DNA of 64,000 bases, from the NCBI RefSeq assembly GCF_001561955.1, contig NZ_CP014223.1, positions 1,426,001-1,490,000 of the forward strand. Reading direction: 5' to 3'. The DNA is from Anaerotignum propionicum DSM 1682 (GTDB lineage Bacteria > Bacillota > Clostridia > Lachnospirales > Anaerotignaceae). Of the stretch, positions 1-64,000 are shown in pieces; position 1 is the first letter of the stretch; every line of letters starts with the position of its first letter. Below the pieces are notes generated by a model. It saw only the letters and a list, made by a program, of their open reading frames with translations, ran no database searches and was not told the origin of the DNA. A program made the translations under genes and the position numbers.

Positions 1-135
1 GACAGAGAGGATTTAGCGGCCACACCAAAAGCTGTAAAGATGGGTGTTGCGGAGGCGAAATTCATTATTTCACCCACAGGGGAAAAGTACAAATGGGGAA
101 TGGATGCAGTTGGATTATTTTTAGAGGAGGTGTAG
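1..135 (+). CDS. Prophage structural protein, C-terminal fragment
   Basis: Only the last 44 codons are visible; the frame is open from base 1 to TAG at 133-135 and ends in residues GMDAVGLFLEEV. No domain is recognisable. The ribosome binding site of the next gene (GAGGAGGTG, 124-132) lies inside its last codons and the next start follows three bases after the stop, so the two genes are translationally linked. From position alone I infer a tail or baseplate component. Confidence 0.55.
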   Translation, partial: DREDLAATPKAVKMGVAEAKFIISPTGEKYKWGMDAVGLFLEEV

Positions 136-138
136 GCC

Positions 139-1437
139 ATGGCCAGTGGAGACAAGTTTTATATAGCGGATAAGGCCACCCTGGATGAAGTGAAAGGGAA
201 AATAGGAAATACCGCAGACACAGGGGGGAGTAGTACCGCCGGAAGTGTTTTTGGGAAGTTGAATTATTTGGTTTCACAGCTACAAGCAAGTTATATTGCA
301 AATATATATAGTTGGTGCAGTGCGTTGATAAGCAGAATTGGTAGTAACAGCGATGTCGCAAATAGTGCCATCGGTGCTACTGCCCATGGAAAATTAAACT
401 GGTTTTTAAATTTGTTCGGCAAAACGGATGATACAGGTGGGAGTACAACAGCTGGGACGGTCATGGCCAAAGAGAATGCCATTTTGAATAAGATCGGCTT
501 GTTTAGTGATAAATCTGATTTAACTGTTTTTGGAAAATTAAATGCATTGTCTTCTAATTTATCTTCTAAGTTGGCATGTTGCGGAGACATTGGTACTACT
601 TTTTCTATAAAAGATACAAAAGGCTACTTTGCAGAAATTTTAGTTGAGATAACAGAAAATTCTATTTTGATGCCTTCAGGGTATTATGTTGAATTTGTCG
701 ATGTTCCACTTAGTATATACGACATCATCATCAAAAACTCTTCAATTTCGGTGAATTCAAACACAGTAACGATTGATGTTGATACCTTGGGCAAGATATA
801 TACTTTTGAGTATTATATTTTAACTCAAAAATTTATAAATTCCGGGACATATACTTTTCCTGTGAAAACTATGTATATTACTGCCGCTGGGTGTGGTGGC
901 GGAGGGGGCGGCGCAAGTAGTAGTAACAGTACTGGTGCTGGCGGCGGTGGTGGCGGCGGTGGTGCTTGCATTCATCTAGCTAAATATACAAAATCGGTGG
1001 GTTTTAGCACCGACATTACAATTACTAATTATGGTGGTAGTGGTGGCAATGTTAATACAAATGGTATTGCTGGAAACCCGACCATTCTTAGCAATTTGAT
1101 TACCTTGGCAGGTGGTGGTGCGGGAGGTGCAGGTAGTGGCTATGACAGAGGCAGTGGCGGTTTAAATGGATCTGGCGGAGGTGCTGGCGGTAGTAAAAAC
1201 AGTATTAATGGTACAAACAGTGTCATTCCTACCGGCAAAGGAGGCAGTGGTGATTCTGGTTGCGGCGGCGGCGGTGGCTATGGTGTAGGCGGCGCAGGTG
1301 GTGCAATTGGTGGAAAAGGAAGTCTTGGCGGTTATGGAGCAGGTGGTGGTGGCGGCGGTAGCAGTAGTGCTGGGGGCAATGCGGGTGCTGCTGGTGGCGG
1401 TGGAATAGTTGAGTTTTATATAGGCTATAAAATTTAA
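139..1437 (+). CDS. Prophage tail fibre / adhesin with glycine-rich C-terminal domain
   Basis: 432 residues. The N-terminal half holds degenerate repeats (NTADTGGSSTAGSVFGKLN, then KTDDTGGSTTAGTVMAKEN about 80 residues later), a pattern typical of phage tail and neck fibres. Residues about 250-425 are extremely rich in glycine, with several GGGGGG runs mixed with Ser and Ala, like the glycine-rich receptor-binding adhesin domains at phage fibre tips. This suggests a host-recognition protein exposed on the virion. The start is ATG 139, behind a strong GAGGAGGTG site. It is followed by the XkdX cluster. The exact receptor cannot be inferred, and glycine-rich stretches are fast-evolving, so homology to a particular fibre is not claimed. 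Confidence 0.7.
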   Translation: MASGDKFYIADKATLDEVKGKIGNTADTGGSSTAGSVFGKLNYLVSQLQASYIANIYSWCSALISRIGSNSDVANSAIGATAHGKLNWFLNLFGKTDDTGGSTTAGTVMAKENAILNKIGLFSDKSDLTVFGKLNALSSNLSSKLACCGDIGTTFSIKDTKGYFAEILVEITENSILMPSGYYVEFVDVPLSIYDIIIKNSSISVNSNTVTIDVDTLGKIYTFEYYILTQKFINSGTYTFPVKTMYITAAGCGGGGGGASSSNSTGAGGGGGGGGACIHLAKYTKSVGFSTDITITNYGGSGGNVNTNGIAGNPTILSNLITLAGGGAGGAGSGYDRGSGGLNGSGGGAGGSKNSINGTNSVIPTGKGGSGDSGCGGGGGYGVGGAGGAIGGKGSLGGYGAGGGGGGSSSAGGNAGAAGGGGIVEFYIGYKI

Positions 1438-1451
1438 ATGGGGGCGATTTT

Positions 1452-1784
1452 ATGTTATACGCTATGGTGTTAAAAAACAGAGTAATAGATATTGTTGGAT
1501 CTAATGTAATTCCTGAATACCCTCCCGATGCGAATAACAATGCTGTTTTTGCTGTCAATTGTGATGAGGATGTGGCAATTGGCATGCACTATGATAAACA
1601 AAATAAGAAGTTCTATGAATACGCAGAACCAGAACCAGCCATGGCACAACCAACAGATTTAGAATTGCTCATGCAAGCTCAGGCGGATTCTGAATTGCGT
1701 GACTTGGTAATTCAGCAAAATCAGGAGTTGTTAGCACAACAGATGACAGATATCGAAGTGGCACTATTGGGGGGTGACAGATAA
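1452..1784 (+). CDS. Small prophage tail-associated protein
   Basis: 110 residues. An N-terminal compact part (about 1-55, with a PEYPPDANNNAVF segment) is followed by an acidic, helical Gln/Leu-rich tail (about 60-110) that may form a coiled coil. It lies between the fibre gene and the XkdX gene, and its TAA overlaps the ATG of the latter by one base, so it belongs to the same late operon. Proteins in this position are often fibre chaperones or baseplate accessories; that role is only positional inference here. Confidence 0.6.
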   Translation: MLYAMVLKNRVIDIVGSNVIPEYPPDANNNAVFAVNCDEDVAIGMHYDKQNKKFYEYAEPEPAMAQPTDLELLMQAQADSELRDLVIQQNQELLAQQMTDIEVALLGGDR

Positions 1785-1924
1785 TGAGTCCTATGTTTGA
1801 GAATTTAAAGCTAAGGTTTGAAAAGAATTTTGTTAGGAAAGACCAGCTTCAAAAGTTTGTTGGATTTGGCAAGATTACTACAGAGGAATACAAAGAAATC
1901 ACCGGTGAAGATTTGCCGGAATAA
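1784..1924 (+). CDS. XkdX family phage protein
   Basis: 46 residues, starting at the ATG whose A is the last base of the preceding TAA. The C-terminal half (FVGFGKITTEEYKEITGED) matches the hallmark of the XkdX family, small proteins of PBSX-like prophages encoded just after the tail fibre. Family function is unknown; they are thought to belong to the tail. It is too short for most ORF screens, but start, overlap and motif agree. Confidence 0.8.
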   Translation: MSPMFENLKLRFEKNFVRKDQLQKFVGFGKITTEEYKEITGEDLPE

Positions 1925-1994
1925 TAACTACATAGGGCATTGAGTGGTTCGGAGCATATCCGGGTTTTTTTATTGCAAAAAAGGAGTGATTTTA

Positions 1995-2327
1995 TTGCGT
2001 AAAGAGGTGAAGTGCGTGGATGCAGTGGTTTTTGGAATGATTCAAGGGGTAGTGACTGCAATGGGGATTTGGTACCTTCAACGGAAATTAGGAAAGCGGG
2101 ATGATGCTGCCGAAAAGAGGGAAAAGGAACGGGAGGACATGGAGTACAATCTTTTAACGGCGGTGAATGCTTCCATTGCATTAGGGGAAGCAACGGCAAA
2201 GGCAGTGCAGCGGATTCCTGATGCACAGTGTAACGGTGATATGACGGCAGCCTTAAGTTATACCACAACGGTAAAGCATGATCTAAAGAACTTCCTTAAC
2301 CGGAAGGCGGTGGAGAAGATTGTCTGA
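1995..2327 (+). CDS. Small prophage protein with N-terminal hydrophobic segment
   Basis: About 110 residues from TTG 1995 (AAGGAG at 1981-1986). GTG 2016, behind GAGGTG at 2004-2009, is an equally good start and would give a protein beginning MDAVVFGMIQG. The first 25 residues form a short hydrophobic helix, then comes a highly charged KRDDAAEKREKERED stretch and a helical C-terminus. Membrane-anchored proteins of this shape commonly precede holin genes in clostridial prophages. The stop overlaps the next gene by 8 bases. Function unknown. Confidence 0.6.
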   Translation: MRKEVKCVDAVVFGMIQGVVTAMGIWYLQRKLGKRDDAAEKREKEREDMEYNLLTAVNASIALGEATAKAVQRIPDAQCNGDMTAALSYTTTVKHDLKNFLNRKAVEKIV

Positions 2328-2637
2328 GAGGAAAAAACGCAGACGTTTTCGTATTAATGACGATACCATGACAACCATTGTGGTGTCGTCTTTGCTTTTC
2401 TGCGTTGCGGTGGTTGTTGCGGGTATGGTTTTAGCTTTCTTCGGAGTGGATGTTTCTGCCATTGTAGGGAATGCCTTGACGGTATTTGGTACAGAGTTGG
2501 GCATTTGTGGCGTTATGACCATATTCAACCGCTGGGCGGATAGACAGGATAAGCAAGCGGAGAAACGGCAGGAAAGAAGAATGAGACGGGAGGAAGCGGA
2601 GAATGAACGAAAACGAAACGAACAAAGCGCAGGGTAA
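2320..2637 (+). CDS. Prophage membrane protein
   Basis: 105 residues from TTG 2320, overlapping the upstream gene. A basic N-terminus (SERKKRRRFR) precedes a transmembrane helix at about 20-43 and a second, weaker hydrophobic segment at about 45-68. A long, strongly charged cytoplasmic helix rich in Arg, Glu and Lys follows. The shape suits a holin, antiholin or lysis-timing accessory, but nothing identifies which. The gene overlaps the next (holin-like) gene by 35 bases, which suggests translational coupling in the lysis cassette. Confidence 0.55.
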   Translation: MSERKKRRRFRINDDTMTTIVVSSLLFCVAVVVAGMVLAFFGVDVSAIVGNALTVFGTELGICGVMTIFNRWADRQDKQAEKRQERRMRREEAENERKRNEQSAG

Positions 2638-2857
2638 GCTACAACAAGGGTCGGCAATCTTAAGGGAAAGCACAAAGGTAACAATCCAGAATCTTATGAC
2701 AGTGAAATCTATCGTTACAATATTGCTGACGGCAGTATTCTCCTATTTGGCCATTGTTGGCCGGATTAGTGGAGAGCAGTTTTTAACCATATTTAGTGTG
2801 GTGATTGCCTTTTACTTTGGTACCCAGTATCAGAAAAATAGCGGAGGTGAGGAATAA
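2603..2857 (+). CDS. Holin-like protein
   Basis: 84 residues. The soluble N-terminus is followed by two hydrophobic helices (about 32-53 and 59-77: IVTILLTAVFSYLAIVG and FLTIFSVVIAFYFG) and a short charged tail ending GGEE. Size, topology and position directly before the endolysin are what one expects of a holin, which permeabilises the membrane so the lysin can reach the wall. The ATG has GGGAGG 9 bases upstream, inside the preceding gene. Its TAA shares one base with the endolysin ATG. Confidence 0.65.
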   Translation: MNENETNKAQGKLQQGSAILRESTKVTIQNLMTVKSIVTILLTAVFSYLAIVGRISGEQFLTIFSVVIAFYFGTQYQKNSGGEE

Positions 2858-3570
2858 TGAAACCAGTTTTATATATGCAGAATGATCCGAAATGGGCAAG
2901 CCACGACTATTCTGCACCGGGAGAAAAGACTACGATTAAGGCGGAAGGGTGTGGTATTACTTGCACCGCTATGGTCATTGCAACGCTTGCCGACAAGAAT
3001 GTTACTCCTGTTACTACTGCGGAATGGTCAAAGAAGCGAGGTTATAAGGCCAAAGGGCAGGGTACATATTATTCCTATTTCAAGCCCCAGGGAGCGGCTT
3101 ATGGTATTGAAATTACTATGATAAACAGCAGCAATATTTATGGTTCTCCTGCTTCCAAGTATCACGAGTTGGCAAGGGAAGCAATTGAGAAGGGTGATTT
3201 GGTTATCGCTTGCATGGGTAAAGGGAATTGGACAACCAGTGGCCATTATGTGTTGTGGTATGGCATGGAAGGAGGAAAAGTATTAATTAATGATCCATGG
3301 TCTAATAAGCCAGCGCAGACGAATGCGGATTTCAATTTGTTCAAAAGTCAGGTGAAGTTTTATTGGGTGGTTAAGGTGCCGGATGAATTTAAGGAGGATG
3401 AGAATATGAAAAGATATAACACATTAAACGAAGTACCAAACTGGGCAAAACCTATGGTGAAAGATATGCAGGACACAGGATGTTTTTCGGACAAAAACAA
3501 GATGGATCTCACTGATGATATGCTTCGTGCCATGGCTTTTGTGACAAGGTATCTTGAAAAGAAGAAATAA
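2857..3570 (+). CDS. Endolysin, C39-like cysteine peptidase
   Basis: 237 residues. The N-terminal domain has the papain-like C39_2 layout: catalytic Cys in EGCGITCTAM (about residue 35), His in SGHYVLWYG (about 128) and Asp in INDPW (about 145). Such domains cut peptide bonds in peptidoglycan stems. A linker with many acidic residues leads to a C-terminal helical segment (about 190-237, VPNWAKPMVKDMQD), probably wall-binding. No signal peptide, consistent with export through the holin encoded just upstream. A terminator follows. Peptidase rather than amidase activity is inferred from the Cys/His/Asp spacing. Confidence 0.8.
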   Translation: MKPVLYMQNDPKWASHDYSAPGEKTTIKAEGCGITCTAMVIATLADKNVTPVTTAEWSKKRGYKAKGQGTYYSYFKPQGAAYGIEITMINSSNIYGSPASKYHELAREAIEKGDLVIACMGKGNWTTSGHYVLWYGMEGGKVLINDPWSNKPAQTNADFNLFKSQVKFYWVVKVPDEFKEDENMKRYNTLNEVPNWAKPMVKDMQDTGCFSDKNKMDLTDDMLRAMAFVTRYLEKKK

Positions 3571-3582
3571 GTTGGAGCTGTC

Positions 3583-3611
3583 AGCCCCTTGATTCATTCG
3601 AGGGGCTTTAA
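3583..3611 (+). terminator. Rho-independent terminator after the endolysin
   Basis: AGCCCCT (3583-3589) pairs with AGGGGCT (3601-3607) across an 11-base loop, followed by TTAATAAAAAAAG. It ends the late/lysis operon. Confidence 0.8.
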
Positions 3612-3689
3612 TAAAAAAAGAAAAGAAAAAATAAAACAATAAAACAATTAAGTCGGTATGAAATGTTTTATTTAATAGGGGGATGACTT

Positions 3690-4451
3690 ATGGATAGTTT
3701 TATTGCTTGGGTAGGCGGAAAGAAATTGTTAAGAAAAGAAATCGTAAATAGATTTCCTGAAGATGGATTCAAAAAATATGTGGAGGTCTTTGGTGGTGCT
3801 GGATGGGTATTATTTTATAGAGATAAGCATGCCGAAAAAGAAGTTTACAACGATATAAATTCAGAATTGGTGAACCTATTTAAAAATGTAAAATTCCACC
3901 CGGAAGCGGTAGCAAAGGAGCTTGAGTTTACATTAAGTGCAAGAGAAGTTTTTGAACAATACAAGATGGCGGATGTTAGCCAAATGACAGAAATCCAACG
4001 GGCGGCGAGATATTTATATTTGATAAAGCTTTCGTATGGTGCCACCGTTCGCTCCTTTGGGTGCAGAGCTAGAGAAACAGTGGATTTGGATGTACTGCAT
4101 AAAGTAAAAAAACGTCTGGATGGGGTACTTATTGAAAATAAAAGTTTTGCGAAGTTGATTCCTTCCCAGGATAGAGAAGGTACTCTGTTTTATTGTGATC
4201 CGCCTTATCATAATACAGAAAAATATTATGATACCGGGGAGGACGTTTTCAATGAAGAAATGCACATATTGTTGAGGGATACACTGAAAGGAATTAAAGG
4301 GAAGTTTATTTTATCGTATAACGATGATGAATTTATCAGGGAGCTTTATAAAGATTTCGTGATTGAAGAAGTGGAGCGGTCTAATAATTTAAAATTGGTC
4401 ATGGGGGATGGAGACGCACGGTATAAAGAATTGATTATCAAGAATTTCTAA
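3690..4451 (+). CDS. DNA adenine N6-methyltransferase (D12/Dam class)
   Basis: 253 residues, the usual length of the Dam/M.DpnII group. The SAM-binding motif I is VFGGAGWV (about 35-42) and the catalytic motif IV is DPPY at about 170, in the order of the alpha class. The N-terminal WVGGKKLLRKEI segment is also typical of D12 enzymes. It methylates adenine in a short palindrome, probably GATC, but the target cannot be read from sequence. No restriction enzyme is adjacent, so it is an orphan prophage methylase that may protect phage DNA. AATAGGGGGATG precedes the ATG. Confidence 0.88.
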   Translation: MDSFIAWVGGKKLLRKEIVNRFPEDGFKKYVEVFGGAGWVLFYRDKHAEKEVYNDINSELVNLFKNVKFHPEAVAKELEFTLSAREVFEQYKMADVSQMTEIQRAARYLYLIKLSYGATVRSFGCRARETVDLDVLHKVKKRLDGVLIENKSFAKLIPSQDREGTLFYCDPPYHNTEKYYDTGEDVFNEEMHILLRDTLKGIKGKFILSYNDDEFIRELYKDFVIEEVERSNNLKLVMGDGDARYKELIIKNF

Positions 4452-4487
4452 TTTTTTTACACACTAAATTACTATATGGGTAATTTT

Positions 4488-4518
4488 TTGACAAAAGTTG
4501 ATACTATATTTCTATTAC
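4488..4518 (+). promoter_or_regulatory. Possible promoter of the HTH gene
   Basis: A perfect -35 TTGACA (4488-4493) is followed by a poor -10 (TCTATT or TATTAC) at 17-19 bases. It lies 42-72 bases before the GTG of the small HTH gene. Confidence 0.4.
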
Positions 4519-4559
4519 TGTAATGCAGTTATATATCCAGTACGAATGGAGGCAGACAG

Positions 4560-4808
4560 GTGATAAAGATATACCTATCAACTATTTTAGAAAGGGATGG
4601 CATGACTCAAATTGAGCTTTCAAGAAAAACGGGGATTCGGCCAGCCACTATAAATGAACTTTTTAATGAAAAAATAGAACGAATTAACTTGGAGTACCTA
4701 AGTAAAATATGTGAGGCTCTTGATTGTCAAGTGGAGGACTTACTTCAATACATACCAGATGAGGAATACTATAAGTATAGAAGAAGGCCCCAGAAGAAAA
4801 AAGTCTAG
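4560..4808 (+). CDS. Small Cro/CI-type HTH transcriptional regulator
   Basis: 82 residues from GTG 4560, with GGAGGCAGACAG upstream. Residues about 1-65 form a five-helix Xre-like domain (RDGMTQIELSRKTGIRPATI spans the first two helices, INELFNEK the recognition helix) of the HTH_26 type. The C-terminus is short and basic (YRRRPQKKK). These single-domain proteins act as repressors in prophages and mobile elements. It stands alone between the methylase and a terminator, on the late-gene strand; its operator is not identifiable. Confidence 0.8.
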   Translation: MIKIYLSTILERDGMTQIELSRKTGIRPATINELFNEKIERINLEYLSKICEALDCQVEDLLQYIPDEEYYKYRRRPQKKKV

Positions 4809-4841
4809 GATAATATTTAGGTCTAAACAATGATTAGTAAA

Positions 4842-4868
4842 AACCCTCTTAGAGGGTTCTATTTTTTT
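4842..4868 (+). terminator. Terminator after the HTH gene
   Basis: AACCCTC (4842-4848) pairs with GAGGGTT (4852-4858), followed by CTATTTTTTTG. Confidence 0.85.
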
Positions 4869-5068
4869 GTGGAAAATTGTCGATAATTAGGCAAAATAAA
4901 TAGAAAACAGGTAATACAGGAAAAAACCTATTGATTATTCTGAAAATACTGGTAAATTATAGCCAAAAGTGTATAATTATGTTAGTAAATCATTTGATTT
5001 GGTTGTGGGTACTTATTTAGGGTATTAGGTATTATGGACAACCTGTTATAGCAATAATAGGCAACTCA

Positions 5069-5185
5069 AATCCTACAGGATTATGATAATAGAGTCACTG
5101 ATAGTGTCCCTCAATCACGTCGGATATATTGAGACTTTATCTTTTCAAGGCGGAAAATTCGATGGGCAGGAAAAGTTTTCTCACC
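5069..5185. other. Cluster of short inverted repeats upstream of the defence-like operon (candidate structured RNA or operator region)
   Basis: The 4869-5230 gap has no gene. Within it lie four adjacent dyads: AATCCT/AGGATT (5069-5082), CACT/AGTG (5096-5106), CTCAAT/ATTGAG (5110-5133) and GAAAA/TTTTC inside GGG/CCC (5164-5185). A TATAAT at 5202-5207 is a possible -10 box for the following operon, whose ATG is at 5231 behind AAAGGAG. The dyads could be arms of a small RNA or protein-binding sites. No known RNA family is recognised. Confidence 0.3.
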
Positions 5186-5230
5186 CGAACTAAACTAGAT
5201 ATATAATAAAGTATTAAAGGAGATAGTATT

Positions 5231-5656
5231 ATGACAATTTTAGAATCAACTTTAAATTTTGTAGGAGCCAGTATTGCAAGTGGCATAACTTGGGATTTAT
5301 TAAAAACTTTGGGGACTGAAATATTGAGTAAATTTAAACTGAAATTTATATCAGAAAAGTATTTTAAAGATGAAAATCAATGCGATGCGTTTTTAGAAAT
5401 TATAACAAACAAGGATACTTTTAACGACAAGAAACCACTTAGAGATGTACAAAATGTTTATGTAGATATAACGGAAAATGAAACAATAAAATTTGTTCAA
5501 GAATATGAATTATGGCTTAAAGAAAACAAAGAAGATTTTGAAAAACTTATTTTGAAATTTTCTCAAACTGCATCAGTTAATATTGGAAATCAAACCAATA
5601 CTGGTTCAGGCAATATAATTAATACTGGAATTTGGAATGGAAATATAGGGAGATAA
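5231..5656 (+). CDS. Small protein of unknown function with Asn/Gly-rich tail, first gene of a defence-like operon
   Basis: 141 residues with AAAGGAG before ATG 5231. Residues 1-30 are hydrophobic (FVGASIASGITWDLLKTLG) and could be a membrane-associated or amphipathic helix. The middle is helical and acidic. The last 30 residues switch to a low-complexity Asn/Gly/Thr pattern (VNIGNQTNTGSGNIINTG), reminiscent of one or two rungs of a beta-solenoid. The next protein starts with a similar pattern, which suggests the two proteins interact through it. The gap to the next gene is 8 bases. I do not recognise the family; role as sensor or adaptor is inference. Confidence 0.65.
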   Translation: MTILESTLNFVGASIASGITWDLLKTLGTEILSKFKLKFISEKYFKDENQCDAFLEIITNKDTFNDKKPLRDVQNVYVDITENETIKFVQEYELWLKENKEDFEKLILKFSQTASVNIGNQTNTGSGNIINTGIWNGNIGR

Positions 5657-5664
5657 TGTAAATT

Positions 5665-7815
5665 ATGGAAAGAATATATAATACAGGTAATTGTACTATA
5701 GCTACTCAGGAATTACACGAAAACTCAACAGCTATTAATGCCGGTACATATAATAATATTATTTTTGATGACCCATTTAGATATTATTCGGAAATAAAAC
5801 TAAAACAAAACTCAGAACTTGAAAATAAATTGAAACTAATTGAATTATTTATTCAAAAAGACATTTTAAAAAAAAGATTTTTAGGAAGTAGTGCTAAGTA
5901 TGAAGAGCTGATGGACGAGGTAAATAATTCTGAAATTTCAATATCTTCTTTAGATGATGGGTATAAGTCAATAATATCCTGTATTATAAATGTATCCCAA
6001 TATTTTAAATATCCACCTAACAATGAGGGATATTTATATGTAAATGGGAATGATTATTTGCTTGCAAAAATTACCGTAAATGGATTATCAATTTCTTATT
6101 CGGATACTATTGAAACATATCAACTTTATATCGAGACAACAAAATTTGCTGAAGAATTAATAAAAAAAATTATTCCATATATTCGCTGTGCAACAACTTA
6201 TGGCAATTTTTTTCAGTTTGGAGATATATTTATAACTAAAATAGGCAAAGTGCCATTTATTCCGAAAGAAGTTGTATTTAGTGTATCCAATGATATAATT
6301 CCCAATTTAATCAAACCATTGTATGGAGATAGTCCCGAATGTGGTTTGCGAGAGATTATTCAAAATGCGTGCGATGCAACTAAAGAATTACCAGATGTGA
6401 ATTTGCTAGATAAGCACATAGATCTGATTGTTGTCAAAAATGAGGACAAAACAGTATTAACTATCAGAGATTATGGTATTGGAATGACAGAAGATATTTT
6501 ATTAAATAAATATTTTGTTATTGGAGAAAGCTCAAAAAAAGGAAATACTACAAATCTAGTTGGTCAGTTCGGAATAGGTGCATTAGCCGCTTTTCTTCTT
6601 GGAGATAAAATTGCGGTCAAAACTAAGCATTACAAAAGTACATCAGTTTATACATTTGATTATGAATTAACTTCAAAAAATAATAACTCTATTGCTGTGT
6701 CAATAAAGGAAGATGAAGACTTTGCATGTGGCACAGAAGTAAGTATAGTTTTGAAAGATTCTTTATCTAAATTAGATCAATCTCATTTTCAGGATGAGTT
6801 AAAAATTAACGAGTGGTATGTATTACCTGATGTTGCAATAAATTATTTTTATGATGGTGAGAAGCAGAAAATCGTATCTTTTGTAGGACAAGATTATCTT
6901 TGGTTACCTCTATCAGATGATAATAAATACAATATTAGCTATTTGGATAAACCTAATACTATACTTAATAAAGGTTTTCAAATTATCTATAATGGATTGA
7001 TGGTTCCTGAACCCTACAATCCGGCATCAACATATCTAAAAATGAAGCCTTATATAGCGGTATCTTCATCATCGCATGACATCAGCTTAAATTTGGAGAG
7101 AAGCAAGATTGAAAGTGGTCTTGATTTAATAAAAAAACCTCTTGAAGCCGAACTTATAAGCAAGGGTCTAAAAATTCTTGTGAAAGAAAAAAATAATATT
7201 ATAGGCGAAGATGGTACTATTTTAAGTACGACTTATAACAATGAATATATAAAAGATATTCCACTATTTTTTACAAATGAAGGGTTTGGCATTCTGAATT
7301 CAAACTATTATATCAGTGATTTCATTGAAGTATATGGTTATAATGGGCATCCTAAACTTAGATTAAGTGACTTGGACTCTAATAAAAAATATATTTTTAA
7401 CACTTTCACACCAGATAAATCTTCTTTAGCAACTTTGATCGAAGTCGCAAATGGTGTTGTAGTAGATAATGAGGAGATTAAACGTTATTTTTATAATGCT
7501 ATAAACTTCAATTATGGTTTTAAAACTGAAACTATGAAATACTTATATAAAAACGCTTTTTCACAAATCTACGCTGAATCTTTAAATGCACAAAAATTTT
7601 GGGAACAGCATAATGAAAGAAAAGAGAGGGATTTTGAACAATTTTTTGATGAACCCCAAAATATTTGTTTATATAAAAATATGCCAAATTATGATTTTAT
7701 GGATGAGATAAAAGAAAAAACAAATGGAACTGTTGTAGCTTATTTTACTTATTTAAGATACACATATTGTGATAGTCGTTTTGATATTGGAATAGTTTCT
7801 GGAACTAAAGCCTAA
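5665..7815 (+). CDS. HSP90/GHKL-type ATPase, defence-like
   Basis: 716 residues. A Bergerat ATP-binding fold is clear in the middle: N box EIIQNACDA (about 229-237), G1 box DYGIGM (about 268-273) and G2 box GQFGIGALAAFLLGD (about 299-313). The arrangement is as in HSP90, MutL and MORC-like proteins rather than histidine kinases, since no HisKA or receiver is present. The N-terminal 230 residues begin with an Asn/Thr-rich stretch (NTGNCTIATQELHENSTAIN) resembling the tail of the preceding protein, then an alpha-helical part. The C-terminal 350 residues match nothing I know. HSP90-like ATPases in bacterial conflict loci usually work as ATP-driven clamps or sensors. Next gene 53 bases downstream. 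Activity on DNA or on protein is unknown. Confidence 0.75.
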   Translation: MERIYNTGNCTIATQELHENSTAINAGTYNNIIFDDPFRYYSEIKLKQNSELENKLKLIELFIQKDILKKRFLGSSAKYEELMDEVNNSEISISSLDDGYKSIISCIINVSQYFKYPPNNEGYLYVNGNDYLLAKITVNGLSISYSDTIETYQLYIETTKFAEELIKKIIPYIRCATTYGNFFQFGDIFITKIGKVPFIPKEVVFSVSNDIIPNLIKPLYGDSPECGLREIIQNACDATKELPDVNLLDKHIDLIVVKNEDKTVLTIRDYGIGMTEDILLNKYFVIGESSKKGNTTNLVGQFGIGALAAFLLGDKIAVKTKHYKSTSVYTFDYELTSKNNNSIAVSIKEDEDFACGTEVSIVLKDSLSKLDQSHFQDELKINEWYVLPDVAINYFYDGEKQKIVSFVGQDYLWLPLSDDNKYNISYLDKPNTILNKGFQIIYNGLMVPEPYNPASTYLKMKPYIAVSSSSHDISLNLERSKIESGLDLIKKPLEAELISKGLKILVKEKNNIIGEDGTILSTTYNNEYIKDIPLFFTNEGFGILNSNYYISDFIEVYGYNGHPKLRLSDLDSNKKYIFNTFTPDKSSLATLIEVANGVVVDNEEIKRYFYNAINFNYGFKTETMKYLYKNAFSQIYAESLNAQKFWEQHNERKERDFEQFFDEPQNICLYKNMPNYDFMDEIKEKTNGTVVAYFTYLRYTYCDSRFDIGIVSGTKA

Positions 7816-7868
7816 AGAACTCTAATCTTGAAATGAATAATAGGCTAATAACACTAAAGGGGTAAAAA

Positions 7869-9356
7869 ATGCAAATAAAAAACTTATATATCAAAAATTA
7901 CAAAAAATTCAATGACAAACACATTATATTTCGAAGTCAAGAAGCAACTCAGTTTGAAAAAAGTATCTATGGTAACATGAAAGTAACATTATTTGCAGGT
8001 TTGAATGGATCAGGAAAAACGACAATTCTTAGTTTTATTGTTTTAATATTTCGTTATTTACAGAGATTCAGAGAGAGAGTTCCTTGCGACTATATGATTA
8101 ATTATGAAATAGAATTAGATAAAATATATGATATAACTTTAAAGAAGGATAAAGATAAAATATATTTTATAAAAGACAACAACTCTTTTCTTTTAAAAGA
8201 ATATGACATAAAAAAGAAAGACTATATTACTTTATCTGTAGATAACATCATGCAAATAGATTACGATGAAATGCGTAAATATCTTCCAGGCAATATAATA
8301 TCTCTTGGGTTTGACGTAGATTATCCGCAGAAATATTCATTTAATTACGTAGGAGATCGACTGGTTCAACAATTTCAGTTAGAATCTGTTTATGCTAAAG
8401 GAAGCTATGGATTGGATTTAAGCATTGGTATAGTTAATTTTTTTTATAGCTATATTCAAAATCAAGATTTTCATAATATAATAAATGATTTGGGAATTAG
8501 TTTGAATAATACTATATCTATTTACAATGATTTTTATAGTGAGTTTCATATGCAGAATTATGATTACGAAGAATATAAGAGTACTATGAGTTTTTTGAAT
8601 GATAAAAGCATTACCCCTGAAGAACGTAAAGAAGCAAATGAGTCCTTTGACAGAAATGTAAGTAATGAAATAAAAGATGCTATCAAAAAGTTAAAAAAGT
8701 ACACCAAAGAAAAAGATGATAGAGTGTTTTTTGACATAATTAGGTTCCTTAGTGATGGTGAAAAAAACTATGATATACTATGTTACCTGTGTAACTCTAG
8801 ATCTATATTCATAAATGATTTGTCAATTATAAAGGATGATAAAGCGATATCTATAATTGGAATGAGTACCGGAGAAAAAACATTTCTTTTTAGATTGTTT
8901 TACATTTTATCAAGAGTATGTGATAATAGCATCATAATATTAGAAGAACCAGAAACTCATCTTAACTATGTATGGATACGACAGCTTATGCCTATATTCA
9001 TTACATTATTTGAAGGTTATGATATACATTTATTAATTAGCTCACATAGCCAAACGTTTATAAATATGCTATTTAAATCTCAAATTCTGTTAATAGATAA
9101 TAACGATATTAGTAATCCCTGTATAAATACCTTTATGGCAAATGAAAGCGTTATAAATCATATGCTTTTTTCTCATAATACTAACTACAATGTAATGGAG
9201 AATAATGTTATTAAACAGATAAAAAAATGTAGAAATAAAGATGATCTTTTATGCTTACTTGATGAAATGGGTGAATCATTACTTAGATTTCTCATCTATA
9301 AAGAATATAAAGACTTTAATGGAGATGAGCCTACAAATGTGGAAAATCACAAATAA
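7869..9356 (+). CDS. SMC/RecF-like AAA ATPase, PtuA-like (Septu type)
   Basis: 495 residues. Walker A is GLNGSGKTT (about 44-52), an ABC-like signature STGEKTFLF lies near 336, Walker B ILEEPETHL near 358 and the switch His in SSHSQ near 391. This is the AAA_21/OLD-like layout of PtuA, the ATPase of Septu anti-phage systems, in which an ATPase ring holds an HNH nuclease. The next gene encodes such a nuclease and overlaps it. No TOPRIM domain follows, so it is not an OLD nuclease. The preceding HSP90-like ATPase is not part of classical Septu. Base composition is very AT-rich, suggesting transfer. Confidence 0.78.
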   Translation: MQIKNLYIKNYKKFNDKHIIFRSQEATQFEKSIYGNMKVTLFAGLNGSGKTTILSFIVLIFRYLQRFRERVPCDYMINYEIELDKIYDITLKKDKDKIYFIKDNNSFLLKEYDIKKKDYITLSVDNIMQIDYDEMRKYLPGNIISLGFDVDYPQKYSFNYVGDRLVQQFQLESVYAKGSYGLDLSIGIVNFFYSYIQNQDFHNIINDLGISLNNTISIYNDFYSEFHMQNYDYEEYKSTMSFLNDKSITPEERKEANESFDRNVSNEIKDAIKKLKKYTKEKDDRVFFDIIRFLSDGEKNYDILCYLCNSRSIFINDLSIIKDDKAISIIGMSTGEKTFLFRLFYILSRVCDNSIIILEEPETHLNYVWIRQLMPIFITLFEGYDIHLLISSHSQTFINMLFKSQILLIDNNDISNPCINTFMANESVINHMLFSHNTNYNVMENNVIKQIKKCRNKDDLLCLLDEMGESLLRFLIYKEYKDFNGDEPTNVENHK

Positions 9357-10368
9357 TTACAATATGAATATATTAAAAAATTTTGACAGTTGTATAATAG
9401 TACCATTGTTCAATGAGTTACTACATTATAAAAAAATCAATTTTAAAAATTCCATAATGGAGTATTTAGAACAAGATGATTTATATGATATTGATAACAG
9501 AAAAAACTTAAAGAAACTACTGAGATTAAAGCACGATCAGACTTCATTGTTTATAATAATTGATAAATTATTAAAAGATATTTCTTTCAAAAGGTTACAA
9601 AGAGTATTTTTCATATATAAATACCAGAATTCACTTATTAATAGACATATATATAACGTTCCTTTATTTCATTTACCTAAGCAAATTAAGTTAATTTTTA
9701 CGGATTATTTTTATGATGAATTCTTTGCTAAACAAACCATATGGAATATTATCAATAAATCAACTAAAAGTAAATGTTTCACAAGAGCACAATTCCATGA
9801 CAATTTTAAAGAAGAGAATAGAATACATGTTTGCCCTTATTGTGATATAGATACTACATATAATATTGGAAATAACCAAGTTGAACATTTCCTTCCCAAA
9901 TCAAAATATCCTCTATTATCAATGAATGCATACAATCTTGTATCTTCTTGTATCGCATGTAATTCTACTTTTGAAGGAAAATCAGATAATTTATTAACAC
10001 CAATAATTGCACCTTATACAAATCAAATCGGGGATTTAATTAAGTTTAGTATGGAAATAAAAACTCAAGAAATCAAATTAGAATCGGATATAAAAGAAGT
10101 AAACAATTTTATTACTTTACTCAACTTGAGAAAAAGATATTCGAATAAAAATGTGTATGAAAATGTATTTATTAAAGGTGAAACATTATATTCAACAATA
10201 CTAAGTAATAAAGCACTTGGAAATGATATGTCAGAAGAAGAAATAAAGGACTATATTAAAAATATGAGTTTCCTTAAGCCTAAGTATGATCCAATGTATT
10301 TTGCAATCACATATATTTATAGCGATTATGATAAATATAAAGAGTTTGTAGCAGAAAATATAACTTAA
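9337..10368 (+). CDS. HNH endonuclease, PtuB-like
   Basis: About 343 residues from ATG 9337, which overlaps the ATPase by 20 bases and has GGAG at 9321-9324. ATG 9364 is an alternative start. The nuclease core has zinc-binding pairs CPYC (about 165) and CIAC (about 204) around the HNH signature EHFLPKSKYP (about 181-190) and an NLVSSC helix, as in PtuB. It should cleave DNA or RNA when released or activated by the ATPase. The N-terminal 150 residues are helical and probably dock on the ATPase. Overlap with its partner indicates coupled translation. Nuclease identity is firm; the target is unknown. Confidence 0.78.
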   Translation: MWKITNNYNMNILKNFDSCIIVPLFNELLHYKKINFKNSIMEYLEQDDLYDIDNRKNLKKLLRLKHDQTSLFIIIDKLLKDISFKRLQRVFFIYKYQNSLINRHIYNVPLFHLPKQIKLIFTDYFYDEFFAKQTIWNIINKSTKSKCFTRAQFHDNFKEENRIHVCPYCDIDTTYNIGNNQVEHFLPKSKYPLLSMNAYNLVSSCIACNSTFEGKSDNLLTPIIAPYTNQIGDLIKFSMEIKTQEIKLESDIKEVNNFITLLNLRKRYSNKNVYENVFIKGETLYSTILSNKALGNDMSEEEIKDYIKNMSFLKPKYDPMYFAITYIYSDYDKYKEFVAENIT

Positions 10369-10419
10369 GATAATGGCTCCATTTTTTAAGAACGTTTAGC
10401 AAATTCTAATTTATTACGC

Positions 10420-10458
10420 TAATCAGTTTTGGATTATGTTAATTGCCCATTATGTTTA
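10420..10458 (+). repeat. Hairpin plus CATTATGTTTA box, copy 1
   Basis: TAATC (10420-10424) pairs with GATTA (10432-10436); CATTATGTTTA follows at 10448-10458. It lies between the HNH nuclease and the 63-residue gene. Three similar units follow downstream. Confidence 0.5.
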
Positions 10459-10487
10459 TATTATTTCAGAAATTAAAGGTGATTGAT

Positions 10488-10679
10488 TTGAGAAAAGAAT
10501 TTGAGATTCAAGGTTGTGTAGAGGTTGCTGCTGATTTGTCACAAGAAGTATTTTGGAATAAATTTATTGGTTTCATAGAGGCTAACGATTGGACATTTGG
10601 TGGAGGAATTAACGAGATTGTCGACGGCTTTTATATAAACTCGGATGGCACTAAGGGAAGATATGTTCTTAATGAATAA
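10488..10679 (+). CDS. Small protein, possibly YggL-like
   Basis: 63 residues from TTG 10488, with AAAGGTG 8-14 bases upstream. An upstream in-frame start at 10443 lacks a binding site and would begin inside the repeat unit. Residues DLSQEVFWNKFIGFIEANDW and FGGGINEIVDGFYI give an alpha-beta fold that distantly recalls the YggL (50S-binding) family. The similarity is by eye and weak. It is the first of several short genes with their own long leaders, each looking like an independent cassette. Confidence 0.5.
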   Translation: MRKEFEIQGCVEVAADLSQEVFWNKFIGFIEANDWTFGGGINEIVDGFYINSDGTKGRYVLNE

Positions 10680-10692
10680 AATGAGTATATCC

Positions 10693-10731
10693 AGCACCCC
10701 TGTGGTTGATAGGAGTTGCTCATTATGTTTA
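10693..10731 (+). repeat. Hairpin plus CATTATGTTTA box, copy 2
   Basis: AGCA (10693-10696) pairs with TGCT (10717-10720), with imperfect inner pairing CCCCT/AGGAG. CATTATGTTTA follows immediately at 10721-10731. It stands 19 bases before the GTG of the membrane-anchored gene. Confidence 0.5.
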
Positions 10732-10749
10732 TTTGACGGAGGTGTATTT

Positions 10750-11178
10750 GTGAAAAAAATGAAAATTATTATAGGAACTTTGACTTTATTTCTGATTATA
10801 AGTTTGTATTTTAATTTCAAGACGGAACTTCCTATATACTCATTAAATATTTGTATCCCATTCAAAGATGGTGGGGGTTACACTGTAGATAGCGTCATTG
10901 ATACAAATAATAATAAAGAAGCTTACTTGTATCTAATGAATGTACTGGAAAGCTACTCTAATACGGCAGTAGATAGAGGAACACTCCCTCCAGTCCCTGA
11001 TTTGATTATCACTAGGAACATTCCTTCCATGGGAATTACTTCAGGCATGTATGGAATTTTCTTTGAAAATGAATTATCGTATGTCATAAAGGGAACAAAG
11101 TATGAAGGACAACAAATTTATCAATTTGATAAAGAGTCAACAAGTAGAATATTGGAAGCAACGGGGTATCAGCTATAA
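10750..11178 (+). CDS. Membrane-anchored small protein of unknown function
   Basis: 142 residues from GTG 10750, behind GGAGG at 10738-10742. The longer upstream frame runs through the repeat unit and is not used. An N-terminal signal anchor (about 4-22, KIIIGTLTLFLIISLYF) leads to an extracytoplasmic domain of about 115 residues with no lipobox. Residues TRNIPSMGITSGMYGIFF suggest a beta-rich fold. No family recognised. Small anchored proteins in such arrays are often immunity or stress proteins; nothing here proves it. Confidence 0.6.
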   Translation: MKKMKIIIGTLTLFLIISLYFNFKTELPIYSLNICIPFKDGGGYTVDSVIDTNNNKEAYLYLMNVLESYSNTAVDRGTLPPVPDLIITRNIPSMGITSGMYGIFFENELSYVIKGTKYEGQQIYQFDKESTSRILEATGYQL

Positions 11179-11209
11179 ACAATATCATTTTGTGTAAGAT
11201 CATGAGCAT

Positions 11210-11243
11210 AATCCGTAGTGGATTCAATTACGCATTATGTTTA
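11210..11243 (+). repeat. Hairpin plus CATTATGTTTA box, copy 3
   Basis: AATCC (11210-11214) pairs with GGATT (11220-11224). CATTATGTTTA follows at 11233-11243. Two looser echoes (TAATGTTTAG, TATTGTTTAG) occur further down the same leader. Confidence 0.5.
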
Positions 11244-11308
11244 GTAGCCGAATTCAATTGTTGGTAATGTTTAGAAAGCTATTGTATTGTTTAGAAGGAG
11301 GAAAAGAA

Positions 11309-11647
11309 ATGGCAAAATATGAAAAGTCTGTGCAAGGGGATTTTGATAAAATAGTCGAACAACTAGATGAAGATATATTTAAAAGTGGGGTAAGCGTAAA
11401 CTTGGTAGATAAAAGTAATTACCAGAGCGAAAACGTTAAAATGGCTGTTCGAGTATACGATAAATATTTTATGCGAAATAGCAGTAGAGCAAGTTTAAGT
11501 GTGACGATTATTGATACTGGAACAGAAGTATTTATATCTGCTATTGGTGCTGGGGGCGGCAGTAGCGCAATTTTTAATTTTAGCTTAGGAGCAGAAAGCG
11601 AACTATCAGAAGTTGTTGCGAATAGCATCAGAAAAATGGGACTATAA
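11309..11647 (+). CDS. DUF6054-like small protein
   Basis: 112 residues from ATG 11309, behind AAGGAGG. Upstream in-frame codons lie in the repeat leader. The pattern YEKSVQGDFDKIVEQLDEDI near the N-terminus, then VRVYDKY and a Gly-rich SAIGAGGGSSAIFNF stretch, fits the small soluble DUF6054 family of Bacillota. Family function is unknown. An alpha-beta-beta sandwich with conserved VxVRVY strand is likely. It has its own leader and is not in an operon with its neighbours. Confidence 0.65.
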   Translation: MAKYEKSVQGDFDKIVEQLDEDIFKSGVSVNLVDKSNYQSENVKMAVRVYDKYFMRNSSRASLSVTIIDTGTEVFISAIGAGGGSSAIFNFSLGAESELSEVVANSIRKMGL

Positions 11648-11722
11648 TTTTCTGGGCTATGAGTTTTTTATGAAAAAAATCGGGTTAAAAAGAGAGATTA
11701 GGAAATTTATAAATTTGAGCAT

Positions 11723-11756
11723 ACCTCGAGGTAAATCCAACTTCATGTTATGTTTA
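11723..11756 (+). repeat. Hairpin plus TTATGTTTA box, copy 4 (divergent)
   Basis: The palindrome ACCTCGAGGT (11723-11732) is followed by CATGTTATGTTTA (11744-11756), which shares TTATGTTTA with the other copies. A further TGCATTGTTTA occurs at 11798-11808. It lies 107 bases before the ADP-ribosyltransferase gene. Confidence 0.4.
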
Positions 11757-11862
11757 TGATATGAATCAGAATGGTTCGGGGGTTATTATTGAATTTATGC
11801 ATTGTTTATACTGTGGTGGAATCAGTGATAGATTTATCTTTTAGAGAGGATAAATAATAATT

Positions 11863-12471
11863 ATGGACGATTATAGAGTGTTTACACATCATGAAGCAAA
11901 AAAATGGGGGTTAGAGAATTATGGGGATTGGCTTGTGAGGTTACAAAACCAAGACTATCAACCTTGTACGGACAAAGAAAAGTTTTTTAGGAAGTATACT
12001 CAAGGTATACACTATGTCTTTAATAGATTACTGCGCGATTGTAGTATAGATACATATGATTTTAAAGACAGTTGCATGTCTAAATCGATGTTTGAAGACA
12101 GTATTTTAGATATCAAAGATCATTATTTAAAAGAGAATATCGTTGTTTATAGATATGTTGATAAAACATTGTTAAAAAAGATGAAGACATGGAGCTGGGC
12201 AAAAAATATTAGACAGAAATCAATTCTTGTTGACAGGGGCTTTTTTAGCACCACACTTTGCCTAGATAGTGTAAGCGATAGGCATTATGCAAATCGAAAA
12301 GGCACGGTACTTTTAGAAATTTATGTGCCCAAGGATACTGCTTGTGTTTACTTAGATTTAATATCAGATATGGATGAGAATGAACTTCTTTTTCCGCCGA
12401 ATACAAAAATACGTGTAATTCGTAAAGAATTGTTCAAGGGGCGTATTATTTGTAAGATGGAATCAACTTAA
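11863..12471 (+). CDS. ADP-ribosyltransferase (R-S-E class exoenzyme fold)
   Basis: 202 residues. The three catalytic elements of the arginine-type class are in order: Arg in VVYRYVD (about 96), the STS-like strand GFFSTTL (about 126-132, here STT) and the ExE pair in DENELLFPPNTKIRV (about 170). It should transfer ADP-ribose from NAD to a protein, usually on arginine. No signal peptide, translocation domain or polymorphic-toxin N-terminus is attached, so it is a free catalytic domain acting in the producing cell, or phage-directed. No obvious immunity gene adjoins. Start ATG 11863 has AGAGAGGA about 12 bases upstream. Confidence 0.75.
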   Translation: MDDYRVFTHHEAKKWGLENYGDWLVRLQNQDYQPCTDKEKFFRKYTQGIHYVFNRLLRDCSIDTYDFKDSCMSKSMFEDSILDIKDHYLKENIVVYRYVDKTLLKKMKTWSWAKNIRQKSILVDRGFFSTTLCLDSVSDRHYANRKGTVLLEIYVPKDTACVYLDLISDMDENELLFPPNTKIRVIRKELFKGRIICKMEST

Positions 12472-12552
12472 TGGATACGCATTTAAAGTAAATTTGACGA
12501 TAAAAAGCTGAAAACAAGGTTTTATTATTTATGATGAAAGAGAGGCTACAAT

Positions 12553-13683
12553 ATGTTTGTTGTAGATAAAGAGAAAAACCAAGCATTACCTCTTTGTAAA
12601 AAAACATTTTCCGAGTTGAATTTTACTGAAAGAAATCATCTTCAAGAATGGATTGATCAGGACACTTCAATTTTGGGGGAGAATTTACTTATCATACAAA
12701 AAGAATTTAATGGATTCTCAGATACATTGGAGCGTTTAGATTTGCTGGCGTTAGATGAGTCTGGGCGATTAGTAGTGATTGAAAACAAACTGGATGATTC
12801 GGGTAAGGATGTAGTATGGCAGGCTTTAAAATATGTTTCCTACTGCGCCAGTCTTTCCAAAAGTGAAATACGTGAAATTTTTCAAAAATACCTTGATCGC
12901 TACAAAGATGCTGGAGATGCGGGAGCATTAATTGCAGAATTTTATAAATGTTCCGATTTTGGCGAGGTAAAGATCAACACTAGTGATAGCGATCAGCGTG
13001 TCATTTTGGTGGCAGCAAACTTTCGAAAAGAAGTAACTTCTACCGTTTTGTGGCTTCAAAGCCATAATGTCGATGTTAAATGTATTCGTGTAACTCCTTA
13101 CCAAATGGGTCAACAAATTTTCTTAGATACTGAACAAATCCTTCCGCCTCCTAGTACAGAAGAATACCAAATTCGACTCGGAATTAAAAAGCAAGAAGAA
13201 AATATTGCTCGGGAAGAAGCAACAGAACGACACCATTTACGCTATTCATTTTGGTCCAATGCTATTCCCCAGTTAGTGTCTAAAACAGGGCTGTATCAAA
13301 ATGTGTCTGCAACAAAAGATAATTGGATCAATGGTGCCAGCGGACATACAGGAATCGGCTTTAACTCTATCATATTATTAGATGGTGCGAGAGCAGAAAT
13401 TTATATAGGTAGATCTTCAAAGGAAGAAAATAAAAAAATCTATCAAGCTCTATATCTACAAAAAGATAAACTGGAGTCTGAATATGGTAAACGATTAAAG
13501 TGGGATGAATATGAAAATAAAACAACTTCCAAAATTTCTATTTCCATGGATGGTGTTAGTTTAGCAAATCAAGAAGACTGGCCGAAGATGATAGATTTTA
13601 TTGCTGAGAATATATCAACACTAGTTAAAGTTTTTAAAAAGCCACTTGATGAAGCATATAAAGCACTTGCATATGACGAATAA
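12553..13683 (+). CDS. NucS-like / DUF4268 protein with PD-(D/E)XK core
   Basis: 376 residues. The N-terminal part carries a NucS-like nuclease core: LDLLALDESGRLVVIENK (about 63-80), with the acidic residue and ExK of the PD-(D/E)XK superfamily. The C-terminal half (about 230-370) fits DUF4268, with a GIGFNS and a LDGARAEIYIGRS segment. Such proteins occur in defence islands and beside restriction genes, where they are presumed nucleases. Here it stands alone after the ADP-ribosyltransferase and ends the array of + strand genes. ATG 12553 has GAGAGG upstream. Confidence 0.72.
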   Translation: MFVVDKEKNQALPLCKKTFSELNFTERNHLQEWIDQDTSILGENLLIIQKEFNGFSDTLERLDLLALDESGRLVVIENKLDDSGKDVVWQALKYVSYCASLSKSEIREIFQKYLDRYKDAGDAGALIAEFYKCSDFGEVKINTSDSDQRVILVAANFRKEVTSTVLWLQSHNVDVKCIRVTPYQMGQQIFLDTEQILPPPSTEEYQIRLGIKKQEENIAREEATERHHLRYSFWSNAIPQLVSKTGLYQNVSATKDNWINGASGHTGIGFNSIILLDGARAEIYIGRSSKEENKKIYQALYLQKDKLESEYGKRLKWDEYENKTTSKISISMDGVSLANQEDWPKMIDFIAENISTLVKVFKKPLDEAYKALAYDE

Positions 13684-13740
13684 TGAGCAATAGAATATCG
13701 ATTAACTTTGGTTTGAAGTGTAGCATATTTAAATTTTCGC

Positions 13741-13986
13741 CTAACGTTTAACCTCTACGAACCATTTTGGTTTTTCATAAAACAAATATTTTTCTTTGCC
13801 GTGTATCCGGCATAAATATCGTATCCCTTGGCCGCCTGCTTTTAAACTGGCGGCTCTTCTTTCATCTAAAATTTTATCAATTGAATAAATAGTCCCATCA
13901 TCCCATTTTAGAGATTTTGGAATCATCTTACCATCAATATTAAATTCAACGACTACCTCAACATAGACTTTATCATAATTATCCAA
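13741..13986 (-). CDS. Small conserved partner of the Y-family polymerase
   Basis: 81 residues from TTG 13986, behind AGAGGGG. The compact all-beta-like sequence (VYVEVVVEFNIDGKMIPKSL, WDDGTIYSIDKILDERRAAS) is a type often found directly downstream of dinB-like genes in Clostridia. The polymerase stop lies 18 bases upstream, so the two form an operon. No catalytic residues are evident; it may be a polymerase accessory factor. The 57-base gap to the converging gene holds no obvious terminator. Confidence 0.65.
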   Translation of the reverse strand: MDNYDKVYVEVVVEFNIDGKMIPKSLKWDDGTIYSIDKILDERRAASLKAGGQGIRYLCRIHGKEKYLFYEKPKWFVEVKR

Positions 13987-14004
13987 ATGAATCCCCTCTA
14001 AAAA

Positions 14005-15243
14005 TTATTTTAAGAAACTTACTGGGTGAATTACGTGATCGGTTTTCGGATCGAGATTAGACAGAACTGGATTCACTAGCATACTTGCTCTTTGAATGCT
14101 AAAATGACCAAAACGCCGACGTATATCATCCACCGCAATTTCTAACTTTTCTTTTTTTACCATTATTTCAAATTCACCTAAACAAGACAATTGACGTTGG
14201 CTACTTACCGACAGATTACAAGCCCTTACACCAATACTTCTTAATGCGAAGTGAGGTTTATTTGCCTTATAAATAGAGAATGCTTTCTCAAATAGCTCAT
14301 TTGAGCCGCATGTTGGAAAGAGCAATTTCCCTTGTCGTTCACAAGAAAATAGGTTTTTATCCCTTAGCCAAATTTGAACAGTATTAGCAAAAAATCCACT
14401 GTCTCTTAAGCGTTCGGCCACACTTTCACAAAGGATATATAATGTAATTCGTACATCTTCCTCAATTGAAACATCATAGGGTAAGGTTGTGCTATTACCA
14501 ATACTCTTGATAGCAGGGTAGGAGTTTATTTCTGAAACTTTAGACTGATCCAAACCATTTGAGAATTGCCACAGCATTATACCATTAATACCAAGTTCTT
14601 GTTTTAAAAACTTTGGATTGGTAGCGGCTAAATCACCGATTGTATGCACATTTAGTTTTCTTAGTTTAGAAAAGGTTGCACGCCCAACATAAAGTAAATC
14701 ATTTGCAGGAAGAACCCAAACTTTTTCTTTAAAGTTATCCTTTGTTATGATTGTAGTTGCATCAGGCTTTTTCATATCCGAGCCTAATTTTGCAAAAATC
14801 TTATTATAAGATACTCCCACAGATGCAGTAACCCCTAGTTCATCCTTTATTCTCTGGCGGATTTCATTTGATACTCTTTCGCCATCACCAAAAAGTTGTG
14901 TACTATTGGAAATATCAAGCCAACATTCATCAAGTCCAAAGCTTTCAACCTGGTTTGTATAATCCGAATAAATTTCCCGAGCCATTTTTGAGTAGTTTAA
15001 ATATTTGTCGTAAGAAGGTGGTACAAACACGATATCGGGACATTTATCCCTGGCTTGCCATAAAGCATCACCTGTTTTAACTCCATATGCCTTGGCAATA
15101 TAATTCTTTGCCAAAATAATTCCATGGCGTTTCTCTATATCTCCGGCAACGGCAACAGGCTTATTCCTGATTGCAGGATTGTAAAGACATTCAACTGAAG
15201 CATAGAAATTATTTAAATCTGAGTGCAAAATTATTCTATCCAT
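14005..15243 (-). CDS. Y-family DNA polymerase (Pol IV/UmuC-like)
   Basis: 412 residues from ATG 15243; the longer frame to 15324 adds residues without homology. The catalytic palm carries DLNNFYASVE (about 7-16) and SFGLDECWLDIS (about 101-112), giving the metal-binding Asp, Asp and Glu. The helix-hairpin-helix thumb (VGRATFSKLRKLNVHTIGDL) and little-finger domain follow. It performs error-prone bypass of lesions and is usually SOS-induced. It is divergent from the SRAP gene, which also deals with damaged DNA. No convincing LexA box was found. The C-terminus lacks a clear clamp-binding motif. Confidence 0.88.
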   Translation of the reverse strand: MDRIILHSDLNNFYASVECLYNPAIRNKPVAVAGDIEKRHGIILAKNYIAKAYGVKTGDALWQARDKCPDIVFVPPSYDKYLNYSKMAREIYSDYTNQVESFGLDECWLDISNSTQLFGDGERVSNEIRQRIKDELGVTASVGVSYNKIFAKLGSDMKKPDATTIITKDNFKEKVWVLPANDLLYVGRATFSKLRKLNVHTIGDLAATNPKFLKQELGINGIMLWQFSNGLDQSKVSEINSYPAIKSIGNSTTLPYDVSIEEDVRITLYILCESVAERLRDSGFFANTVQIWLRDKNLFSCERQGKLLFPTCGSNELFEKAFSIYKANKPHFALRSIGVRACNLSVSSQRQLSCLGEFEIMVKKEKLEIAVDDIRRRFGHFSIQRASMLVNPVLSNLDPKTDHVIHPVSFLK

Positions 15244-15385
15244 AGTCACCACCACAAAAGAAGATTTGTTCTGTTTTGGATTATAAAACAAATATATGTT
15301 CTTATCAAGTGGAAATAATATCAAATATACATTCTGTCAGAATTGATTTGCTTAAATAGTCAACACTATATATGAGGTGTTTTAC

Positions 15386-15964
15386 ATGTGTGGACGTTAT
15401 GAGATGTTTATTAGTCCTGAAAATAGGGAAATGATGCGTATTGTGGAAGACATAGAGAATAAATATGGTGCAAAAAATAATATGAGAACAGGTGAAATTT
15501 TTCCTACAAATGTTGTCCCTATACTTTCGTGTGATAGTAGTAATATCATGCCAGAATTATCAATTTGGGGTTTCCCCAAATTTCATAGTAAAGGAGTGAT
15601 TATCAATTCAAGAGCAGAAACAGCAATTGATAAACCTACATTTAGAAAGAACCTTTTAGAAAGAAGATGCGTAATACCATCAACAGGATTTTACGAATGG
15701 AAACAAGATGTTTCAAAAAAGAAGTATAAATTTAATTTAGCGGATAGTGAAAATCTTTATATGGCTGGAATTTGGAATGAGTTTAAGAATGAAAAGAGAT
15801 TTGTAATTTTAACAACAGCAGCTAACAATTCAATGGTAGATATTCATAACAGGATGCCTATTGTTTTACAGAAAGAAAAGATTGAGGATTGGATAATAGA
15901 CACAGATTACGCAATGATGTTATTGAATGAAGAGCAACCTGTATTGGAGAGAATTGAGGTGTAA
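15386..15964 (+). CDS. SOS-response-associated protein, SRAP/HMCES (YedK) family
   Basis: 192 residues from ATG 15386, so that after Met removal Cys2 (MCGRYEMF) becomes the N-terminal catalytic residue. The longer start at 15377 would bury it. Other active-site signatures are INSRAETA (about 73-80), GFYEWK (about 103-108) and HNRMPIV (about 153-159). The family forms a covalent thiazolidine crosslink with abasic sites in single-stranded DNA, shielding them during replication. It is divergent from the Y-family polymerase, forming a two-way DNA-damage module at the island edge. GAGGTG precedes the start. Confidence 0.9.
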   Translation: MCGRYEMFISPENREMMRIVEDIENKYGAKNNMRTGEIFPTNVVPILSCDSSNIMPELSIWGFPKFHSKGVIINSRAETAIDKPTFRKNLLERRCVIPSTGFYEWKQDVSKKKYKFNLADSENLYMAGIWNEFKNEKRFVILTTAANNSMVDIHNRMPIVLQKEKIEDWIIDTDYAMMLLNEEQPVLERIEV

Positions 15965-15972
15965 AAAGCATG

Positions 15973-16587
15973 TTAAAACGGAATAAACGACTGCCTGAGA
16001 AGCCTTGATTTTTGGGCAGTCGTTTTTCTTTCTAGTGTATCTATGTCCCACTGAATTGGATAATAGGAATTGGCGAAAGATGTTTCAATTACAGTATTGT
16101 TGTATTCACCAAAAGGGGGACGGAATAAGTTCATTTCAATTCCCGTTAAATCCTTTACTGCTTTATGGCAGTCAGCCAGCTCCTTGGCTATTTGTTCTGA
16201 AGAAAGCTGATTCATATGAGGGTGGGTGGAAGAGTGGTTGCCCAAATCATGACCTGCCTCTGCAATTTTCTTTACCTCTTCGGGATAATCCGTTACCCAA
16301 TAGCCACAAAGGAAAAAAGTCGCTTTTACTTCATTGTCTGCGAGAATTTGTAATAATTGGTCTGTGTCTTCAGCGCCCCAAGCGGCATCAAAGCTGATGG
16401 ATACTTGTGGTTTATCGGTTTCGACGCAGTAAATGGGTAGCTTCCTCTCGTTCTTTGCAGAAATAATTAAGGAGACTTTCGTTGCAGCAGGGGGAACAAC
16501 GCAGGTAACTACACCTACGCAGGCAATTGCTGCCACTGCAAATAAAATATGCTTTTTTTTGATATGTATTGCTTTAAATAATTTCAT
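15973..16587 (-). pseudogene. Truncated polysaccharide deacetylase (PdaB-like)
   Basis: About 204 residues from ATG 16587, behind CGGAGG. An N-terminal signal anchor (about 9-28) is followed by the NodB domain: motif 1 SFDAAWG, motif 2 HSSTHPHM, motif 3 RPPFGEYN and the beginning of motif 4 (WDIDTLE). The DA in motif 1 is the variant seen in PdaB-type spore deacetylases. After motif 4 the sequence turns into a hairpin terminator and stops at 15973, so the remaining 45-50 residues including the LxH motif 5 are missing. The protein is probably inactive. The break coincides with the edge of the DNA-damage module, pointing to a recombination junction. Confidence 0.75.
15985..16031. terminator. 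Bidirectional hairpin terminator, inside the end of the truncated deacetylase frame
   Basis: AAACGACTGCC (15985-15995) pairs perfectly with GGCAGTCGTTT (16015-16025), followed on the + strand by TTCTTTCT. It terminates the SRAP gene. The deacetylase frame on the - strand reads straight through it. Confidence 0.85.
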
Positions 16588-16651
16588 TATGCTACCTCCG
16601 AGCTTTTTTACCAATATATCGATTTATGAGTGAAAATATGAAAAAAACGAC

Positions 16652-16680
16652 TTGACAAATGCAAAAAATTAGAATAGTAT
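16652..16680 (+). promoter_or_regulatory. Promoter of psuK-psuG
   Basis: TTGACA (16652-16657), a 17-base spacer and TAGTAT (16675-16680) lie 45 bases before the psuK start. Confidence 0.7.
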
Positions 16681-16724
16681 AAATATGTGCTTACTAACTA
16701 AACATATATAAAGAAGGTGAAAAA

Positions 16725-17822
16725 TTGACACAAAGAGAGCGGGAAATATACGAAATTATCCGTGATATGCCCATGATTGAGCAAAGTGAAATTGCCCAGA
16801 AGCTAAACATAACCCGTAGCTCCGTGGCTGTGCACATCACGAATTTGCAGAAGAAGGGATATATTCTGGGACGAGGCTATTTGCTTAAGGAGCAGGATTA
16901 CATCATCGGAATCGGTGCGGCAAATGTGGATATCCACGGCATGAGCAAAAAGAGTATTATTTTAAGGGACAGCAACCCCGGAAATATGAATTCTTCCGCA
17001 GGTGGGGTTACAAGAAATGTTTCGGAAAATCTGGCAAGGCTTGGAGCACCAGTGAGGCTGATTACGGCTTTGGGTGACGATATCTATGCAGATCAGATTC
17101 GCAACGAATGTACTGCCGCGGGTATTGATTTTTCTCACAGCATGGTAGTTGAAAAGCATCCTTCTTCAACATATATCTCAATTTTAGATGAAAGCGGAGA
17201 TATGTTTGTTGCCATGTCTGATATGTCGGTATTACAACGCATGAATATGGAATTTTTGAAGTCAAAATCCGGCATCATCAGCGGAGCCAAATATATTACC
17301 TGCGATGCAGGACTTCCTGAAGAGGTTTTGGAGGGGATTCTTGATGTGTATGGAAGCCAAACCCCTGTTTTTATTGACCCGGTTTCTTGTACCTATGCGG
17401 AGAAACTAAAGCCAATTATAGGCAAGGTCGATACATTAAAACCGAACCGCATGGAGATGGAAGTCATCAGTGGGATGAAAATACAAAGTGAAACTGATTT
17501 AGAGCGGGCATCAGATGTGCTTTTGGAAAAAGGTCTAAAGCATATTTATGTGAGCTTAGGTGCTGACGGTTGTTTTTATATGAATCGGGATGGCGTAAAA
17601 ATAAAACGAGCGCTAAAGCCCTTAGATCAAATGGTAAATGCCACCGGCGGTGGAGATGCATTTATGGCTGCCGTGCTGTATGCAAGGTTATTTGATTTTA
17701 ATGTAGATGAAACGGTGGACTTTGCTTTAGCAGCAGGTGTTGCAGCCATCTCCTATAAAGGAACTATAAATCCGAATATGAGTGTGAATTTGATTGAAAA
17801 AGTATTGGAGGAAAGAAAATGA
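16725..17822 (+). CDS. psuK: Pseudouridine kinase with N-terminal winged-helix domain
   Basis: 365 residues from TTG 16725, behind GAAGGTG. Residues 1-50 form a winged helix (QSEIAQKLNITRSSVAVHIT). The rest is a PfkB/ribokinase domain: GGVTRNVSENLARLG near the substrate site and NATGGGDAFMAAV with the catalytic Asp near 310. The kinase phosphorylates pseudouridine at O5'. Its 3' end overlaps psuG by four bases (ATGA), confirming the pathway assignment. The fused DNA-binding domain, common in Bacillota PsuK relatives, suggests the enzyme senses pseudouridine and controls its own operon; that is inference. A good promoter lies directly upstream. Confidence 0.88.
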   Translation: MTQREREIYEIIRDMPMIEQSEIAQKLNITRSSVAVHITNLQKKGYILGRGYLLKEQDYIIGIGAANVDIHGMSKKSIILRDSNPGNMNSSAGGVTRNVSENLARLGAPVRLITALGDDIYADQIRNECTAAGIDFSHSMVVEKHPSSTYISILDESGDMFVAMSDMSVLQRMNMEFLKSKSGIISGAKYITCDAGLPEEVLEGILDVYGSQTPVFIDPVSCTYAEKLKPIIGKVDTLKPNRMEMEVISGMKIQSETDLERASDVLLEKGLKHIYVSLGADGCFYMNRDGVKIKRALKPLDQMVNATGGGDAFMAAVLYARLFDFNVDETVDFALAAGVAAISYKGTINPNMSVNLIEKVLEERK

Positions 17823-18742
17823 ATAATTTAGAAAAATACTTGACCATTACACCTGAAATTCAAGAAGCAATTGCGAACAACAAGCCTGTTGTTGCTTTGG
17901 AGAGTACAATTTTAAGCCATGGAATGCCTTATCCAGAAAATGTTGCATTCGCCCATAAGGTAGAAGAAATCGTGCGTGGTGAAGGTGCAATCCCAGCTAC
18001 CACAGCAATCATTAATGGTAAGCTTAAGGTTGGTTTGACTGCGGATGAATTGGAGCTTATGTGCAAAGCAGAGAATGTAGGCAAGGTTAGCCGTCGTGAT
18101 GTTGCGGTTTACTTAGCAACAGGTAAGGTAGGAGCTACTACAGTTGCAACGACAATGATGATTGCAGCTATGGCTGGTATCCAAGTTTTTGCCACAGGTG
18201 GCATTGGCGGTGTGCATAGAGGTGCCACAGAAACCATGGACATTAGTGCAGATTTGCAGGAGTTGGCTCATACACCGGTAGCCGTAATTTGTGCAGGAGC
18301 AAAATCTTTGCTGGATATTGGACTCACTTTGGAATATTTGGAAACAATGGGCGTGCCCGTTGTTGGCGTTGATACGGATGATTTCCCAGCGTTCTATTGC
18401 AGAAAGAGCGGGTTTAAGGTTGACTTTAACGCAAAAGATGAAAAGCTTATTGCAAAGATATTAAAAACAAAATGGGATTTAAATCTCGAAGGTGGTGCAG
18501 TTATTGCAAATCCAATTCCTGCCGAATATGAATTGGATTTCAATGAAATAGAAAGTGTTATTCAGCGTGCGTTGGAGTTAGCCAAGGAGCAGGGCATTCG
18601 TGGAAAAGAGACTACTCCATTCCTCCTGAAGCACATTAAAGAAATGACAGAAGGCGTTTCTTTTGCTTCCAACTTACAGCTAGCTTATAATAATGCAAGA
18701 GTTGCTTCAAAAATTGCTGTGGAGCTTGCAAAGCTTGATTGA
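17819..18742 (+). CDS. psuG: Pseudouridine-5'-phosphate glycosidase
   Basis: 307 residues, the standard length. Hallmarks are VALESTILSHGMPYPEN (catalytic Glu, about 27-43), GKVSRRDVAVYLATGKVGAT (about 86-105), FATGGIGGVHRGA with a following DISADL metal-binding region, and CAGAKSLLDIG with the Schiff-base-type Lys. It splits the C-C bond of pseudouridine 5'-phosphate to uracil and ribose 5-phosphate, with Mn2+. Translation is coupled to psuK through the ATGA overlap, so the pair recycles modified nucleosides from RNA turnover. Confidence 0.95.
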   Translation: MNNLEKYLTITPEIQEAIANNKPVVALESTILSHGMPYPENVAFAHKVEEIVRGEGAIPATTAIINGKLKVGLTADELELMCKAENVGKVSRRDVAVYLATGKVGATTVATTMMIAAMAGIQVFATGGIGGVHRGATETMDISADLQELAHTPVAVICAGAKSLLDIGLTLEYLETMGVPVVGVDTDDFPAFYCRKSGFKVDFNAKDEKLIAKILKTKWDLNLEGGAVIANPIPAEYELDFNEIESVIQRALELAKEQGIRGKETTPFLLKHIKEMTEGVSFASNLQLAYNNARVASKIAVELAKLD

Positions 18743-18825
18743 TATTTATTAAAGTTGCGCTGTATGCCGATAAGTCAATCCTTCCATTAGATTGAGAAGA
18801 TATTTTTTGGGATTTTAATATAATG

Positions 18826-18890
18826 AAAAAGGCTCGTAAGCAATACATAAGTTTGTGTGTTGTATGACGAGTCTTTTCTTTATATTTTTT
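18826..18890 (+). terminator. Terminator after psuG
   Basis: AAAGGCTCGT pairs imperfectly with ACGAGTCTTT over a long AT-rich upper stem and loop, followed by TCTTTATATTTTTT. The rest of the 18743-19072 gap shows nothing else. Confidence 0.7.
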
Positions 18891-19072
18891 AAAGGTTTAT
18901 ATATTTTTAAGACATTTTGGTATACATCTCAATTTATCTGATTTAAAATGCTTATATGAAACAGATGCAATTATTTTGATTTCTTCATCATCCTATAACT
19001 TCAACTTGCTTTTTTGGGGCAGATTATATAAAATGCAAGAAAGAGTATTGGTTTGTTGAAAGGAGCGAGATT

Positions 19073-20227
19073 ATGGAACAGGGAGTATTTCAAATTGGCC
19101 CCATTCGTCCACCCAGTGAAGCAAACAGCCTATTGCTTCGGGTGACGGAAAACTGTCCTTGGAATAAATGTAAATTTTGTATGTTATATAAGAACAGCAC
19201 ATTTCATACACGGCCTGTGGCTGAGGTTAAAAAAGATATTGATGTTATGGCGGAATATCGAGATAGAATCCTAGCACATATGCATCAGGGTGAGTATGAC
19301 ATGCAGGCCATTCGTCAGGAATATCTATCCATGCCCACTGATGATGCAAGAATTTGTTATCAAATGGTTTTTACTTGGCTGACAGAAGGGGATAGGCAAG
19401 CAATTTTTTTGCAGGATGCAAATACACTGGTTTTGCGCCCCGAGTGGCTGATTGAGATTGTCAGTTATGTCAGAGAACGTTTTCCGGAAATTCAGCGGAT
19501 TACCTCATATGGCAGGGCAAATACTTTAGCACGCATATCTCAGGAAGATTTTAAACGTTTGCGAGAAGCGGGACTGGATCGTATCCATTCAGGGTATGAA
19601 TCGGGTTCTGATAAAGTTTTACAATTGATATCAAAAGGAGCCACCCAAGAAGATGAAATTATCGGCGGCAAAAAGGTAAAGGAAGCCGGTATCGAGCTTT
19701 CCATTTATTTTATGCCTGGTGTGGGCGGCAAAGCCTTATCTGATGAAAATGCCATTGAGACGGCGAAGGTTATCAATGAAGTGAATCCGGATTTTGTACG
19801 TTTACGTACATTCATATTAAGAACGGGTTCTTTGATGGAAGAACTAAGAGATGCAGGATTGTATCAGGAGCAAAGGGATATTGATAAATTAGTAGAAATC
19901 AGGAAGATGCTTGCCCATATTGACCCCAAAAGAGCACATGGAAAGCTTACCAGTGATCATATTATTAATTTATTGCAAGAAGTAACAGGTTATTTAGATA
20001 AAGATTTATCTTCAATGCTGGAATATATCGATACTTTTTTAGCTCTTCCTGATAGGGAGCAAAAGCAATATCAGCTGGCAAGGCGCATGGGTTTCCCTTT
20101 AGATTGGAAATATCTATATCGCTTACAGCCTCAGGATCAGGCTCGTGTGGAAGAGATGTCCAAAAATATTGTTGATGAGAAGGAATGGGAGGCTCTGCTT
20201 CACCGTTTTACAGATAGATATATTTAA
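19073..20227 (+). CDS. Radical SAM protein with CPWNKCKFC cluster motif
   Basis: 384 residues. The cluster motif is NCPWNKCKFC (about 24-33), a Cx4Cx2C spacing instead of the commoner Cx3Cx2C, characteristic of a particular group of clostridial radical SAM proteins. Further TIM-barrel features are TSYGRANTLAR, SGYESGSDKVL and YFMPGVGG. The protein should bind a [4Fe-4S] cluster and SAM; the substrate is unknown. It is followed after 12 bases by a Cys-rich membrane protein, so the two probably form an operon. ATG 19073 has AAAGGAGCGAG upstream. Confidence 0.8.
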   Translation: MEQGVFQIGPIRPPSEANSLLLRVTENCPWNKCKFCMLYKNSTFHTRPVAEVKKDIDVMAEYRDRILAHMHQGEYDMQAIRQEYLSMPTDDARICYQMVFTWLTEGDRQAIFLQDANTLVLRPEWLIEIVSYVRERFPEIQRITSYGRANTLARISQEDFKRLREAGLDRIHSGYESGSDKVLQLISKGATQEDEIIGGKKVKEAGIELSIYFMPGVGGKALSDENAIETAKVINEVNPDFVRLRTFILRTGSLMEELRDAGLYQEQRDIDKLVEIRKMLAHIDPKRAHGKLTSDHIINLLQEVTGYLDKDLSSMLEYIDTFLALPDREQKQYQLARRMGFPLDWKYLYRLQPQDQARVEEMSKNIVDEKEWEALLHRFTDRYI

Positions 20228-20239
20228 GGAGATGAAAAA

Positions 20240-20425
20240 TTGGATAAGGAAGCGATTTTTACCACGGTAATTCCAATTATTTTAATACTTGGAATGGTGT
20301 ACTATAATATGCGTAAAATGCAAAAGAATTTGAATAAAATGAAAAATGATTGCGGCGGAGGATGTAGTGGATGCGCCCATAGTAGCAACTGCAATAAGCC
20401 GGAAAAGGAAGACGAGAAAAGCTGA
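20240..20425 (+). CDS. FeoB-associated-type Cys-rich membrane protein
   Basis: 61 residues from TTG 20240, behind AAGGAGATG. One transmembrane helix (about 5-22, IFTTVIPIILILGMVYY) is followed by a basic linker and a Cys cluster (CGGGCSGCAHSSNC) that could bind iron or a cluster. Such proteins normally sit next to feoB. Here the gene follows a radical SAM gene, 21 kb from the feoB fragments. Membrane anchoring of a metal-binding tail is the only function I can infer. Confidence 0.7.
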   Translation: MDKEAIFTTVIPIILILGMVYYNMRKMQKNLNKMKNDCGGGCSGCAHSSNCNKPEKEDEKS

Positions 20426-20485
20426 TTTTAAATAATGGTTAAAATATGAATTAGTGGTTTTTTCATTTTAAAGAAGCTGTTAAAA

Positions 20486-20519
20486 GGGCCTGATTTACGT
20501 AACGACGTTTATCGGGCCC
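20486..20519. repeat. Inverted repeat, GGGCC(T/C)GAT
   Basis: GGGCCTGAT (20486-20494) pairs with ATCGGGCCC (20511-20519) with one G-T pair; the loop contains a second dyad ACGT/ACGT. No T-run follows, so it may be a REP-like unit rather than a terminator. Confidence 0.5.
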
Positions 20520-20621
20520 AAGCTGTATAAAAATGGCCCTCTAAATAGTAATTACAAAATAAATGTGTTGTTATATAGAGATGATTATTTATTCGATGTT
20601 CTTGAAACCAGAAACATTGGA

Positions 20622-20657
20622 GAAATAAAAAAGAGTGCCACAAGTATGGGCACTCTT
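20622..20657 (-). terminator. Terminator of the TIM-barrel gene
   Basis: AAGAGTGCC (20631-20639) pairs with GGGCACTCTT (20648-20657). On the - strand the stem is followed by TTTTTATTTC. Confidence 0.8.
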
Positions 20658-20685
20658 CCTTGTTTGATTTTAAATGAGGGATGTA

Positions 20686-21387
20686 TTAAGATTCTGTAGA
20701 CTTTGTTTTTTGCTGTTCTTCATGCTCCGTACGGTAACGGCTCATTAGTCCATGGAATAAATCCATTGCTGTTGGTGGTGTAAAGCTGATGGCATTTGCA
20801 CCTGCTTCAATGGTTTGCTTAATGCTCTCTCTAGTGGGACCACCTGTTGCAATAATAGGCACGGAAGGGTATTTGGCACGAATGGCACGAACCACATCGG
20901 GGGTTCGCCCAGCAGCCGATACGTTTAGTATACTTGTGCCCGCCGCCAATCTACCGTCTATGTCACTGTCAGCATCAAGCACAGTGACAATAATGGGTAT
21001 GTCAATAATTTCATGGATATGCTGAATGACTGAGTTGCTGGTGGGAGCATTGACGACCACACCCATGGCGCCTAATGCTTCAGCATCTTTTGCCAGCATA
21101 ACAACTCGAGGGCCTGTTGTGGTACCACCGCCTACGCCACAAAAAACAGGGATGCTGGAAGCAGAAACAATGGCATCTGCAATGATTTGCTGAGGTGTAA
21201 AAGGATATACTGCCAGAACTGCATCGGCATTACAGTTTCGGATAATCGCAATGTCGGTTGAAAATATTAACGACTTGATGCGTTTTCCCCAAATAACAAT
21301 ACCACTGGCACTCCAAATTTCCTCTGGCATTGTTACAATATGCTTTCTTAATCTACTATCAATACGGGGGATGTTTTTTTCAGCCAT
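20686..21387 (-). CDS. TIM-barrel protein of unknown function
   Basis: 233 residues, with GAAAGGAGC before the ATG. The sequence alternates beta strands and helices as in small phosphate-binding TIM barrels: GVGGGTTTGPRVVMLAK, GVVVNAPTSNSVIQHIHEI, VLDADSDIDGRL and a phosphate-loop-like IIATGGPTRESI near 186. It resembles clostridial proteins loosely annotated as hydrolases and, more remotely, nitronate monooxygenase or IMP dehydrogenase barrels. Lone gene with a consensus promoter and its own terminator, so probably constitutive. The reaction cannot be inferred. Confidence 0.65.
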   Translation of the reverse strand: MAEKNIPRIDSRLRKHIVTMPEEIWSASGIVIWGKRIKSLIFSTDIAIIRNCNADAVLAVYPFTPQQIIADAIVSASSIPVFCGVGGGTTTGPRVVMLAKDAEALGAMGVVVNAPTSNSVIQHIHEIIDIPIIVTVLDADSDIDGRLAAGTSILNVSAAGRTPDVVRAIRAKYPSVPIIATGGPTRESIKQTIEAGANAISFTPPTAMDLFHGLMSRYRTEHEEQQKTKSTES

Positions 21388-21441
21388 ACCTTAGCTCCTT
21401 TCACTATATAACTGGAATAATTCATATGAAAAGTTGTTATA

Positions 21442-21470
21442 ATTATACAATAATATAGGTTGTCTGTCAA
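21442..21470 (-). promoter_or_regulatory. Consensus sigma-A promoter of the TIM-barrel gene
   Basis: Read on the - strand: TTGACA (21470-21465), 17-base spacer, TATAAT (21447-21442). Both boxes are perfect. Confidence 0.9.
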
Positions 21471-21533
21471 GGTTTTTTTGTACAAACTGAAACAAAAAGG
21501 TGGAAATGGGGAATGGCGCAAAATATCCACACC

Positions 21534-21562
21534 TTGACATTATTTCCGTTTCAGACTAGAAT
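21534..21562 (+). promoter_or_regulatory. Promoter of the CBS/HlyC gene
   Basis: TTGACA (21534-21539), 17-base spacer, TAGAAT (21557-21562). It is divergent from the promoter of the preceding gene. Confidence 0.75.
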
Positions 21563-21607
21563 AATGCTATCGGAAAATATTAGTGTTTTTTGGAGGATGA
21601 TTATATT

Positions 21608-22513
21608 TTGGAAACCGTTATTGGTTTGGCCATATCTATCATTCTGAATATGGTTTTGCTTTTTTTATTATGGAAATTACAAGAAGAAAAAAAGCGATCA
21701 ATCATTACAGAAGAAGGAATCCGCATGATGGTAGATGCCGGAGGGGATAATGGTAGTATAGATGAAACGGAAAAAAAGATGATAAACAATATTTTTGATT
21801 TGGGGAATACCTCAGTAGGAGAGATTGCTACCCATAGAACGGATATTGTTGCAATTCCTGCGGATGCTTCCATTATGGAAATAGTGGAGGTCATTTCAGA
21901 GGAAAAATATTCTCGTATCGTTGTTTATGATGACAATATCGATAATATTATTGGACTGTTTCATGTAAAGGATGTTGTAAAGTTTTTCATTGCTGATAAC
22001 CACAATATAACCAATTTTGACCTGAAAGAAGTTTTGAAAAAACCCTATTTTGTTCCGTTTTCAAAAAAGACAGATGAATTATTTACTGAAATGCAAAGAG
22101 ATAAGGTTCATATGGCAATTGTCATTGATGAATATGGTGGAACAGCGGGGCTAGTCACCATGGAGGACTTGCTGGAAGAGATTGTCGGTAATATTTTTGA
22201 TGAATATGACTTGGAAGAGGAAGAAGATATTAGCGTGGTTGATGAAAAAGCATATCGCATCAATGGAACAACAGATTTGTCTGATGTGGAAGAATTGTTG
22301 GATATAACTTTTGAAGATGGAGAAAATTATGACACGTTAGGTGGATACTTAATTGGCCGTCTGGGGAGAATCCCTGAAGAAGAGGAAAAACCTGAAATTC
22401 ATGTGGCAAATTGGTTGTTTCGCATAGAGAACATTGAGGAAAAGCGGATAGATAAGGTTTATGCCTTACGCTTAGAAGAGGAACAAACGACAAATCATGA
22501 AAAAGCTATGTAA
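21608..22513 (+). CDS. CBS-pair and CorC/HlyC domain protein (hemolysin-C family)
   Basis: 301 residues from TTG 21608, with GGAGG at 21592-21596; an upstream start at 21590 would overlap that site. One N-terminal transmembrane helix (about 3-23) replaces the usual four-helix DUF21 domain. Then come two CBS motifs (about 70-190; VAIPADASIMEIVEVISEEK and DEYGGTAGLVTMEDLLEEI) and a C-terminal CorC/HlyC module (about 210-290; ISVVDEKAYRINGTTDL). CBS pairs bind adenine nucleotides and the family has been linked to Mg2+ and Co2+ efflux. The strongly acidic stretch YDLEEEEDI joins the modules. Confidence 0.85.
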   Translation: METVIGLAISIILNMVLLFLLWKLQEEKKRSIITEEGIRMMVDAGGDNGSIDETEKKMINNIFDLGNTSVGEIATHRTDIVAIPADASIMEIVEVISEEKYSRIVVYDDNIDNIIGLFHVKDVVKFFIADNHNITNFDLKEVLKKPYFVPFSKKTDELFTEMQRDKVHMAIVIDEYGGTAGLVTMEDLLEEIVGNIFDEYDLEEEEDISVVDEKAYRINGTTDLSDVEELLDITFEDGENYDTLGGYLIGRLGRIPEEEEKPEIHVANWLFRIENIEEKRIDKVYALRLEEEQTTNHEKAM

Positions 22514-22555
22514 GGATAAAATCTTTTCATAATATAAAACACAGGAGGGATAAAA

Positions 22556-23068
22556 ATGTTAGATAAAAAAGTAATAGAACTCTTAAATTCACAAATCAAC
22601 AAGGAATTTTTTTCTGCTTACCTGTATTTGGATTTTGCAAACTTCTTTGAATCCAAAGGCTTAGAGGGATTTGCAAATTGGTATAAGGTTCAAGCACAGG
22701 AAGAAAGAGACCATGCAATGCTCTTTTATCAATACTTGCAAAATAATAACCAACGTGTGGATTTTCAGGCTATCGGTAAACCTGATGTAGAAATGGAATC
22801 GTTGATGGATCCTTTAAAGGCTGCATTAGCCCATGAGGAATATGTTACTGATTCTATTCATACCATCTACACAGCTGCCCAAGAGGTTCACGACTATCGT
22901 ACCCTTCAATTCTTGGATTGGTTTGTAAAAGAACAGGGTGAAGAAGAAACAAATGCCAATAATTTAATTACGAAGATGGAGTTGTTTGGCAGTGATGCAA
23001 AAGGCCTTTATATGCTGGATAATGAATTGAAGGCAAGAGTATATGCGGCACCTTCATTGGTACTTTAA
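22556..23068 (+). CDS. ftnA: Ferritin
   Basis: 170 residues, standard for prokaryotic non-haem ferritin. The four-helix bundle holds the ferroxidase ligands: Glu in INKEFFSAYLY (about 17), Glu and His in QEERDHAM (about 49-53), Glu near 94 (AHEEYVTD) and FVKEQGEEE near 125-133. It oxidises Fe2+ and stores iron in a 24-mer in the cytoplasm. GGAGGG lies 8 bases before the ATG and a strong terminator follows, so it is monocistronic. With feoB broken in this genome, iron storage may matter more than usual. Confidence 0.95.
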   Translation: MLDKKVIELLNSQINKEFFSAYLYLDFANFFESKGLEGFANWYKVQAQEERDHAMLFYQYLQNNNQRVDFQAIGKPDVEMESLMDPLKAALAHEEYVTDSIHTIYTAAQEVHDYRTLQFLDWFVKEQGEEETNANNLITKMELFGSDAKGLYMLDNELKARVYAAPSLVL

Positions 23069-23094
23069 ACATCCAAAATGATTTGAAAATTTAG

Positions 23095-23124
23095 AAAAGC
23101 GTATATTTGTTATACGCTTTTTTG
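23095..23124 (+). terminator. Terminator after ferritin
   Basis: AAAAGCGTATA pairs with TATACGCTTTT across TTTGT, followed by a T-run. Confidence 0.9.
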
Positions 23125-23284
23125 CGTTTAACTTTGATTGAAAACCCAGTAAGCTATTTCTGGTGTTCATAAAATTGGAATCCTTCAAAAGGATCAAAAT
23201 CCATTTCCTACTACTTTACTCTCTTTCACGAAAAAATTTGTCCTGCCATATTGTAAAAGAAAAAAGAAAGGTGAGGTTGCAACT

Positions 23285-24088
23285 ATGTGTGAAAATAAAG
23301 TGGCAGGAATGCAAACTTATGTGGGAAGAATGCTGCCTCTACCAATACCTGAAGATGAACTTTGGAAGCTTGAACAGGAAGTCCTGACACCTGCAATAAA
23401 TCTTGAACCAATACGAAAAATATTACCTGAAATTAATATTATTCCCGACGTAAAAGATATGGAAATACCAATTATTGCCGGAATCACACTATATAGCTAT
23501 CTGAACTTTTTTAATGCCTTAGTGTCTGTCCCTGCTATTGATATATATATAAATGGAAAAAAAGTTATTTCAAACCTAAAATATAAAGAATTTACTGAAT
23601 ATTATGTGGTTTTCCCCGGATACTACCGCATTCAAATTTTTGAAGCTGGTCAAATGGAAGACGAGTTTACCACAACGATAATTAATTTGATTGGCTATCG
23701 CGTTTATGCCGTTACAATTTCTGGGCTAGAGAGTCATGCATGCCTGCTTTTGGTAAATGACTGTATTTATCCTATTCCTGAGGATTATGCATACTTACGT
23801 TTTGTTCAGATTTCTCCCAATGCACCGTTGTTAAAAGTATATCTCGACGATAATCTTATTTTGACAGAATTAGATTACAAAGAAATCAGCAGATATTTAT
23901 CCGCAACGGCCAAAGTGCATGATATAACATTTAGGGACTATATTTCAGATCAAATTTTGCTAGAGGTACATGATTTTAGTATGGAGAGTGAGACTGCTTA
24001 CACAGCCTATACTTTAGGTGATTTTTTTTCAGAGGAAGGTCTACAAATAGTAATCGCTAAGGATGGTATCAGTCACCTAACATTTTAA
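23285..24088 (+). CDS. DUF4397-type protein
   Basis: 267 residues from ATG 23285 with GAGG upstream. Two immunoglobulin-like repeats follow the DUF4397 pattern: FFNALVSVPAIDIYINGKKV (about 73-92) and FVQISPNAPLLKVYLDDNLI (about 178-197), each followed by a KYKEFTEY or DYKEISRY strand. The N-terminal 65 residues are unrelated. No signal peptide is visible, although many family members are surface or spore-associated. Function unknown. It is a single gene before coaBC. Confidence 0.78.
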   Translation: MCENKVAGMQTYVGRMLPLPIPEDELWKLEQEVLTPAINLEPIRKILPEINIIPDVKDMEIPIIAGITLYSYLNFFNALVSVPAIDIYINGKKVISNLKYKEFTEYYVVFPGYYRIQIFEAGQMEDEFTTTIINLIGYRVYAVTISGLESHACLLLVNDCIYPIPEDYAYLRFVQISPNAPLLKVYLDDNLILTELDYKEISRYLSATAKVHDITFRDYISDQILLEVHDFSMESETAYTAYTLGDFFSEEGLQIVIAKDGISHLTF

Positions 24089-24185
24089 ATGCAATTTTTC
24101 ATAAAAGGCTAGTCCTTCTTAGGATTGTTTGTTATAATATGGACAAATATATATGTATGTAAATACGGATTTGAAGGAGTATGCT

Positions 24186-25380
24186 ATGTTACTAAAAGGA
24201 AAAACAGTAGTTTTAGGTGTGACCGGGAGTATTGCGGCATACAAGATGGCTAATGTAGCCAGTATGCTGGTAAAGTTGGAGTGCGACGTTCATGTTATCA
24301 TGACGGAGAATGCAACGCATTTTATTACACCAATAACTTTTGAAACTTTAACAGGAAATAAATGTCTTGTAGATACTTTCGACCGGAATTTCCAATTTCA
24401 TGTTGCCCATGTCTCTTTGGCCAAAAAAGCAGACGTTTTTCTCATTGCCCCTGCTTCTGCCAATGTAATTGGAAAATTGGCTTGTGGTATTGCCGACGAT
24501 ATGCTGACAACAACAGTTATGGCTTGTAAAGCGAAGAAGATTGTTGCTCCCAGCATGAATACAAATATGTATCAAAATCCCATTGTGCAGGATAATTTAA
24601 AAAAACTGGCTGGTTACGGTTACGAGATCATTCAACCGGAAAGCGGCGTTTTGGCTTGCAAGGATACAGGTGAAGGAAAACTTCCGAAGGAAGAGGTTTT
24701 AGTTGCCCATATCCTTCGTGAAATTGCATATGAAAAGGATTTCGTTGGACAAAAAATCATTATTACTGCAGGACCAACCCAAGAAAGTATTGATCCGGTT
24801 CGCTACATCACAAATCATTCCACGGGAAAAATGGGGTATGAACTGGCCAAGGCAGCTATGCTTCGTGGTGCAGAGGTTACATTGGTAAGTGGCGTAACGG
24901 CTTTAGAGAAACCCTACTTTATTAAGTATATTCAGGTAAAGAGTGCCGCTGATATGTTTGAGGCAATGAAAACGCAATTTATTGAAAATGACATTATCAT
25001 TAAAGCGGCTGCAGTTGCAGACTATAAGCCAAAAACCGTAGCGGATGATAAGATGAAAAAGAAAGACGGAGAAATGAGCATCGAGCTGGATCGGACGGAG
25101 GATATCTTGAAATATATGGGTGAGCATCGCAGGGGGGGACAATTTCTCTGCGGTTTTTCCATGGAAACACAAAATATGCTTGAAAATTCCAGAATTAAGT
25201 TGGAAAAAGAATATTGATATGATAGTTGCCAATAATTTAAAGGTCGCAGGCAGTGGTTTTGGAACGGATACAAATGTTGTAACGATGATTTCCAAAAAGG
25301 AAGAAGTTCAACTAGAACTTTTGACAAAAGAAATGGTTGCTCATAAAATTTTGGATGAAATTCTAAAGCTAAAGGCTTAA
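24186..25380 (+). pseudogene. coaBC: CoaBC (phosphopantothenoylcysteine decarboxylase / phosphopantothenate-cysteine ligase), frameshifted
   Basis: The intact enzyme makes 4'-phosphopantetheine in CoA synthesis. From ATG 24186 (GAAGGAG upstream) the flavin domain shows GVTGSIAAYKMANVA, APASANVIGKLACGIADD, PSMNTNMYQNP and the clamp Cys in SGVLACKDTGEGKLP. The ligase domain shows ITAGPTQESIDPVRYITNHS and KAAAVADYKPK. The first frame stops at 25217 right after RIKLEKEY; the last 50 residues (KNIDMIVANNLKVAGSGFGT to the stop at 25380) continue in another frame. The switch lies at the A-run near 25202-25206, and two missing or one extra base explains it. As CoaBC is normally essential, this is a real mutation with another copy elsewhere, or an assembly error. 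The region itself is otherwise well conserved. Confidence 0.88.
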
Positions 25381-25387
25381 GAAAGGA

Positions 25388-25424
25388 AGGCGTGCCATAA
25401 TAAAGGGTACGCTTTTTCTTGTTT
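25388..25424 (+). terminator. Terminator after coaBC
   Basis: GGCGTGCC pairs imperfectly with GGGTACGC, followed by TTTTTCTTG. Confidence 0.55.
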
Positions 25425-26733
25425 CCTATCTCATAGCAAGACACTTGCGCTGTGGCTAGTAGGGGAGGGCTTTGCTTTAACTTTAGTTGTAAGATTATTA
25501 TAACGTACTTGGGCGTTATTGTGAAAGATATGTTTTCTAATTAGCAAATCACTTTATAGGCAAGGCAGTCGACAGGGTAAGAGAAAGTGATTGGACGTTA
25601 GATTTGCTTTGTTTTTATTTAATCTGAGTTATTAAACATTGGTGGTTTGATTTTCCCTGAATGGGTTTATTGACGATAATTGTTTTTTATGCTAAAATTT
25701 TAGTAAAAAATGGTTATTTATGTATCTAACCGTACAATTTGACGGAGTTACAGTGTAAAATATGCAAAGAAATACAAATGCATAGATGGGTTTTCAGATA
25801 GATTGTCCGCACATTGATGTATGGGGTAATGCAATTGCTGATGGGAGCAGGAGAGAGAACGGGCTTTAAATGAAATTAAAGTTGTTGTTTTTGAACACTA
25901 TTTGGTAGATTTTATTTTTCTGATTAGTCGTGTGGTAGCTTATTACCTATGCAAGTTAAGATTGTGAGTGTGAATTGAAATTCCTATGATGAAATAATAA
26001 TGAAGATAATGTATCCTCATTTTGTTATGTCGTGATATCAAGAGAAATGAGGCATATTATGAAATGTGTCGGTGATGTTAAGAAGGGTTATACAGTTTTT
26101 CAAGATAAGGTAGTACGAAACCGCTGAATTCCAGCGGTTCGTCGTATATACAGGGGTTTCACATAATTAAATTTTCCCTTCAAGGGAAATACAACCCATC
26201 ATTATTCATAAAAGTTAGGTCAAAAAAACTATAAGGCTTGTTTTCTTGACGAATTTGTATTCTCTATCCTAGGATAATTATAAGTGTGCTTTACATTTGG
26301 TCAGCTTTAGAATAGTAGAGAATTATGTAAGATAAATCCTATCGAAGTAAAATTCAAAACAATAAATCTGACATTTCTTTTAGAAGAAAAGAAATAAGAG
26401 GCTTGATAAGCTTAATCACGGTTTAGTGCTCGTCATTTTAATATGGCAATTTACATGAGCAGTTCTGTTGATATTGAGCTGATGTCAGGAAATATCTGCC
26501 TTCTGAAATGTTCCTTTTGAATAGTTCTATAGAGTGAAATTGGTAATGGATGAGTAGGGGCAGGCTCTTTGCTTTTGGGGTGCAGGAGCATCTTTATATA
26601 TTTATAGAATCACTTGGAAGTTGATTTTGTTAAGCTCATATATTAACTTTTAATTTGCAATTAATTCAGGTATGGGTTTGAATTAAGCAGCAGGCAAGCG
26701 TTGAATAGGTATTGAACAATTGAGGAGACACAT
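25425..26733. other. Gene-free 1.3 kb, with two hairpins resembling IS200/IS605-type ends
   Basis: No open frame of interest on either strand. Two hairpins lie close together: TACGAAACCGCTG/CAGCGGTTCGTCGTA (26114-26146) and TTTCCC/GGGAAA (26173-26189). Paired subterminal palindromes of this sort occur at the ends of IS200/IS605 elements and their miniature derivatives, but no transposase or TnpB frame remains. It may be a decayed gene region; nothing else could be read from it. Confidence 0.35.
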
Positions 26734-27807
26734 ATGTTTTCATTTTTAGAGATTTTGAAGCAGACAATGGATTTGGGTGCATCTGATATTTTTATTGTTG
26801 CCGGCAAACCGCTGTCCTATAAAAAAGGGAAAATGATTTATCAATTAAATGAGGAAAAGGTCATGCCTGATTACTCCAGGCATTTGGTGGAAGAGGCATA
26901 TAATCTTGCCCAGCGTGAATTAACACGTCTGGCAGCGGATGGGGATGATGATTTTGCACTATCTGTTCCAAACTTAGCAAGACTAAGGATAAGTTGCTAT
27001 AAACAAAGAGGGTCCCTTGCGGCGGTTTTGCGCATCGTGGCCTATGGTATTCCCAATTATCAATCAATAGGGATACCCGAACAAGTTTTGGCTTTGGCTA
27101 ATCAAAAAAAAGGCTTAATTCTGGTGACGGGTTCTGCTGGGAATGGAAAATCAACAACTCTCGCATGTATTTTGCAAAGAATAAATGAGACAAGAAGTAA
27201 CCATATCATTACCCTAGAAGATCCTATTGAATTTTTGTACCGCAATGAAAAGTCCATTTTTAGTCAGCGGGAAATTGGTCTTGATACCGCAAATTTTGTA
27301 ACTGCTTTGCGTTCCAGCTTACGTCAATCTCCTGATGTGATTTTGGTTGGTGAAATGGGAGATTATGAAACCATACAAATTTCAATGGCGGCCGCTGAAA
27401 CAGGACATCTTATTCTTTCTACACTACATACGGTGGGAGCAGTAAATACCATAGACAGAATTATTGATATTTTTCCACCAAACCAACAGCAACAAGTTCG
27501 TATCCAGTTGTCAATGGTTTTAAAAACCGTGGTTTCTCAGCAGCTTATCCCTGCTATTGATGATACATTGATTCCTGTTTTCGAAATTATGCATATGAAT
27601 AATGCAGTACGAAATATGATTAGGGATTCTAAAGTTCATCAAATTGAATCAGTAATCGGGATGTCGGGGGAAGAAGGTATGGTTTCAATGGACAACAGCT
27701 TGTACGAATTGGTTTTAAACGGTAAGATTTTGGCAGAAACGGCGTTGCAATATGCCCTACATCCGGAGCTTTTAGATAAACGAATTCGTATGAACCTAAA
27801 GAGATAA
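26734..27807 (+). CDS. pilT: Type IV pilus retraction ATPase, PilT-like
   Basis: 357 residues, close to PilT length. Walker A GSAGNGKSTT (about 132-141), Asp box ITLEDPIEF (about 163), Walker B DVILVGEMGDYET (about 203) and His box HLILSTLHT (about 228) are in the right order. The C-terminal AVRNMIRDSKVHQI corresponds to the AIRNLIRE motif of retraction ATPases rather than PilB. It powers disassembly of pili for twitching or DNA uptake. GAGGAG precedes the ATG. No other pil gene is adjacent, so it works with a pilus encoded elsewhere. Confidence 0.9.
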   Translation: MFSFLEILKQTMDLGASDIFIVAGKPLSYKKGKMIYQLNEEKVMPDYSRHLVEEAYNLAQRELTRLAADGDDDFALSVPNLARLRISCYKQRGSLAAVLRIVAYGIPNYQSIGIPEQVLALANQKKGLILVTGSAGNGKSTTLACILQRINETRSNHIITLEDPIEFLYRNEKSIFSQREIGLDTANFVTALRSSLRQSPDVILVGEMGDYETIQISMAAAETGHLILSTLHTVGAVNTIDRIIDIFPPNQQQQVRIQLSMVLKTVVSQQLIPAIDDTLIPVFEIMHMNNAVRNMIRDSKVHQIESVIGMSGEEGMVSMDNSLYELVLNGKILAETALQYALHPELLDKRIRMNLKR

Positions 27808-28175
27808 AAACGCTTGCCAAATAAACTGGGGCGTGTTGAAATATGCCTTTATAAAGATTCTTAAGAGTACAATTAAATACAACTTACTATGCACAGGAAG
27901 TAATTAGCATCATGTGACATGTTTCAAAATTTCGATTGAGGAGACATCCTTAACTAGATATGTTTTTGGCCAAGTTGTTATATTATTCATTGATGTGTGC
28001 ATTACGCTGTTCATGAATAAAGAAATATATTACAAAAGAAAAACAATGTTGTGAGCTCATGAATGAAACAATCAGGAAAATTACAATTCCATGATTATTT
28101 AAAAAGCTTCATTTATTATACAGCAATTGAGTATGTAATTTGAAGTTTCAAGTGATAAGAAAAAGGGGGAGGCCT

Positions 28176-29387
28176 GTGGGCGAAGAATTTAGAGTAACGT
28201 TATTAGGTGAATTTACCATTGAATACGGAAATAGTATTATTTCCGATCAAACAAACCGATCAAAGAAAGTGTGGACATTAATGGAATATATTATTGTTCA
28301 CCGAAAACGATTTATAACCCAGGATGAATTGATAGAGTTGCTATGGTCTGAAAGCAATTCTAGGGATCCAATTAACACATTAAAGGTGCTGATGCACCGC
28401 GTTAGAGCTGCTTTAGATGAGCTGGATTTTGATAATAGCCGTCGCATGATATTGTATCGGAATGGAGCCTATGGCTGGAATCAGGATTATAAATGTATCA
28501 CAGATGCCGATGAATTTCAAAGATTAATTTATGAAAGCGAATTGGAAACAGAAGACGTTTCACGAAAGATTTCCCTGTTACTACAGGCAGAAAGCCTTTA
28601 TAAAGGCCATTTTTTGCAAAAAAAGGCTTCCGAATCTTGGGTTATACCAATTGGAACCTTTTATCGATCATTATATAATCGAGTTGTGGCTGATTTGGCT
28701 AAATTACTTTTTGAGCATAAAAAATATGAGCAGCTTTCTGCAATTTGCCAAAAGGCCATTCTATTAGAACCATATGAAGAGCAATTATATATTTATTTCA
28801 TACAAGTATTGATTTGTACAGGACATTTAGAAAAAGCCTTGGATTTATACCATCATGTGGCGGATTTGTTTATGAAGGAGTTGGGAATAACTCCATCGGA
28901 GGAGTTTTTGGCGTTATATAAAGATGTGGTTAGAACAATTAAAACTCCTGAAATGAATCTGGAAGTAATAAAAAACAAGCTGGATGAAAGCAAAGATGAA
29001 ATCGGAAGTGTGTATTGTGAGTATGAATTTTTTAAGCTAGTTTACCATTTGGAGTCTAAAAACATCGGAAGAACAGGAGTCACCTCAAATTTGTGTTTAA
29101 TCTCAGTTGTAGACAAAAATGCCATTAGCATTCCTACCAGCAGAGTTTTAAACCGTGCAATGGATGCACTAAGAACCACAATTCAGTACAACATACGAGG
29201 TGGGGACGCATTTGCCAGATACAGTGTAAATCAATATTTGATTATATTGTCAAATACCACTGATGAAACGTCAAATATGGTGGCTCAGCGATTGCTGAAA
29301 GCCTTTCGGACGGAATTTCCTAATATAAATATCATTCTAAATTATTCGATTCAGCAAATTACACCAAGCTCAGATCGTTTTAGATAA
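28176..29387 (+). CDS. SARP-type regulator with degenerate GGDEF-like C-terminal domain
   Basis: About 403 residues from GTG 28176, directly behind GGGGGAGG; TTG 28140 is an unlikely longer start. Residues 1-95 are a PhoB-like winged helix (VTLLGEFTIEYGN, then DPINTLKVLMHRVRAAL as recognition helix). Residues about 100-250 form the helical BTAD/TPR domain of SARP regulators (EEQLYIYFIQVLICTGHLEK). Residues about 270-395 look like a GGDEF domain in which the signature is GGDAF (IRGGDAFARYSVNQYLIILS), so cyclase activity is probably lost. A nucleotide- or c-di-GMP-responsive activator is an inference. It follows pilT after 370 gene-free bases and precedes a chemoreceptor gene. Confidence 0.78.
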   Translation: MGEEFRVTLLGEFTIEYGNSIISDQTNRSKKVWTLMEYIIVHRKRFITQDELIELLWSESNSRDPINTLKVLMHRVRAALDELDFDNSRRMILYRNGAYGWNQDYKCITDADEFQRLIYESELETEDVSRKISLLLQAESLYKGHFLQKKASESWVIPIGTFYRSLYNRVVADLAKLLFEHKKYEQLSAICQKAILLEPYEEQLYIYFIQVLICTGHLEKALDLYHHVADLFMKELGITPSEEFLALYKDVVRTIKTPEMNLEVIKNKLDESKDEIGSVYCEYEFFKLVYHLESKNIGRTGVTSNLCLISVVDKNAISIPTSRVLNRAMDALRTTIQYNIRGGDAFARYSVNQYLIILSNTTDETSNMVAQRLLKAFRTEFPNINIILNYSIQQITPSSDRFR

Positions 29388-29566
29388 ATTGAAGTGGAAC
29401 GTTTTATTTTGAAAAATTATTTTATTATAAGTTTAATTAGGTGAACTAAAGGATTCAGTTTGCAGGCTTAAAAAATCTGATAAACAATATCAAAATGACA
29501 TGCTTTTTTGGCATCATACAATCGAAGTGTTGGCATAATATTCGTTGAAGAAATGAAAGTATGAAA

Positions 29567-29611
29567 AAAGGCCTCTTATGAAAAAATTCATAGGAGGTTC
29601 TTATTTTTCAT
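29567..29611 (+). terminator. Terminator after the SARP gene
   Basis: CCTCTTATGAA pairs with TTCATAGGAGG with one G-T pair, followed by TTCTTATTTTT. Confidence 0.8.
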
Positions 29612-30401
29612 AAATCTGAACTTAAAAATGAAGTCATTAGAATATCCAAACCATTTTTATCAAAGTGAATTTGATAAAACTCTATACATATTAAGAGATT
29701 ATAATGGCGCATTATAGTATGCTTTCCTATAACAACCTTGGAAAAAGTCTATTTAGCCCAATATTTTCTGCATAAAAAATAATGAAAAATGTTTGAAATT
29801 TTATACATAATATATAAAGGTTGTGAATGGAATTTTATAGTTTGAAATCATATATATATTGTTTATGCAAAAAAACTATGGCAAATTAAATTAAAAATTG
29901 TAGGAAATGGTATTTTTTTGGGGTAAATTCATTGATAAATACTTTCTTTTATGTTAAATTAAGAGTATACAATTTTTAACAGGTGTTCACTCGATTTATC
30001 GTTAAGTTGCCTTTTTTATTTGACCCATGTTTATGTTATTTATGAACATGATTTTATATTAATAATGATATCGTACTTATAGTAAAAGTGATTTTATATA
30101 ATTATATTTTGTTGAAATAGAAGTTGATGACAAAGGGGACTAGCATAAAGGAGGGGAAGCTTCGAAAGGATTTCAGTTTTTTAAATGACAGTCCAAATTT
30201 GCTATGCAGAACATACACACTGCTTTTTTCAAAATTATATGAAAAGGAGTGTCGGAATTGTTTTTGCTAAAAATGCCTGCATTAAGCAAAAAGGGGGAAC
30301 GTCCGTTTAAAAACGATATTTTTTGGGATAGAGAATATTGTTTTTCTGATTTTAAACGGAAAGTAGAGAGTGCAAAAAAGAGGGGAAAAAGAGGTGTTAG
30401 A
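29612..30401. other. Gene-free, very AT-rich leader region of the chemoreceptor gene
   Basis: About 790 bases without a convincing frame. A small dyad CATGTT/AACATG occurs at 30026-30050. A longer reading frame runs in from 30249 into the receptor gene but lacks a protein-like start and is better seen as leader. No riboswitch family is recognised. Confidence 0.4.
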
Positions 30402-32516
30402 ATGAAAGTGTTTACAAAAAGTATTGCAAGAAAAATGATTTTGGCGACAGTTGTACCTTTAGTTATTTTGTTTTTTATTTTAATTATAGTGGTGTCCGGG
30501 CATGTGAAAAAAAGTATTAATCAACAGTCAAATGAGGTAATAAAAACAACCTCCAATAGTGCTTCATGGCAAATTAATCAGTACCTTGCAAAGTATTTAT
30601 CTTTAGTTGAAACAGGTTCTAATGATTCTATGTTTAAGAATTTAATGGTAAAAGCCACACGTGAAACAAATGTAAAAGATTTTCCTGAGTTTCCCGATGT
30701 TTTAAATGAATTGAAAGAACTTGCAAAAATTGATACCACTAATATTCAGGCGGTATGGATGGCCGATCTTGATTCTAGCCAGCTTATCATGTCAGATGGG
30801 TATGTATCTCAACTGGGTGGCGATTGGGTGATTACCCAGCGGCCTTGGTACATCAAAATGATGGAGAAAAAAGGATTATCTTTATCTGAGCCTTATGTTG
30901 ACGTTAGTACACAAAAATTAGTCGTAACAATAGCAATTCCGGTTTATAGCAATGGACAGATGGTAGGTGCTTTTGGTATTGATATGGCTCTGGATCAGGT
31001 TTCCACAATCTTAGGCAGTTTAAAATTGGGGGATACTGGTTATTTCTGTTTCGTTACAGAAACCAACACCATAATATATCATCCCAATGGTGACTATGTA
31101 ATGAAAAACATTGATGACCTTCCAATAACGGATGATGTGAAAAGTTTCGTTAAAAGTCCTTCTACCAGTGTTGTTGAATATGAAATAGATGGGAAGGCAC
31201 TTTGCGGTTTTACTTCTTCCGTAGGCGATACCGGTTGGAGAGTTATTTCTACAATACCAAAGGATGAGGTTGACATTCCTTACATTGAAATGCGAACAAT
31301 TTTGTATAGTATCATTGCGGTAATTATGCTTATTCTCTGTGCTGTTATCTATATTACTGCAAAGAAAATGATAAATCCTTTGCGTAAATTAGTGGCTGCT
31401 TCTGATAGAATTGCAGCGGGAGACCTTGATGTTGAAATAGATATTAATACCCATGACGAAACGGCTTTCTTAGCTGAATCTTTTGATAAAACGGTCGTTC
31501 GATTAAAGGGCTATATCGCATACATAAATGAAATTTCCGAATTGCTGAGACAACTTGGTACTGGTAATTTTAATCTTGAATTTAAGCAAAGCTATGAGGG
31601 CGAATTTGCAGTCATTAAAGACGCTTTGGTATCCACTACTGGAATGATTCGAGAGACATTGATTCAAATCAATTTGGCTGCAGAACAGGTTGCTTCTGGT
31701 TCCGATCAGGTATCCAGTGGAGCCCAGGCTCTTTCTCAGGGGGCAACAGAACAGGCAAGTTCTATTGAAGAATTGTCTGCAACTATGAATGATATTTCTA
31801 ACCAGATTGTTCAAACAGCGGAAAATGCAACAAAAGCAAAAGCAATTGCTATGGAAGCATCTAATGCTACTACATATGGGCAAGAGCAGATGAAGCATAT
31901 GGTTGAAGCGATGGAGGATATTAGCCGTACTTCAAATGAAATTGGAAAGATTATTAAGAATATTGATGATATTGCGTTCCAAACAAATATCCTTGCTTTG
32001 AATGCTGCGGTTGAGGCTGCTCGAGCAGGAAACGCAGGAAAAGGCTTTGCGGTAGTTGCAGATGAAGTTCGTAATCTTGCTAGTAAATCTGCTGAAAGCG
32101 CAAAGAATACAGCTGCTTTAATCGAAGGTTCTTTAAGAGCTATTGAAAAAGGAACAAAGATTGTAAATGGAACAGCGAAATCTCTAGAAGATATCGTTCA
32201 GGGTTCTGAACAGTCAACAAGGATTATCCAATTCATTGCTGATGCTAGCAATGAGCAGGCTCAGGCAATCAATCAGGTTAACCTTGGTGTAGAGCAAATT
32301 TCCGCTGTTGTACAAACCAATAGCGCAACGGCTGAGGAAGAGGCCGCGGCAAGTGAAGAGTTGTCTGCACAAGCTCAGTTATTAAAAGAGCTTATGTCAA
32401 GATTTATATTAGATGAAAATGGCTCTGCAAGGAGCAGCTATTCAAATTATTCTAATACCAAGAGCGTAGAAGAATTTGATTTCAACAGCGAAAATGACGA
32501 CGAATTCAAATATTAA
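30402..32516 (+). CDS. Methyl-accepting chemotaxis protein with dCache sensor
   Basis: 704 residues from ATG 30402, behind GAGGTG; the frame extends to 30249 but the first 51 residues are not receptor-like. Transmembrane helix 1 is at about 12-33. A dCache_1-type extracellular domain (about 40-285) carries [12 protein letters not shown] and AFGIDMAL. Helix 2 is at about 300-325, then HAMP ([20 protein letters not shown]), and the signalling domain has the tip [20 protein letters not shown]. It senses small molecules outside the cell and controls CheA; the ligand is unknown. Monocistronic, with a strong terminator. Confidence 0.92.
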
Positions 32517-32616
32517 TTACGCTGAAGTTGATATCTAAATGAACTTCTACTTCTAATATGTTTACACCTAGGGTACCCATGGAGTACTTTACTAGGGAGA
32601 ATAATGATACATGTAA

Positions 32617-32659
32617 CCCCCAAACCGTAATCGAATGAAATGGTTTGGGGGCTTTTTTT
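32617..32659 (+). terminator. Terminator after the chemoreceptor
   Basis: CCCCCAAACC (32617-32626) pairs perfectly with GGTTTGGGGG (32642-32651), followed by a run of seven T. Confidence 0.92.
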
Positions 32660-32660
32660 G

Positions 32661-32871
32661 TGGAATACATAGTGCCAATTGTGGAACAGGTGGTGAAGAT
32701 ACCTTAAATACAGTGAGAGTGGATAAAATCAATGTTGATGAGGAGCAAGAGCTTGCCCAAGTTTTTCGAGTAATGAGTATTCCAACCTTAGTTGTAATTA
32801 AAAATGGTAAGGTTGAGAAAAAGGCAATAGGCGTACAGTCTAAACAAGCCCTTTTATCCATGCTTCAATAA
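32661..32871 (+). pseudogene. Thioredoxin remnant
   Basis: The second half of a thioredoxin is readable in one frame: DKINVDEEQELAQVFRVMSI, then the cis-Pro loop SIPTLVVIKNGK and a C-terminal helix ending at 32871. Just upstream another frame gives VPIVEQVVK, which belongs to the helix after the active site, interrupted by stops. The WCGPC active site is absent. The gene is frameshifted and 5'-truncated, without a start signal, directly after the terminator. Confidence 0.7.
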
Positions 32872-33101
32872 ATCAATCAAAGGCAGAGCGTTTTCTATCT
32901 GGTTTTTTCATATAGATGAAAAGCGTTGATGAAGTTAAAAAAATGCTTATATAAAATGGGTGTGATAGAATATGGGATTTGTAAAAGCTTAATGCCATGA
33001 TGAACCGTTTGTCTGTTCAAATGATGTTGCTTCTTTTGACTATTATAGCTTTGATGGAATTTATTTCTGTTTCTATGATTAACATAGCCCATGGGGTTTC
33101 A

Positions 33102-33236
33102 TTTCCAATTGATAGCTGAGGGAATTGAAACCGCAGAGCAACTGGCTATACTAAAGGATATGGGCTGAGATATGTTTCAAGGTTATTATCTCGGAAAGCC
33201 CATGAACAAAAGGGATTTTAGGGTAAGTTTCTATAG
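33102..33236 (+). pseudogene. EAL-domain phosphodiesterase remnant (C-terminal end)
   Basis: One frame reads LIAEGIETAEQLAILKDMG, then an in-frame TGA, then DMFQGYYLGKPMNKRDF, the conserved end of EAL domains that hydrolyse c-di-GMP. Nothing upstream (32872-33101) continues it recognisably except a hydrophobic stretch. It is a relic of a lost signalling gene. Together with the thioredoxin relic it marks a decayed 700-base segment. Confidence 0.75.
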
Positions 33237-33397
33237 CGATAGGGTAGACGGAATTTATTACTTGGCATTTATTTGACACGAGTAAGAGCAAATATAAAAT
33301 TTGTATACAAGAGAGTGTATTTATATTACAATATCCATTATAAATCTATCTTAAAGTGATTGTCGATAGAATTGTTAAAACGAAAGGGGTAGATAAA

Positions 33398-34198
33398 TTG
33401 AGTTTAATATCTGTAGATTCAGAAAAATGTATTAAATGTGGATTGTGCGTGAAGGAGTGTCCTGGTTTTGTATTGAAGCTTGGTAAAATTGGGCCGGAAG
33501 AAGTTTTACCAGAGGCTTGTATGATTTGTGGGCATTGCGTTGCGGTCTGTCCCAAGGAGGCAATAGATCATATAAAAACGCCTTTGTCGAGGCAAACCAG
33601 CATAAAAAATTTTACCCAATTAACTCCGGAACAAGGAGAATTCTTTCTTCGATCCAGACGCTCTATTCGTAATTATAAGGAAACGGCTGTGGAAAGAGAA
33701 AAACTGAAAGCCCTAGTGAATGTTGCTCATTATGCTCAAAGCGGGCATAACCTCCAGGGTGTATCTTATGTTGTAATAGAGGATAGAAGTATACTTCAGA
33801 AGGCAGTTGCCATTGTAATTGAAGCCTTCGAGAAGTATAATGTGCTAGAGCATATTACAAAATTATATCATGAAGAGGGGGTAGACCCTATTTTAAGAGG
33901 TGCACCATGCCTTTTTCTTACCACTGCAGATACGAGTTTTGAAAGAGCAAGAGAAAACTCAATTATAGCACTTACTTATTTAGAGCTATATGCCCCAACG
34001 TTGGGATTGGGATCTTGTTGGGCGGGAATGCTTGAGAGAATTGCTATGAGGGAAGGTTCACCGCTTTTGGAGTTGTTTCAAATTCCTGAGAATAAGAAAA
34101 TCACCGGTGCTGTTATGGTGGGATACCCAAAATACACTTATCCAAGATTGGTAGATAGAAATCCACTGGATGTTATTTTTGTAAACAAAGATAATTGA
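33398..34198 (+). CDS. Nitroreductase-family protein with N-terminal 2x[4Fe-4S] ferredoxin domain
   Basis: 266 residues from TTG 33398, with AAAGGGG upstream; the frame to 33356 is longer but lacks a site. The ferredoxin part (about 1-60) has CIKCGLCVKECP and CMICGHCVAVCP. The nitroreductase fold (about 85-266) carries RRSIRNYKETAV (FMN phosphate contacts), SGHNLQGVSYVVI and GLGSCWAGM. Ferredoxin-linked flavin reductases of this kind pass electrons from the cellular pool to an unknown acceptor. It is 335 bases before hcp, which could share a redox or nitrosative-stress role. Confidence 0.88.
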   Translation: MSLISVDSEKCIKCGLCVKECPGFVLKLGKIGPEEVLPEACMICGHCVAVCPKEAIDHIKTPLSRQTSIKNFTQLTPEQGEFFLRSRRSIRNYKETAVEREKLKALVNVAHYAQSGHNLQGVSYVVIEDRSILQKAVAIVIEAFEKYNVLEHITKLYHEEGVDPILRGAPCLFLTTADTSFERARENSIIALTYLELYAPTLGLGSCWAGMLERIAMREGSPLLELFQIPENKKITGAVMVGYPKYTYPRLVDRNPLDVIFVNKDN

Positions 34199-34420
34199 TT
34201 TAAAAAAATTTAGGAAGCAATTATCCTTGAGCAAATATAATTCATTTTATAAATCGCAAAGTCATTTTGGCTTATAATTTTATATTGCCCGAATGTTGTG
34301 TACCTGTGGGGCTCTTTTTGAAGTCTCTTTTAGTCTTCGGAAAACGACAAAGTTTTTTTATGGCAGAAGAGATTTTCTTTTATAATCTAACGGCATTTTC
34401 TTCCAAAAAAAATAAAAAAA

Positions 34421-34472
34421 ACACAATTGTGTTGTATATGCAACAGACAAATATAATTTATACTTGTATACT
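34421..34472 (+). promoter_or_regulatory. Candidate operator and promoter of hcp
   Basis: Two overlapping palindromes, ACACAATTGTGT (34421-34432) and GTTGTATATGCAAC (34431-34444), precede a -10 box TATACT (34467-34472). If transcription starts about 34479, the second palindrome is centred at -41.5, the class II position used by CRP/FNR-family activators. HcpR of that family controls hcp in many anaerobes; no HcpR gene is in the window. Confidence 0.45.
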
Positions 34473-34532
34473 GGGAATAGAAGTTTTTTGGAAAAATATA
34501 GGAAGAAAAGGGACGAAAAAGGAGGAAAAGCC

Positions 34533-36161
34533 ATGAGTATGTTTTGCTATCAGTGTCAAGAAACAGCAGGTGGAAAAGGATGCATGGTTAGAGGGGTATG
34601 CGGTAAAACAGAAGCGACTGCAAAGCTTCAGGATTTACTCATATATTCCGTAAAGGGAATTTCTGAAATTGTTATGAAAGGAAAGCTGGATGTAAATGAG
34701 CTTGGCGACATTAACGATGAGGTCATTAACAGCCTGTTTATTACAATAACCAATGCAAATTTTGATGATGCAGCAATTATTGCCCAAATTCAAAAGGTGC
34801 TTGGTATGCGTGATGCGTTAAAAGAAAAGGTATCCATAGGTGGATTACACGATGCAGCAACTTTTACAGTGGATTCTACGGAGTCTATGCTAACAAAGGC
34901 TTCTAGCATAGGTGTTTTGGCTACAGATAATGAAGATATACGTTCTTTGAGAGAAATGATAATTTACGGTGTTAAGGGTATGGCGGCATATACAGAGCAT
35001 GCTAGAAACCTTGGCAAGGTAAATTTGGATATCAACACATTTATCTATCAGGCATTGGCGGCAACATTGGATGATACCCTTACAGCAAATGATTTGGTTG
35101 CGCTTACGCTGAAAACCGGTGAGCACGGTGTGAAAGCAATGGCACTTCTTGATGAGGCGAATACCTCAAAATATGGTAATCCTGAAATAACTCAGGTTAA
35201 CATTGGTGTGAGGAAGAATCCTGCTATACTGATTTCCGGTCACGATTTAACGGATTTGGAACAGCTTTTAGAGCAGACAAAGGATACAGGGGTGGATGTG
35301 TATACCCATAGCGAAATGCTTCCTGCTCATTACTACCCTGCGTTTAAAAAATACAACAATTTTGCAGGGAACTACGGCAACGCATGGTGGAAACAAATAG
35401 ATGAATTTGTATCTTTCCGTGGCCCTATTTTGTTCACCACTAACTGTATTGTTCCACCAAGGAGCGAGGAAGTAAGAGGAAGAATCTTTACAACAGGCTC
35501 CAGCGGTTATCCAGGCTGCAAACATATTGTAGCTGATGAAAATGGGAAGAAGGATTTCTCAGAAATCATTGCTCTCGCAAAAACTTTGCCAACACCGGAA
35601 GAAATCGAAGCAGGCAGTATTGTGGGTGGCTTTGCGCACAATCAGGTATTTGCTCTGGCAGATAAGGTGGTTGATGCAGTAAAATCCGGTGCAATCAAGA
35701 AATTTTTTGTAATGGCCGGTTGCGATGGCAGAATGAAATCCAGAGAATATTATACGGAATTTGCTGAAAAACTTCCAAAAGATACAGTGATTCTTACTGC
35801 GGGCTGCGCAAAATACCGCTATAATAAGCTGCAATTAGGAGATATCGGTGGTATTCCAAGGGTATTGGATGCGGGTCAGTGTAACGATTCCTATTCCCTT
35901 GCAGTAATCGCAATGAAATTAAAAGAAGTATTTGGCCTTGATGATATCAATGAGCTTCCAATTGTATACAATATTGCGTGGTATGAGCAAAAGGCAGTTA
36001 TTGTTTTGTTGGCGCTGTTATATCTTGGTGTGAAAAATATCCATTTAGGGCCTACACTCCCCGGATTTTTGTCCCCCAATGTTGCCAAGGTTCTAGTTGA
36101 AAGCTTTGGAATCAGCGGTATTGGTACAGTAGACGAGGATATTAAATTATTTATGGCTTAA
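34533..36161 (+). CDS. hcp: Hybrid-cluster protein (hydroxylamine reductase / NO reductase)
   Basis: 542 residues from ATG 34533, behind AAGGAGG; the upstream frame to 34464 is untranslated leader. N-terminal cysteines C5, C8, C17 and C23 ([20 protein letters not shown]) bind the cubane cluster. Hybrid-cluster ligands are seen in [11 protein letters not shown], in TNCIVPP and in AGCDGR and [10 protein letters not shown]. It reduces NO or hydroxylamine in the cytoplasm and helps strict anaerobes survive nitrosative stress. No Hcr reductase gene is adjacent, so electrons probably come from ferredoxin, possibly with the preceding nitroreductase. Terminator follows. Confidence 0.96.
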
Positions 36162-36168
36162 TCAAAAA

Positions 36169-36203
36169 AGTCCTGCTGATAGTATCGGCAGGACTTAATT
36201 TTT
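36169..36203 (+). terminator. Terminator after hcp
   Basis: AAGTCCTGC (36169-36177) pairs with GCAGGACTT (36188-36196), followed by AATTTTTG. The gap up to 36562 holds no supported gene. Confidence 0.9.
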
Positions 36204-36561
36204 GTTTGCTTTAACTTGATTAAACCACCTGCTCTACAGGAGGTAGGAATGGTTTAGCTGTACCTGTAAGGTTTTTTTAGCTGATAAAAAATTATTAATT
36301 TTCGCAAATGTAAAATAAGTTTAAAAAACCGTTTTAACGGTAGTAGGGTGAATGTTGCATAAGAAATTTTTATCAATATGCCCCATGCTTTGCAAGGAAG
36401 TCCCTTATAGTAGCAGATCAGACCACCAGCAAATGATGCTGATATTTGACATTTAAAAGAAATGCTATTCTTCCGATATAAATGAATGGGTGAATGGGAT
36501 GAAAGAATGATGCTTAAAGGGTACCAATTTCTATACAAAAGGATTTGTTTTCGTTTCTAAT

Positions 36562-36606
36562 TAAAAAATACCTCTACAATAGTTGTATACATCATTGTAG
36601 AGGTTT
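36562..36606 (-). terminator. Terminator of the LysR gene
   Basis: CCTCTACAAT (36571-36580) pairs with ATTGTAGAGG; on the - strand the stem is followed by TATTTTTTAA. Confidence 0.88.
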
Positions 36607-36635
36607 GCTGTCTTAGCGTACACACCAAAGACGAC

Positions 36636-37520
36636 TTATTTTTTTGTAGTTCCCAGAATATGCTCCTTAAATTTTTCAACGGCAGGTGGCAAATATCTAT
36701 TTACCACATAAGCAAGGTAAACCATACGCTTAGAATAAGCAGTATCCAAATCTAATTTTACTACGTTATAATTTTGGATTGTCGGGTTGTCAGTAATAAT
36801 TGCGATTCCTTGGTTTGCTTGAACCAGACCCGCCATTGAGTTGACATCTTCAAATTGGCAAAGAATATTAGGCATAATTTGCGCTTTTGAAAACAAGTCA
36901 TCGATAATCCGTCTCATACCGCTTTCCTTTGTATAGCAGATCAAAGGATAAGGACAAATATCTTGAATACTTACTTTCTTTTTTCCTGCCAAAGCATGAT
37001 TTTCGGGAACGATTACAACCAATCCCTGTTCAAAAACAGGGATAAATTCCACGTCACTTTCGTTTTCAACCATAGAGCAGAAGACCAAATCATATTTTTC
37101 TCTTTTCAAATTGTAAAGCAATGTTTTTGTATTTCCTTCATAGCAAGAAAAAGAGATGTTCTTATTCTGGGGATCATCCAAAAAACCTGCAATAATTTCC
37201 GGTACAAAATTTGCTCCCACAGAGGTCATGTATGCAAGGCCTACATGCCCACCCCCCACTGTAATGAGTCTTTCAATTTGATTTTTACCTAGTTCCAACT
37301 GAGTCAAAGCGTTTTCCACATAAAACATATAAATTCTTCCATACTTTGTCAAAACCACGTTCCGTCCCTGCTTTTCAAAAAGATTTGCCCCCAATTCCTT
37401 TTCCATAGCAGCGATAGAATGGCTTAATGTTGGCTGGGAAATATTTAATCTTTCCGAAGCCTTCGTGTAATGCTCCAATTCAGCCAAAGTTTTAAAATAG
37501 TATAATTGATTTAAATTCAT
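36636..37520 (-). CDS. LysR-family transcriptional regulator
   Basis: 294 residues, typical length, with AAAGGAGGAAGG before the ATG. The N-terminal winged helix is YTKASERLNISQPTLSHSIA (about 18-37). The rest is the two-lobed effector-binding domain (GGGHVGLAYMTSVGANFVPE at its start). The sequence is CynR/YtlI-like, but the effector cannot be told. It is divergent from the pfl operon, with 560 bases between them that contain the ZTP riboswitch; LysR proteins often act on the divergent gene, so control of pflA-pflB is possible. Confidence 0.88.
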   Translation of the reverse strand: MNLNQLYYFKTLAELEHYTKASERLNISQPTLSHSIAAMEKELGANLFEKQGRNVVLTKYGRIYMFYVENALTQLELGKNQIERLITVGGGHVGLAYMTSVGANFVPEIIAGFLDDPQNKNISFSCYEGNTKTLLYNLKREKYDLVFCSMVENESDVEFIPVFEQGLVVIVPENHALAGKKKVSIQDICPYPLICYTKESGMRRIIDDLFSKAQIMPNILCQFEDVNSMAGLVQANQGIAIITDNPTIQNYNVVKLDLDTAYSKRMVYLAYVVNRYLPPAVEKFKEHILGTTKK

Positions 37521-37948
37521 TACCTTCCTCCTTTTTTCTTTATCAACCTCTTCGCAATCATTATAGCAAAAATATAGAAAGAATCTATATATTTTTCTTT
37601 TTTCGTCATAATTAATAAAAAAAAATAATGTATTTTACAATTTTGCGCTGTGGTCATGTTTATACTTGCTAATTTTACCATATAATGGATATAAATTCCA
37701 ACGTTTATTAATTTATAAAATGAATCTTTTTGAATAAATATTAGATGATGAAAGCAAGAACTTATCGTTATTTCATATGGCTTGAGTTAGAAAAAATTTT
37801 GTTGGCGATTTAGAAATATACTTAAATAAAAAAAGTAAATACGGTGATAACCTTGAAAAAAATTTTTCAGATTATCATTTATTTTTCTTTTTCAAAATCA
37901 ATAAATTTCATTGACAATAAAAAATAAGCATGCTAAAATCATCTCATA

Positions 37949-38047
37949 GATTATATGACTGACGGAACAGTGGGTTCAACCACGTGAAGTATAATCACTA
38001 ACAAGCCGACCGTCTGGGCAGAAAAAGCCCGGATTGTCGGCTTTTTC
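37949..38047 (+). ncRNA. ZTP (pfl-motif) riboswitch with overlapping terminator
   Basis: P1 is GATTATA (37949-37955) with TATAATC (37990-37996). Inside is a GTGG/CCAC hairpin and the GACGGAACAG region. The conserved 3' domain GCCGACCGTCTGGGC (38005-38019) follows; CCGTC can pair with GACGG as the pseudoknot. The same 3' domain forms a terminator: AGCCGAC (38004-38010) with GTCGGCT (38036-38042), inner GGGC/GCCC, then TTTTT. Ligand binding should stabilise the pseudoknot and prevent termination, giving an ON switch. It lies 36 bases before pflA. ZTP/ZMP signals shortage of 10-formyl-tetrahydrofolate, whose formate PFL supplies. Confidence 0.88.
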
Positions 38048-38082
38048 TAATTCAGAAATTTGAACTAGAAAGAGGTGATTTT

Positions 38083-38796
38083 GTGCAAAGAGGTAAAATT
38101 CACTCTATTGAATCCATGGGACTGGTGGATGGTCCCGGCATAAGGAGCGTTCTGTTTCTCCAAGGTTGTGGGCTGCGGTGCAAGTATTGCCATAACCCGG
38201 ATACTTGGCAGCTACATGGAGGAAAAGAAATAGGTGTGGACGAAATCATGAAAAAGCTCAGGCGTTTTCAGCCCTATTTTGGCGATACAGGGGGCGTGAC
38301 TTGTTCCGGTGGTGAACCGCTTTTGCAGATTGAATTTGTGACGGAATTATTTAGAGAATGTAAAAAGGAAAATATCTCCACTTGCCTAGACACGGCAGGA
38401 TATGGATTTGGAAATTATCAGGAGCTTTTGGAAGTTACCGATTTAGTATTGTTTGATGTAAAGCATTATTTGGCAGAAGAATATACAGCTTTAACAGGGG
38501 GCGATTTTTCTGTTACTACTGAGTTTTTAAATGCAGTGAGAAAAAGCCAAACTTCCCTTTGGATACGCCATGTGGTTGTGCCTAATATTACAGACAGTGA
38601 AGCGCATATCAAAGGGCTTGGGGGGTACATAAAAGCAATTCCCAATGTGAAAAGGGTAGAGCTTCTGCCTTATCACACGTTGGGTATGGAAAAATACAGT
38701 GTTATGGGGGTTGATTATCCCCTGAAAGATACACCGCCCATGTGTAAAGAAAAGACGAAACAACTTCAGAAATTGATTTTAGATAGCATTTCCTAG
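38083..38796 (+). CDS. pflA: Pyruvate formate-lyase activating enzyme
   Basis: 237 residues from GTG 38083, behind AAAGAGGTG. The radical SAM motif is [10 protein letters not shown] (about 30-39), the Cx3Cx2C of activases, after [13 protein letters not shown]. Further signatures are [10 protein letters not shown] (SAM contact) and [15 protein letters not shown]. It uses SAM and a [4Fe-4S] cluster to abstract H from the glycine of PflB, the next gene 22 bases on. Both genes are under the ZTP riboswitch. Only one cluster is present, so it is the PflA type, not the ferredoxin-extended glycyl-radical activase type. Confidence 0.95.
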
Positions 38797-38818
38797 AGAC
38801 AAAGAGAGGATTGAAAAC

Positions 38819-41050
38819 ATGAATATATTGGCATGGCAGGGATTTGAAACAGGCAGATGGACAAAGGAAATTGATGTTCGTAATTTCATTCAAAAAAATT
38901 ATTCCCTTTATGATGGCGATGATTCCTTTTTGGAAGGGGTTACCGATAGAACAAAAAAGCTATGGGATAAGTGCCACGTATTGATTGTGGAAGAAATGAA
39001 AACAGGTATTTTGGATGTGGAGACAAATATTATTTCAGGCATTGATAATTTTGCTCCCGGTTATATTGACAGAGAAAATGAGTTGATTTTAGGCTTGCAG
39101 ACAGATGCCCCTTTAAAAAGAATTGTAAACTTATATGGCGGCTTAAAAATGGCTACAAGCGCACTGGATCAGTATGGCTATCAATTAAATGGGGAAGTGG
39201 AGAAGAATTTCCATTCTTACAGAAAGTCTCATAACGAAGGTGTTTTTGATGCCTATCCCGAGAGAACAAAGGTAGCAAGACATGTTGGGCTGTTGACAGG
39301 GTTGCCTGATGCTTACGGCCGCGGCCGTGTCATTGGGGATTACAGACGTGTTTCGTTGTACGGAGTAGATTTCCTAATGCAGGAAAAGGAACGGGAATTG
39401 GCTGAGTTTGACGGTGCAATGACTGATGAACGTATTCGTACAAGAGAAGAATTGAGCATGCAAATAAAGGCTTTAAAAGAAATGAAGTCTATGGCCTTGA
39501 AATATGGCGTTGATCTCAGTGAGCCTGCGAAAGATGCCAAGGAAGCAGTACAATTTTTGTATATGGCATATCTCGCAGGTGTAAAAGAAAATAATGGTGC
39601 AGCAATTTCTTTGGGACGCACATCCACATTTTTAGATATTTATATCGAAAGAGATTTGAAAAACGGCATTCTTTCGGAAAAAGAGGCACAGGAATTAATT
39701 GACCAATTTATTATCAAATTAAGATTGGTGCGTCATTTAAGAACACCAGAGTACAATGAATTGTTTGGTGGCGATCCTACTTGGATTACAGAGGCGATTG
39801 GTGGTATCAGTCTAAATGGCGAATCTCTGGTAACAAAAAACTCTTTCCGCTACCTACATACCCTAACCAATTTGGGAACTGCTCCCGAACCAAATATGAC
39901 GGTGCTTTGGAGCAGAGATTTGCCCCATGCCTTCAAGGAATATTGCGCAAAAATGAGTATCGAAACAGACTCAATTCAATACGAAAATGATGACGTGATG
40001 CGACCTTTGTATGGGGATGATTACGCAATTTCTTGCTGTGTTTCCGCGATGCGTGTGGGCAAGCAGATGCAGTTTTTCGGTGCAAGAGCAAACATTGCAA
40101 AATCTCTTCTTTTGGCAGTAAATGGTGGCGTGGATGAATTGCAAAAAATACCTGTGGTGCCTAACATTGCACCTATCCAAGGAGATGTTTTGGACTATGA
40201 AGAGGTTCTTGAGCGCTATAAAAAGGTTATGGACTACGTTGCTGAGTTGTATGTTGACAGTATAAACATCATCCACTATATGCACGATAAATATGCTTAT
40301 GAAGCAAGCCAGATGGCGTTGCATGATAGGGATGTGGAACGTCTCACAGCCTTTGGTATTGCGGGGATTTCCGTAGCGGCAGATTCCCTTTCTGCCATAA
40401 AATATGCAAAGGTAACGCCCATTCGTGATGAACACGGAGTAACGGTGGACTTTAAGGTAGAGGGAGACTTCCCTAAATACGGCAATGACGATGATAGAGT
40501 AGATGATATTGCAGTGGAGATAGCAACCCATTTTTCCAATGCGTTAAAACAACACCCCATTTATCGCAATGCAAAGCATACATTGTCTGCTTTGACTATC
40601 ACCAGCAATGTTATGTATGGCAAAAAAACAGGGAGCACCCCTGATGGCAGAAAATATGGAGAACCCCTTGCACCGGGAGCAAACCCCATGCACGGACGGG
40701 ATGAGAACGGTGCCCTGGCATCCTTAAACTCTGTAGCTAAAATTCCTTATAGAAACGTATGCCAGGATGGCGTTTCCAATACATTTTCTGTCGTACCTGA
40801 CGCACTGGGCAAGGAAGAAGAGCAGCGGATTGAAAACCTGATTCACATTTTGGATGGCTATTTTATTCAAGGTGCCCATCATTTGAATGTAAACGTAATG
40901 AACCGTGACATTCTGATTGATGCTATGGAGAACCCCGAAAGATACCCAACGCTGACTATTCGTGTTTCCGGATATGCGGTGAACTTTAATCGACTAAGCC
41001 GTGATCAACAGTTAGAGGTAATCAAAAGAACCTTCCACGAAACTATGTAA
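38819..41050 (+). CDS. pflB: Formate C-acetyltransferase (pyruvate formate-lyase)
   Basis: 743 residues, standard PFL size. The active-site pair is [10 protein letters not shown] (Cys-Cys near 406-407), and the glycyl radical loop is [13 protein letters not shown] (Gly near 718), 25 residues from the C-terminus as expected. The adjacent Cys pair separates true PFL from diol dehydratase or choline lyase relatives, which have a single Cys. It converts pyruvate and CoA to acetyl-CoA and formate. Cotranscribed with pflA under the ZTP riboswitch, linking formate production to one-carbon demand. Confidence 0.96.
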
Positions 41051-41178
41051 CAGTTAATTTGTGTGACTACTGAAAAATTAAGAACTTGAGAAGTGTTAGA
41101 GATACGATAGCATAACGATTTTTAAATATATAGCTAACTGCATAATTAAATTTTAACCTCGCATGAAAAAGAGGAGTG

Positions 41179-41213
41179 AGGGTGTCGACATAGTCGCCAC
41201 CCTTTGCTTTTTC
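41179..41213 (+). terminator. Terminator after pflB
   Basis: AGGGTG and CGAC (41179-41189) pair with GTCG and CACCCT (41193-41203), followed by TTGCTTTTTC. Confidence 0.75.
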
Positions 41214-41231
41214 ATATCTTTCGGATGCAGG

Positions 41232-41285
41232 AAAAAACAGGTGCGTTCTGAGGCAAGATTGCCTTGAAACTTCCTGTTTTTTCTT
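41232..41285. terminator. Second hairpin terminator, bidirectional
   Basis: AAAAAACAGG (41232-41241) pairs with CCTGTTTTTT (41273-41282), enclosing a smaller hairpin AGGCAA/TTGCCT. It can stop transcripts from either side. Confidence 0.75.
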
Positions 41286-41457
41286 ATGGCAAGTTCATTC
41301 TGGGAATTCCATTCTGGAAGTCTTGCTTCCCAAACCCCTAAAAATGATTTGTCAGAACTTTACTGCCTGAAAAGGTGCGGTTTATAGCGATGCATCCCAA
41401 GAAGGGGGATTATGGGATGATTGGATGTTTGAGCAACACGTGAGATTCACCTACATA

Positions 41458-42187
41458 TCAAACAAAAAGCTTTGCAATATTAGCAAATAAAATGCAAACA
41501 GTAACGCCGATTGCCGTTGGAATGATTACGGCAAGTGCTGTCCATTTCCAACTGTTCGTTTCTTTTTTTATGGTAAGCAATGTAGTAGAGCAGGGCCAGT
41601 GCATGAGGGAAAACAACATGGTGCTGACTGCTGTAATCCAAGTCCAACCATGGCTGACGAATAATTCTTTTAATTGGGTAAGGCTATCTAGTTCAAGAAG
41701 GCTTCCTTGAGACATATAAGCCATGATTATAATTGGAATGACAATCTCGTTGGCAGGAAAACCCAAAATGAATGCCAGCAGAATAACACCGTCCAGTCCC
41801 ATCAATTGGGCGAAAGGATTTAAGAATGATGCACAATGATTCAGCACGCTTATATTGTTTATGCTTATGTTTGCCATGAGCCAAATCACTAAGCCTGCAG
41901 GAGCTGCCACCACGATTGCTCTGCCCAGAACAAATAAGGTTCTGTCAAAAATGGAGCGAACAATTACTTTGCCAATTTGAGGTCTTCGATAAGGAGGCAT
42001 CTCTAAAGTAAAGGAGGAGGGAACACCTTTCAAAATTGTATTGGAAAGTAATTTTGTTACAACGAAGGTCATTATAATTCCTAATAAAATAAAAGCAGTC
42101 AATAAAACAGAAGAAACAATGGAAGGGAAAATTCCACCCGCTGTACCCACAAAAAACATTGTAATCATTGCAATTAACGTTGGAAAT
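41458..42187 (-). pseudogene. feoB: FeoB ferrous-iron transporter, C-terminal fragment
   Basis: About 243 residues in the feoB frame: AFPTLIAMITMFFVG at the break, then the second half of the permease with MPPYRRPQIGKVIVRSI, GFPANEIVIPIIIM and SLMHWPCSTTLLTIKKET. The G domain and first half of the permease are missing, since the gene breaks at GRFP/TLIAM. The open frame continues a further 110 bases into the recombinase region but those residues are unrelated. The missing upstream piece of the permease is at 53343-53478 and ends exactly where this begins. Not functional as it stands. Confidence 0.93.
42182..42187. repeat. Candidate attachment site (left), GGAAAT
   Basis: The hexamer at the feoB break recurs at 53343-53348 in the same orientation. 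Fusing the two copies restores Gly-Arg-Phe-Pro-Thr-Leu-Ile in feoB. Confidence 0.75.
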
Positions 42188-42259
42188 GCGCCACCACCCA
42201 AAAGGAAATTTTGATGATGTAATAAACTTATGAACAAAAACTTGTATGCAGACAAGTTG

Positions 42260-43893
42260 CTATTCGCTGTAAATAAAAATATGCAGGTTTTCTCCATCCC
42301 ATATAATTTTATGTATGAGCAGTTTGATGAAGGTGCGCTTCTCCTGAATTGTCAGTTCAGAAAAGTTATCTGTTAAATTTGAGAGGCTAGAAATCAATAA
42401 ATCTTTTTTTCGTATTTGATCCTCTGTTGCAAAGATATCTTGTTCTGCTTGATATTGCTTTTGCTCCAGTTCAAATAATTCCTGCTCAAGATGCTGCATT
42501 TTTAAATTTATTTTTTCCAGAAGTATTGGGCTAGGCGTGCTTTCTGAAATTGAATTTACTAAATTATCTATTTCTACGTTACATTTTTTTATTTGAATTT
42601 GAATTCGTTCTAAGGGGTCATCCGTTTCTTCTTTTTGAATATTACGCTTTAGGTTTTCTAACAACTTAAAGATACTTGAATCTTCATTGATGTATTCCAT
42701 CAGATGCTGACAAACTGCATTATCCGTTTCCTGTCCATTTAAATTTTGGCAATTACAAAGATTTTTCCCACCACGAAGCTTGCTGTGGCAAATATAGTCA
42801 AACCATGCCGGGTTTGCATTTCTGCCTGAGCGCTGTTTTGCAAACATACGGCTACCACAGTTATCACAATAAACGAGACCTGAGAGCAGGGAATAGTCAT
42901 TATGTATTTTTGAAGGTTTTTTCCGGTAGGTATATTTTCCTCTAAAATGGCTTGGATTGCTACCCACTTTTTTCCCTCTATCCGCCCTCTGTGCCTTCCG
43001 ATGGAAATAATCCACTTATCAACGGATTGTCTTGGTGCATGCTTTTTCTTATAATCCCTTTTATTATAGGAAATAAGGCCATATTTATTGGAACAGTCCT
43101 TTTCTTCAAAACATACATCAGCGTTTTTTTTAACAAAATAGTTACGGGCATCTTGATCGGCAATGCAATATACTGGATTTTGTAATATGTTCTTAATACC
43201 AAGGAGGGAATAGAATTTGCCACTCCGCGACTTTATGTTTTGACTGATTAAATATTTACTTACACCGGAAATGCTTTTGCATTCTAAGTATTTTTCGAAA
43301 ATGAAGTCTATCGCAAAGAGTTCTGCCGGGTTATCTTTTAATTTACACGACGTCTTTACCTTGCCATCAATAATTATTTCTTGAAGTTTTTCAGAGGTAT
43401 ATCCAGTGGGGGTTGTGCCCCCCAACCAACGACCGGTGCGAGCCAACATCACCATATTATCACGCACCCTCTCTGCGATGGTTTCTCGCTCTAATTGGGC
43501 AAAAACAGAGGCGATAAACATCATTGCCTTTCCCATAGGTTTGGATGTATCAAATTCTTCTTTAATACAAATAAAGGAGATGTTTCGCTGGTTCAATTCT
43601 TCGATAAGTGAGGAAAAGTCACTTACATTACGACTAATACGGTCTAAGCGATAACAAACAATATAGTCAGGTTTTCTTATTTTAATATCGCCAAGCATAT
43701 GTTGGAATTGAGGTCTTTCCGTATTTTTGGCGGAAAAACCTTCATCTTCATAAATTGAAATATCATTATCTATAGCATCTGGGAATTTTGTATAGATATA
43801 TTGCTTACACATTTCAATTTGGTTATCAATGCTTTCACCTTTTCCTGTGTAAACAGATTTACGACTGTATATAAAAAACTTCATTCCTGCCAC
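42260..43893 (-). pseudogene. Large serine recombinase, frameshifted
   Basis: Reconstructed about 540 residues. The N-terminal catalytic domain has the nucleophile Ser in YSRKSVYTGKGESIDNQ (about 8-24) and YRLDRISRNVSDF. The recombinase domain follows (WLGGTTPTGY, VSKYLISQNIKSR). The zinc ribbon and coiled coil (LSGLVYCDNCGSRM, then CNVEIDNLVNSI) are in another frame. The change lies at 42907-42922, where the - strand has runs of six and five A. The domain order is that of TnpX and phage integrases that insert at short core sequences. It adjoins the left attachment site of the feoB insertion and is the likely integrase of that element. Confidence 0.88.
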
Positions 43894-44551
43894 CGCCTTT
43901 ATGTATCATAGAAACTTTGTTATAAGTTTTAACGTATTATTTTCTTGGGATTAATTTAAGATGAAACCACTTTAATCAGGGCTGAAAACCCTTTGCAAAG
44001 AGCTATTTTTAACCAAAATTTCTTAATTCCCCAACCAGTCTATAATGAGCGTTTCTTTGTCTAAGATATTTATATACATTCAGATGGGCAGACAGTAATA
44101 AAAATTCGCCGGTTTTAGTAATATCCTAAATCGGTGATAGAAAAACCTTATAATTATTTTATTACATGTATTCTTGTAATTAAGTAATATTTTTTGCACT
44201 GTGACACATGACACTATTTTAAGGTGGTTGTTTTGAGGTAAAATATAAATAGGTTGTAAATATAAGACGAAAATTGTCGAAAGAAAAATTTTTGGATTTG
44301 GTCATTTAGAAATGATAAACAGCTTTAAAAAAGGGGAGAGATTAAATATTAAAAACTAAAATGAAAGTATTACAGATGTAAAATGTAAGGATTAGTTAGA
44401 AATAGTGTGTGGATATGGCATGTAAAATTCAAGAGAGCTAAAAGAATTCATGAAATTGTTTTTTTGGTAGTTGCTTTTTTTAAAAAGAAGATTTGTGGGC
44501 AAAAAGCGTGATTTATTCCATACTGCATTTAAAAAGAGGGGAGAAATTAAT
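43894..44551. other. Gene-free intergenic region between recombinase and chemoreceptor
   Basis: About 660 AT-rich bases without a supported frame; a weak dyad AGGG/CCCT near 43978-43993. It should contain the divergent promoters of recombinase and chemoreceptor, but none is clear. Confidence 0.4.
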
Positions 44552-46348
44552 ATGAAACAGTGGTTTGAAAATTTAAAAATTTCTGGTAAATTGAGAACAG
44601 GATTTTTGTTAACATCCTTTCTTGGCGTAATCATTGGCATTGTTGGTATCATCAGCATGATAGGCATGATTCGAGGCCAGCAAAAAACATATGATGAAAC
44701 CACAATGGGAATGGTACATTCCTTAGAGGCGGAAAGCTCTTTCAAAGACCTGAGAAGATCGATTGTTTATCTCTATGTTTATTATGACACAGAGAAAGAA
44801 ATACGTTGCCAACAAATTTCAAGTGACTTGGAAAACACCCAAGGGCATTTAGATTCTTATGCGGCAACCATTTCCAACAGTCAGGATCAACAAAATTATG
44901 ATGCTACACGGGGAGCCTTTGAGGCCTACAAGAATGTTGCGGATGAAATTTTGAAAGTTGCACGGGCGGGTGAAACAAAGGAGAACTTGCTGACTTTAAT
45001 TGAGAAGGCGGCATCTTCTTCTCAAAATGCTTCCGATGCGTTTGGATCCTTATCTAAGTACAACGATACTATGGCAAAAGAAAAGCTTGCTAAGGATAAA
45101 TCAATGGCATGGATTGAATTGATTATTATGCTTGCTGTAATGATTGTATCCTTTATTATTTCGCAATTTTTGAGCAAGTACATAGCAGATAGTATAGGAA
45201 AACCGATGCAGAAGTTTGCCACCATTGCCAGTATGGTTGCTGTAGGTGACCTAGGTGTAAAAAAAGTTGCGGGGGAAGATGGGATAAAGTGGGCATTACG
45301 GCAGGATGAAGTTGGCGAGTTTGCCAGAGCGTTTGACCAGTTAGTTCTGAGCACTGATGAGCAGGCACAGAAAACAAGAGTTATAGCTGATGGTGATTTA
45401 ACCACCACAATTACGATTAGGTCAGATCAGGATGTTCTGGGCAAAGCGTTGACAGATTTGGTGGAAAAACTTCATACACTCATTTCTTCGGTATCAATCA
45501 CTGCGGAACAAGTGGGTATTGGTGCGGGACAGGTTTCTGACGGTGCGCAAGCGTTAGCCTCCGGTGCTACAGAGCAGGCTGCAACGATTGAAGAGCTGAC
45601 TGCCTCAGCAGTTAGTGTTACAGAGCAGGCAGTACAAAATTCTTACAGTGTGCAAAAGGCAGGAGACTATGTGTTGCAAGCTGCCCAGGGAGTTTCGTCC
45701 GGTAATCAGTATATGGATAAATTAAATAATGCTATGCAGGAAATCGGACAATCTTCTCAGGAAATATCAAAAATTACGAAGCTGGTTGAGGATATTGCTT
45801 TTCAAACAAATATCTTAGCCTTAAACGCTGCTGTAGAGGCTGCTCGTGCTGGAAATGCGGGCAAAGGCTTTGCAGTGGTAGCCGATGAAGTGCGTAATCT
45901 TGCGGCTAAATCTGCAGAAGCTGCTAAGCAGACTTCTCATCTGATTGAGAAATCTGTGTCCATCGTTTCTGAAGGGGAGCAGCTTGCAGAGGATACCCGA
46001 AAGCTTTTGGCTTCGGTAGGGGAAAAAACCAACATGGTTGTAACGTCAATTAAAGAAATCGAAACTGCATCAACAGAGCAGACAATGGCCATTGAGCAAA
46101 TCAATCAGGGACTTTCTCAGGTTTCGGCAGTGGTACAAACCAATGCTGCAACTGCGGAGGAGAGTTCCGCTTCCAGCGAAGAACTTGCCGCACAGGCACA
46201 AGTATTGCAGCAAGAGATTGGAAAATTTAAGTTACGCAACGATACAGAAAGTTACAAGATGTTTGGGCGAGACAGAAGTGCCTTTGGAGAGCAAAGGCTA
46301 GGTGGAGATTCTTATTTCAATGAAACAGATCATTATGAAAAATACTGA
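44552..46348 (+). CDS. Methyl-accepting chemotaxis protein with four-helix-bundle sensor
   Basis: 598 residues from ATG 44552, behind GAGGGGAG; residues encoded from 44471 are not receptor-like. Transmembrane helix 1 (about 18-40), a helical 4HB_MCP-type extracellular domain (about 45-185), helix 2 (about 190-210), HAMP ([20 protein letters not shown]) and the signalling domain with [20 protein letters not shown] at the tip. No pentapeptide CheR tether; the tail is Tyr/Asp rich. It is cargo of the feoB-inserted segment and differs in sensor type from the receptor at 30.4 kb. Confidence 0.92.
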
Positions 46349-46570
46349 TTTATTAGTTGAGAAAAGGGATAAAACAGGATAAAAATTAATAATGACCGTA
46401 GCTTTCCGTTTCCTGAGACTCTTTTTATCACGCTAAAAAAGGTTTTACACGAAATTAATTGTTTCTTTGGCAGAATTTAATAATGGTAAAGTTATACGTA
46501 ACAGAGGAAGTATTATTTCCCTTGATTGCTTTAGCAATCCCATGAAATTGCTTCAATGTGAATACAAAGC

Positions 46571-46612
46571 AAAAGGACGGCTCGATGTTTAAAGCAAAGA
46601 GTTGTCCTTTTA
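46571..46612. terminator. Hairpin AAAAGGAC/GTCCTTTT
   Basis: AAAAGGAC (46571-46578) pairs with GTCCTTTT (46604-46611) across a 25-base loop; it can serve as terminator for either strand, 220 bases after the chemoreceptor. Confidence 0.6.
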
Positions 46613-46766
46613 TATTGCAACTGCCACACCTAAAGCAATTAGGTTTGGGAATGATGCTTTAATATTCATATTTTCACCATTTTTAAGATTTAATAAATCT
46701 GGATTTGTATACCCAGTTCATTCTTTTCTGGGGAAGAATTGGAATGGGCGTGTACTTTTGTACTAA

Positions 46767-46961
46767 TTATAGACCAGCAGATTTTAGGTTATCTATGATT
46801 TTATCTAAAACTTCTAGTTTGTTTTTTTTCGATAGACCTGATTGCTTTAGTTTTCTTTCAATTATGTCAGTATGAAATACGACTATTTTATTGGAAAGGG
46901 GCTGCAAATCAAAGAGATCCGCTTTATGAACCATGACATTCTTTATTTTGTTTTTTCTCAT
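46767..46961 (-). CDS. Small helical protein of unknown function
   Basis: 64 residues with a good AAGGAGAGGG site before the ATG, which is why I accept it. The C-terminal part (LKQSGLSKKNKLEVLDKIID) forms a helical hairpin loosely like the short Spo0E-type phosphatases, but the diagnostic SQxxD motif is missing. It is the only - strand gene between the chemoreceptor and the sugar dehydrogenase. Function unknown. Confidence 0.5.
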   Translation of the reverse strand: MRKNKIKNVMVHKADLFDLQPLSNKIVVFHTDIIERKLKQSGLSKKNKLEVLDKIIDNLKSAGL

Positions 46962-47399
46962 GCATACCCTCTCCTTAAAAAATAGTATTTCTTAGTTAAG
47001 AATATGAAAGTGTTAACTTGACCTATACCCGTTACGTTGTAACATTACGGTAAAACGTCAGGCTTTGTTTTGCATTCATTTTATTTAAGAATTTGTAAGG
47101 AGAGGGTGCCTTGTCTTCCTATCATCTTAAATAAATAAAGATTCTATTTTGAAATGCTTTATGTTTCAATCTAATTCCTTGGATTTCAAGCAAACAAATC
47201 AAATTAATTTCCAATTTAATATTTTTGAGGATTTAAAATGGAAGAGAAAGAAATATTCATTTTTTGACAATAAACGAAATGAGATACTAATATGTAATCT
47301 AGTAAGAAAGCAATTTTTACACATGATTTAGTTTATTATCATATATAATGATAGGAAATATGGCAGGAAGTGCCGATAAAAAAGATTGGGGAGAAAATG

Positions 47400-48422
47400 A
47401 TGGTTAACAAAGAGCCTAATCAAGTTCAGAGTATTATAGAATACCTAAATATACCATGGGCAATAGATATTAGTGAAGACGGCAAGATATTTTTTACAGA
47501 GCGTGATGGAAAACTGCGTGTTATTACGGATGGAACTTTAAATCCTGTGCCTGTGTATACGTTTGTTCTGCCTTTTATTAGTAGCGGAGAGGGGGGGCTT
47601 ATGGGGATTGCTTTGGACAAAGATTTTCTTACAAACGGGTATATTTATCTTATGTACACTTATGGAGAGAAAGGAACGTTTTACAACAGAGTGGTGCGAA
47701 TGCGTATAGTGGGTGATACTGCTTTCAAGGAGGAGATTCTTTTGGACAGAATCCCCGGGGGACGCATTCATAATGGTGGCAGAATAAAAATTGGTCCGGA
47801 TGGCTATCTGTATATTGCTACCGGTGATGGAGGTGTTCGTGATCTTGCTCAGGATGTGAATAGCCTAGCAGGTAAAATATTGCGTATTGGGACTGATGGA
47901 AGCATTCCGCCCGACAATCCCTTTCCTGGTTCACCTGTTTATGCATTAGGATTGAGAAACCCTCAGGGGCTGGCTTGGAATGATAAAAATATGTTATATG
48001 CTACGGATCATGGAGAAACCAATCATGATGAAATTAATCTCATAGTACATGGTGGAAACTATGGCTGGCCGCTGGTTATTGGAGATGAGGAATTACTGGG
48101 ATTTGATTTCATTCAGCCTATCTTACAAAGCGGAGATGAAACATGGGCTCCCGGTGGGGCAGCTTTCATTAGCAGTGGTCCGAGAAAGGGGCAACTATTG
48201 GTATCTATGTTAAGAGGAAATGGGCTTTTGGCAATTACCTTTGATGAGACTGGAACACAGGTGGTTGATGTGGAGCCATTATTACTGGATACCTATGGTC
48301 GATTAAGGGAAGTATATCAGGCGAGTGATGGTTCCATTTACCTTACAACAAGCAATAAGGATGGTAGAGGGATTATACATTTTGGGGATGATAAGATACT
48401 CCAAATAGCACCTGAAATATGA
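47400..48422 (+). CDS. Soluble PQQ-dependent sugar dehydrogenase-type beta-propeller
   Basis: 340 residues from ATG 47400 (ATG 47397 is equally possible), behind GGGGAG. A six-bladed GSDH-like propeller: FFTERDGKLRVI, GEGGLMGIALDKDF, the catalytic-type His in GGRIHNGGRIKIGPDGYLY, GLRNPQGLAW and GGNYGWPL. Family members oxidise sugar aldehydes with PQQ and normally sit in the periplasm or outside. Here no signal peptide is seen, and PQQ is not expected in a fermentative anaerobe, so the substrate and cofactor are uncertain and another sugar or lactone hydrolytic role is possible. Single gene. Confidence 0.82.
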   Translation: MVNKEPNQVQSIIEYLNIPWAIDISEDGKIFFTERDGKLRVITDGTLNPVPVYTFVLPFISSGEGGLMGIALDKDFLTNGYIYLMYTYGEKGTFYNRVVRMRIVGDTAFKEEILLDRIPGGRIHNGGRIKIGPDGYLYIATGDGGVRDLAQDVNSLAGKILRIGTDGSIPPDNPFPGSPVYALGLRNPQGLAWNDKNMLYATDHGETNHDEINLIVHGGNYGWPLVIGDEELLGFDFIQPILQSGDETWAPGGAAFISSGPRKGQLLVSMLRGNGLLAITFDETGTQVVDVEPLLLDTYGRLREVYQASDGSIYLTTSNKDGRGIIHFGDDKILQIAPEI

Positions 48423-48845
48423 TCTTTGGGTAACGAGAAATAAATTTATTTTAGTATGGTAGTGTACATGATAACCAAAGCTCTGTCTCGCAATGGAGGA
48501 TTTTCCTTAAGAGAGGTAATTTAAAGGATGACAAAGATCGACTATATTTCACTGGATAATATAAACAGTTTTTATTTGTATATGTATAAGTATTAAATTG
48601 CGATTGAGTTACCATGAATTTGGGGATTCATAATTTCCTTGTTCAGGCTTGGGGTGCTTTATTTGAAAAAGTTATATAGTGAACCAATGAATTTGAATGA
48701 AATGAAATAACGTTATAACACATTGATTTATTTGGGGTGAACGTTGTATTATTTCATTAGAATAGTATCTATACTTCACGGAAAGGTGTTAGAACGATTG
48801 CTACAAAATCTAATTTATATTCCCCCGTTATGTTATACTAATTAG
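48423..48845. other. Gene-free stretch after the sugar dehydrogenase gene
   Basis: About 420 AT-rich bases in which I see no frame, repeat or known RNA. Confidence 0.4.
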
Positions 48846-48888
48846 AAAGCACCCGACGAATATCATTGGTATTTGTCGGGTGCTTTTG
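48846..48888. terminator. Bidirectional terminator between the sugar dehydrogenase and hydF
   Basis: AAAGCACCCGAC pairs with GTCGGGTGCTTT, extended by AAT/ATT, with T-runs on one side and A-runs on the other. It can end the hyd operon on the - strand. Confidence 0.85.
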
Positions 48889-49086
48889 TCTATATGGTTA
48901 AGTATAGCAAGGTAGGCTGAGACTTAGTTAGGGTTGCATTTAAGGTTGCAGGGCAGACCCCACGTCATTTTGTCGTCAAGCTCCCATTTTAGGTGGTTTT
49001 AATTTTGGTGAAAACAGTATCATAATTGAGCAACTGATTTTATAGGTTCAAAAGTCTTTGACCTCTAAAAGGATGAGAATAATAAC

Positions 49087-50298
49087 TCAGCTTGGAGGTT
49101 TCATTTCTGAAAGGAACTCTGGAAACACAGAAATACTTCGTTGTAAAATCCCTTGCATAAAGGCAATCAGAATGCCATAGTTTGTAAATGGAATGTTACT
49201 TTCTGCTGCGAATCTTTGCCGATATTTCATCTCTTTTTCGTTAAGCATGCATCCACCACAGTGAACAACCAATTGATAACTGGTAAGGTTGTCGGGAAAA
49301 TCATTGCCTGATGTAAATTCGAATTTGACATTTTTATTCGTGTAGCTTTTAATCCATTGGGGAAGTTTAACCGTCCCGATATCGTCGCATTGGCGATGAT
49401 GGGTACATCCTTCTGAAATGAGAATTTTATCTCCATCTTCGAGGAAGTCTAAAGTTTTTGCTCCATTCACAGCAGTTTTTAGAACACCTTTATAGCGGGC
49501 CATAAGGATAGAAAAAGAGGTGAGAAAGATATCCTCTGGGGTTTCGGCATTAATTTTATGAAACACTTGACTGTCAGTGATAACAATTCTAGGTTTTCTT
49601 CCTAAATTTCTTAGTGTTTCTGCAAATTCAGTTTCTTTCACTACAATGGAAATAGCATTTGCATCTAAAATATCCCGAATGGTTTGCTGCTGGGGCAAAA
49701 TCAATCTGCCTTTTGGGGCAGCTTTATCTATGGGCACTACCAGTATGGCATAGTCACAAGGATCTAAAATATCCCCCACAAGCCGAATCTTCGGGTTATC
49801 TGTTGTGATAAGCTTTGATAGTTTTTCTTTCAAAGCGTATATTTGTTCTCCTGTTTTTGCACTTACAAAAATGCTGTGCTCCTTTGGATTTTTATAGTAC
49901 TGAAGCAAATCGCACTTGTTAAAAACAAGAAGATATGGAATTTCTTTTTTTTGGAACAATTGAATGAGTGCTTCATCTTCCGTAGATTCTCCTTCTTTAG
50001 CATCCATTACAAGTACAGCAATATCAGTTTTGTTAAGTACTTGTTGTGCCTTTTTTATACGGAGTTCACCTAGTGCTCCTTCATCATCAATTCCCGGTGT
50101 GTCAATGAGCATTACTGGGCCAAGGGGAAGCAATTCCATTGCTTTATAAACGGGGTCGGTAGTGGTTCCTTTTGTATCAGAAACAATTGCTAAGTTTTGG
50201 TTGGTAATGGCATTCAAAATACTGGATTTTCCTGCGTTTCTTTTACCAAAAAACGCAATATGGATTCTATTTCCTGCCGGTGTTTCATTTAATCCCAT
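49087..50298 (-). CDS. hydF: [FeFe]-hydrogenase maturation GTPase HydF
   Basis: 403 residues. GTPase motifs are FFGKRNAGKSS (about 15-25), LIDTPG, FNKCDLL and SAKTGEQ. The C-terminal cluster-binding part has CTHHRQCDDIG and HCGGC, the CxHx46-53HCxxC ligand set of HydF. HydF is the scaffold on which HydE and HydG products build the 2Fe subcluster before transfer to HydA. It is the last gene of the operon, 9 bases after hydG. All three maturases are full length, but no hydrogenase structural gene is in the window. Confidence 0.95.
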   Translation of the reverse strand: MGLNETPAGNRIHIAFFGKRNAGKSSILNAITNQNLAIVSDTKGTTTDPVYKAMELLPLGPVMLIDTPGIDDEGALGELRIKKAQQVLNKTDIAVLVMDAKEGESTEDEALIQLFQKKEIPYLLVFNKCDLLQYYKNPKEHSIFVSAKTGEQIYALKEKLSKLITTDNPKIRLVGDILDPCDYAILVVPIDKAAPKGRLILPQQQTIRDILDANAISIVVKETEFAETLRNLGRKPRIVITDSQVFHKINAETPEDIFLTSFSILMARYKGVLKTAVNGAKTLDFLEDGDKILISEGCTHHRQCDDIGTVKLPQWIKSYTNKNVKFEFTSGNDFPDNLTSYQLVVHCGGCMLNEKEMKYRQRFAAESNIPFTNYGILIAFMQGILQRSISVFPEFLSEMKPPS

Positions 50299-50307
50299 TT
50301 GAACCTC

Positions 50308-51726
50308 CTAAAACCTAAAATCACGGCTTCCACTGCCGATTTTTTCAAGATTCTCAATAACAATATTTCTAACTTTTTCATTTGGAACGTTTCTAATTTC
50401 ATCCAGAATCAATTGATTCCCCAGATTACTTGTTTCGGAGGAAGCATAGTCCTCCAAATATTCTTTCAAAGTCATTAAAGCATTGGGATGACAACAATTC
50501 TGTATTTGTCCGCTTTTCAAAAGCTGCATGAAGCGGTCACCCGTTCTGCCTTCTCTATAGCAAGCTGTGCAAAAGCTGGGAATATATCCTAATTCCATTA
50601 ACCATTTTACAACTTCATCTAGTGTTCTATTATCATTGGGCTGAAATTGTGAAGAATCTTCATCTTCTGGCTCTGCCGCAGCATAGCCGCCTACACTTGT
50701 TTTAGAGCCACCGCTTATCTGAGATACACCAAGATGGAGAACCCTTTCCCTGCATTCTTTACTCTCCCGTGTGGAAACAATCATTCCGGTGTAAGGCACA
50801 CTGATTCTAATGCAAGCCACTAGCTTTGCAAAGGTATCATCATCAATACCATTATCAAAAGTAGAAGGGTCAATATCATCTGCGGGGCGGATTCTGGGCA
50901 CGCTAATTGTATGAGGGCCAACGCCAAATGCAGTTTCTAAATGCTCAGCATGCATGAGTAGGGCAGAAAACTCATAGCGATACAATTCCAGACCAAACAA
51001 TACGCCAATGCCTACATCGTCAATGCCACCTTCCATGGCTCTGTCCATGGCTTCCGTATGATAAGCATAATCATGTTTTGGGCCGGTTGGATGTAGTTTT
51101 TCATAGCTGTCTTTGTGATAGGTCTCCTGAAATAAAATATAGGTGCCTATGCCAGCTTCATTTAATTTTCTATAATTTTCAACGGAAGTGGCAGCGATAT
51201 TTACATTTACACGGCGGATAGCACCATTTTTGTGCTTCACACTGTAGATTGTTTTTATGGACTCCAATATATATTCAATGGGATTGTTTATGGGGTCTTC
51301 GCCTGCCTCTAATGCAAGTCTTTTGTGTCCCATATCCTGCAATGCAATGGTTTCCCGTCTAATTTCATCTTGGGTCATTTTTTTTCTGGCAATATGTTTA
51401 TTTTTCAGGTGATACGGACAGTAAACACATCCGTTTATACAATAATTGGATAAATAAAGCGGAGCGAACATGACAATACGATTTCCGTAAAAGTCTTTTT
51501 TAATCTGTTCAGCCAGCGCATATATTTCTTGATTTTTCTCTTCAATTTGACAATCCAATAGTACAGCAGCCTCTCTGTGGGTGAGGCCTTTTTTTAGGCG
51601 AGCTTTCTCAATGATTACATCAATGAGTTCTACATTGTTTTTATTTTCCTCTGCGTATTTCAGTGTTGCCAACACCTCATCGTGGCAGATAAATTCTTCT
51701 GCTTTGTTTGATTTGGGATTATACAT
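50308..51726 (-). CDS. hydG: [FeFe]-hydrogenase maturase HydG (tyrosine lyase)
   Basis: 472 residues, as expected. The radical SAM motif is CINGCVYCPYH (about 105); the second, CO/CN-forming cluster is held by the C-terminal CTACYREGRTGDRFM and a later Cys (NCCHPNALMTL). It cleaves tyrosine to p-cresol and dehydroglycine, giving the CO and CN ligands as an Fe(CO)(CN) synthon. The presence of the C-terminal cluster distinguishes it from ThiH. Between hydE and hydF in the operon. Confidence 0.96.
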   Translation of the reverse strand: MYNPKSNKAEEFICHDEVLATLKYAEENKNNVELIDVIIEKARLKKGLTHREAAVLLDCQIEEKNQEIYALAEQIKKDFYGNRIVMFAPLYLSNYCINGCVYCPYHLKNKHIARKKMTQDEIRRETIALQDMGHKRLALEAGEDPINNPIEYILESIKTIYSVKHKNGAIRRVNVNIAATSVENYRKLNEAGIGTYILFQETYHKDSYEKLHPTGPKHDYAYHTEAMDRAMEGGIDDVGIGVLFGLELYRYEFSALLMHAEHLETAFGVGPHTISVPRIRPADDIDPSTFDNGIDDDTFAKLVACIRISVPYTGMIVSTRESKECRERVLHLGVSQISGGSKTSVGGYAAAEPEDEDSSQFQPNDNRTLDEVVKWLMELGYIPSFCTACYREGRTGDRFMQLLKSGQIQNCCHPNALMTLKEYLEDYASSETSNLGNQLILDEIRNVPNEKVRNIVIENLEKIGSGSRDFRF

Positions 51727-51776
51727 TTTTTTATCCTTTCTTATTCGGGTCAGATATTCTTCCCCGTCAGTTTAAT

Positions 51777-52820
51777 TTATTGCAAAGAAATACAGTCACC
51801 ACGGGATACCACAACTTGGTATCCTATGCTTTCCATTCTCTTTTGCATACAAAATCTGCATTCAGCGGCTTCGTCGCCGGTGCAAATTTTATTGTCGTAT
51901 AACATATATTTGTTTCTTACCGAAACAGGTGATAGATTTGGCATTACAACATTGCCGCCGGCTAAAATGCCAAGTTCTCTTCCCAAGGGATCAATGGTGC
52001 CCAAAGCTGTTGTAGAAGGGAGAAGAACCTCAGGAGAGAGTAACCGAATAAGCCCCAGCATAAACAGCGTTAATTCCAAGGAACCCTTTGCTTCCTTAGC
52101 AAACGGTGTTTGGTGGTGGGGTATAAAAGGGCCAATGCCAACCATATGAGGCTGTAATTCTTTTATAAAAAGCAAATCCTCTACAAGATTGTCCACTGTT
52201 TGAAAGGGAGAACCTACCATAAAGCCAGCCCCAACCTGAAATCCAATTTGCTTTAAATCAAAAAGGCATGCCTTACGGCTGGCTAAGGTAAGGTTTGGGG
52301 GATGCAGCATTTTGTAATGTTGCGCATTGGCTGTTTCATGGCGCAAAAGATATCTTTCCGCTCCCGCATTGAAGAATGCCAAATAGCTTTCATGACTCCG
52401 TTCCCCAATGGATAGGGTAATGGCACAATCGGAATGTTGTTTTTTAATTGAAGTTATAATGTGCACTAATTTTTCATCGGAAAAATAAGAATCTTCACCA
52501 CCTTGGAGTACAAAGGTTCTAAAACCAAGGTCATAACCGGTTTGGCAACAGATTAATATATCATCTTCTGATAGTCTATACCGTTGCACTTTGGAATTGC
52601 TTTTTCTAATTCCGCAATAATAGCAATCGTTTTTACAGTAATTTGTGAATTCAATGAGCCCTCTCATATAAATATCGTTACCGTAATGTGTCATTCTTAC
52701 TTGACGAGATTTTTCAAAAAGATATTCAGCAAGTTCAGGGGTTCTTCCTTGGATGAGAGCCTTGAATTCTTCTGACTTAAGCTCCTTGTTTAAATATAAT
52801 TTATCTATGAGTTCTTTCAT
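51777..52820 (-). CDS. hydE: [FeFe]-hydrogenase maturase HydE
   Basis: 347 residues. Radical SAM motif CKNDCYYCGIRKSN (about 62-75), with a TFVLQGGEDSYF strand and IGPFIPHHQTPF near the barrel's far end, all typical of HydE rather than BioB. A C-terminal cysteine group (AAECRFCMQKR) may bind an accessory cluster. It acts on the HydG-derived complex to supply the dithiolate bridge. Its start follows the TM1266-like gene by one base and hydG lies 50 bases downstream. Confidence 0.95.
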   Translation of the reverse strand: MKELIDKLYLNKELKSEEFKALIQGRTPELAEYLFEKSRQVRMTHYGNDIYMRGLIEFTNYCKNDCYYCGIRKSNSKVQRYRLSEDDILICCQTGYDLGFRTFVLQGGEDSYFSDEKLVHIITSIKKQHSDCAITLSIGERSHESYLAFFNAGAERYLLRHETANAQHYKMLHPPNLTLASRKACLFDLKQIGFQVGAGFMVGSPFQTVDNLVEDLLFIKELQPHMVGIGPFIPHHQTPFAKEAKGSLELTLFMLGLIRLLSPEVLLPSTTALGTIDPLGRELGILAGGNVVMPNLSPVSVRNKYMLYDNKICTGDEAAECRFCMQKRMESIGYQVVVSRGDCISLQ

Positions 52821-52821
52821 T

Positions 52822-53088
52822 TCATTCCTCTTCTATTTTTGCAGAATACTTTGAATATACCGCTTTGGTACTGACACCGGGTAGCTTTCCAAGCTTACCT
52901 GATAATGTACTGATAATATCGTTAGGCGCATCCACAACAACACAAATGATGTTTATGTCCTTTTCTCTATATGGAATGCCCATTCTTCCTATGATATAAG
53001 CACCATAGTCATGAAGAATATTATTTAATTTTTCAACCGAATCAACTTCTTCAACGATAACTCCAATAATTGCAACTCTGGTTTCCAT
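52822..53088 (-). CDS. TM1266-type iron-only hydrogenase system regulator
   Basis: 88 residues, ferredoxin-like ACT/NikR-C fold: VAIIGVIVEEVDSVEKLNNI, then the hallmark YIIGRMGIPYREKDINII and SGKLGKLPGVSTKAVY. The family always accompanies hydE, hydF and hydG and is thought to regulate or modulate them; no DNA-binding domain is present. First gene of the operon, ending one base before hydE. Preceded by a leader with attenuator-like features and a good promoter. Confidence 0.9.
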   Translation of the reverse strand: METRVAIIGVIVEEVDSVEKLNNILHDYGAYIIGRMGIPYREKDINIICVVVDAPNDIISTLSGKLGKLPGVSTKAVYSKYSAKIEEE

Positions 53089-53211
53089 AAGATTAGCTCC
53101 TTTTTCATTTTATAGCAAAAAAAAAATACGCCCAAAGGCGCAGTTTCCCATAATGAATTATGTGACCGCAAGCCTTTCACCTCATATCCTGTATTTGGTG
53201 TCAGTGGTTAC
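53089..53211 (-). promoter_or_regulatory. Leader RNA with terminator-like hairpin before the hyd operon (candidate riboswitch or attenuator)
   Basis: From the predicted start near 53211 the transcript runs about 120 bases to the regulator gene. It contains CACC/GGTG and GTGA/TCAC dyads, ATAAT/ATTAT, and then a hairpin TGCGCC/GGCGTA (- strand, about 53142-53127) with a run of about ten U before the ribosome binding site AAAGGAGC. That is a premature terminator. The upstream part has unpaired purine-rich segments (CAGGATATGAGG, GGGAAACTG) like aptamers. It matches no family I can name securely. Confidence 0.5.
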
Positions 53212-53217
53212 TTATTT

Positions 53218-53246
53218 AGTATATACAATTTTAGTCTTTTTTACAA
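53218..53246 (-). promoter_or_regulatory. Promoter of the hyd operon
   Basis: On the - strand: TTGTAA (53246-53241), 17-base spacer, TATACT (53223-53218). Confidence 0.7.
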
Positions 53247-53342
53247 TGGTTAACTACTTTTTTAAATATTAATTTTCAGGTTTCCTAAAGACGGTTTTCT
53301 TTGTTAACATTCCAAAACAATTCTTTCCCTTAGTATGGTTGC

Positions 53343-53348
53343 GGAAAT
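53343..53348. repeat. Candidate attachment site (right), GGAAAT
   Basis: Second copy of the hexamer at the feoB break, 11,161 bases from the first, same orientation. Confidence 0.75.
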
Positions 53349-53478
53349 CTACCGTTGCAGGGTACAAAATTGTTTGTGAGGATTGCCAGTAAACGTTCCC
53401 TAGGTGAGTCGATAATGCGACAGCCAACAATTCCTGCGGCATTGCATCCGAATCCCATACACATGGTGTTAATAATTT
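53343..53478 (-). pseudogene. feoB: FeoB internal fragment (permease gate region)
   Basis: The - strand reads [29 protein letters not shown] and [11 protein letters not shown], the conserved gate segment of FeoB. It ends in GRFP at the GGAAAT site; the C-terminal fragment at 42187 resumes with TLIAM. Upstream it breaks off within about 15 codons, at the stop of the second serine recombinase gene. It lies in a frame with no start and was therefore easily missed. The N-terminal GTPase half is not in the window. Confidence 0.9.
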
Positions 53479-53482
53479 TGTA

Positions 53483-54886
53483 TTATAATCTCCATTTGAT
53501 TTCCACGTTTTTGCCATCAATTTTAATACACTCAATGAGGGTTGCAATCAACATTCTTTTGGCATCTAAATCGAAGGTTTCAAAATAGGTTTCAAAAGTG
53601 TTTAAAGTGTCAATAAAATTGGCGGCTGTGTGGATTTTGTCCTCTTTGACATTCTGTCTTTCAAGTAGCATATTTTTTTCTTGGACTAGGGCTTCCACCT
53701 TGCTTGTCAAAATCTCCATAGGTAGGGTACCCACTTGGTACAAATCAATTAACTTGCTTAGCTGCTTGTTTATACTTTCCATGCGGGCATTGACTTTTTT
53801 TGTGTCTACAAAATCATCTTTATTTGGCTTTATTTTTGAGGTAAGTTGGTGAATCATTTCCTTGTTTCCAATCAACTCTCTGATGGTTTCCACTACAAGG
53901 GTATCCAGTTCTACAATATTCCAGTTTTCATTTTTACAGTTTGGATCCGTAATGAATTTTTTAGAAGATTTGGAGCGAGAATAGCACTTGTAATAGCCAT
54001 GGTTTGCACTATATCTTGCGCCACAGCGGGAGCAGTAAATGAAGCTGGATAAGAGATATCCCCCACGAAAAGGAGACTTTTGCGCTGTGGTTTTTCTGTT
54101 TTCTCTTTCTTTGGAGTAAAGTAGATGTTGTACCTCTTTGAATTGCTCCGGAGAAATAATAGATGTGTGTTTTCCGTCATATTGGATACCTTTAAACTGC
54201 ACTTTGCCAATATAAATTCTGTTTTTTAATGCATTACGAACTGCTGTGGCCGTCCAGTTTCGGTTCTCATATTTTCCCCTCATTATTTTTGTAATTGCAT
54301 TCATGCTTTTCCCTGTGATGAATAAATCGAATATTTCCTCAATTTGCATTGCCTCATATTCGTTCACCAATAATTCTCCGTTTACATAATCATATCCATA
54401 GGGAGAATTTCCACCGCCGTGAAAGTAACCTGCTTTTCCTCGACCAATTCTGCCCATTGTAAATCTCTCTGTAATCTGATCTTTTTCCAGCTGAGCAAAG
54501 ACCGATAAAATCCCAATCATTGCCCGCCCGAAAGGGGTAGAGGTATCAAAATTTTCGTTAATGGATACGAAATCCACGTTATTGGAGAGGAACTCGTCCT
54601 CAATTAGCATAAGGGTATCTTTTTGACTGCGGCTTAATCGGTCAAGCTTATAAACGATGACAGCATTAATGTCTGCCTTTTTCATATCCTCTAGCATTTG
54701 CCGTAAAGCAGGGCGGTTGGTATTGCCTCCTGAGAAGCCGCCATCGGTATAGATTTTTACCAATACCCAGCCTTTTGCTTTGCAATATGCCGTAAGACGG
54801 TCGATTTGCTCGTCAATGCTGTAATTCTCAAGCTGATTATCGGTGGATACACGGACATAGCCAAAAACCATATATTTTTCATTCAT
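53483..54886 (-). CDS. Large serine recombinase, intact
   Basis: 467 residues. Catalytic domain with YVRVSTDNQLENYSIDEQ (Ser about 13) and YKLDRLSRSQKDTLMLIED. The recombinase domain has GGGNSPYGYDY and the zinc ribbon CSRCGARYSANHGYYKC (about 285-305). A coiled coil (about 360-420) and a C-terminal barrel follow. Enzymes of this type integrate and excise phages and conjugative or mobilisable elements by two-base staggered cuts. The stop is within five codons of an internal feoB fragment, so feoB is probably also the target of this enzyme. Start ATG 54886 with AAAGGAGATG upstream. Unrelated in detail to the recombinase at 42.3 kb. Confidence 0.95.
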   Translation of the reverse strand: MNEKYMVFGYVRVSTDNQLENYSIDEQIDRLTAYCKAKGWVLVKIYTDGGFSGGNTNRPALRQMLEDMKKADINAVIVYKLDRLSRSQKDTLMLIEDEFLSNNVDFVSINENFDTSTPFGRAMIGILSVFAQLEKDQITERFTMGRIGRGKAGYFHGGGNSPYGYDYVNGELLVNEYEAMQIEEIFDLFITGKSMNAITKIMRGKYENRNWTATAVRNALKNRIYIGKVQFKGIQYDGKHTSIISPEQFKEVQHLLYSKERENRKTTAQKSPFRGGYLLSSFIYCSRCGARYSANHGYYKCYSRSKSSKKFITDPNCKNENWNIVELDTLVVETIRELIGNKEMIHQLTSKIKPNKDDFVDTKKVNARMESINKQLSKLIDLYQVGTLPMEILTSKVEALVQEKNMLLERQNVKEDKIHTAANFIDTLNTFETYFETFDLDAKRMLIATLIECIKIDGKNVEIKWRL

Positions 54887-55567
54887 TTGGGCATCTCCTT
54901 TAAACAGACTCCCTTAAGTTTTACTTCTAATTTTGTGAGATGGCATAGTTATCTTGATTTCACTTCATAAACATGAGTGGCTCATCACAAGCTGTGTGAG
55001 CCAATAGTGTAAAATTTTGAATTGTTTCTATAGGGAACCTTCTTTTTTAAACATTTTGATAGCGTCAAAAAATCAGTTATATAAAACTCTATTACACATT
55101 AAACAAATATAGAAATAACTTTTGACTTTTAGCCTTTTACGGTGATGCCATTCCTAGGCTTAATATTTCTTGCTTTCATGAGAAATCCTTTTTCCTTATT
55201 TCAGAAATCCTTGATATGAAAAGAGAGACTTTCAAAGCTTTCTTCAACAACGTCTTATTAAAAAAACTGAAAAACTTCAAATGCAGTTTATAAGGAATTG
55301 GTAGACCAATGAAATGAGTTTCCTTACCTTTTTATTTACTGGTGAAATGTTAGAATGAAAGGAAAGGAGAATTGATAGAAAAAAAGCAAAATGTGCTGCC
55401 GAAACAAAATAGGGGAGTAGGTATAAAAATTGCAAAGACGCTGAATGTGTTGGAATCTAAGGTGCAGATATCGTGGGAATTCATTTAATTCATCCTTAAA
55501 GAAAGGACAGTATGTACACGCATAGGACAATTTTTTTAATACATAAGTATAAGCAGGAGGTGTTGGT
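54887..55567. other. Gene-free region upstream of the serine recombinase
   Basis: About 680 AT-rich bases with no supported frame. It presumably holds the recombinase promoter and perhaps the second end of its element, but no repeat of the feoB sequence was found. Confidence 0.4.
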
Positions 55568-55732
55568 ATGAAAGAAAAAGAAACAAAGGGAAAAGGGAAA
55601 ATTACGCATATCATGGCTAATGGTGAAGTTAGAGATAGCGTTGCCGGTTACTTAACCAGTGTGGACCAACTGCCCGAAGCTGCAAGACGATTACTTAGTG
55701 ATATGTTTCAGGGGAAACATCAAAAAAAATGA
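55568..55732 (+). CDS. Small mobile-element protein, BOW99_gp33-like
   Basis: 54 residues from ATG 55568, behind AGGAGGTG. The core ITHIMANGEVRDSVAGYL matches short proteins that occur with large serine recombinases and phage genes in Clostridia; a charged N-terminus (KEKETKGKGK) precedes it. Function unknown; it may accompany recombinase control. It is too short for many gene finders. Its presence supports the view that the DNA right of the second recombinase is also mobile. Confidence 0.6.
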   Translation: MKEKETKGKGKITHIMANGEVRDSVAGYLTSVDQLPEAARRLLSDMFQGKHQKK

Positions 55733-55926
55733 TTCTAATTAAACTGAATGGGCGCAAGCCCTTAGGGCGGACGAGCCTTTAAAAGGATAAATTTATAAAC
55801 GGAAATTAAATGATGGATTGATTAACCAATGGAATATGATCCATAAATTAAGTTGCTATTTCGAAATACTAAAAATAACCACCACCATCCTTTTTAGTCA
55901 AACATTGGATTATTTGGGGTATAACG

Positions 55927-55971
55927 AAAAAAAGCCGATGTACTGATTTTAAAGTACATTAGCTTTTTTGT
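55927..55971. terminator. Bidirectional terminator before the histidine kinase gene
   Basis: AAAAAAGC and ATGTACT pair with AGTACAT and GCTTTTTT, with one mismatch region; T-runs on both strands. It ends the sensor/ABC operon read on the - strand. Confidence 0.85.
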
Positions 55972-55981
55972 AATTATTAGC

Positions 55982-57346
55982 TTAGCTATTATTTTTTAAT
56001 ATTTTTATAGAAACGATTGCACCTTTTGCATCAATTTGATTTTTCAATTCAAGGATTCCTTGGTGAATTTCCGCAATGGCTTTTGCGAAACTTAAACCTA
56101 AACCATAGTGCTGATTTGTTCGTGAGGTGTCTTCTGTAAAAAATTCTTGTGTTGCCTTTTTTAAACTTTCCTCAGAAAACCCCTTTCCTGTATCGGCAAT
56201 ATGGAATATAATGTAAGATTCGTTTTCCGTAATGGTAAAGTCAATTTCAGAATTAGTATCGGAATAGCGAACAGCATTATCAACAATATTCATAATTGCT
56301 CTTTTCAACAATGCACCATCTACATAAATGGTATCGTATTTTACAGTATTTTTTAACTGAAACACTATATTTTTAGTTTTGCAAAGTGCCACTGACTCAG
56401 TAGAAACATCATGAAGGAAGTTTCTTAGAGAAATCACGTTTTTATCAATGTGTATCGAATTGTTATTAACAACACTCATTAGCAATTCCAAATATTTTTC
56501 AATGGTATCTGAGCTTGATTGAATGTAAGTAATAAGCTCTTTATTCTCTTTGGAAGAGCCACTTTCTTCTAATAATTCAGCATTTCCTTTAATCACAGTC
56601 AAAGGAGTTTTAATATCATGAGCCAATGCAGAAAGTTGTGATTTCTTTTGTTGTTCCTTGTTCCATTGCTCTTTCAGTGAGGAAGATAACGCAACTTTTA
56701 ACTTTTCAATGGTATTTAAAACAGAATTAAATTCCGAAATTTGAGTAGGGGTAATATCAAAATCTAAATCTTGATTTCCTATTTTTTCTGTGGTTGTGAT
56801 AATAGAAATCAAACTCTGTTTTAATTTTTTACTAAACTTTGAAGCTGTGATAACTGCAAACAAAATGACACATCCAAGAAGTAAAAGCAACATCAAAAGC
56901 TCAGGATAAGGAATCATTTTATGCAGGAGGGGATTCCTGAAATGGGCAAGTAAATCATACTGAATAATAATGATATTGCCATTCATTTGTGTTATTTCTT
57001 TATAAAAATCATAGTAGGATTTATTGCCACTTAACAAATATGATTTTGTTTTATTTAAATCCTTTTCGGTCATATCACTATCAAAAACCTTACCATTTAC
57101 GTCTACAACAACATAGCTGCAATAAGGAGGCAATAATGTACTATCAAAATCCTCAATGAAAGTTTCTTCTAATTGATTTAATTTTACATCCGTATAATTT
57201 GCCGGTAAAACAAAACCGGATTGAAAAGAAACAGAAATAATGATAATAAATGCCATGATTAAACCTATAATGGCAACGGAAAGTCCAATCAAATGCTCTA
57301 AAAATAATCTATATATGGAAATTGTTTTTTTCTTTCTTATTTCCAT
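55982..57346 (-). CDS. Sensor histidine kinase
   Basis: 454 residues. Two transmembrane helices (about 18-40 and 150-170) enclose an extracytoplasmic loop of about 110 residues. HAMP-like linker, phospho-acceptor His in ALAHDIKTPLTVIKG (about 240), N box NIVDNAVRYS, G1 DTGKGF and G2 HYGLGLSFAK. It overlaps the response regulator gene by 10 bases. The adjacent exporter suggests it senses antimicrobial peptides, like CprK, LanK or BceS-type kinases. The loop is too large for the loopless BceS type, so direct sensing is plausible. Confidence 0.9.
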   Translation of the reverse strand: MEIRKKKTISIYRLFLEHLIGLSVAIIGLIMAFIIIISVSFQSGFVLPANYTDVKLNQLEETFIEDFDSTLLPPYCSYVVVDVNGKVFDSDMTEKDLNKTKSYLLSGNKSYYDFYKEITQMNGNIIIIQYDLLAHFRNPLLHKMIPYPELLMLLLLLGCVILFAVITASKFSKKLKQSLISIITTTEKIGNQDLDFDITPTQISEFNSVLNTIEKLKVALSSSLKEQWNKEQQKKSQLSALAHDIKTPLTVIKGNAELLEESGSSKENKELITYIQSSSDTIEKYLELLMSVVNNNSIHIDKNVISLRNFLHDVSTESVALCKTKNIVFQLKNTVKYDTIYVDGALLKRAIMNIVDNAVRYSDTNSEIDFTITENESYIIFHIADTGKGFSEESLKKATQEFFTEDTSRTNQHYGLGLSFAKAIAEIHQGILELKNQIDAKGAIVSIKILKNNS

Positions 57347-57996
57347 TTATAGCCCACCCCCCAAACCGTTTCTATGGGACAATCTATGACGGCATTAAAT
57401 TTACTGCGAATATTTTTTATGTGTACACGAATGGAGGAAATATCGCTTTCAGAATGGAAACCAAATATTTTCTCCAATATATTTTCCAGTGAAAAAATCT
57501 GCCCCTTATTTCTTGCCAAAAGCTCACAAATTTCATATTCACTTTTGGTTAAGCTTATCAGATTGTTTTTAACTGTTACAGTTTTTTCTGATAAATCAAA
57601 AACACAATCATTTAGAATTAAACTCTGGTGTTTGTCCCTATGTTCTCTGCGTATATGTGCATTGACTCTTGCTCTTAGTTCCCATACGTTAAATGGCTTT
57701 TTGATATAATCATCACCGCCCACAGATAATCCTTCGATGACATCTTGTTCCATTGTTTTAGCTGTTAAAAATAAAATGGGGCAATCAATCATATCTCTAT
57801 AATTTCTACAAAAGGTTATGCCGTTAAGTTGAGGCATCATAATATCCAAGAGAATCAAATCAATCTGTTTAAAGTCTTTTACTGCAACTTCTGTTGCAAA
57901 GTTTTTTGTTATAACAATATGTCCATCTCTTAAGAGTGCGGTTTCAATTAGTTTACAAATTGCAATATCATCATCAATAACAAGAATTTTCGCCAT
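57337..57996 (-). CDS. OmpR/PhoB-family response regulator
   Basis: 219 residues. Receiver domain with acidic pocket VIDDD, phospho-acceptor Asp in DLILLDIMMPQ (about 53) and Lys in KKPFNVWELRARV (about 100). The C-terminal winged helix (about 125-219) has SEYEICELLARNKGQI and the recognition helix in SSIRVHIKNIRSK. Partner of the overlapping kinase gene. It should activate the exporter genes that lie 16 bases upstream in the same operon. Confidence 0.93.
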   Translation of the reverse strand: MAKILVIDDDIAICKLIETALLRDGHIVITKNFATEVAVKDFKQIDLILLDIMMPQLNGITFCRNYRDMIDCPILFLTAKTMEQDVIEGLSVGGDDYIKKPFNVWELRARVNAHIRREHRDKHQSLILNDCVFDLSEKTVTVKNNLISLTKSEYEICELLARNKGQIFSLENILEKIFGFHSESDISSIRVHIKNIRSKFNAVIDCPIETVWGVGYKWK

Positions 57997-58011
57997 AGGA
58001 TCTCCTAACTT

Positions 58012-58764
58012 TTAATCTTCTGATTTTCTGCCTTCCCATTTATTAGATAATAAAAGTAGTGTTATAAGAAAAAGAAAAGTGAAAATTAAAATAAATACCA
58101 CACTTTGTATCATACCATCAAACTGTAAAAAATCAATATTCCTTAAATTTGATATTAGCAATGTTTCGGAAAATCTTCCGCAGATTCCCCAGGGAAGAAA
58201 AGTCCAAATTTCATCTCCCAATCCTGTTAAAAGGAGTGCTGAAAGCAGACTACCTACAATTCCTAAACCCAAGCTATAGCCTTTGCCACCAATAAAACTG
58301 ATGATATAATGTATGAAATATAAAGGTATTACGCTAATTGATAAGAGAAACGCAGTTTTTATATAAAACAAAAATCCAAAAGTTGTGTATCCTAATAAGC
58401 TAAAACCAATACCAAAACCAACTAACGCAAGAAAAGACGAACAAAAGCCAAATATAATAAGCCAAATCAGTTTTGTGATATGGGGTATATATTTTGGTGT
58501 CGCAGTGGATAAAAGCATTTGGAAACCACCTGCTTTTTGTTCCGATTCAGCTAAAAACGAAGTAATGATTCCAATTAGAACGGGAAAAGTGACAGATAAT
58601 ATTTGTATATATGCTGACAACATATTAAATTCATTCCAAGAAGAAATGGAATAGTACCAAACAAACAGTACGATTCCCACTATAGGTACAATGAAATGAA
58701 TCAGCAACAGGGGAGAATGACAAATTTTAAATAAATCTGATTTTAAACTGCTATAAATACACAT
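58012..58764 (-). CDS. ABC transporter permease, lantibiotic-immunity type (G-like subunit)
   Basis: 250 residues with six predicted transmembrane helices (for example PLLLIHFIVPIVGIVLFVWY and ISVIPLYFIHYIISFIGG). Its size and the pairing with a second permease of equal size match the MutG/SpaG or CprC subunit of antimicrobial-peptide exporters, which expel nisin-like peptides from the membrane. It follows the second permease by no gap and precedes the response regulator by 15 bases. Sequence identity to the family is by topology and context. Confidence 0.75.
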   Translation of the reverse strand: MCIYSSLKSDLFKICHSPLLLIHFIVPIVGIVLFVWYYSISSWNEFNMLSAYIQILSVTFPVLIGIITSFLAESEQKAGGFQMLLSTATPKYIPHITKLIWLIIFGFCSSFLALVGFGIGFSLLGYTTFGFLFYIKTAFLLSISVIPLYFIHYIISFIGGKGYSLGLGIVGSLLSALLLTGLGDEIWTFLPWGICGRFSETLLISNLRNIDFLQFDGMIQSVVFILIFTFLFLITLLLLSNKWEGRKSED

Positions 58765-59499
58765 TTATTTTACCTCCCTTTGATGAAACCACAATGTAGT
58801 TATAGCTGAGAAAAGCATATACAATGCCACTGTTATCATAATACCCATAAAAATAACAGAGGAATCTCCTAGATGATTTCCTGCTCCAAGAGGTAAACCA
58901 TTTGGCTGAACTTTAATAATAGGACACATTAAACGTGCAGGAATTGCAAAGGGAACATACCACAATCTTGTTGCTGCAAAAAAGATACCAAATCCCATAT
59001 TACAAAGCAAACTTAGCATAATTGAGAAAAAAGAACCAATCTTTTCACTGATAAACATAAAGAAAGGTATTTGCCATGCAAAAGTTACAAATAGAACAAA
59101 ACTTCCTATGAAGCAATTTAGAAAGGGTATTGATACACCAATGGCTATTCCAACTAAAGATAGAATCATAAAAAAGATTAAATTTGCACTGAGTAGCAAG
59201 ATTGTGTTCATAATTAGCTGTGAAATCCACAGCAATTTTTTGTCAATGGAAACAGAAAACAATCCATGATGATTATGCTTTTTTTCTGCTGAAACAGTAA
59301 AGGCTATAATCATGGAAAGGGTACCCGGTAAAATCATTGTATACCACCAGTTAAATGCACCTTCCACAAAGTATTGCCCACCCATCAGAATGATTACAAG
59401 AGCCACTGCAACCAATGGGCTTAACCATAGTAATTTTAGACTAAATTGATGCTTTTGTTTTAGAAATTCGGCTTTCAAATAATTAGCCATTATAATCAC
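58765..59499 (-). CDS. ABC transporter permease, lantibiotic-immunity type (E-like subunit)
   Basis: 244 residues with about six transmembrane helices; the N-terminus KAEFLKQKHQFSLKLLWLSP is typical of MutE/SpaE and CprB permeases. It overlaps the ATPase gene by 17 bases and abuts the second permease, so the subunits are made in equal amounts. It would form the membrane pore with the G-like subunit. No bacteriocin precursor gene is nearby, so the role is resistance, not self-immunity. Confidence 0.77.
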   Translation of the reverse strand: MIIMANYLKAEFLKQKHQFSLKLLWLSPLVAVALVIILMGGQYFVEGAFNWWYTMILPGTLSMIIAFTVSAEKKHNHHGLFSVSIDKKLLWISQLIMNTILLLSANLIFFMILSLVGIAIGVSIPFLNCFIGSFVLFVTFAWQIPFFMFISEKIGSFFSIMLSLLCNMGFGIFFAATRLWYVPFAIPARLMCPIIKVQPNGLPLGAGNHLGDSSVIFMGIMITVALYMLFSAITTLWFHQREVK

Positions 59500-60187
59500 C
59501 TGACTTTCTTACTACTTCCATAAACAGACTTTCCAAATCCTCGTTTTTATGGATGGAATCTTCATACCAAAGCTTCCCGTTTGCAATAATACCAATATCA
59601 TCTGCTATTTGCTCAACCTCAGGCAATATATGGCTTGATAAAATAACAGTAATGCCTTTTTGGGGAAATGACAAAATAAGTTCTCTTAAATCTTGAATGC
59701 CAATGGGATCCAGCCCATTCGTTGGTTCATCAAGGATTAATAGTGTTGGATTATTTAAAAGTGCCATAGCGATACCCAGTCTCTGTTTCATTCCCATTGA
59801 AAATTGTCCTGCTTTCTTCTTACCTGTTTTTGTGAGTTCTACAATTTCAAGAACTTCTTCTATTCTGCTGTTTGGTAAATTAAAAAGTAATGCTCTAACC
59901 TTTAAATTTTCAAATGCAGTTAAATTTTCATAAATAGGTGGAGATTCAATTAAAGCTCCAATATTTGCTAAATCTTTTCTACTCCAAGGCTTACCGTTAA
60001 AATAAATTTCACCTGATGAAGGGTTAATCATACCAGTTATCATTTTAAGAAATGTGGATTTGCCTGCGCCGTTTGGACCAAGTAAACCATAAATACTGTT
60101 TTTTCTAACGGTAATTGAAATACTGTCATTTGCTTTTTGCTTTTTAAAGTTTTTGCATAAATCTTTTGTAGTCAATATGTTTTCCAT
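59483..60187 (-). CDS. ABC transporter ATP-binding protein, antimicrobial-peptide resistance type
   Basis: 234 residues from ATG 60187 (GAGAGG upstream); the frame extends to 60286 but adds a hydrophobic non-conserved stretch. Walker A GPNGAGKST (about 36-44), Q-loop region LIESPPIYENLTAFEN, signature FSMGMKQRLGIAMALL (about 132) and Walker B LLILDEPTNGLD. EssPPIYENLTAxEN is characteristic of the bacitracin/lantibiotic subfamily (BcrA, MutF, CprA). It energises the two permeases that follow. First gene of the operon, whose last genes are the two-component system, so expression may be self-amplifying. Confidence 0.88.
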   Translation of the reverse strand: MENILTTKDLCKNFKKQKANDSISITVRKNSIYGLLGPNGAGKSTFLKMITGMINPSSGEIYFNGKPWSRKDLANIGALIESPPIYENLTAFENLKVRALLFNLPNSRIEEVLEIVELTKTGKKKAGQFSMGMKQRLGIAMALLNNPTLLILDEPTNGLDPIGIQDLRELILSFPQKGITVILSSHILPEVEQIADDIGIIANGKLWYEDSIHKNEDLESLFMEVVRKSGDYNG

Positions 60188-60287
60188 ATAAATTCCTCTC
60201 TTTTCTTTGTGATATAACAAGAATAAAAAATATTTATAAAGAAAGTATAAAGATTTTAAAAGTTCTATTTCAATAACTGTAATCATC

Positions 60288-60975
60288 CATATACAAAAAT
60301 TCTATTTACTACTTTTCATGTCATAAGTAAAAAGAAACAATTCACCCATTGGGGTTAGCTCTTTTCACATAAGAAAATTAATAGGCTTTTGTTTGGCAGG
60401 GATTTCTGCTGAGCCAAAGCCTATTTTATGTCTAGAAAAGAAAAGTGTGCGTGAGAAAATGTCTAAATTGAATTCTGAAAAGTTTGAAAAACTATCTAAA
60501 TGCAGTTTAAATTCTACTCAAATGAAAATTGAATATAATGATAATTTGGGTTTGGAAAAGAAATTAGTATGAAAAAATGAAAGATGGTACAAAAGGAGTA
60601 GAAAAATGGCATTTTGAGATCATTGCCCATTTATTAGATATATATTATAATTAAAAGCAGATAAAAGAGCAAAATATAGTGCGAAATTTATTTAATTTTG
60701 CGTGTAAAAAAATAAATATAGTCAATAATGTCAAAATTAAGGGATTAAAAGTTGAAAAATAAGTGATTTTAATACGCTAAAAAAATTAATAAAATCAAAA
60801 TTATTACGAGATGAAAGTTTATTGAAATGAAACATTGATACAAATTAAAATTTGAAAGTATCTAGAATTAATATGGATTTTTATAACAAATGGGAATCGT
60901 TACTTTGCGAGAATACACCTGAATCAAGATGCGAAGGGATGGATTATTCTGAACACAATTGATAATAATGATTTT
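60288..60975. other. Gene-free region between the ABC operon and the LuxR gene
   Basis: About 690 AT-rich bases. It contains AATAGGCTTT/AAAGCCTATT (60380-60425) with a long GC-poor inner stem, a possible terminator, and a shorter palindrome around CCCATTGGG (60343-60351). No frame is supported. Confidence 0.5.
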
Positions 60976-61701
60976 ATGATTCTAAATAGCATTGTTTATA
61001 AAATACATACAAATACTGATTTTTTAGCCATGAGAAAAGAACTTCTGGAACAATTGAAAATGATTATTGACTTTGATAGTGCAGATTTTCATCTTTCCAA
61101 AGGTGATGGCAGCATTTCTTTGATTTCTCGTGTTTCTTATAACAACAGCGGTTCTGTTGATTTTTCTAGAGTATATGAAGGGATTGACTATAGTCAGGGA
61201 ATACTGGGAACAGGAAAAAGTATGGTTTACCGTGAAACCGACATTATCTCCGACGAAAAAAGAGTTGAAACTGAGTATTATAAAAATGTATACCAAGTGA
61301 ATAATTGGCATTTTTCACTGCAACTGATTTTGGGATATAATGAACGCTTTCTTGGCGTGATTACGTTTTACAGACATAAAGAAAAGGAAGATTTTAAATA
61401 TGTTGATGTATTTAAGATGCAACTGATAAAAGATCATCTTGCCTATAGAATCTACAAAGAGCAAGAAAGTGCTACAAAGTATGGAGATAAAATATCCATA
61501 CAAGATGCAGTAGAGCTTTTTTGTTTGACAAAAAGAGAAAGTGGCATATTGGAATTGATGATGAGTGGATATAGTAACGAGGAGATTTGTGACAAAAGTT
61601 CAATTTCCAACAATACGTTAAAAAAACACGTTTTGAATATTTATCGAAAGTTAGGCATCAAAAACAGAGTGCAATTGTTTCGTATGATAATAGAAACATA
61701 A
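60976..61701 (+). CDS. LuxR-type transcriptional regulator with GAF-like sensor
   Basis: 241 residues from ATG 60976; the frame is open about 130 bases further upstream (a continuation of the sensor is plausible, with only non-ATG starts) and no good ribosome binding site precedes the ATG. Residues 10-155 resemble a GAF/PAS sensor (DFDSADFHLSKGDGSISLIS). The C-terminal HTH (about 178-240) is LTKRESGILELMMSGYSNEE then IYRKLGIKNRVQL. It lies 300 bases before the aminotransferase gene and reads in the same direction, so control of amine catabolism is possible. Confidence 0.75.
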   Translation: MILNSIVYKIHTNTDFLAMRKELLEQLKMIIDFDSADFHLSKGDGSISLISRVSYNNSGSVDFSRVYEGIDYSQGILGTGKSMVYRETDIISDEKRVETEYYKNVYQVNNWHFSLQLILGYNERFLGVITFYRHKEKEDFKYVDVFKMQLIKDHLAYRIYKEQESATKYGDKISIQDAVELFCLTKRESGILELMMSGYSNEEICDKSSISNNTLKKHVLNIYRKLGIKNRVQLFRMIIET

Positions 61702-61927
61702 CGAAAATATCAGAGGTATCGTATTTGGAAGTCGTTGTTAATCTATTTAAAAGATTACAGTGAGTTCAAATAAAAGTAGTGGATTATGAATAAGGATGCC
61801 GTAATCTTCTATAAGTTGAAATTCTATTCGCATTTAAGCCAAATTGAGGTGATAACCCTAGAAAAAAAGTACCATTAATCTTTTGTGTGTGAGAAGAGTG
61901 GAGGGATAAAAACCATTAAGAATCGGA

Positions 61928-61949
61928 GTGTAAAGGGATTGCTTTACAC
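61928..61949. repeat. Palindrome upstream of the aminotransferase gene
   Basis: GTGTAAAG (61928-61935) pairs with CTTTACAC (61942-61949) across six bases, 53 bases before the start. A regulator-binding site is likelier than a terminator because no T-run follows. Confidence 0.5.
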
Positions 61950-62001
61950 CAACGTCAAAGGTATTAGGTGGCTATTGTATGATGACTAGGGAGGAATACA
62001 T

Positions 62002-63354
62002 ATGAAATTTGAGGAAACAAGCAGATATTTGGAAAGAATTTTAGGCTATATTCATTCAAATGAAATCGATTCTTCTGACAAAGAATTGATGACAAAAGAA
62101 ACGATACACCATTTTGATAACTATGTAAGCCCGGGTTGGTTAAAATATCGCAAATCTGTATCCACAAATTCCGCCATGTTAGAATGGCAAGATTATGATA
62201 GCAGCGTTGAAAGTTTATATGGGGAAGAATTTATTGATTGCTTAGGTGGCTTTGGTATTTATACTTGTGGACATAGAAACAAATATATTGTAGATACAGT
62301 GAAAGCTCAATTAAATCATCAAGCACTTCATTCTCAAGAATTATTAGATCCTCTTCGTGGCTATCTTGCAAAAGCTGTTTCTGAAATTACACCGGGGGAT
62401 TTACAATATTGCTTCTTTACAAACGGGGGAGCGGAAGCAAATGAAATGGCATTGAAATTGGCAAGGGTTGCAACAGGTGGTCGGTGGTATATTTCAACTG
62501 TAAATGCTTTCCACGGAAAATCTATGGGGGCGGTTTCCATGGGTGGTAAAGGTACATATCGTACGCCTTATACACCAATGGTACAGCAAGTAGTGCACGT
62601 TGAATATGGTAATGCAGAAGATGCTAGAAAAGCCATCAAAAACTTAATTGCTGTTGGTGAAAAAGTTGCCGCATTTATTGTAGAGCCAGTTCAAGGGGAA
62701 GCCGGGATTATCATTCCTCCAGCCGGATACTTGAAAGAACTAAGAGAAATTTGTGATGAGTATAACGTTGCATTGATCTTTGACGAAATCCAAACGGGTA
62801 TGGGTCGCACAGGTCATATGTGGAGATGTGAAGGGGAAGGCGTTGTTCCTGACGTCTTAACTTTTGGTAAGGCCTTTGGTGGTGGTGTTATGCCAATCAC
62901 AGGCTTAATTTGCCGCCCTCATATGTGGACACAGGATTTGATTGACAATCCTTGGCTCCTTGGTTCACCTACATTTGGTGGAAACCCTGTTTGTTGTTCC
63001 GCAGCTTTGGCAACTATCAAATATATGATTGACAACGATGTTCCCGGTGAATGTGCAAGAAAAGGTGAATTGTTTAAAGTTGGCCTTGATGCATTAAAAG
63101 TGAAATATACTGATTTGATTGATGATGTGCGTGGCATCGGTTTAATGCTTGCAGTTGAATTCAAAACTTCTGAAATTGGTTATGAAGTAGCAAAAGGTAT
63201 GTTTGCTCGCAAAGTAATCACAGCCGGCACATTGGTGAATGCAAAATGTGTTCGTTTTGAGCCGGCAGCAGTGATTACAGAAGAACAAATTGCACAAGTC
63301 ATCCAACACATGGATGCTGCTTTAGCAGACACTAGATTATCTTTACAAGTGTGA
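62002..63354 (+). CDS. patA: Putrescine-type aminotransferase (class III, PatA/YgjG-like)
   Basis: 450 residues, GGGAGG before ATG 62002. Class III features: FIDCLGGFGIYTCGHRN (about 79-95), FFTNGGAEANEMALKLAR, VNAFHGKSMGAV, DEIQTGMGRTG (about 258-268) and the PLP-binding Lys in LTFGKAFGGGVMPITG (about 288). The N-terminal YVSPGWLKYRKSVST segment and C-terminal ARKVITAGTLVNAKCVRFEP are characteristic of putrescine aminotransferase rather than ornithine or GABA enzymes. It would convert putrescine and 2-oxoglutarate to 4-aminobutanal; the aldehyde dehydrogenase downstream could oxidise the product. Substrate assignment is by similarity only. Confidence 0.88.
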   Translation: MKFEETSRYLERILGYIHSNEIDSSDKELMTKETIHHFDNYVSPGWLKYRKSVSTNSAMLEWQDYDSSVESLYGEEFIDCLGGFGIYTCGHRNKYIVDTVKAQLNHQALHSQELLDPLRGYLAKAVSEITPGDLQYCFFTNGGAEANEMALKLARVATGGRWYISTVNAFHGKSMGAVSMGGKGTYRTPYTPMVQQVVHVEYGNAEDARKAIKNLIAVGEKVAAFIVEPVQGEAGIIIPPAGYLKELREICDEYNVALIFDEIQTGMGRTGHMWRCEGEGVVPDVLTFGKAFGGGVMPITGLICRPHMWTQDLIDNPWLLGSPTFGGNPVCCSAALATIKYMIDNDVPGECARKGELFKVGLDALKVKYTDLIDDVRGIGLMLAVEFKTSEIGYEVAKGMFARKVITAGTLVNAKCVRFEPAAVITEEQIAQVIQHMDAALADTRLSLQV

Positions 63355-63378
63355 TAGAACCTAATTGAACAATGTTTT

Positions 63379-63410
63379 CCCCACATGGCAACGACTATTT
63401 CCATGTGGGG
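63379..63410. terminator. Strong hairpin after patA
   Basis: CCCCACATGG (63379-63388) pairs perfectly with CCATGTGGGG (63401-63410). Only a weak T-rich tail follows (TAGATGATAATTTTG), so it may attenuate rather than stop transcription into the next gene. Confidence 0.65.
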
Positions 63411-63509
63411 TAGATGATAATTTTGTTATTCCAATTTGACTAATTTCTTAAAGCCTTTTGCTATGGTTATGGGAATCGTTGAATGTTGGAGAGGAAAAGG
63501 AGGACGAAC

Positions 63510-64000
63510 ATGACAATCCAAGAGAAAATTGATAAAGCAAGAAAAGCTCTGGAGAAAATAAAGGATTACACCCAAGAGCAGGCTGATGAATTAGTTTATG
63601 CAAGTGCAAAAATCATTTATGAGAATGCTGTACCTTTGGCGAAGCTGGCAGTTGAGGAAACCGGCTTAGGCAAGTTTGAACATAAAATTGCAAAAAATAC
63701 AGATACAGCTGCTGTTTTTTATGATTACTTAAAGGATAAAAAGTCCGTTGGAGTTATTAATGAAATTCCTTCGGAAGGTATTATAGAAGTGGCTCATCCG
63801 GTAGGTGTTATTGGAGCGATTACACCAGCAACAAACCCTACAGTTACACCTTTGGGTAACTTTATGCATGCCATCAAAGGTAAAAATGCTATTATTATTT
63901 CCCCCGCACCCCGTGCAGAGAAAACTACAACGGATACAATTAACTTAATTCGACAGGCATTGGTAGATAAGAATGCGCCTGCGGACTTAATTCAGGTAGT
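63510..64000 (+). CDS. Aldehyde dehydrogenase, probably CoA-acylating; 5' part
   Basis: The first 163 residues are visible from ATG 63510, behind AAGGAGGACG; the gene continues beyond the window. VGVIGAITPATNPTVTPLGN and NAIIISPAPRAEKTTTD match the cofactor-binding part of EutE/AdhE-like and sulfoacetaldehyde-type acylating aldehyde dehydrogenases. The catalytic Cys lies outside the window, so acylating activity is inferred. Position after patA suggests it uses an amino-aldehyde to make a CoA ester, but a separate pathway is possible. Confidence 0.82.
   Translation, partial: MTIQEKIDKARKALEKIKDYTQEQADELVYASAKIIYENAVPLAKLAVEETGLGKFEHKIAKNTDTAAVFYDYLKDKKSVGVINEIPSEGIIEVAHPVGVIGAITPATNPTVTPLGNFMHAIKGKNAIIISPAPRAEKTTTDTINLIRQALVDKNAPADLIQV

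Follow-up and report, generated by a model that had tools for sequence, protein, structure and literature searches.

A feoB gene of Anaerotignum propionicum DSM 1682 is interrupted on the chromosome (genome G000), which raises the question of whether the intervening DNA is a dead insertion or can still be removed to reassemble an iron transporter gene. We analysed a stretch of 64,000 nucleotides around the locus (the window), for which a preliminary description had reported a feoB split by an 11.16-kb segment. The split is real and the segment measures 11,161 bp, but only half of the interruption had been seen. A second element with its own large serine recombinase (LSR) lies directly upstream, and feoB is in three pieces separated by two elements (Table 1), with codons 1-434 forming a 5' piece that lies beyond the window, 18.8 kb upstream of the middle piece.

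Table 1. Coordinates of the feoB pieces, elements, genes and junctions in the window
Feature	Position	Strand	Remarks
feoB 3' piece	41458..42186	-	240 codons, TLIA to stop; open, indel-free against relatives; FeoB_C and Gate domains (Pfam); dN/dS
attR1, right junction of element 1	42166..42215	-	core TT on - strand at 42186-42185
Element 1	42187..53347		11,161 bp; feoB site 1, inside codons for GRFPT
LSR1 gene	42260..43893	-	two overlapping frames; frameshift near 42917 as sequenced
Methyl-accepting chemotaxis protein	44471..46348	+	element 1 cargo; Pfam
Glucose/sorbosone dehydrogenase-like protein	47370..48422	+	element 1 cargo; Pfam
HydF, [FeFe]-hydrogenase maturation GTPase	49087..50298	-	element 1 cargo; NCBIfam TIGR03918, 574.7 bits (cut-off 325.55)
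HydG radical SAM maturase	50308..51726	-	element 1 cargo; NCBIfam TIGR03955, 926.8 bits
HydE radical SAM maturase	51777..52820	-	element 1 cargo; NCBIfam TIGR03956, 590.4 bits
TM1266-like putative hydrogenase-system regulator	52822..53088	-	element 1 cargo; Pfam PF21699
attL1, left junction of element 1	53330..53370	-	core TT on - strand at 53347-53346
feoB middle piece	53348..53459	-	112 bp between two cores; most of GFGCN...NGR
attR2, right junction of element 2	53448..53480	-	core TG on - strand at 53461-53460
Element 2	53462..64000, on to about G000:C1:1498278		18,817 bp in total
LSR2 gene	53483..54886	-	intact, 467 aa; Pfam; phage integrase family phrog_95; end ~20 bp from site-2 core
54-aa ORF, BOW99_gp33 family	55568..55732	+	divergent from LSR2; NCBIfam NF047423, 29 bits (cut-off 27)
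Element 2 cargo	55982..60286	-	histidine kinase, response regulator, two proteins without Pfam match, ABC-transporter ATPase (Pfam)

Attachment sites and in silico rejoining of feoB

As had been described, the minus strand reads feoB up to one break and goes on from the other with TLIAMITMFF. The stretch 53478-53343 does read as feoB, but it supplies a short middle fragment only. Joining the flanks at both cores gave a feoB of 714 codons with 0 gaps, 561 of the 714 matching the intact G004 orthologue, and the frame is kept on rejoining at GGAAAT, as claimed. The further claim that excision of the 11-kb segment restores feoB could not be upheld: loss of element 1 alone would not do so because the second insertion begins 112 bp away.

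The motif GGAAAT is present at both breaks in identical orientation (plus strand, 42182-42187 and 53343-53348, a spacing of 11,161 bp). The working core of site 1 is, however, probably two bases, TT: when the junctions of G018, G040 and G045 were inspected by eye, nothing beyond TT was shared by the two sides. The two attachment sites are 114 bp apart within a highly conserved part of feoB. Centred on TT, the implied attP1 agrees with its reverse complement at 16 of 24 arm positions, a level that 0.02% of window positions reach or exceed; attP2 is symmetric at 23 of 29 arm positions (20 of the first 24), and no window position reaches 18/24. The implied attB sites are little symmetric (10/24 and 14/30, with 10/24 reached by ~9% of window positions). 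In each element the attP-like sequence is an imperfect inverted repeat centred on a 2-bp core, and the corresponding attB keeps the reading frame exactly. No tRNA gene that might serve as attachment site was found within the window, and a search of it for RNA families returned one ZTP riboswitch and nothing else.

Recombinases and cargo of the two elements

The large serine recombinase gene noticed earlier does end 73 bp from the feoB break (at 42260), but the present sequence does not give it a single open frame. Frame 42739-43893 encodes the Resolvase and Recombinase domains and frame 42260-43015 the zinc ribbon (Pfam); three domains are spread over two frames, where a large serine recombinase is one intact protein. 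We did not adopt the view that LSR1 is a dead gene because coaBC, in the same window, is likewise frameshifted in this assembly. The coaBC gene is expected to be essential, and its frameshift is a sign that the G000 assembly may contain small indel errors. LSR2 is an intact protein that contains the Resolvase, Recombinase and zinc-ribbon domains together (Pfam). An ORF of the BOW99_gp33 family adjoins LSR2 in 4/4 same-genus elements; by this association the 54-aa protein is a candidate recombination directionality factor. Neither element 1 nor the elements of genus g12 described below yielded a relative of this protein.

Among the larger ORFs, Pfam revealed phage structural genes neither in 8 query proteins of element 1, two of which are the parts of LSR1, nor in 13 cargo proteins of element 2. 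The hydEFG genes were considered as a sign that the segment is native chromosome, and this was rejected, as the 4.1-kb block recurs in G001 and G002 (77 and 81% identity, respectively) at other places, away from feoB. The block is then either cargo of element 1 or a block that moved.

feoB in same-genus relatives

In the comparison with close relatives that had been suggested, the orthologue of the interrupted feoB is intact in 3 of the 7 same-genus genomes having it. LSR2 is present in 4/8 same-genus genomes, the three copies outside G000 being 77-80% identical to that of G000. Two of these adjoin the feoB break just as in G000; the remaining copy, in G003, is in a rearranged locus with the feoB pieces on different contigs and LSR2 5.4 kb from the 3' piece. 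The feoB pieces read from the four interrupted genomes contain no stop and no indel. Interrupted and intact species alternate in the rpoB tree of the genus, and independent insertions within it may have occurred, the LSR2 copies numbering only four.

Use of the two sites in other Clostridia

Among LSR2-family loci in named genome contigs, 27 of 44 lie within 120 bp of the site-2 feoB break, defined as aligned codons 421-438 (one alignment, L231, extends to 476), three of the 27 being contigs of G002, G005 and G063 counted again. In G205 and G217, site 2 contains prophages (~49.5 and 41.7 kb) that carry head, portal, tail, lysis or terminase genes and lie next to LSR2 relatives of 55.6% identity. 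In several Clostridia the site holds, besides prophages, elements as small as 2.8 kb. At site 1, LSR1 relatives (~70% identity) were found in G144, G231 and G022, and G144 and G231 have a third feoB insertion site. Judged by this occupancy, both feoB sites are insertion hotspots. The metabolic cargo of the LSR1-type elements at site 1 is varied, and among all feoB elements some carry next to nothing, while others bear hydrogenase-maturation or sugar-uptake genes or are prophages. Outside g12, no feoB was found within ~1.5-kb flanks of LSR1-family genes of at most ~55% identity; this negative is weak, as 4/5 g12 loci gave none within such flanks either. A scan of viral_contigs with the g12 LSR1 alignment returned 4 weak relatives.

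In genus g12, feoB is interrupted at site 1 in all five genomes examined (5/5), and LSR1 branches in the same way as the host rpoB (unrooted). Pairwise alignments of the feoB halves (10 for N, 6 for C) contain 0 gap codons, compared with 3-11 for LSR1. Between the C halves of the closest pair there are 15 nonsynonymous codons, against a neutral expectation of 51.1, and 0 of 5000 simulations gave a value as low; that the halves of this pair are free of stops is unremarkable by itself (P = 0.07 under neutrality). Both g12 halves are under purifying selection. G018 contains two tandem copies of its element, alike at 8,530 of 8,531 bases, with an attP junction between them.

Comparison with known systems

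SCC cassettes combine a Ccr serine recombinase and variable cargo at one chromosomal site. The feoB elements likewise have a serine recombinase and variable cargo, but they are inserted within a conserved gene, and LSR2 scored far below the cut-offs for CcrB (176.9/900 bits), CcrA (117.9/700) and CcrC (114.1/900). Membership of LSR2 in the XisF family of fdxN-type elements was rejected as well (157.9 bits, cut-off 375).

Excisable gene-intervening elements are known in sporulation, competence, nitrogen-fixation or DNA-repair genes (PMC8987985). In Clostridioides difficile the skin(Cd) element, which interrupts sigK, bears an LSR, restores the gene by precise excision and encodes a 72-aa directionality factor, CD1234 (PMC5025042). 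The feoB elements resemble it as LSR-bearing elements within a coding sequence; the target of skin(Cd), however, is a sporulation sigma factor, while here it is an iron transporter with two sites and excision predicted from sequence, and the candidate factor of element 2 belongs to the BOW99_gp33 family. The gin element in gerE of Bacillus cereus has three serine recombinases, GirC acting with the factor GirX, in a sporulation-specific program (PMC5595907). It is similarly a serine-recombinase gene-intervening element with variable gene content and phage genes absent (PMC5595907), although each of the two feoB elements here has a single LSR. With the Listeria comK prophage, as outlined in PMC8987985 and PMC10794523, the feoB elements share a target outside sporulation, but elements 1 and 2 are without phage structural genes in the proteins scanned, and it is at site 2 of relatives that prophages are found. 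As in the skin, gin and comK type, the insertions are in coding sequence and excision in silico, here of both elements, restores the frame. A literature search by title and opening of the abstract, with subscription papers and preprints outside its scope, gave no report of insertion into feoB.

Excisable elements or dead insertions

We favour the reading that both are excisable gene-intervening elements rather than dead insertions, the target gene being new and the kind known, and put its probability at about 0.66. The earlier suggestion of a site-specific insertion, like the removable elements that interrupt genes, is well supported by the attP-like symmetry, the frame-exact rejoining and empty sites, the intact orthologues and the repeated use of the same sites by the same LSR families, LSR1 included, in other genera, all of which are established at the level of sequence. 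Two different LSR elements have inserted into feoB by attP x attB recombination at two attachment sites. The reverse reaction, by the LSR with a directionality factor (perhaps the 54-aa protein), might still remove them precisely, and excision, at least in related lineages, would be frequent enough for selection to go on acting on the feoB pieces. Reassembly in G000 would need both excisions, and that of element 1 would require the living strain to have an intact LSR1 or to receive one in trans.

The elements might instead be ordinary selfish insertions, with feoB as attB of phage-type integrases, a dispensable copy slowly decaying, and loss of the elements accidental or never occurring. This feoB had been taken for the main Fe2+ uptake gene, which is not supported: FeoB_C domains occur at four places in the G000 genome, in the interrupted feoB and in three other feoB loci, and because of these three, selection on the interrupted gene in G000 may be weak. 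The frameshift in LSR1, the prophages at site 2, the rearranged locus of G003 and the presence in 4/5 g12 genomes of a FeoB relative whose frame is 679-720 codons long fit this reading too. We nevertheless regard it as less likely, as neither the feoB pieces read from the four interrupted same-genus genomes nor the g12 halves have a stop or an indel, and purifying selection is strong across the element-bearing g12 lineages.

The halves might instead be translated separately and work as polypeptides without any DNA rejoining. G094 has a FeoB split at codon ~245 into adjacent frames (L195), the 3' frame of G000 extends 55 codons upstream and contains an ATG there, and the C half of G018 has an ATG just upstream, preceded by a purine-rich stretch. 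However, the breaks fall inside the membrane Gate domain, and in G000 the middle piece of ~37 codons would be needed as well. Because the C half in 3/4 g12 genomes has no in-frame start except an internal ATG, this was rejected as the main reading and seems very improbable. An assembly artefact, or unrelated rearrangements, we consider to have almost no chance of being right: small indel errors are conceivable given the coaBC frameshift, but the genome was assembled as one contig, the same type of junction is seen again in independent assemblies and the att symmetry is specific.

Meaning for iron uptake in Clostridia

On the reading of excisable elements, the recurrent target is an iron transporter with two main sites used by different LSRs, and in g12 the interruption seems to date back to the origin of the genus, yet both gene halves are still under selection. 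We tentatively propose, as a possibility we would doubt sooner than assert, that interruption of feoB is a heritable and reversible DNA switch on Fe2+ uptake in Clostridia, in which LSR elements would occupy two or three attB sites and persist there as long as a genus has existed, and excision controlled by the cell or by iron would reassemble the gene in part of the population. The feoB elements supply serine integrases with defined natural attachment sites, and a DNA-level switch on bacterial iron uptake becomes a testable question.

feoB of A. propionicum is interrupted by two elements

The preliminary description had an 11.16-kb segment splitting feoB, with exact rejoining. In the DSM 1682 genome (G000; 3.12 Mb, one contig, with the window at 1426001-1490000), the gene was found in three pieces, all on the - strand (table below), with element 2 (18,817 bp) between the 5' and middle pieces at site 2 and element 1 (11,161 bp) between the middle and 3' pieces at site 1. 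Joining the flanks at the core dinucleotides, TT at site 1 and TG at site 2, gives 714 codons, with 561 identities and 0 gaps to the intact orthologue of G004, a genome of the same genus. The frame-exact join therefore stands, but there are two elements and three pieces. Each element carries a large serine recombinase, LSR1 or LSR2.

Features of the feoB locus, of the surrounding DNA and of LSR2 elements in relatives (window coordinates unless stated)
Feature	Position	Strand	Remarks
feoB 5' piece	genome 1499580 down to 1498279	-	Codons 1-434; feoA precedes
feoB middle piece	53459-53348	-	112 bp
feoB 3' piece	42186-41458	-	Last 240 codons
LSR2	53483-54886		Intact; Resolvase, Recombinase, zinc-ribbon domains (Pfam); phage integrase family phrog_95
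LSR1	42260-43893		Resolvase, Recombinase, zinc-ribbon domains over two overlapping frames
coaBC	24153-25400	+	Reads in two frames, changing near 25200 next to a short run of A
81-96-aa ORF	L112 1954-2199	-	No PHROGs or NCBIfam family match
81-96-aa ORF	L111 11336-11626	-
ORF	5665-7815		Weak matches only; upstream of the AAA ATPase
AAA ATPase, then second gene	7869-10368	+	PtuA/AriA-like matches, then PtuB- and PDC-M62B-like matches
PDC-S11	12553-13683	+	Candidate defence family of PADLOC, matched strongly at 488.9 bits
ZMP/ZTP riboswitch	37945-38026	+	58.6 bits; upstream of radical-SAM activase and glycyl-radical-enzyme pair (names from ORF reading)

The implied element-side sites (attP) form inverted repeats about the cores, matching at 16/24 arm positions in attP1 and 23/29 in attP2 (20 of the first 24); over all window positions, 0.02% reach 16/24 and none reaches 18/24. 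The implied empty feoB sites (attB) are hardly symmetric (10/24 and 14/30). The frameshift in LSR1 may be genuine, or it may be an artefact of assembly, as coaBC, in the same window, is frameshifted too. As coaBC is expected to be essential, its frameshift suggests small indel errors in the G000 assembly.

Element 1 carries genes for a TM1266-like protein, HydE, HydG, HydF, a sugar dehydrogenase-like protein and a chemotaxis receptor. A genus-wide search with element 1, at the nucleotide level only, gave no further match for its hyd part in G000; a 4.1-kb hydEFG block is present in G001 and G002 in other surroundings. Besides LSR2, element 2 encodes a 54-aa ORF of the BOW99_gp33 family, a histidine kinase, a response regulator, an ABC-transporter ATPase, a LuxR-type regulator, an aminotransferase, an aldehyde dehydrogenase, a Na+/H+ antiporter-like protein, a sigma factor, an amidase, a glyoxalase-family protein and three more proteins without a Pfam match. 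No phage structural genes were found among the scanned proteins of either element. Elsewhere in the window, the gene group at 5665-10368 is, from its sequence matches, a candidate anti-phage system.

Interrupted and intact feoB within the genus

Among eight genomes of the genus, seven have an orthologue of this feoB; the eighth, G006, has nothing closer than a relative of 42% identity. As the preliminary description proposed to check, feoB was compared in close relatives without the segment and is intact in G001, G004 and G007 (frames of 722-726 codons). It is interrupted in G000, G002, G003 and G005, all with LSR2 (in the last three at 77-80% identity to that of G000). The site 2 element measures 18.8 kb in G000, 5.2 kb in G002, where it encodes an HDOD/EAL protein, and 2.8 kb in G005, where it holds LSR2, the small ORF, a cold-shock-domain protein and short ORFs. 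In G003 an element is rearranged internally: the 5' piece and attL arm lie on one contig and the middle and 3' pieces with the attR arm on another (L110, L111). LSR2 stands 5.4 kb away from the 3' piece, and the ORFs between them read as transport-type genes. An ORF of 81-96 aa is common to two LSR2 elements.

On the rpoB tree, interrupted and intact species are adjacent (G005 with G007, G000 with G001), which implies that elements were gained more than once, precisely lost more than once, or both. No stops were found in the feoB pieces read from the interrupted genomes, including the middle piece of G005, whose 3' piece lies beyond the contig end and is absent from this count. Pairwise dN of the 3' piece is 0.08-0.11 among interrupted species, no higher than the 0.13-0.14 between intact ones, and nonsynonymous change is equally far under the neutral expectation in interrupted pairs and one intact pair.

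Recurrent use of feoB sites across the order

Our search of 392 genomes of the order gave close FeoB-N matches in 70 genomes, at 71 places. Sixty-six extend to query residue 436 or further, 13 of them in frames of only 443-484 codons, a count that leaves out other short frames, e.g. 605-651 codons. An LSR1 or LSR2 relative accompanies 12 of these 13 fetched loci (for G003 and G040 it stands on whichever contig carries the 3' piece); the thirteenth, G031, showed no LSR in the stretch read and a ParA-like gene after site 2. The five other places, all in one family, have matches that stop at residue 243-246. In G094 (L195), the one read, FeoB is split at codon ~245 into adjacent frames without an insert, and four more genomes of its family give the same partial match; this split is a separate matter from the LSR insertions.

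Prophages occupy site 2 in G205 (~49.5 kb) and G217 (~41.7 kb), with head, portal, tail, lysis or terminase families in 8/8 proteins scanned, and the small element of L254, with an endolysin-type gene, is a prophage remnant. In named genome contigs, 27 of 44 LSR2-family loci are no more than 120 bp from a feoB break and 17 are not; of the 27, which include G002, G005 and G063 again, 14 point into the 3' half and 13 face the 5' half. Of 80 loci in viral contigs, 2 lie this close to a break, and 25 break off no more than 40 bp from the LSR.

LSR1 relatives of ~70% identity sit at site 1 in G144, G231 and G022; the G334 contig ends at the corresponding point, and around the G284 relative (73%) the 6.2 kb that were read contained no feoB. 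In G144 (L349, L350) and G231 (L383, L384), whose loci are 99% alike over 38 kb, feoB lies in four pieces, with three stacked inserts, each bearing a recombinase, at codons ~54, 434 and 474; the site near codon 54 adjoins another serine recombinase, and site 2 a different LSR, ~25% identical to LSR2. Site-1 cargo comprises ABC sugar-type transporter and alpha-amylase-family genes in G144 and a TRAP transporter in G022. Two other arrangements may be tandem feoB or recombination leftovers: in L242 a feoB 5' half comes immediately after a 3' half of the same orientation, and in L196 (G223) a fragment of codons 396-437 precedes a complete feoB.

Constraint on the interrupted gene in genus g12

Site 1 is interrupted in all five genomes sampled of g12, another genus of the Anaerotignaceae, and the junctions, read by eye, show attP1-like arms. 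The 3' half lies on the same contig in G018, G032 and G045 and on another, with LSR1, in G040; in G049, where the contig ends, it was not found. LSR1 and rpoB share the same unrooted branching, with weak support for the fork beside G049, and their synonymous divergence in the closest pair is nearly equal (0.41 vs 0.40). Codon alignments contain 0 gap codons in the feoB halves (10 N-half, i.e. 5', and 6 C-half, i.e. 3', pairs) and 3-11 in LSR1. Between C halves, nonsynonymous codons numbered 15 against 51.1 expected (G032-G045) and 43 against 87.2 (G018-G040), with 0/5000 neutral runs as low in each case; the absence of stops alone gave P = 0.07 and 0.03, respectively, under neutral simulation. 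The C half has no in-frame start except an internal ATG in G032, G045 and G040; in G018 there is one immediately upstream. For a 3' half that cannot start alone to be under selection, rejoining is the best explanation. Four of the five g12 genomes also encode a FeoB relative (32-34% identity) whose frame has 679-720 codons; this weakens any claim that the interrupted gene is necessary. G018 also holds two tandem element copies, alike at 8,530/8,531 bases with an attP junction between; they may have arisen by recombination not long ago, or a circular form may have been assembled this way. The G032 cargo encodes AAA ATPase, VWA/CoxE-like and HAD-type proteins, and the G018 ORFs are similar.

Proposed mechanism and known parallels

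Excisable gene-intervening elements are a known kind, with parallels in skin(Cd), whose 72-aa factor is CD1234 (PMC5025042), the gin element in gerE (PMC5595907) and the comK prophage (PMC8987985 and PMC10794523). Literature searches on feoB insertion, covering neither subscription papers nor preprints, did not find feoB as a target, stacking at several attB sites or the apparent age of the g12 interruption.

LSR-type insertion is observed at two cores, with frame-exact empty sites and recurrent site use; excision would be carried out by the LSR with a directionality factor. The candidate factor for element 2 is the 54-aa ORF, which adjoins LSR2 in 4/4 same-genus elements, the 2.8-kb one included, and scores just over the cut-off of the BOW99_gp33 model. 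Its relatives (E up to 0.01) occurred in 63 of 138 sequences searched, duplicates counted, and in none from element 1, the g12 elements or the G063 locus. The preliminary description likened the 11.16-kb segment to elements whose removal restores a gene; element 1 does separate the middle and 3' pieces, but in G000 restoration would need the departure of both elements.
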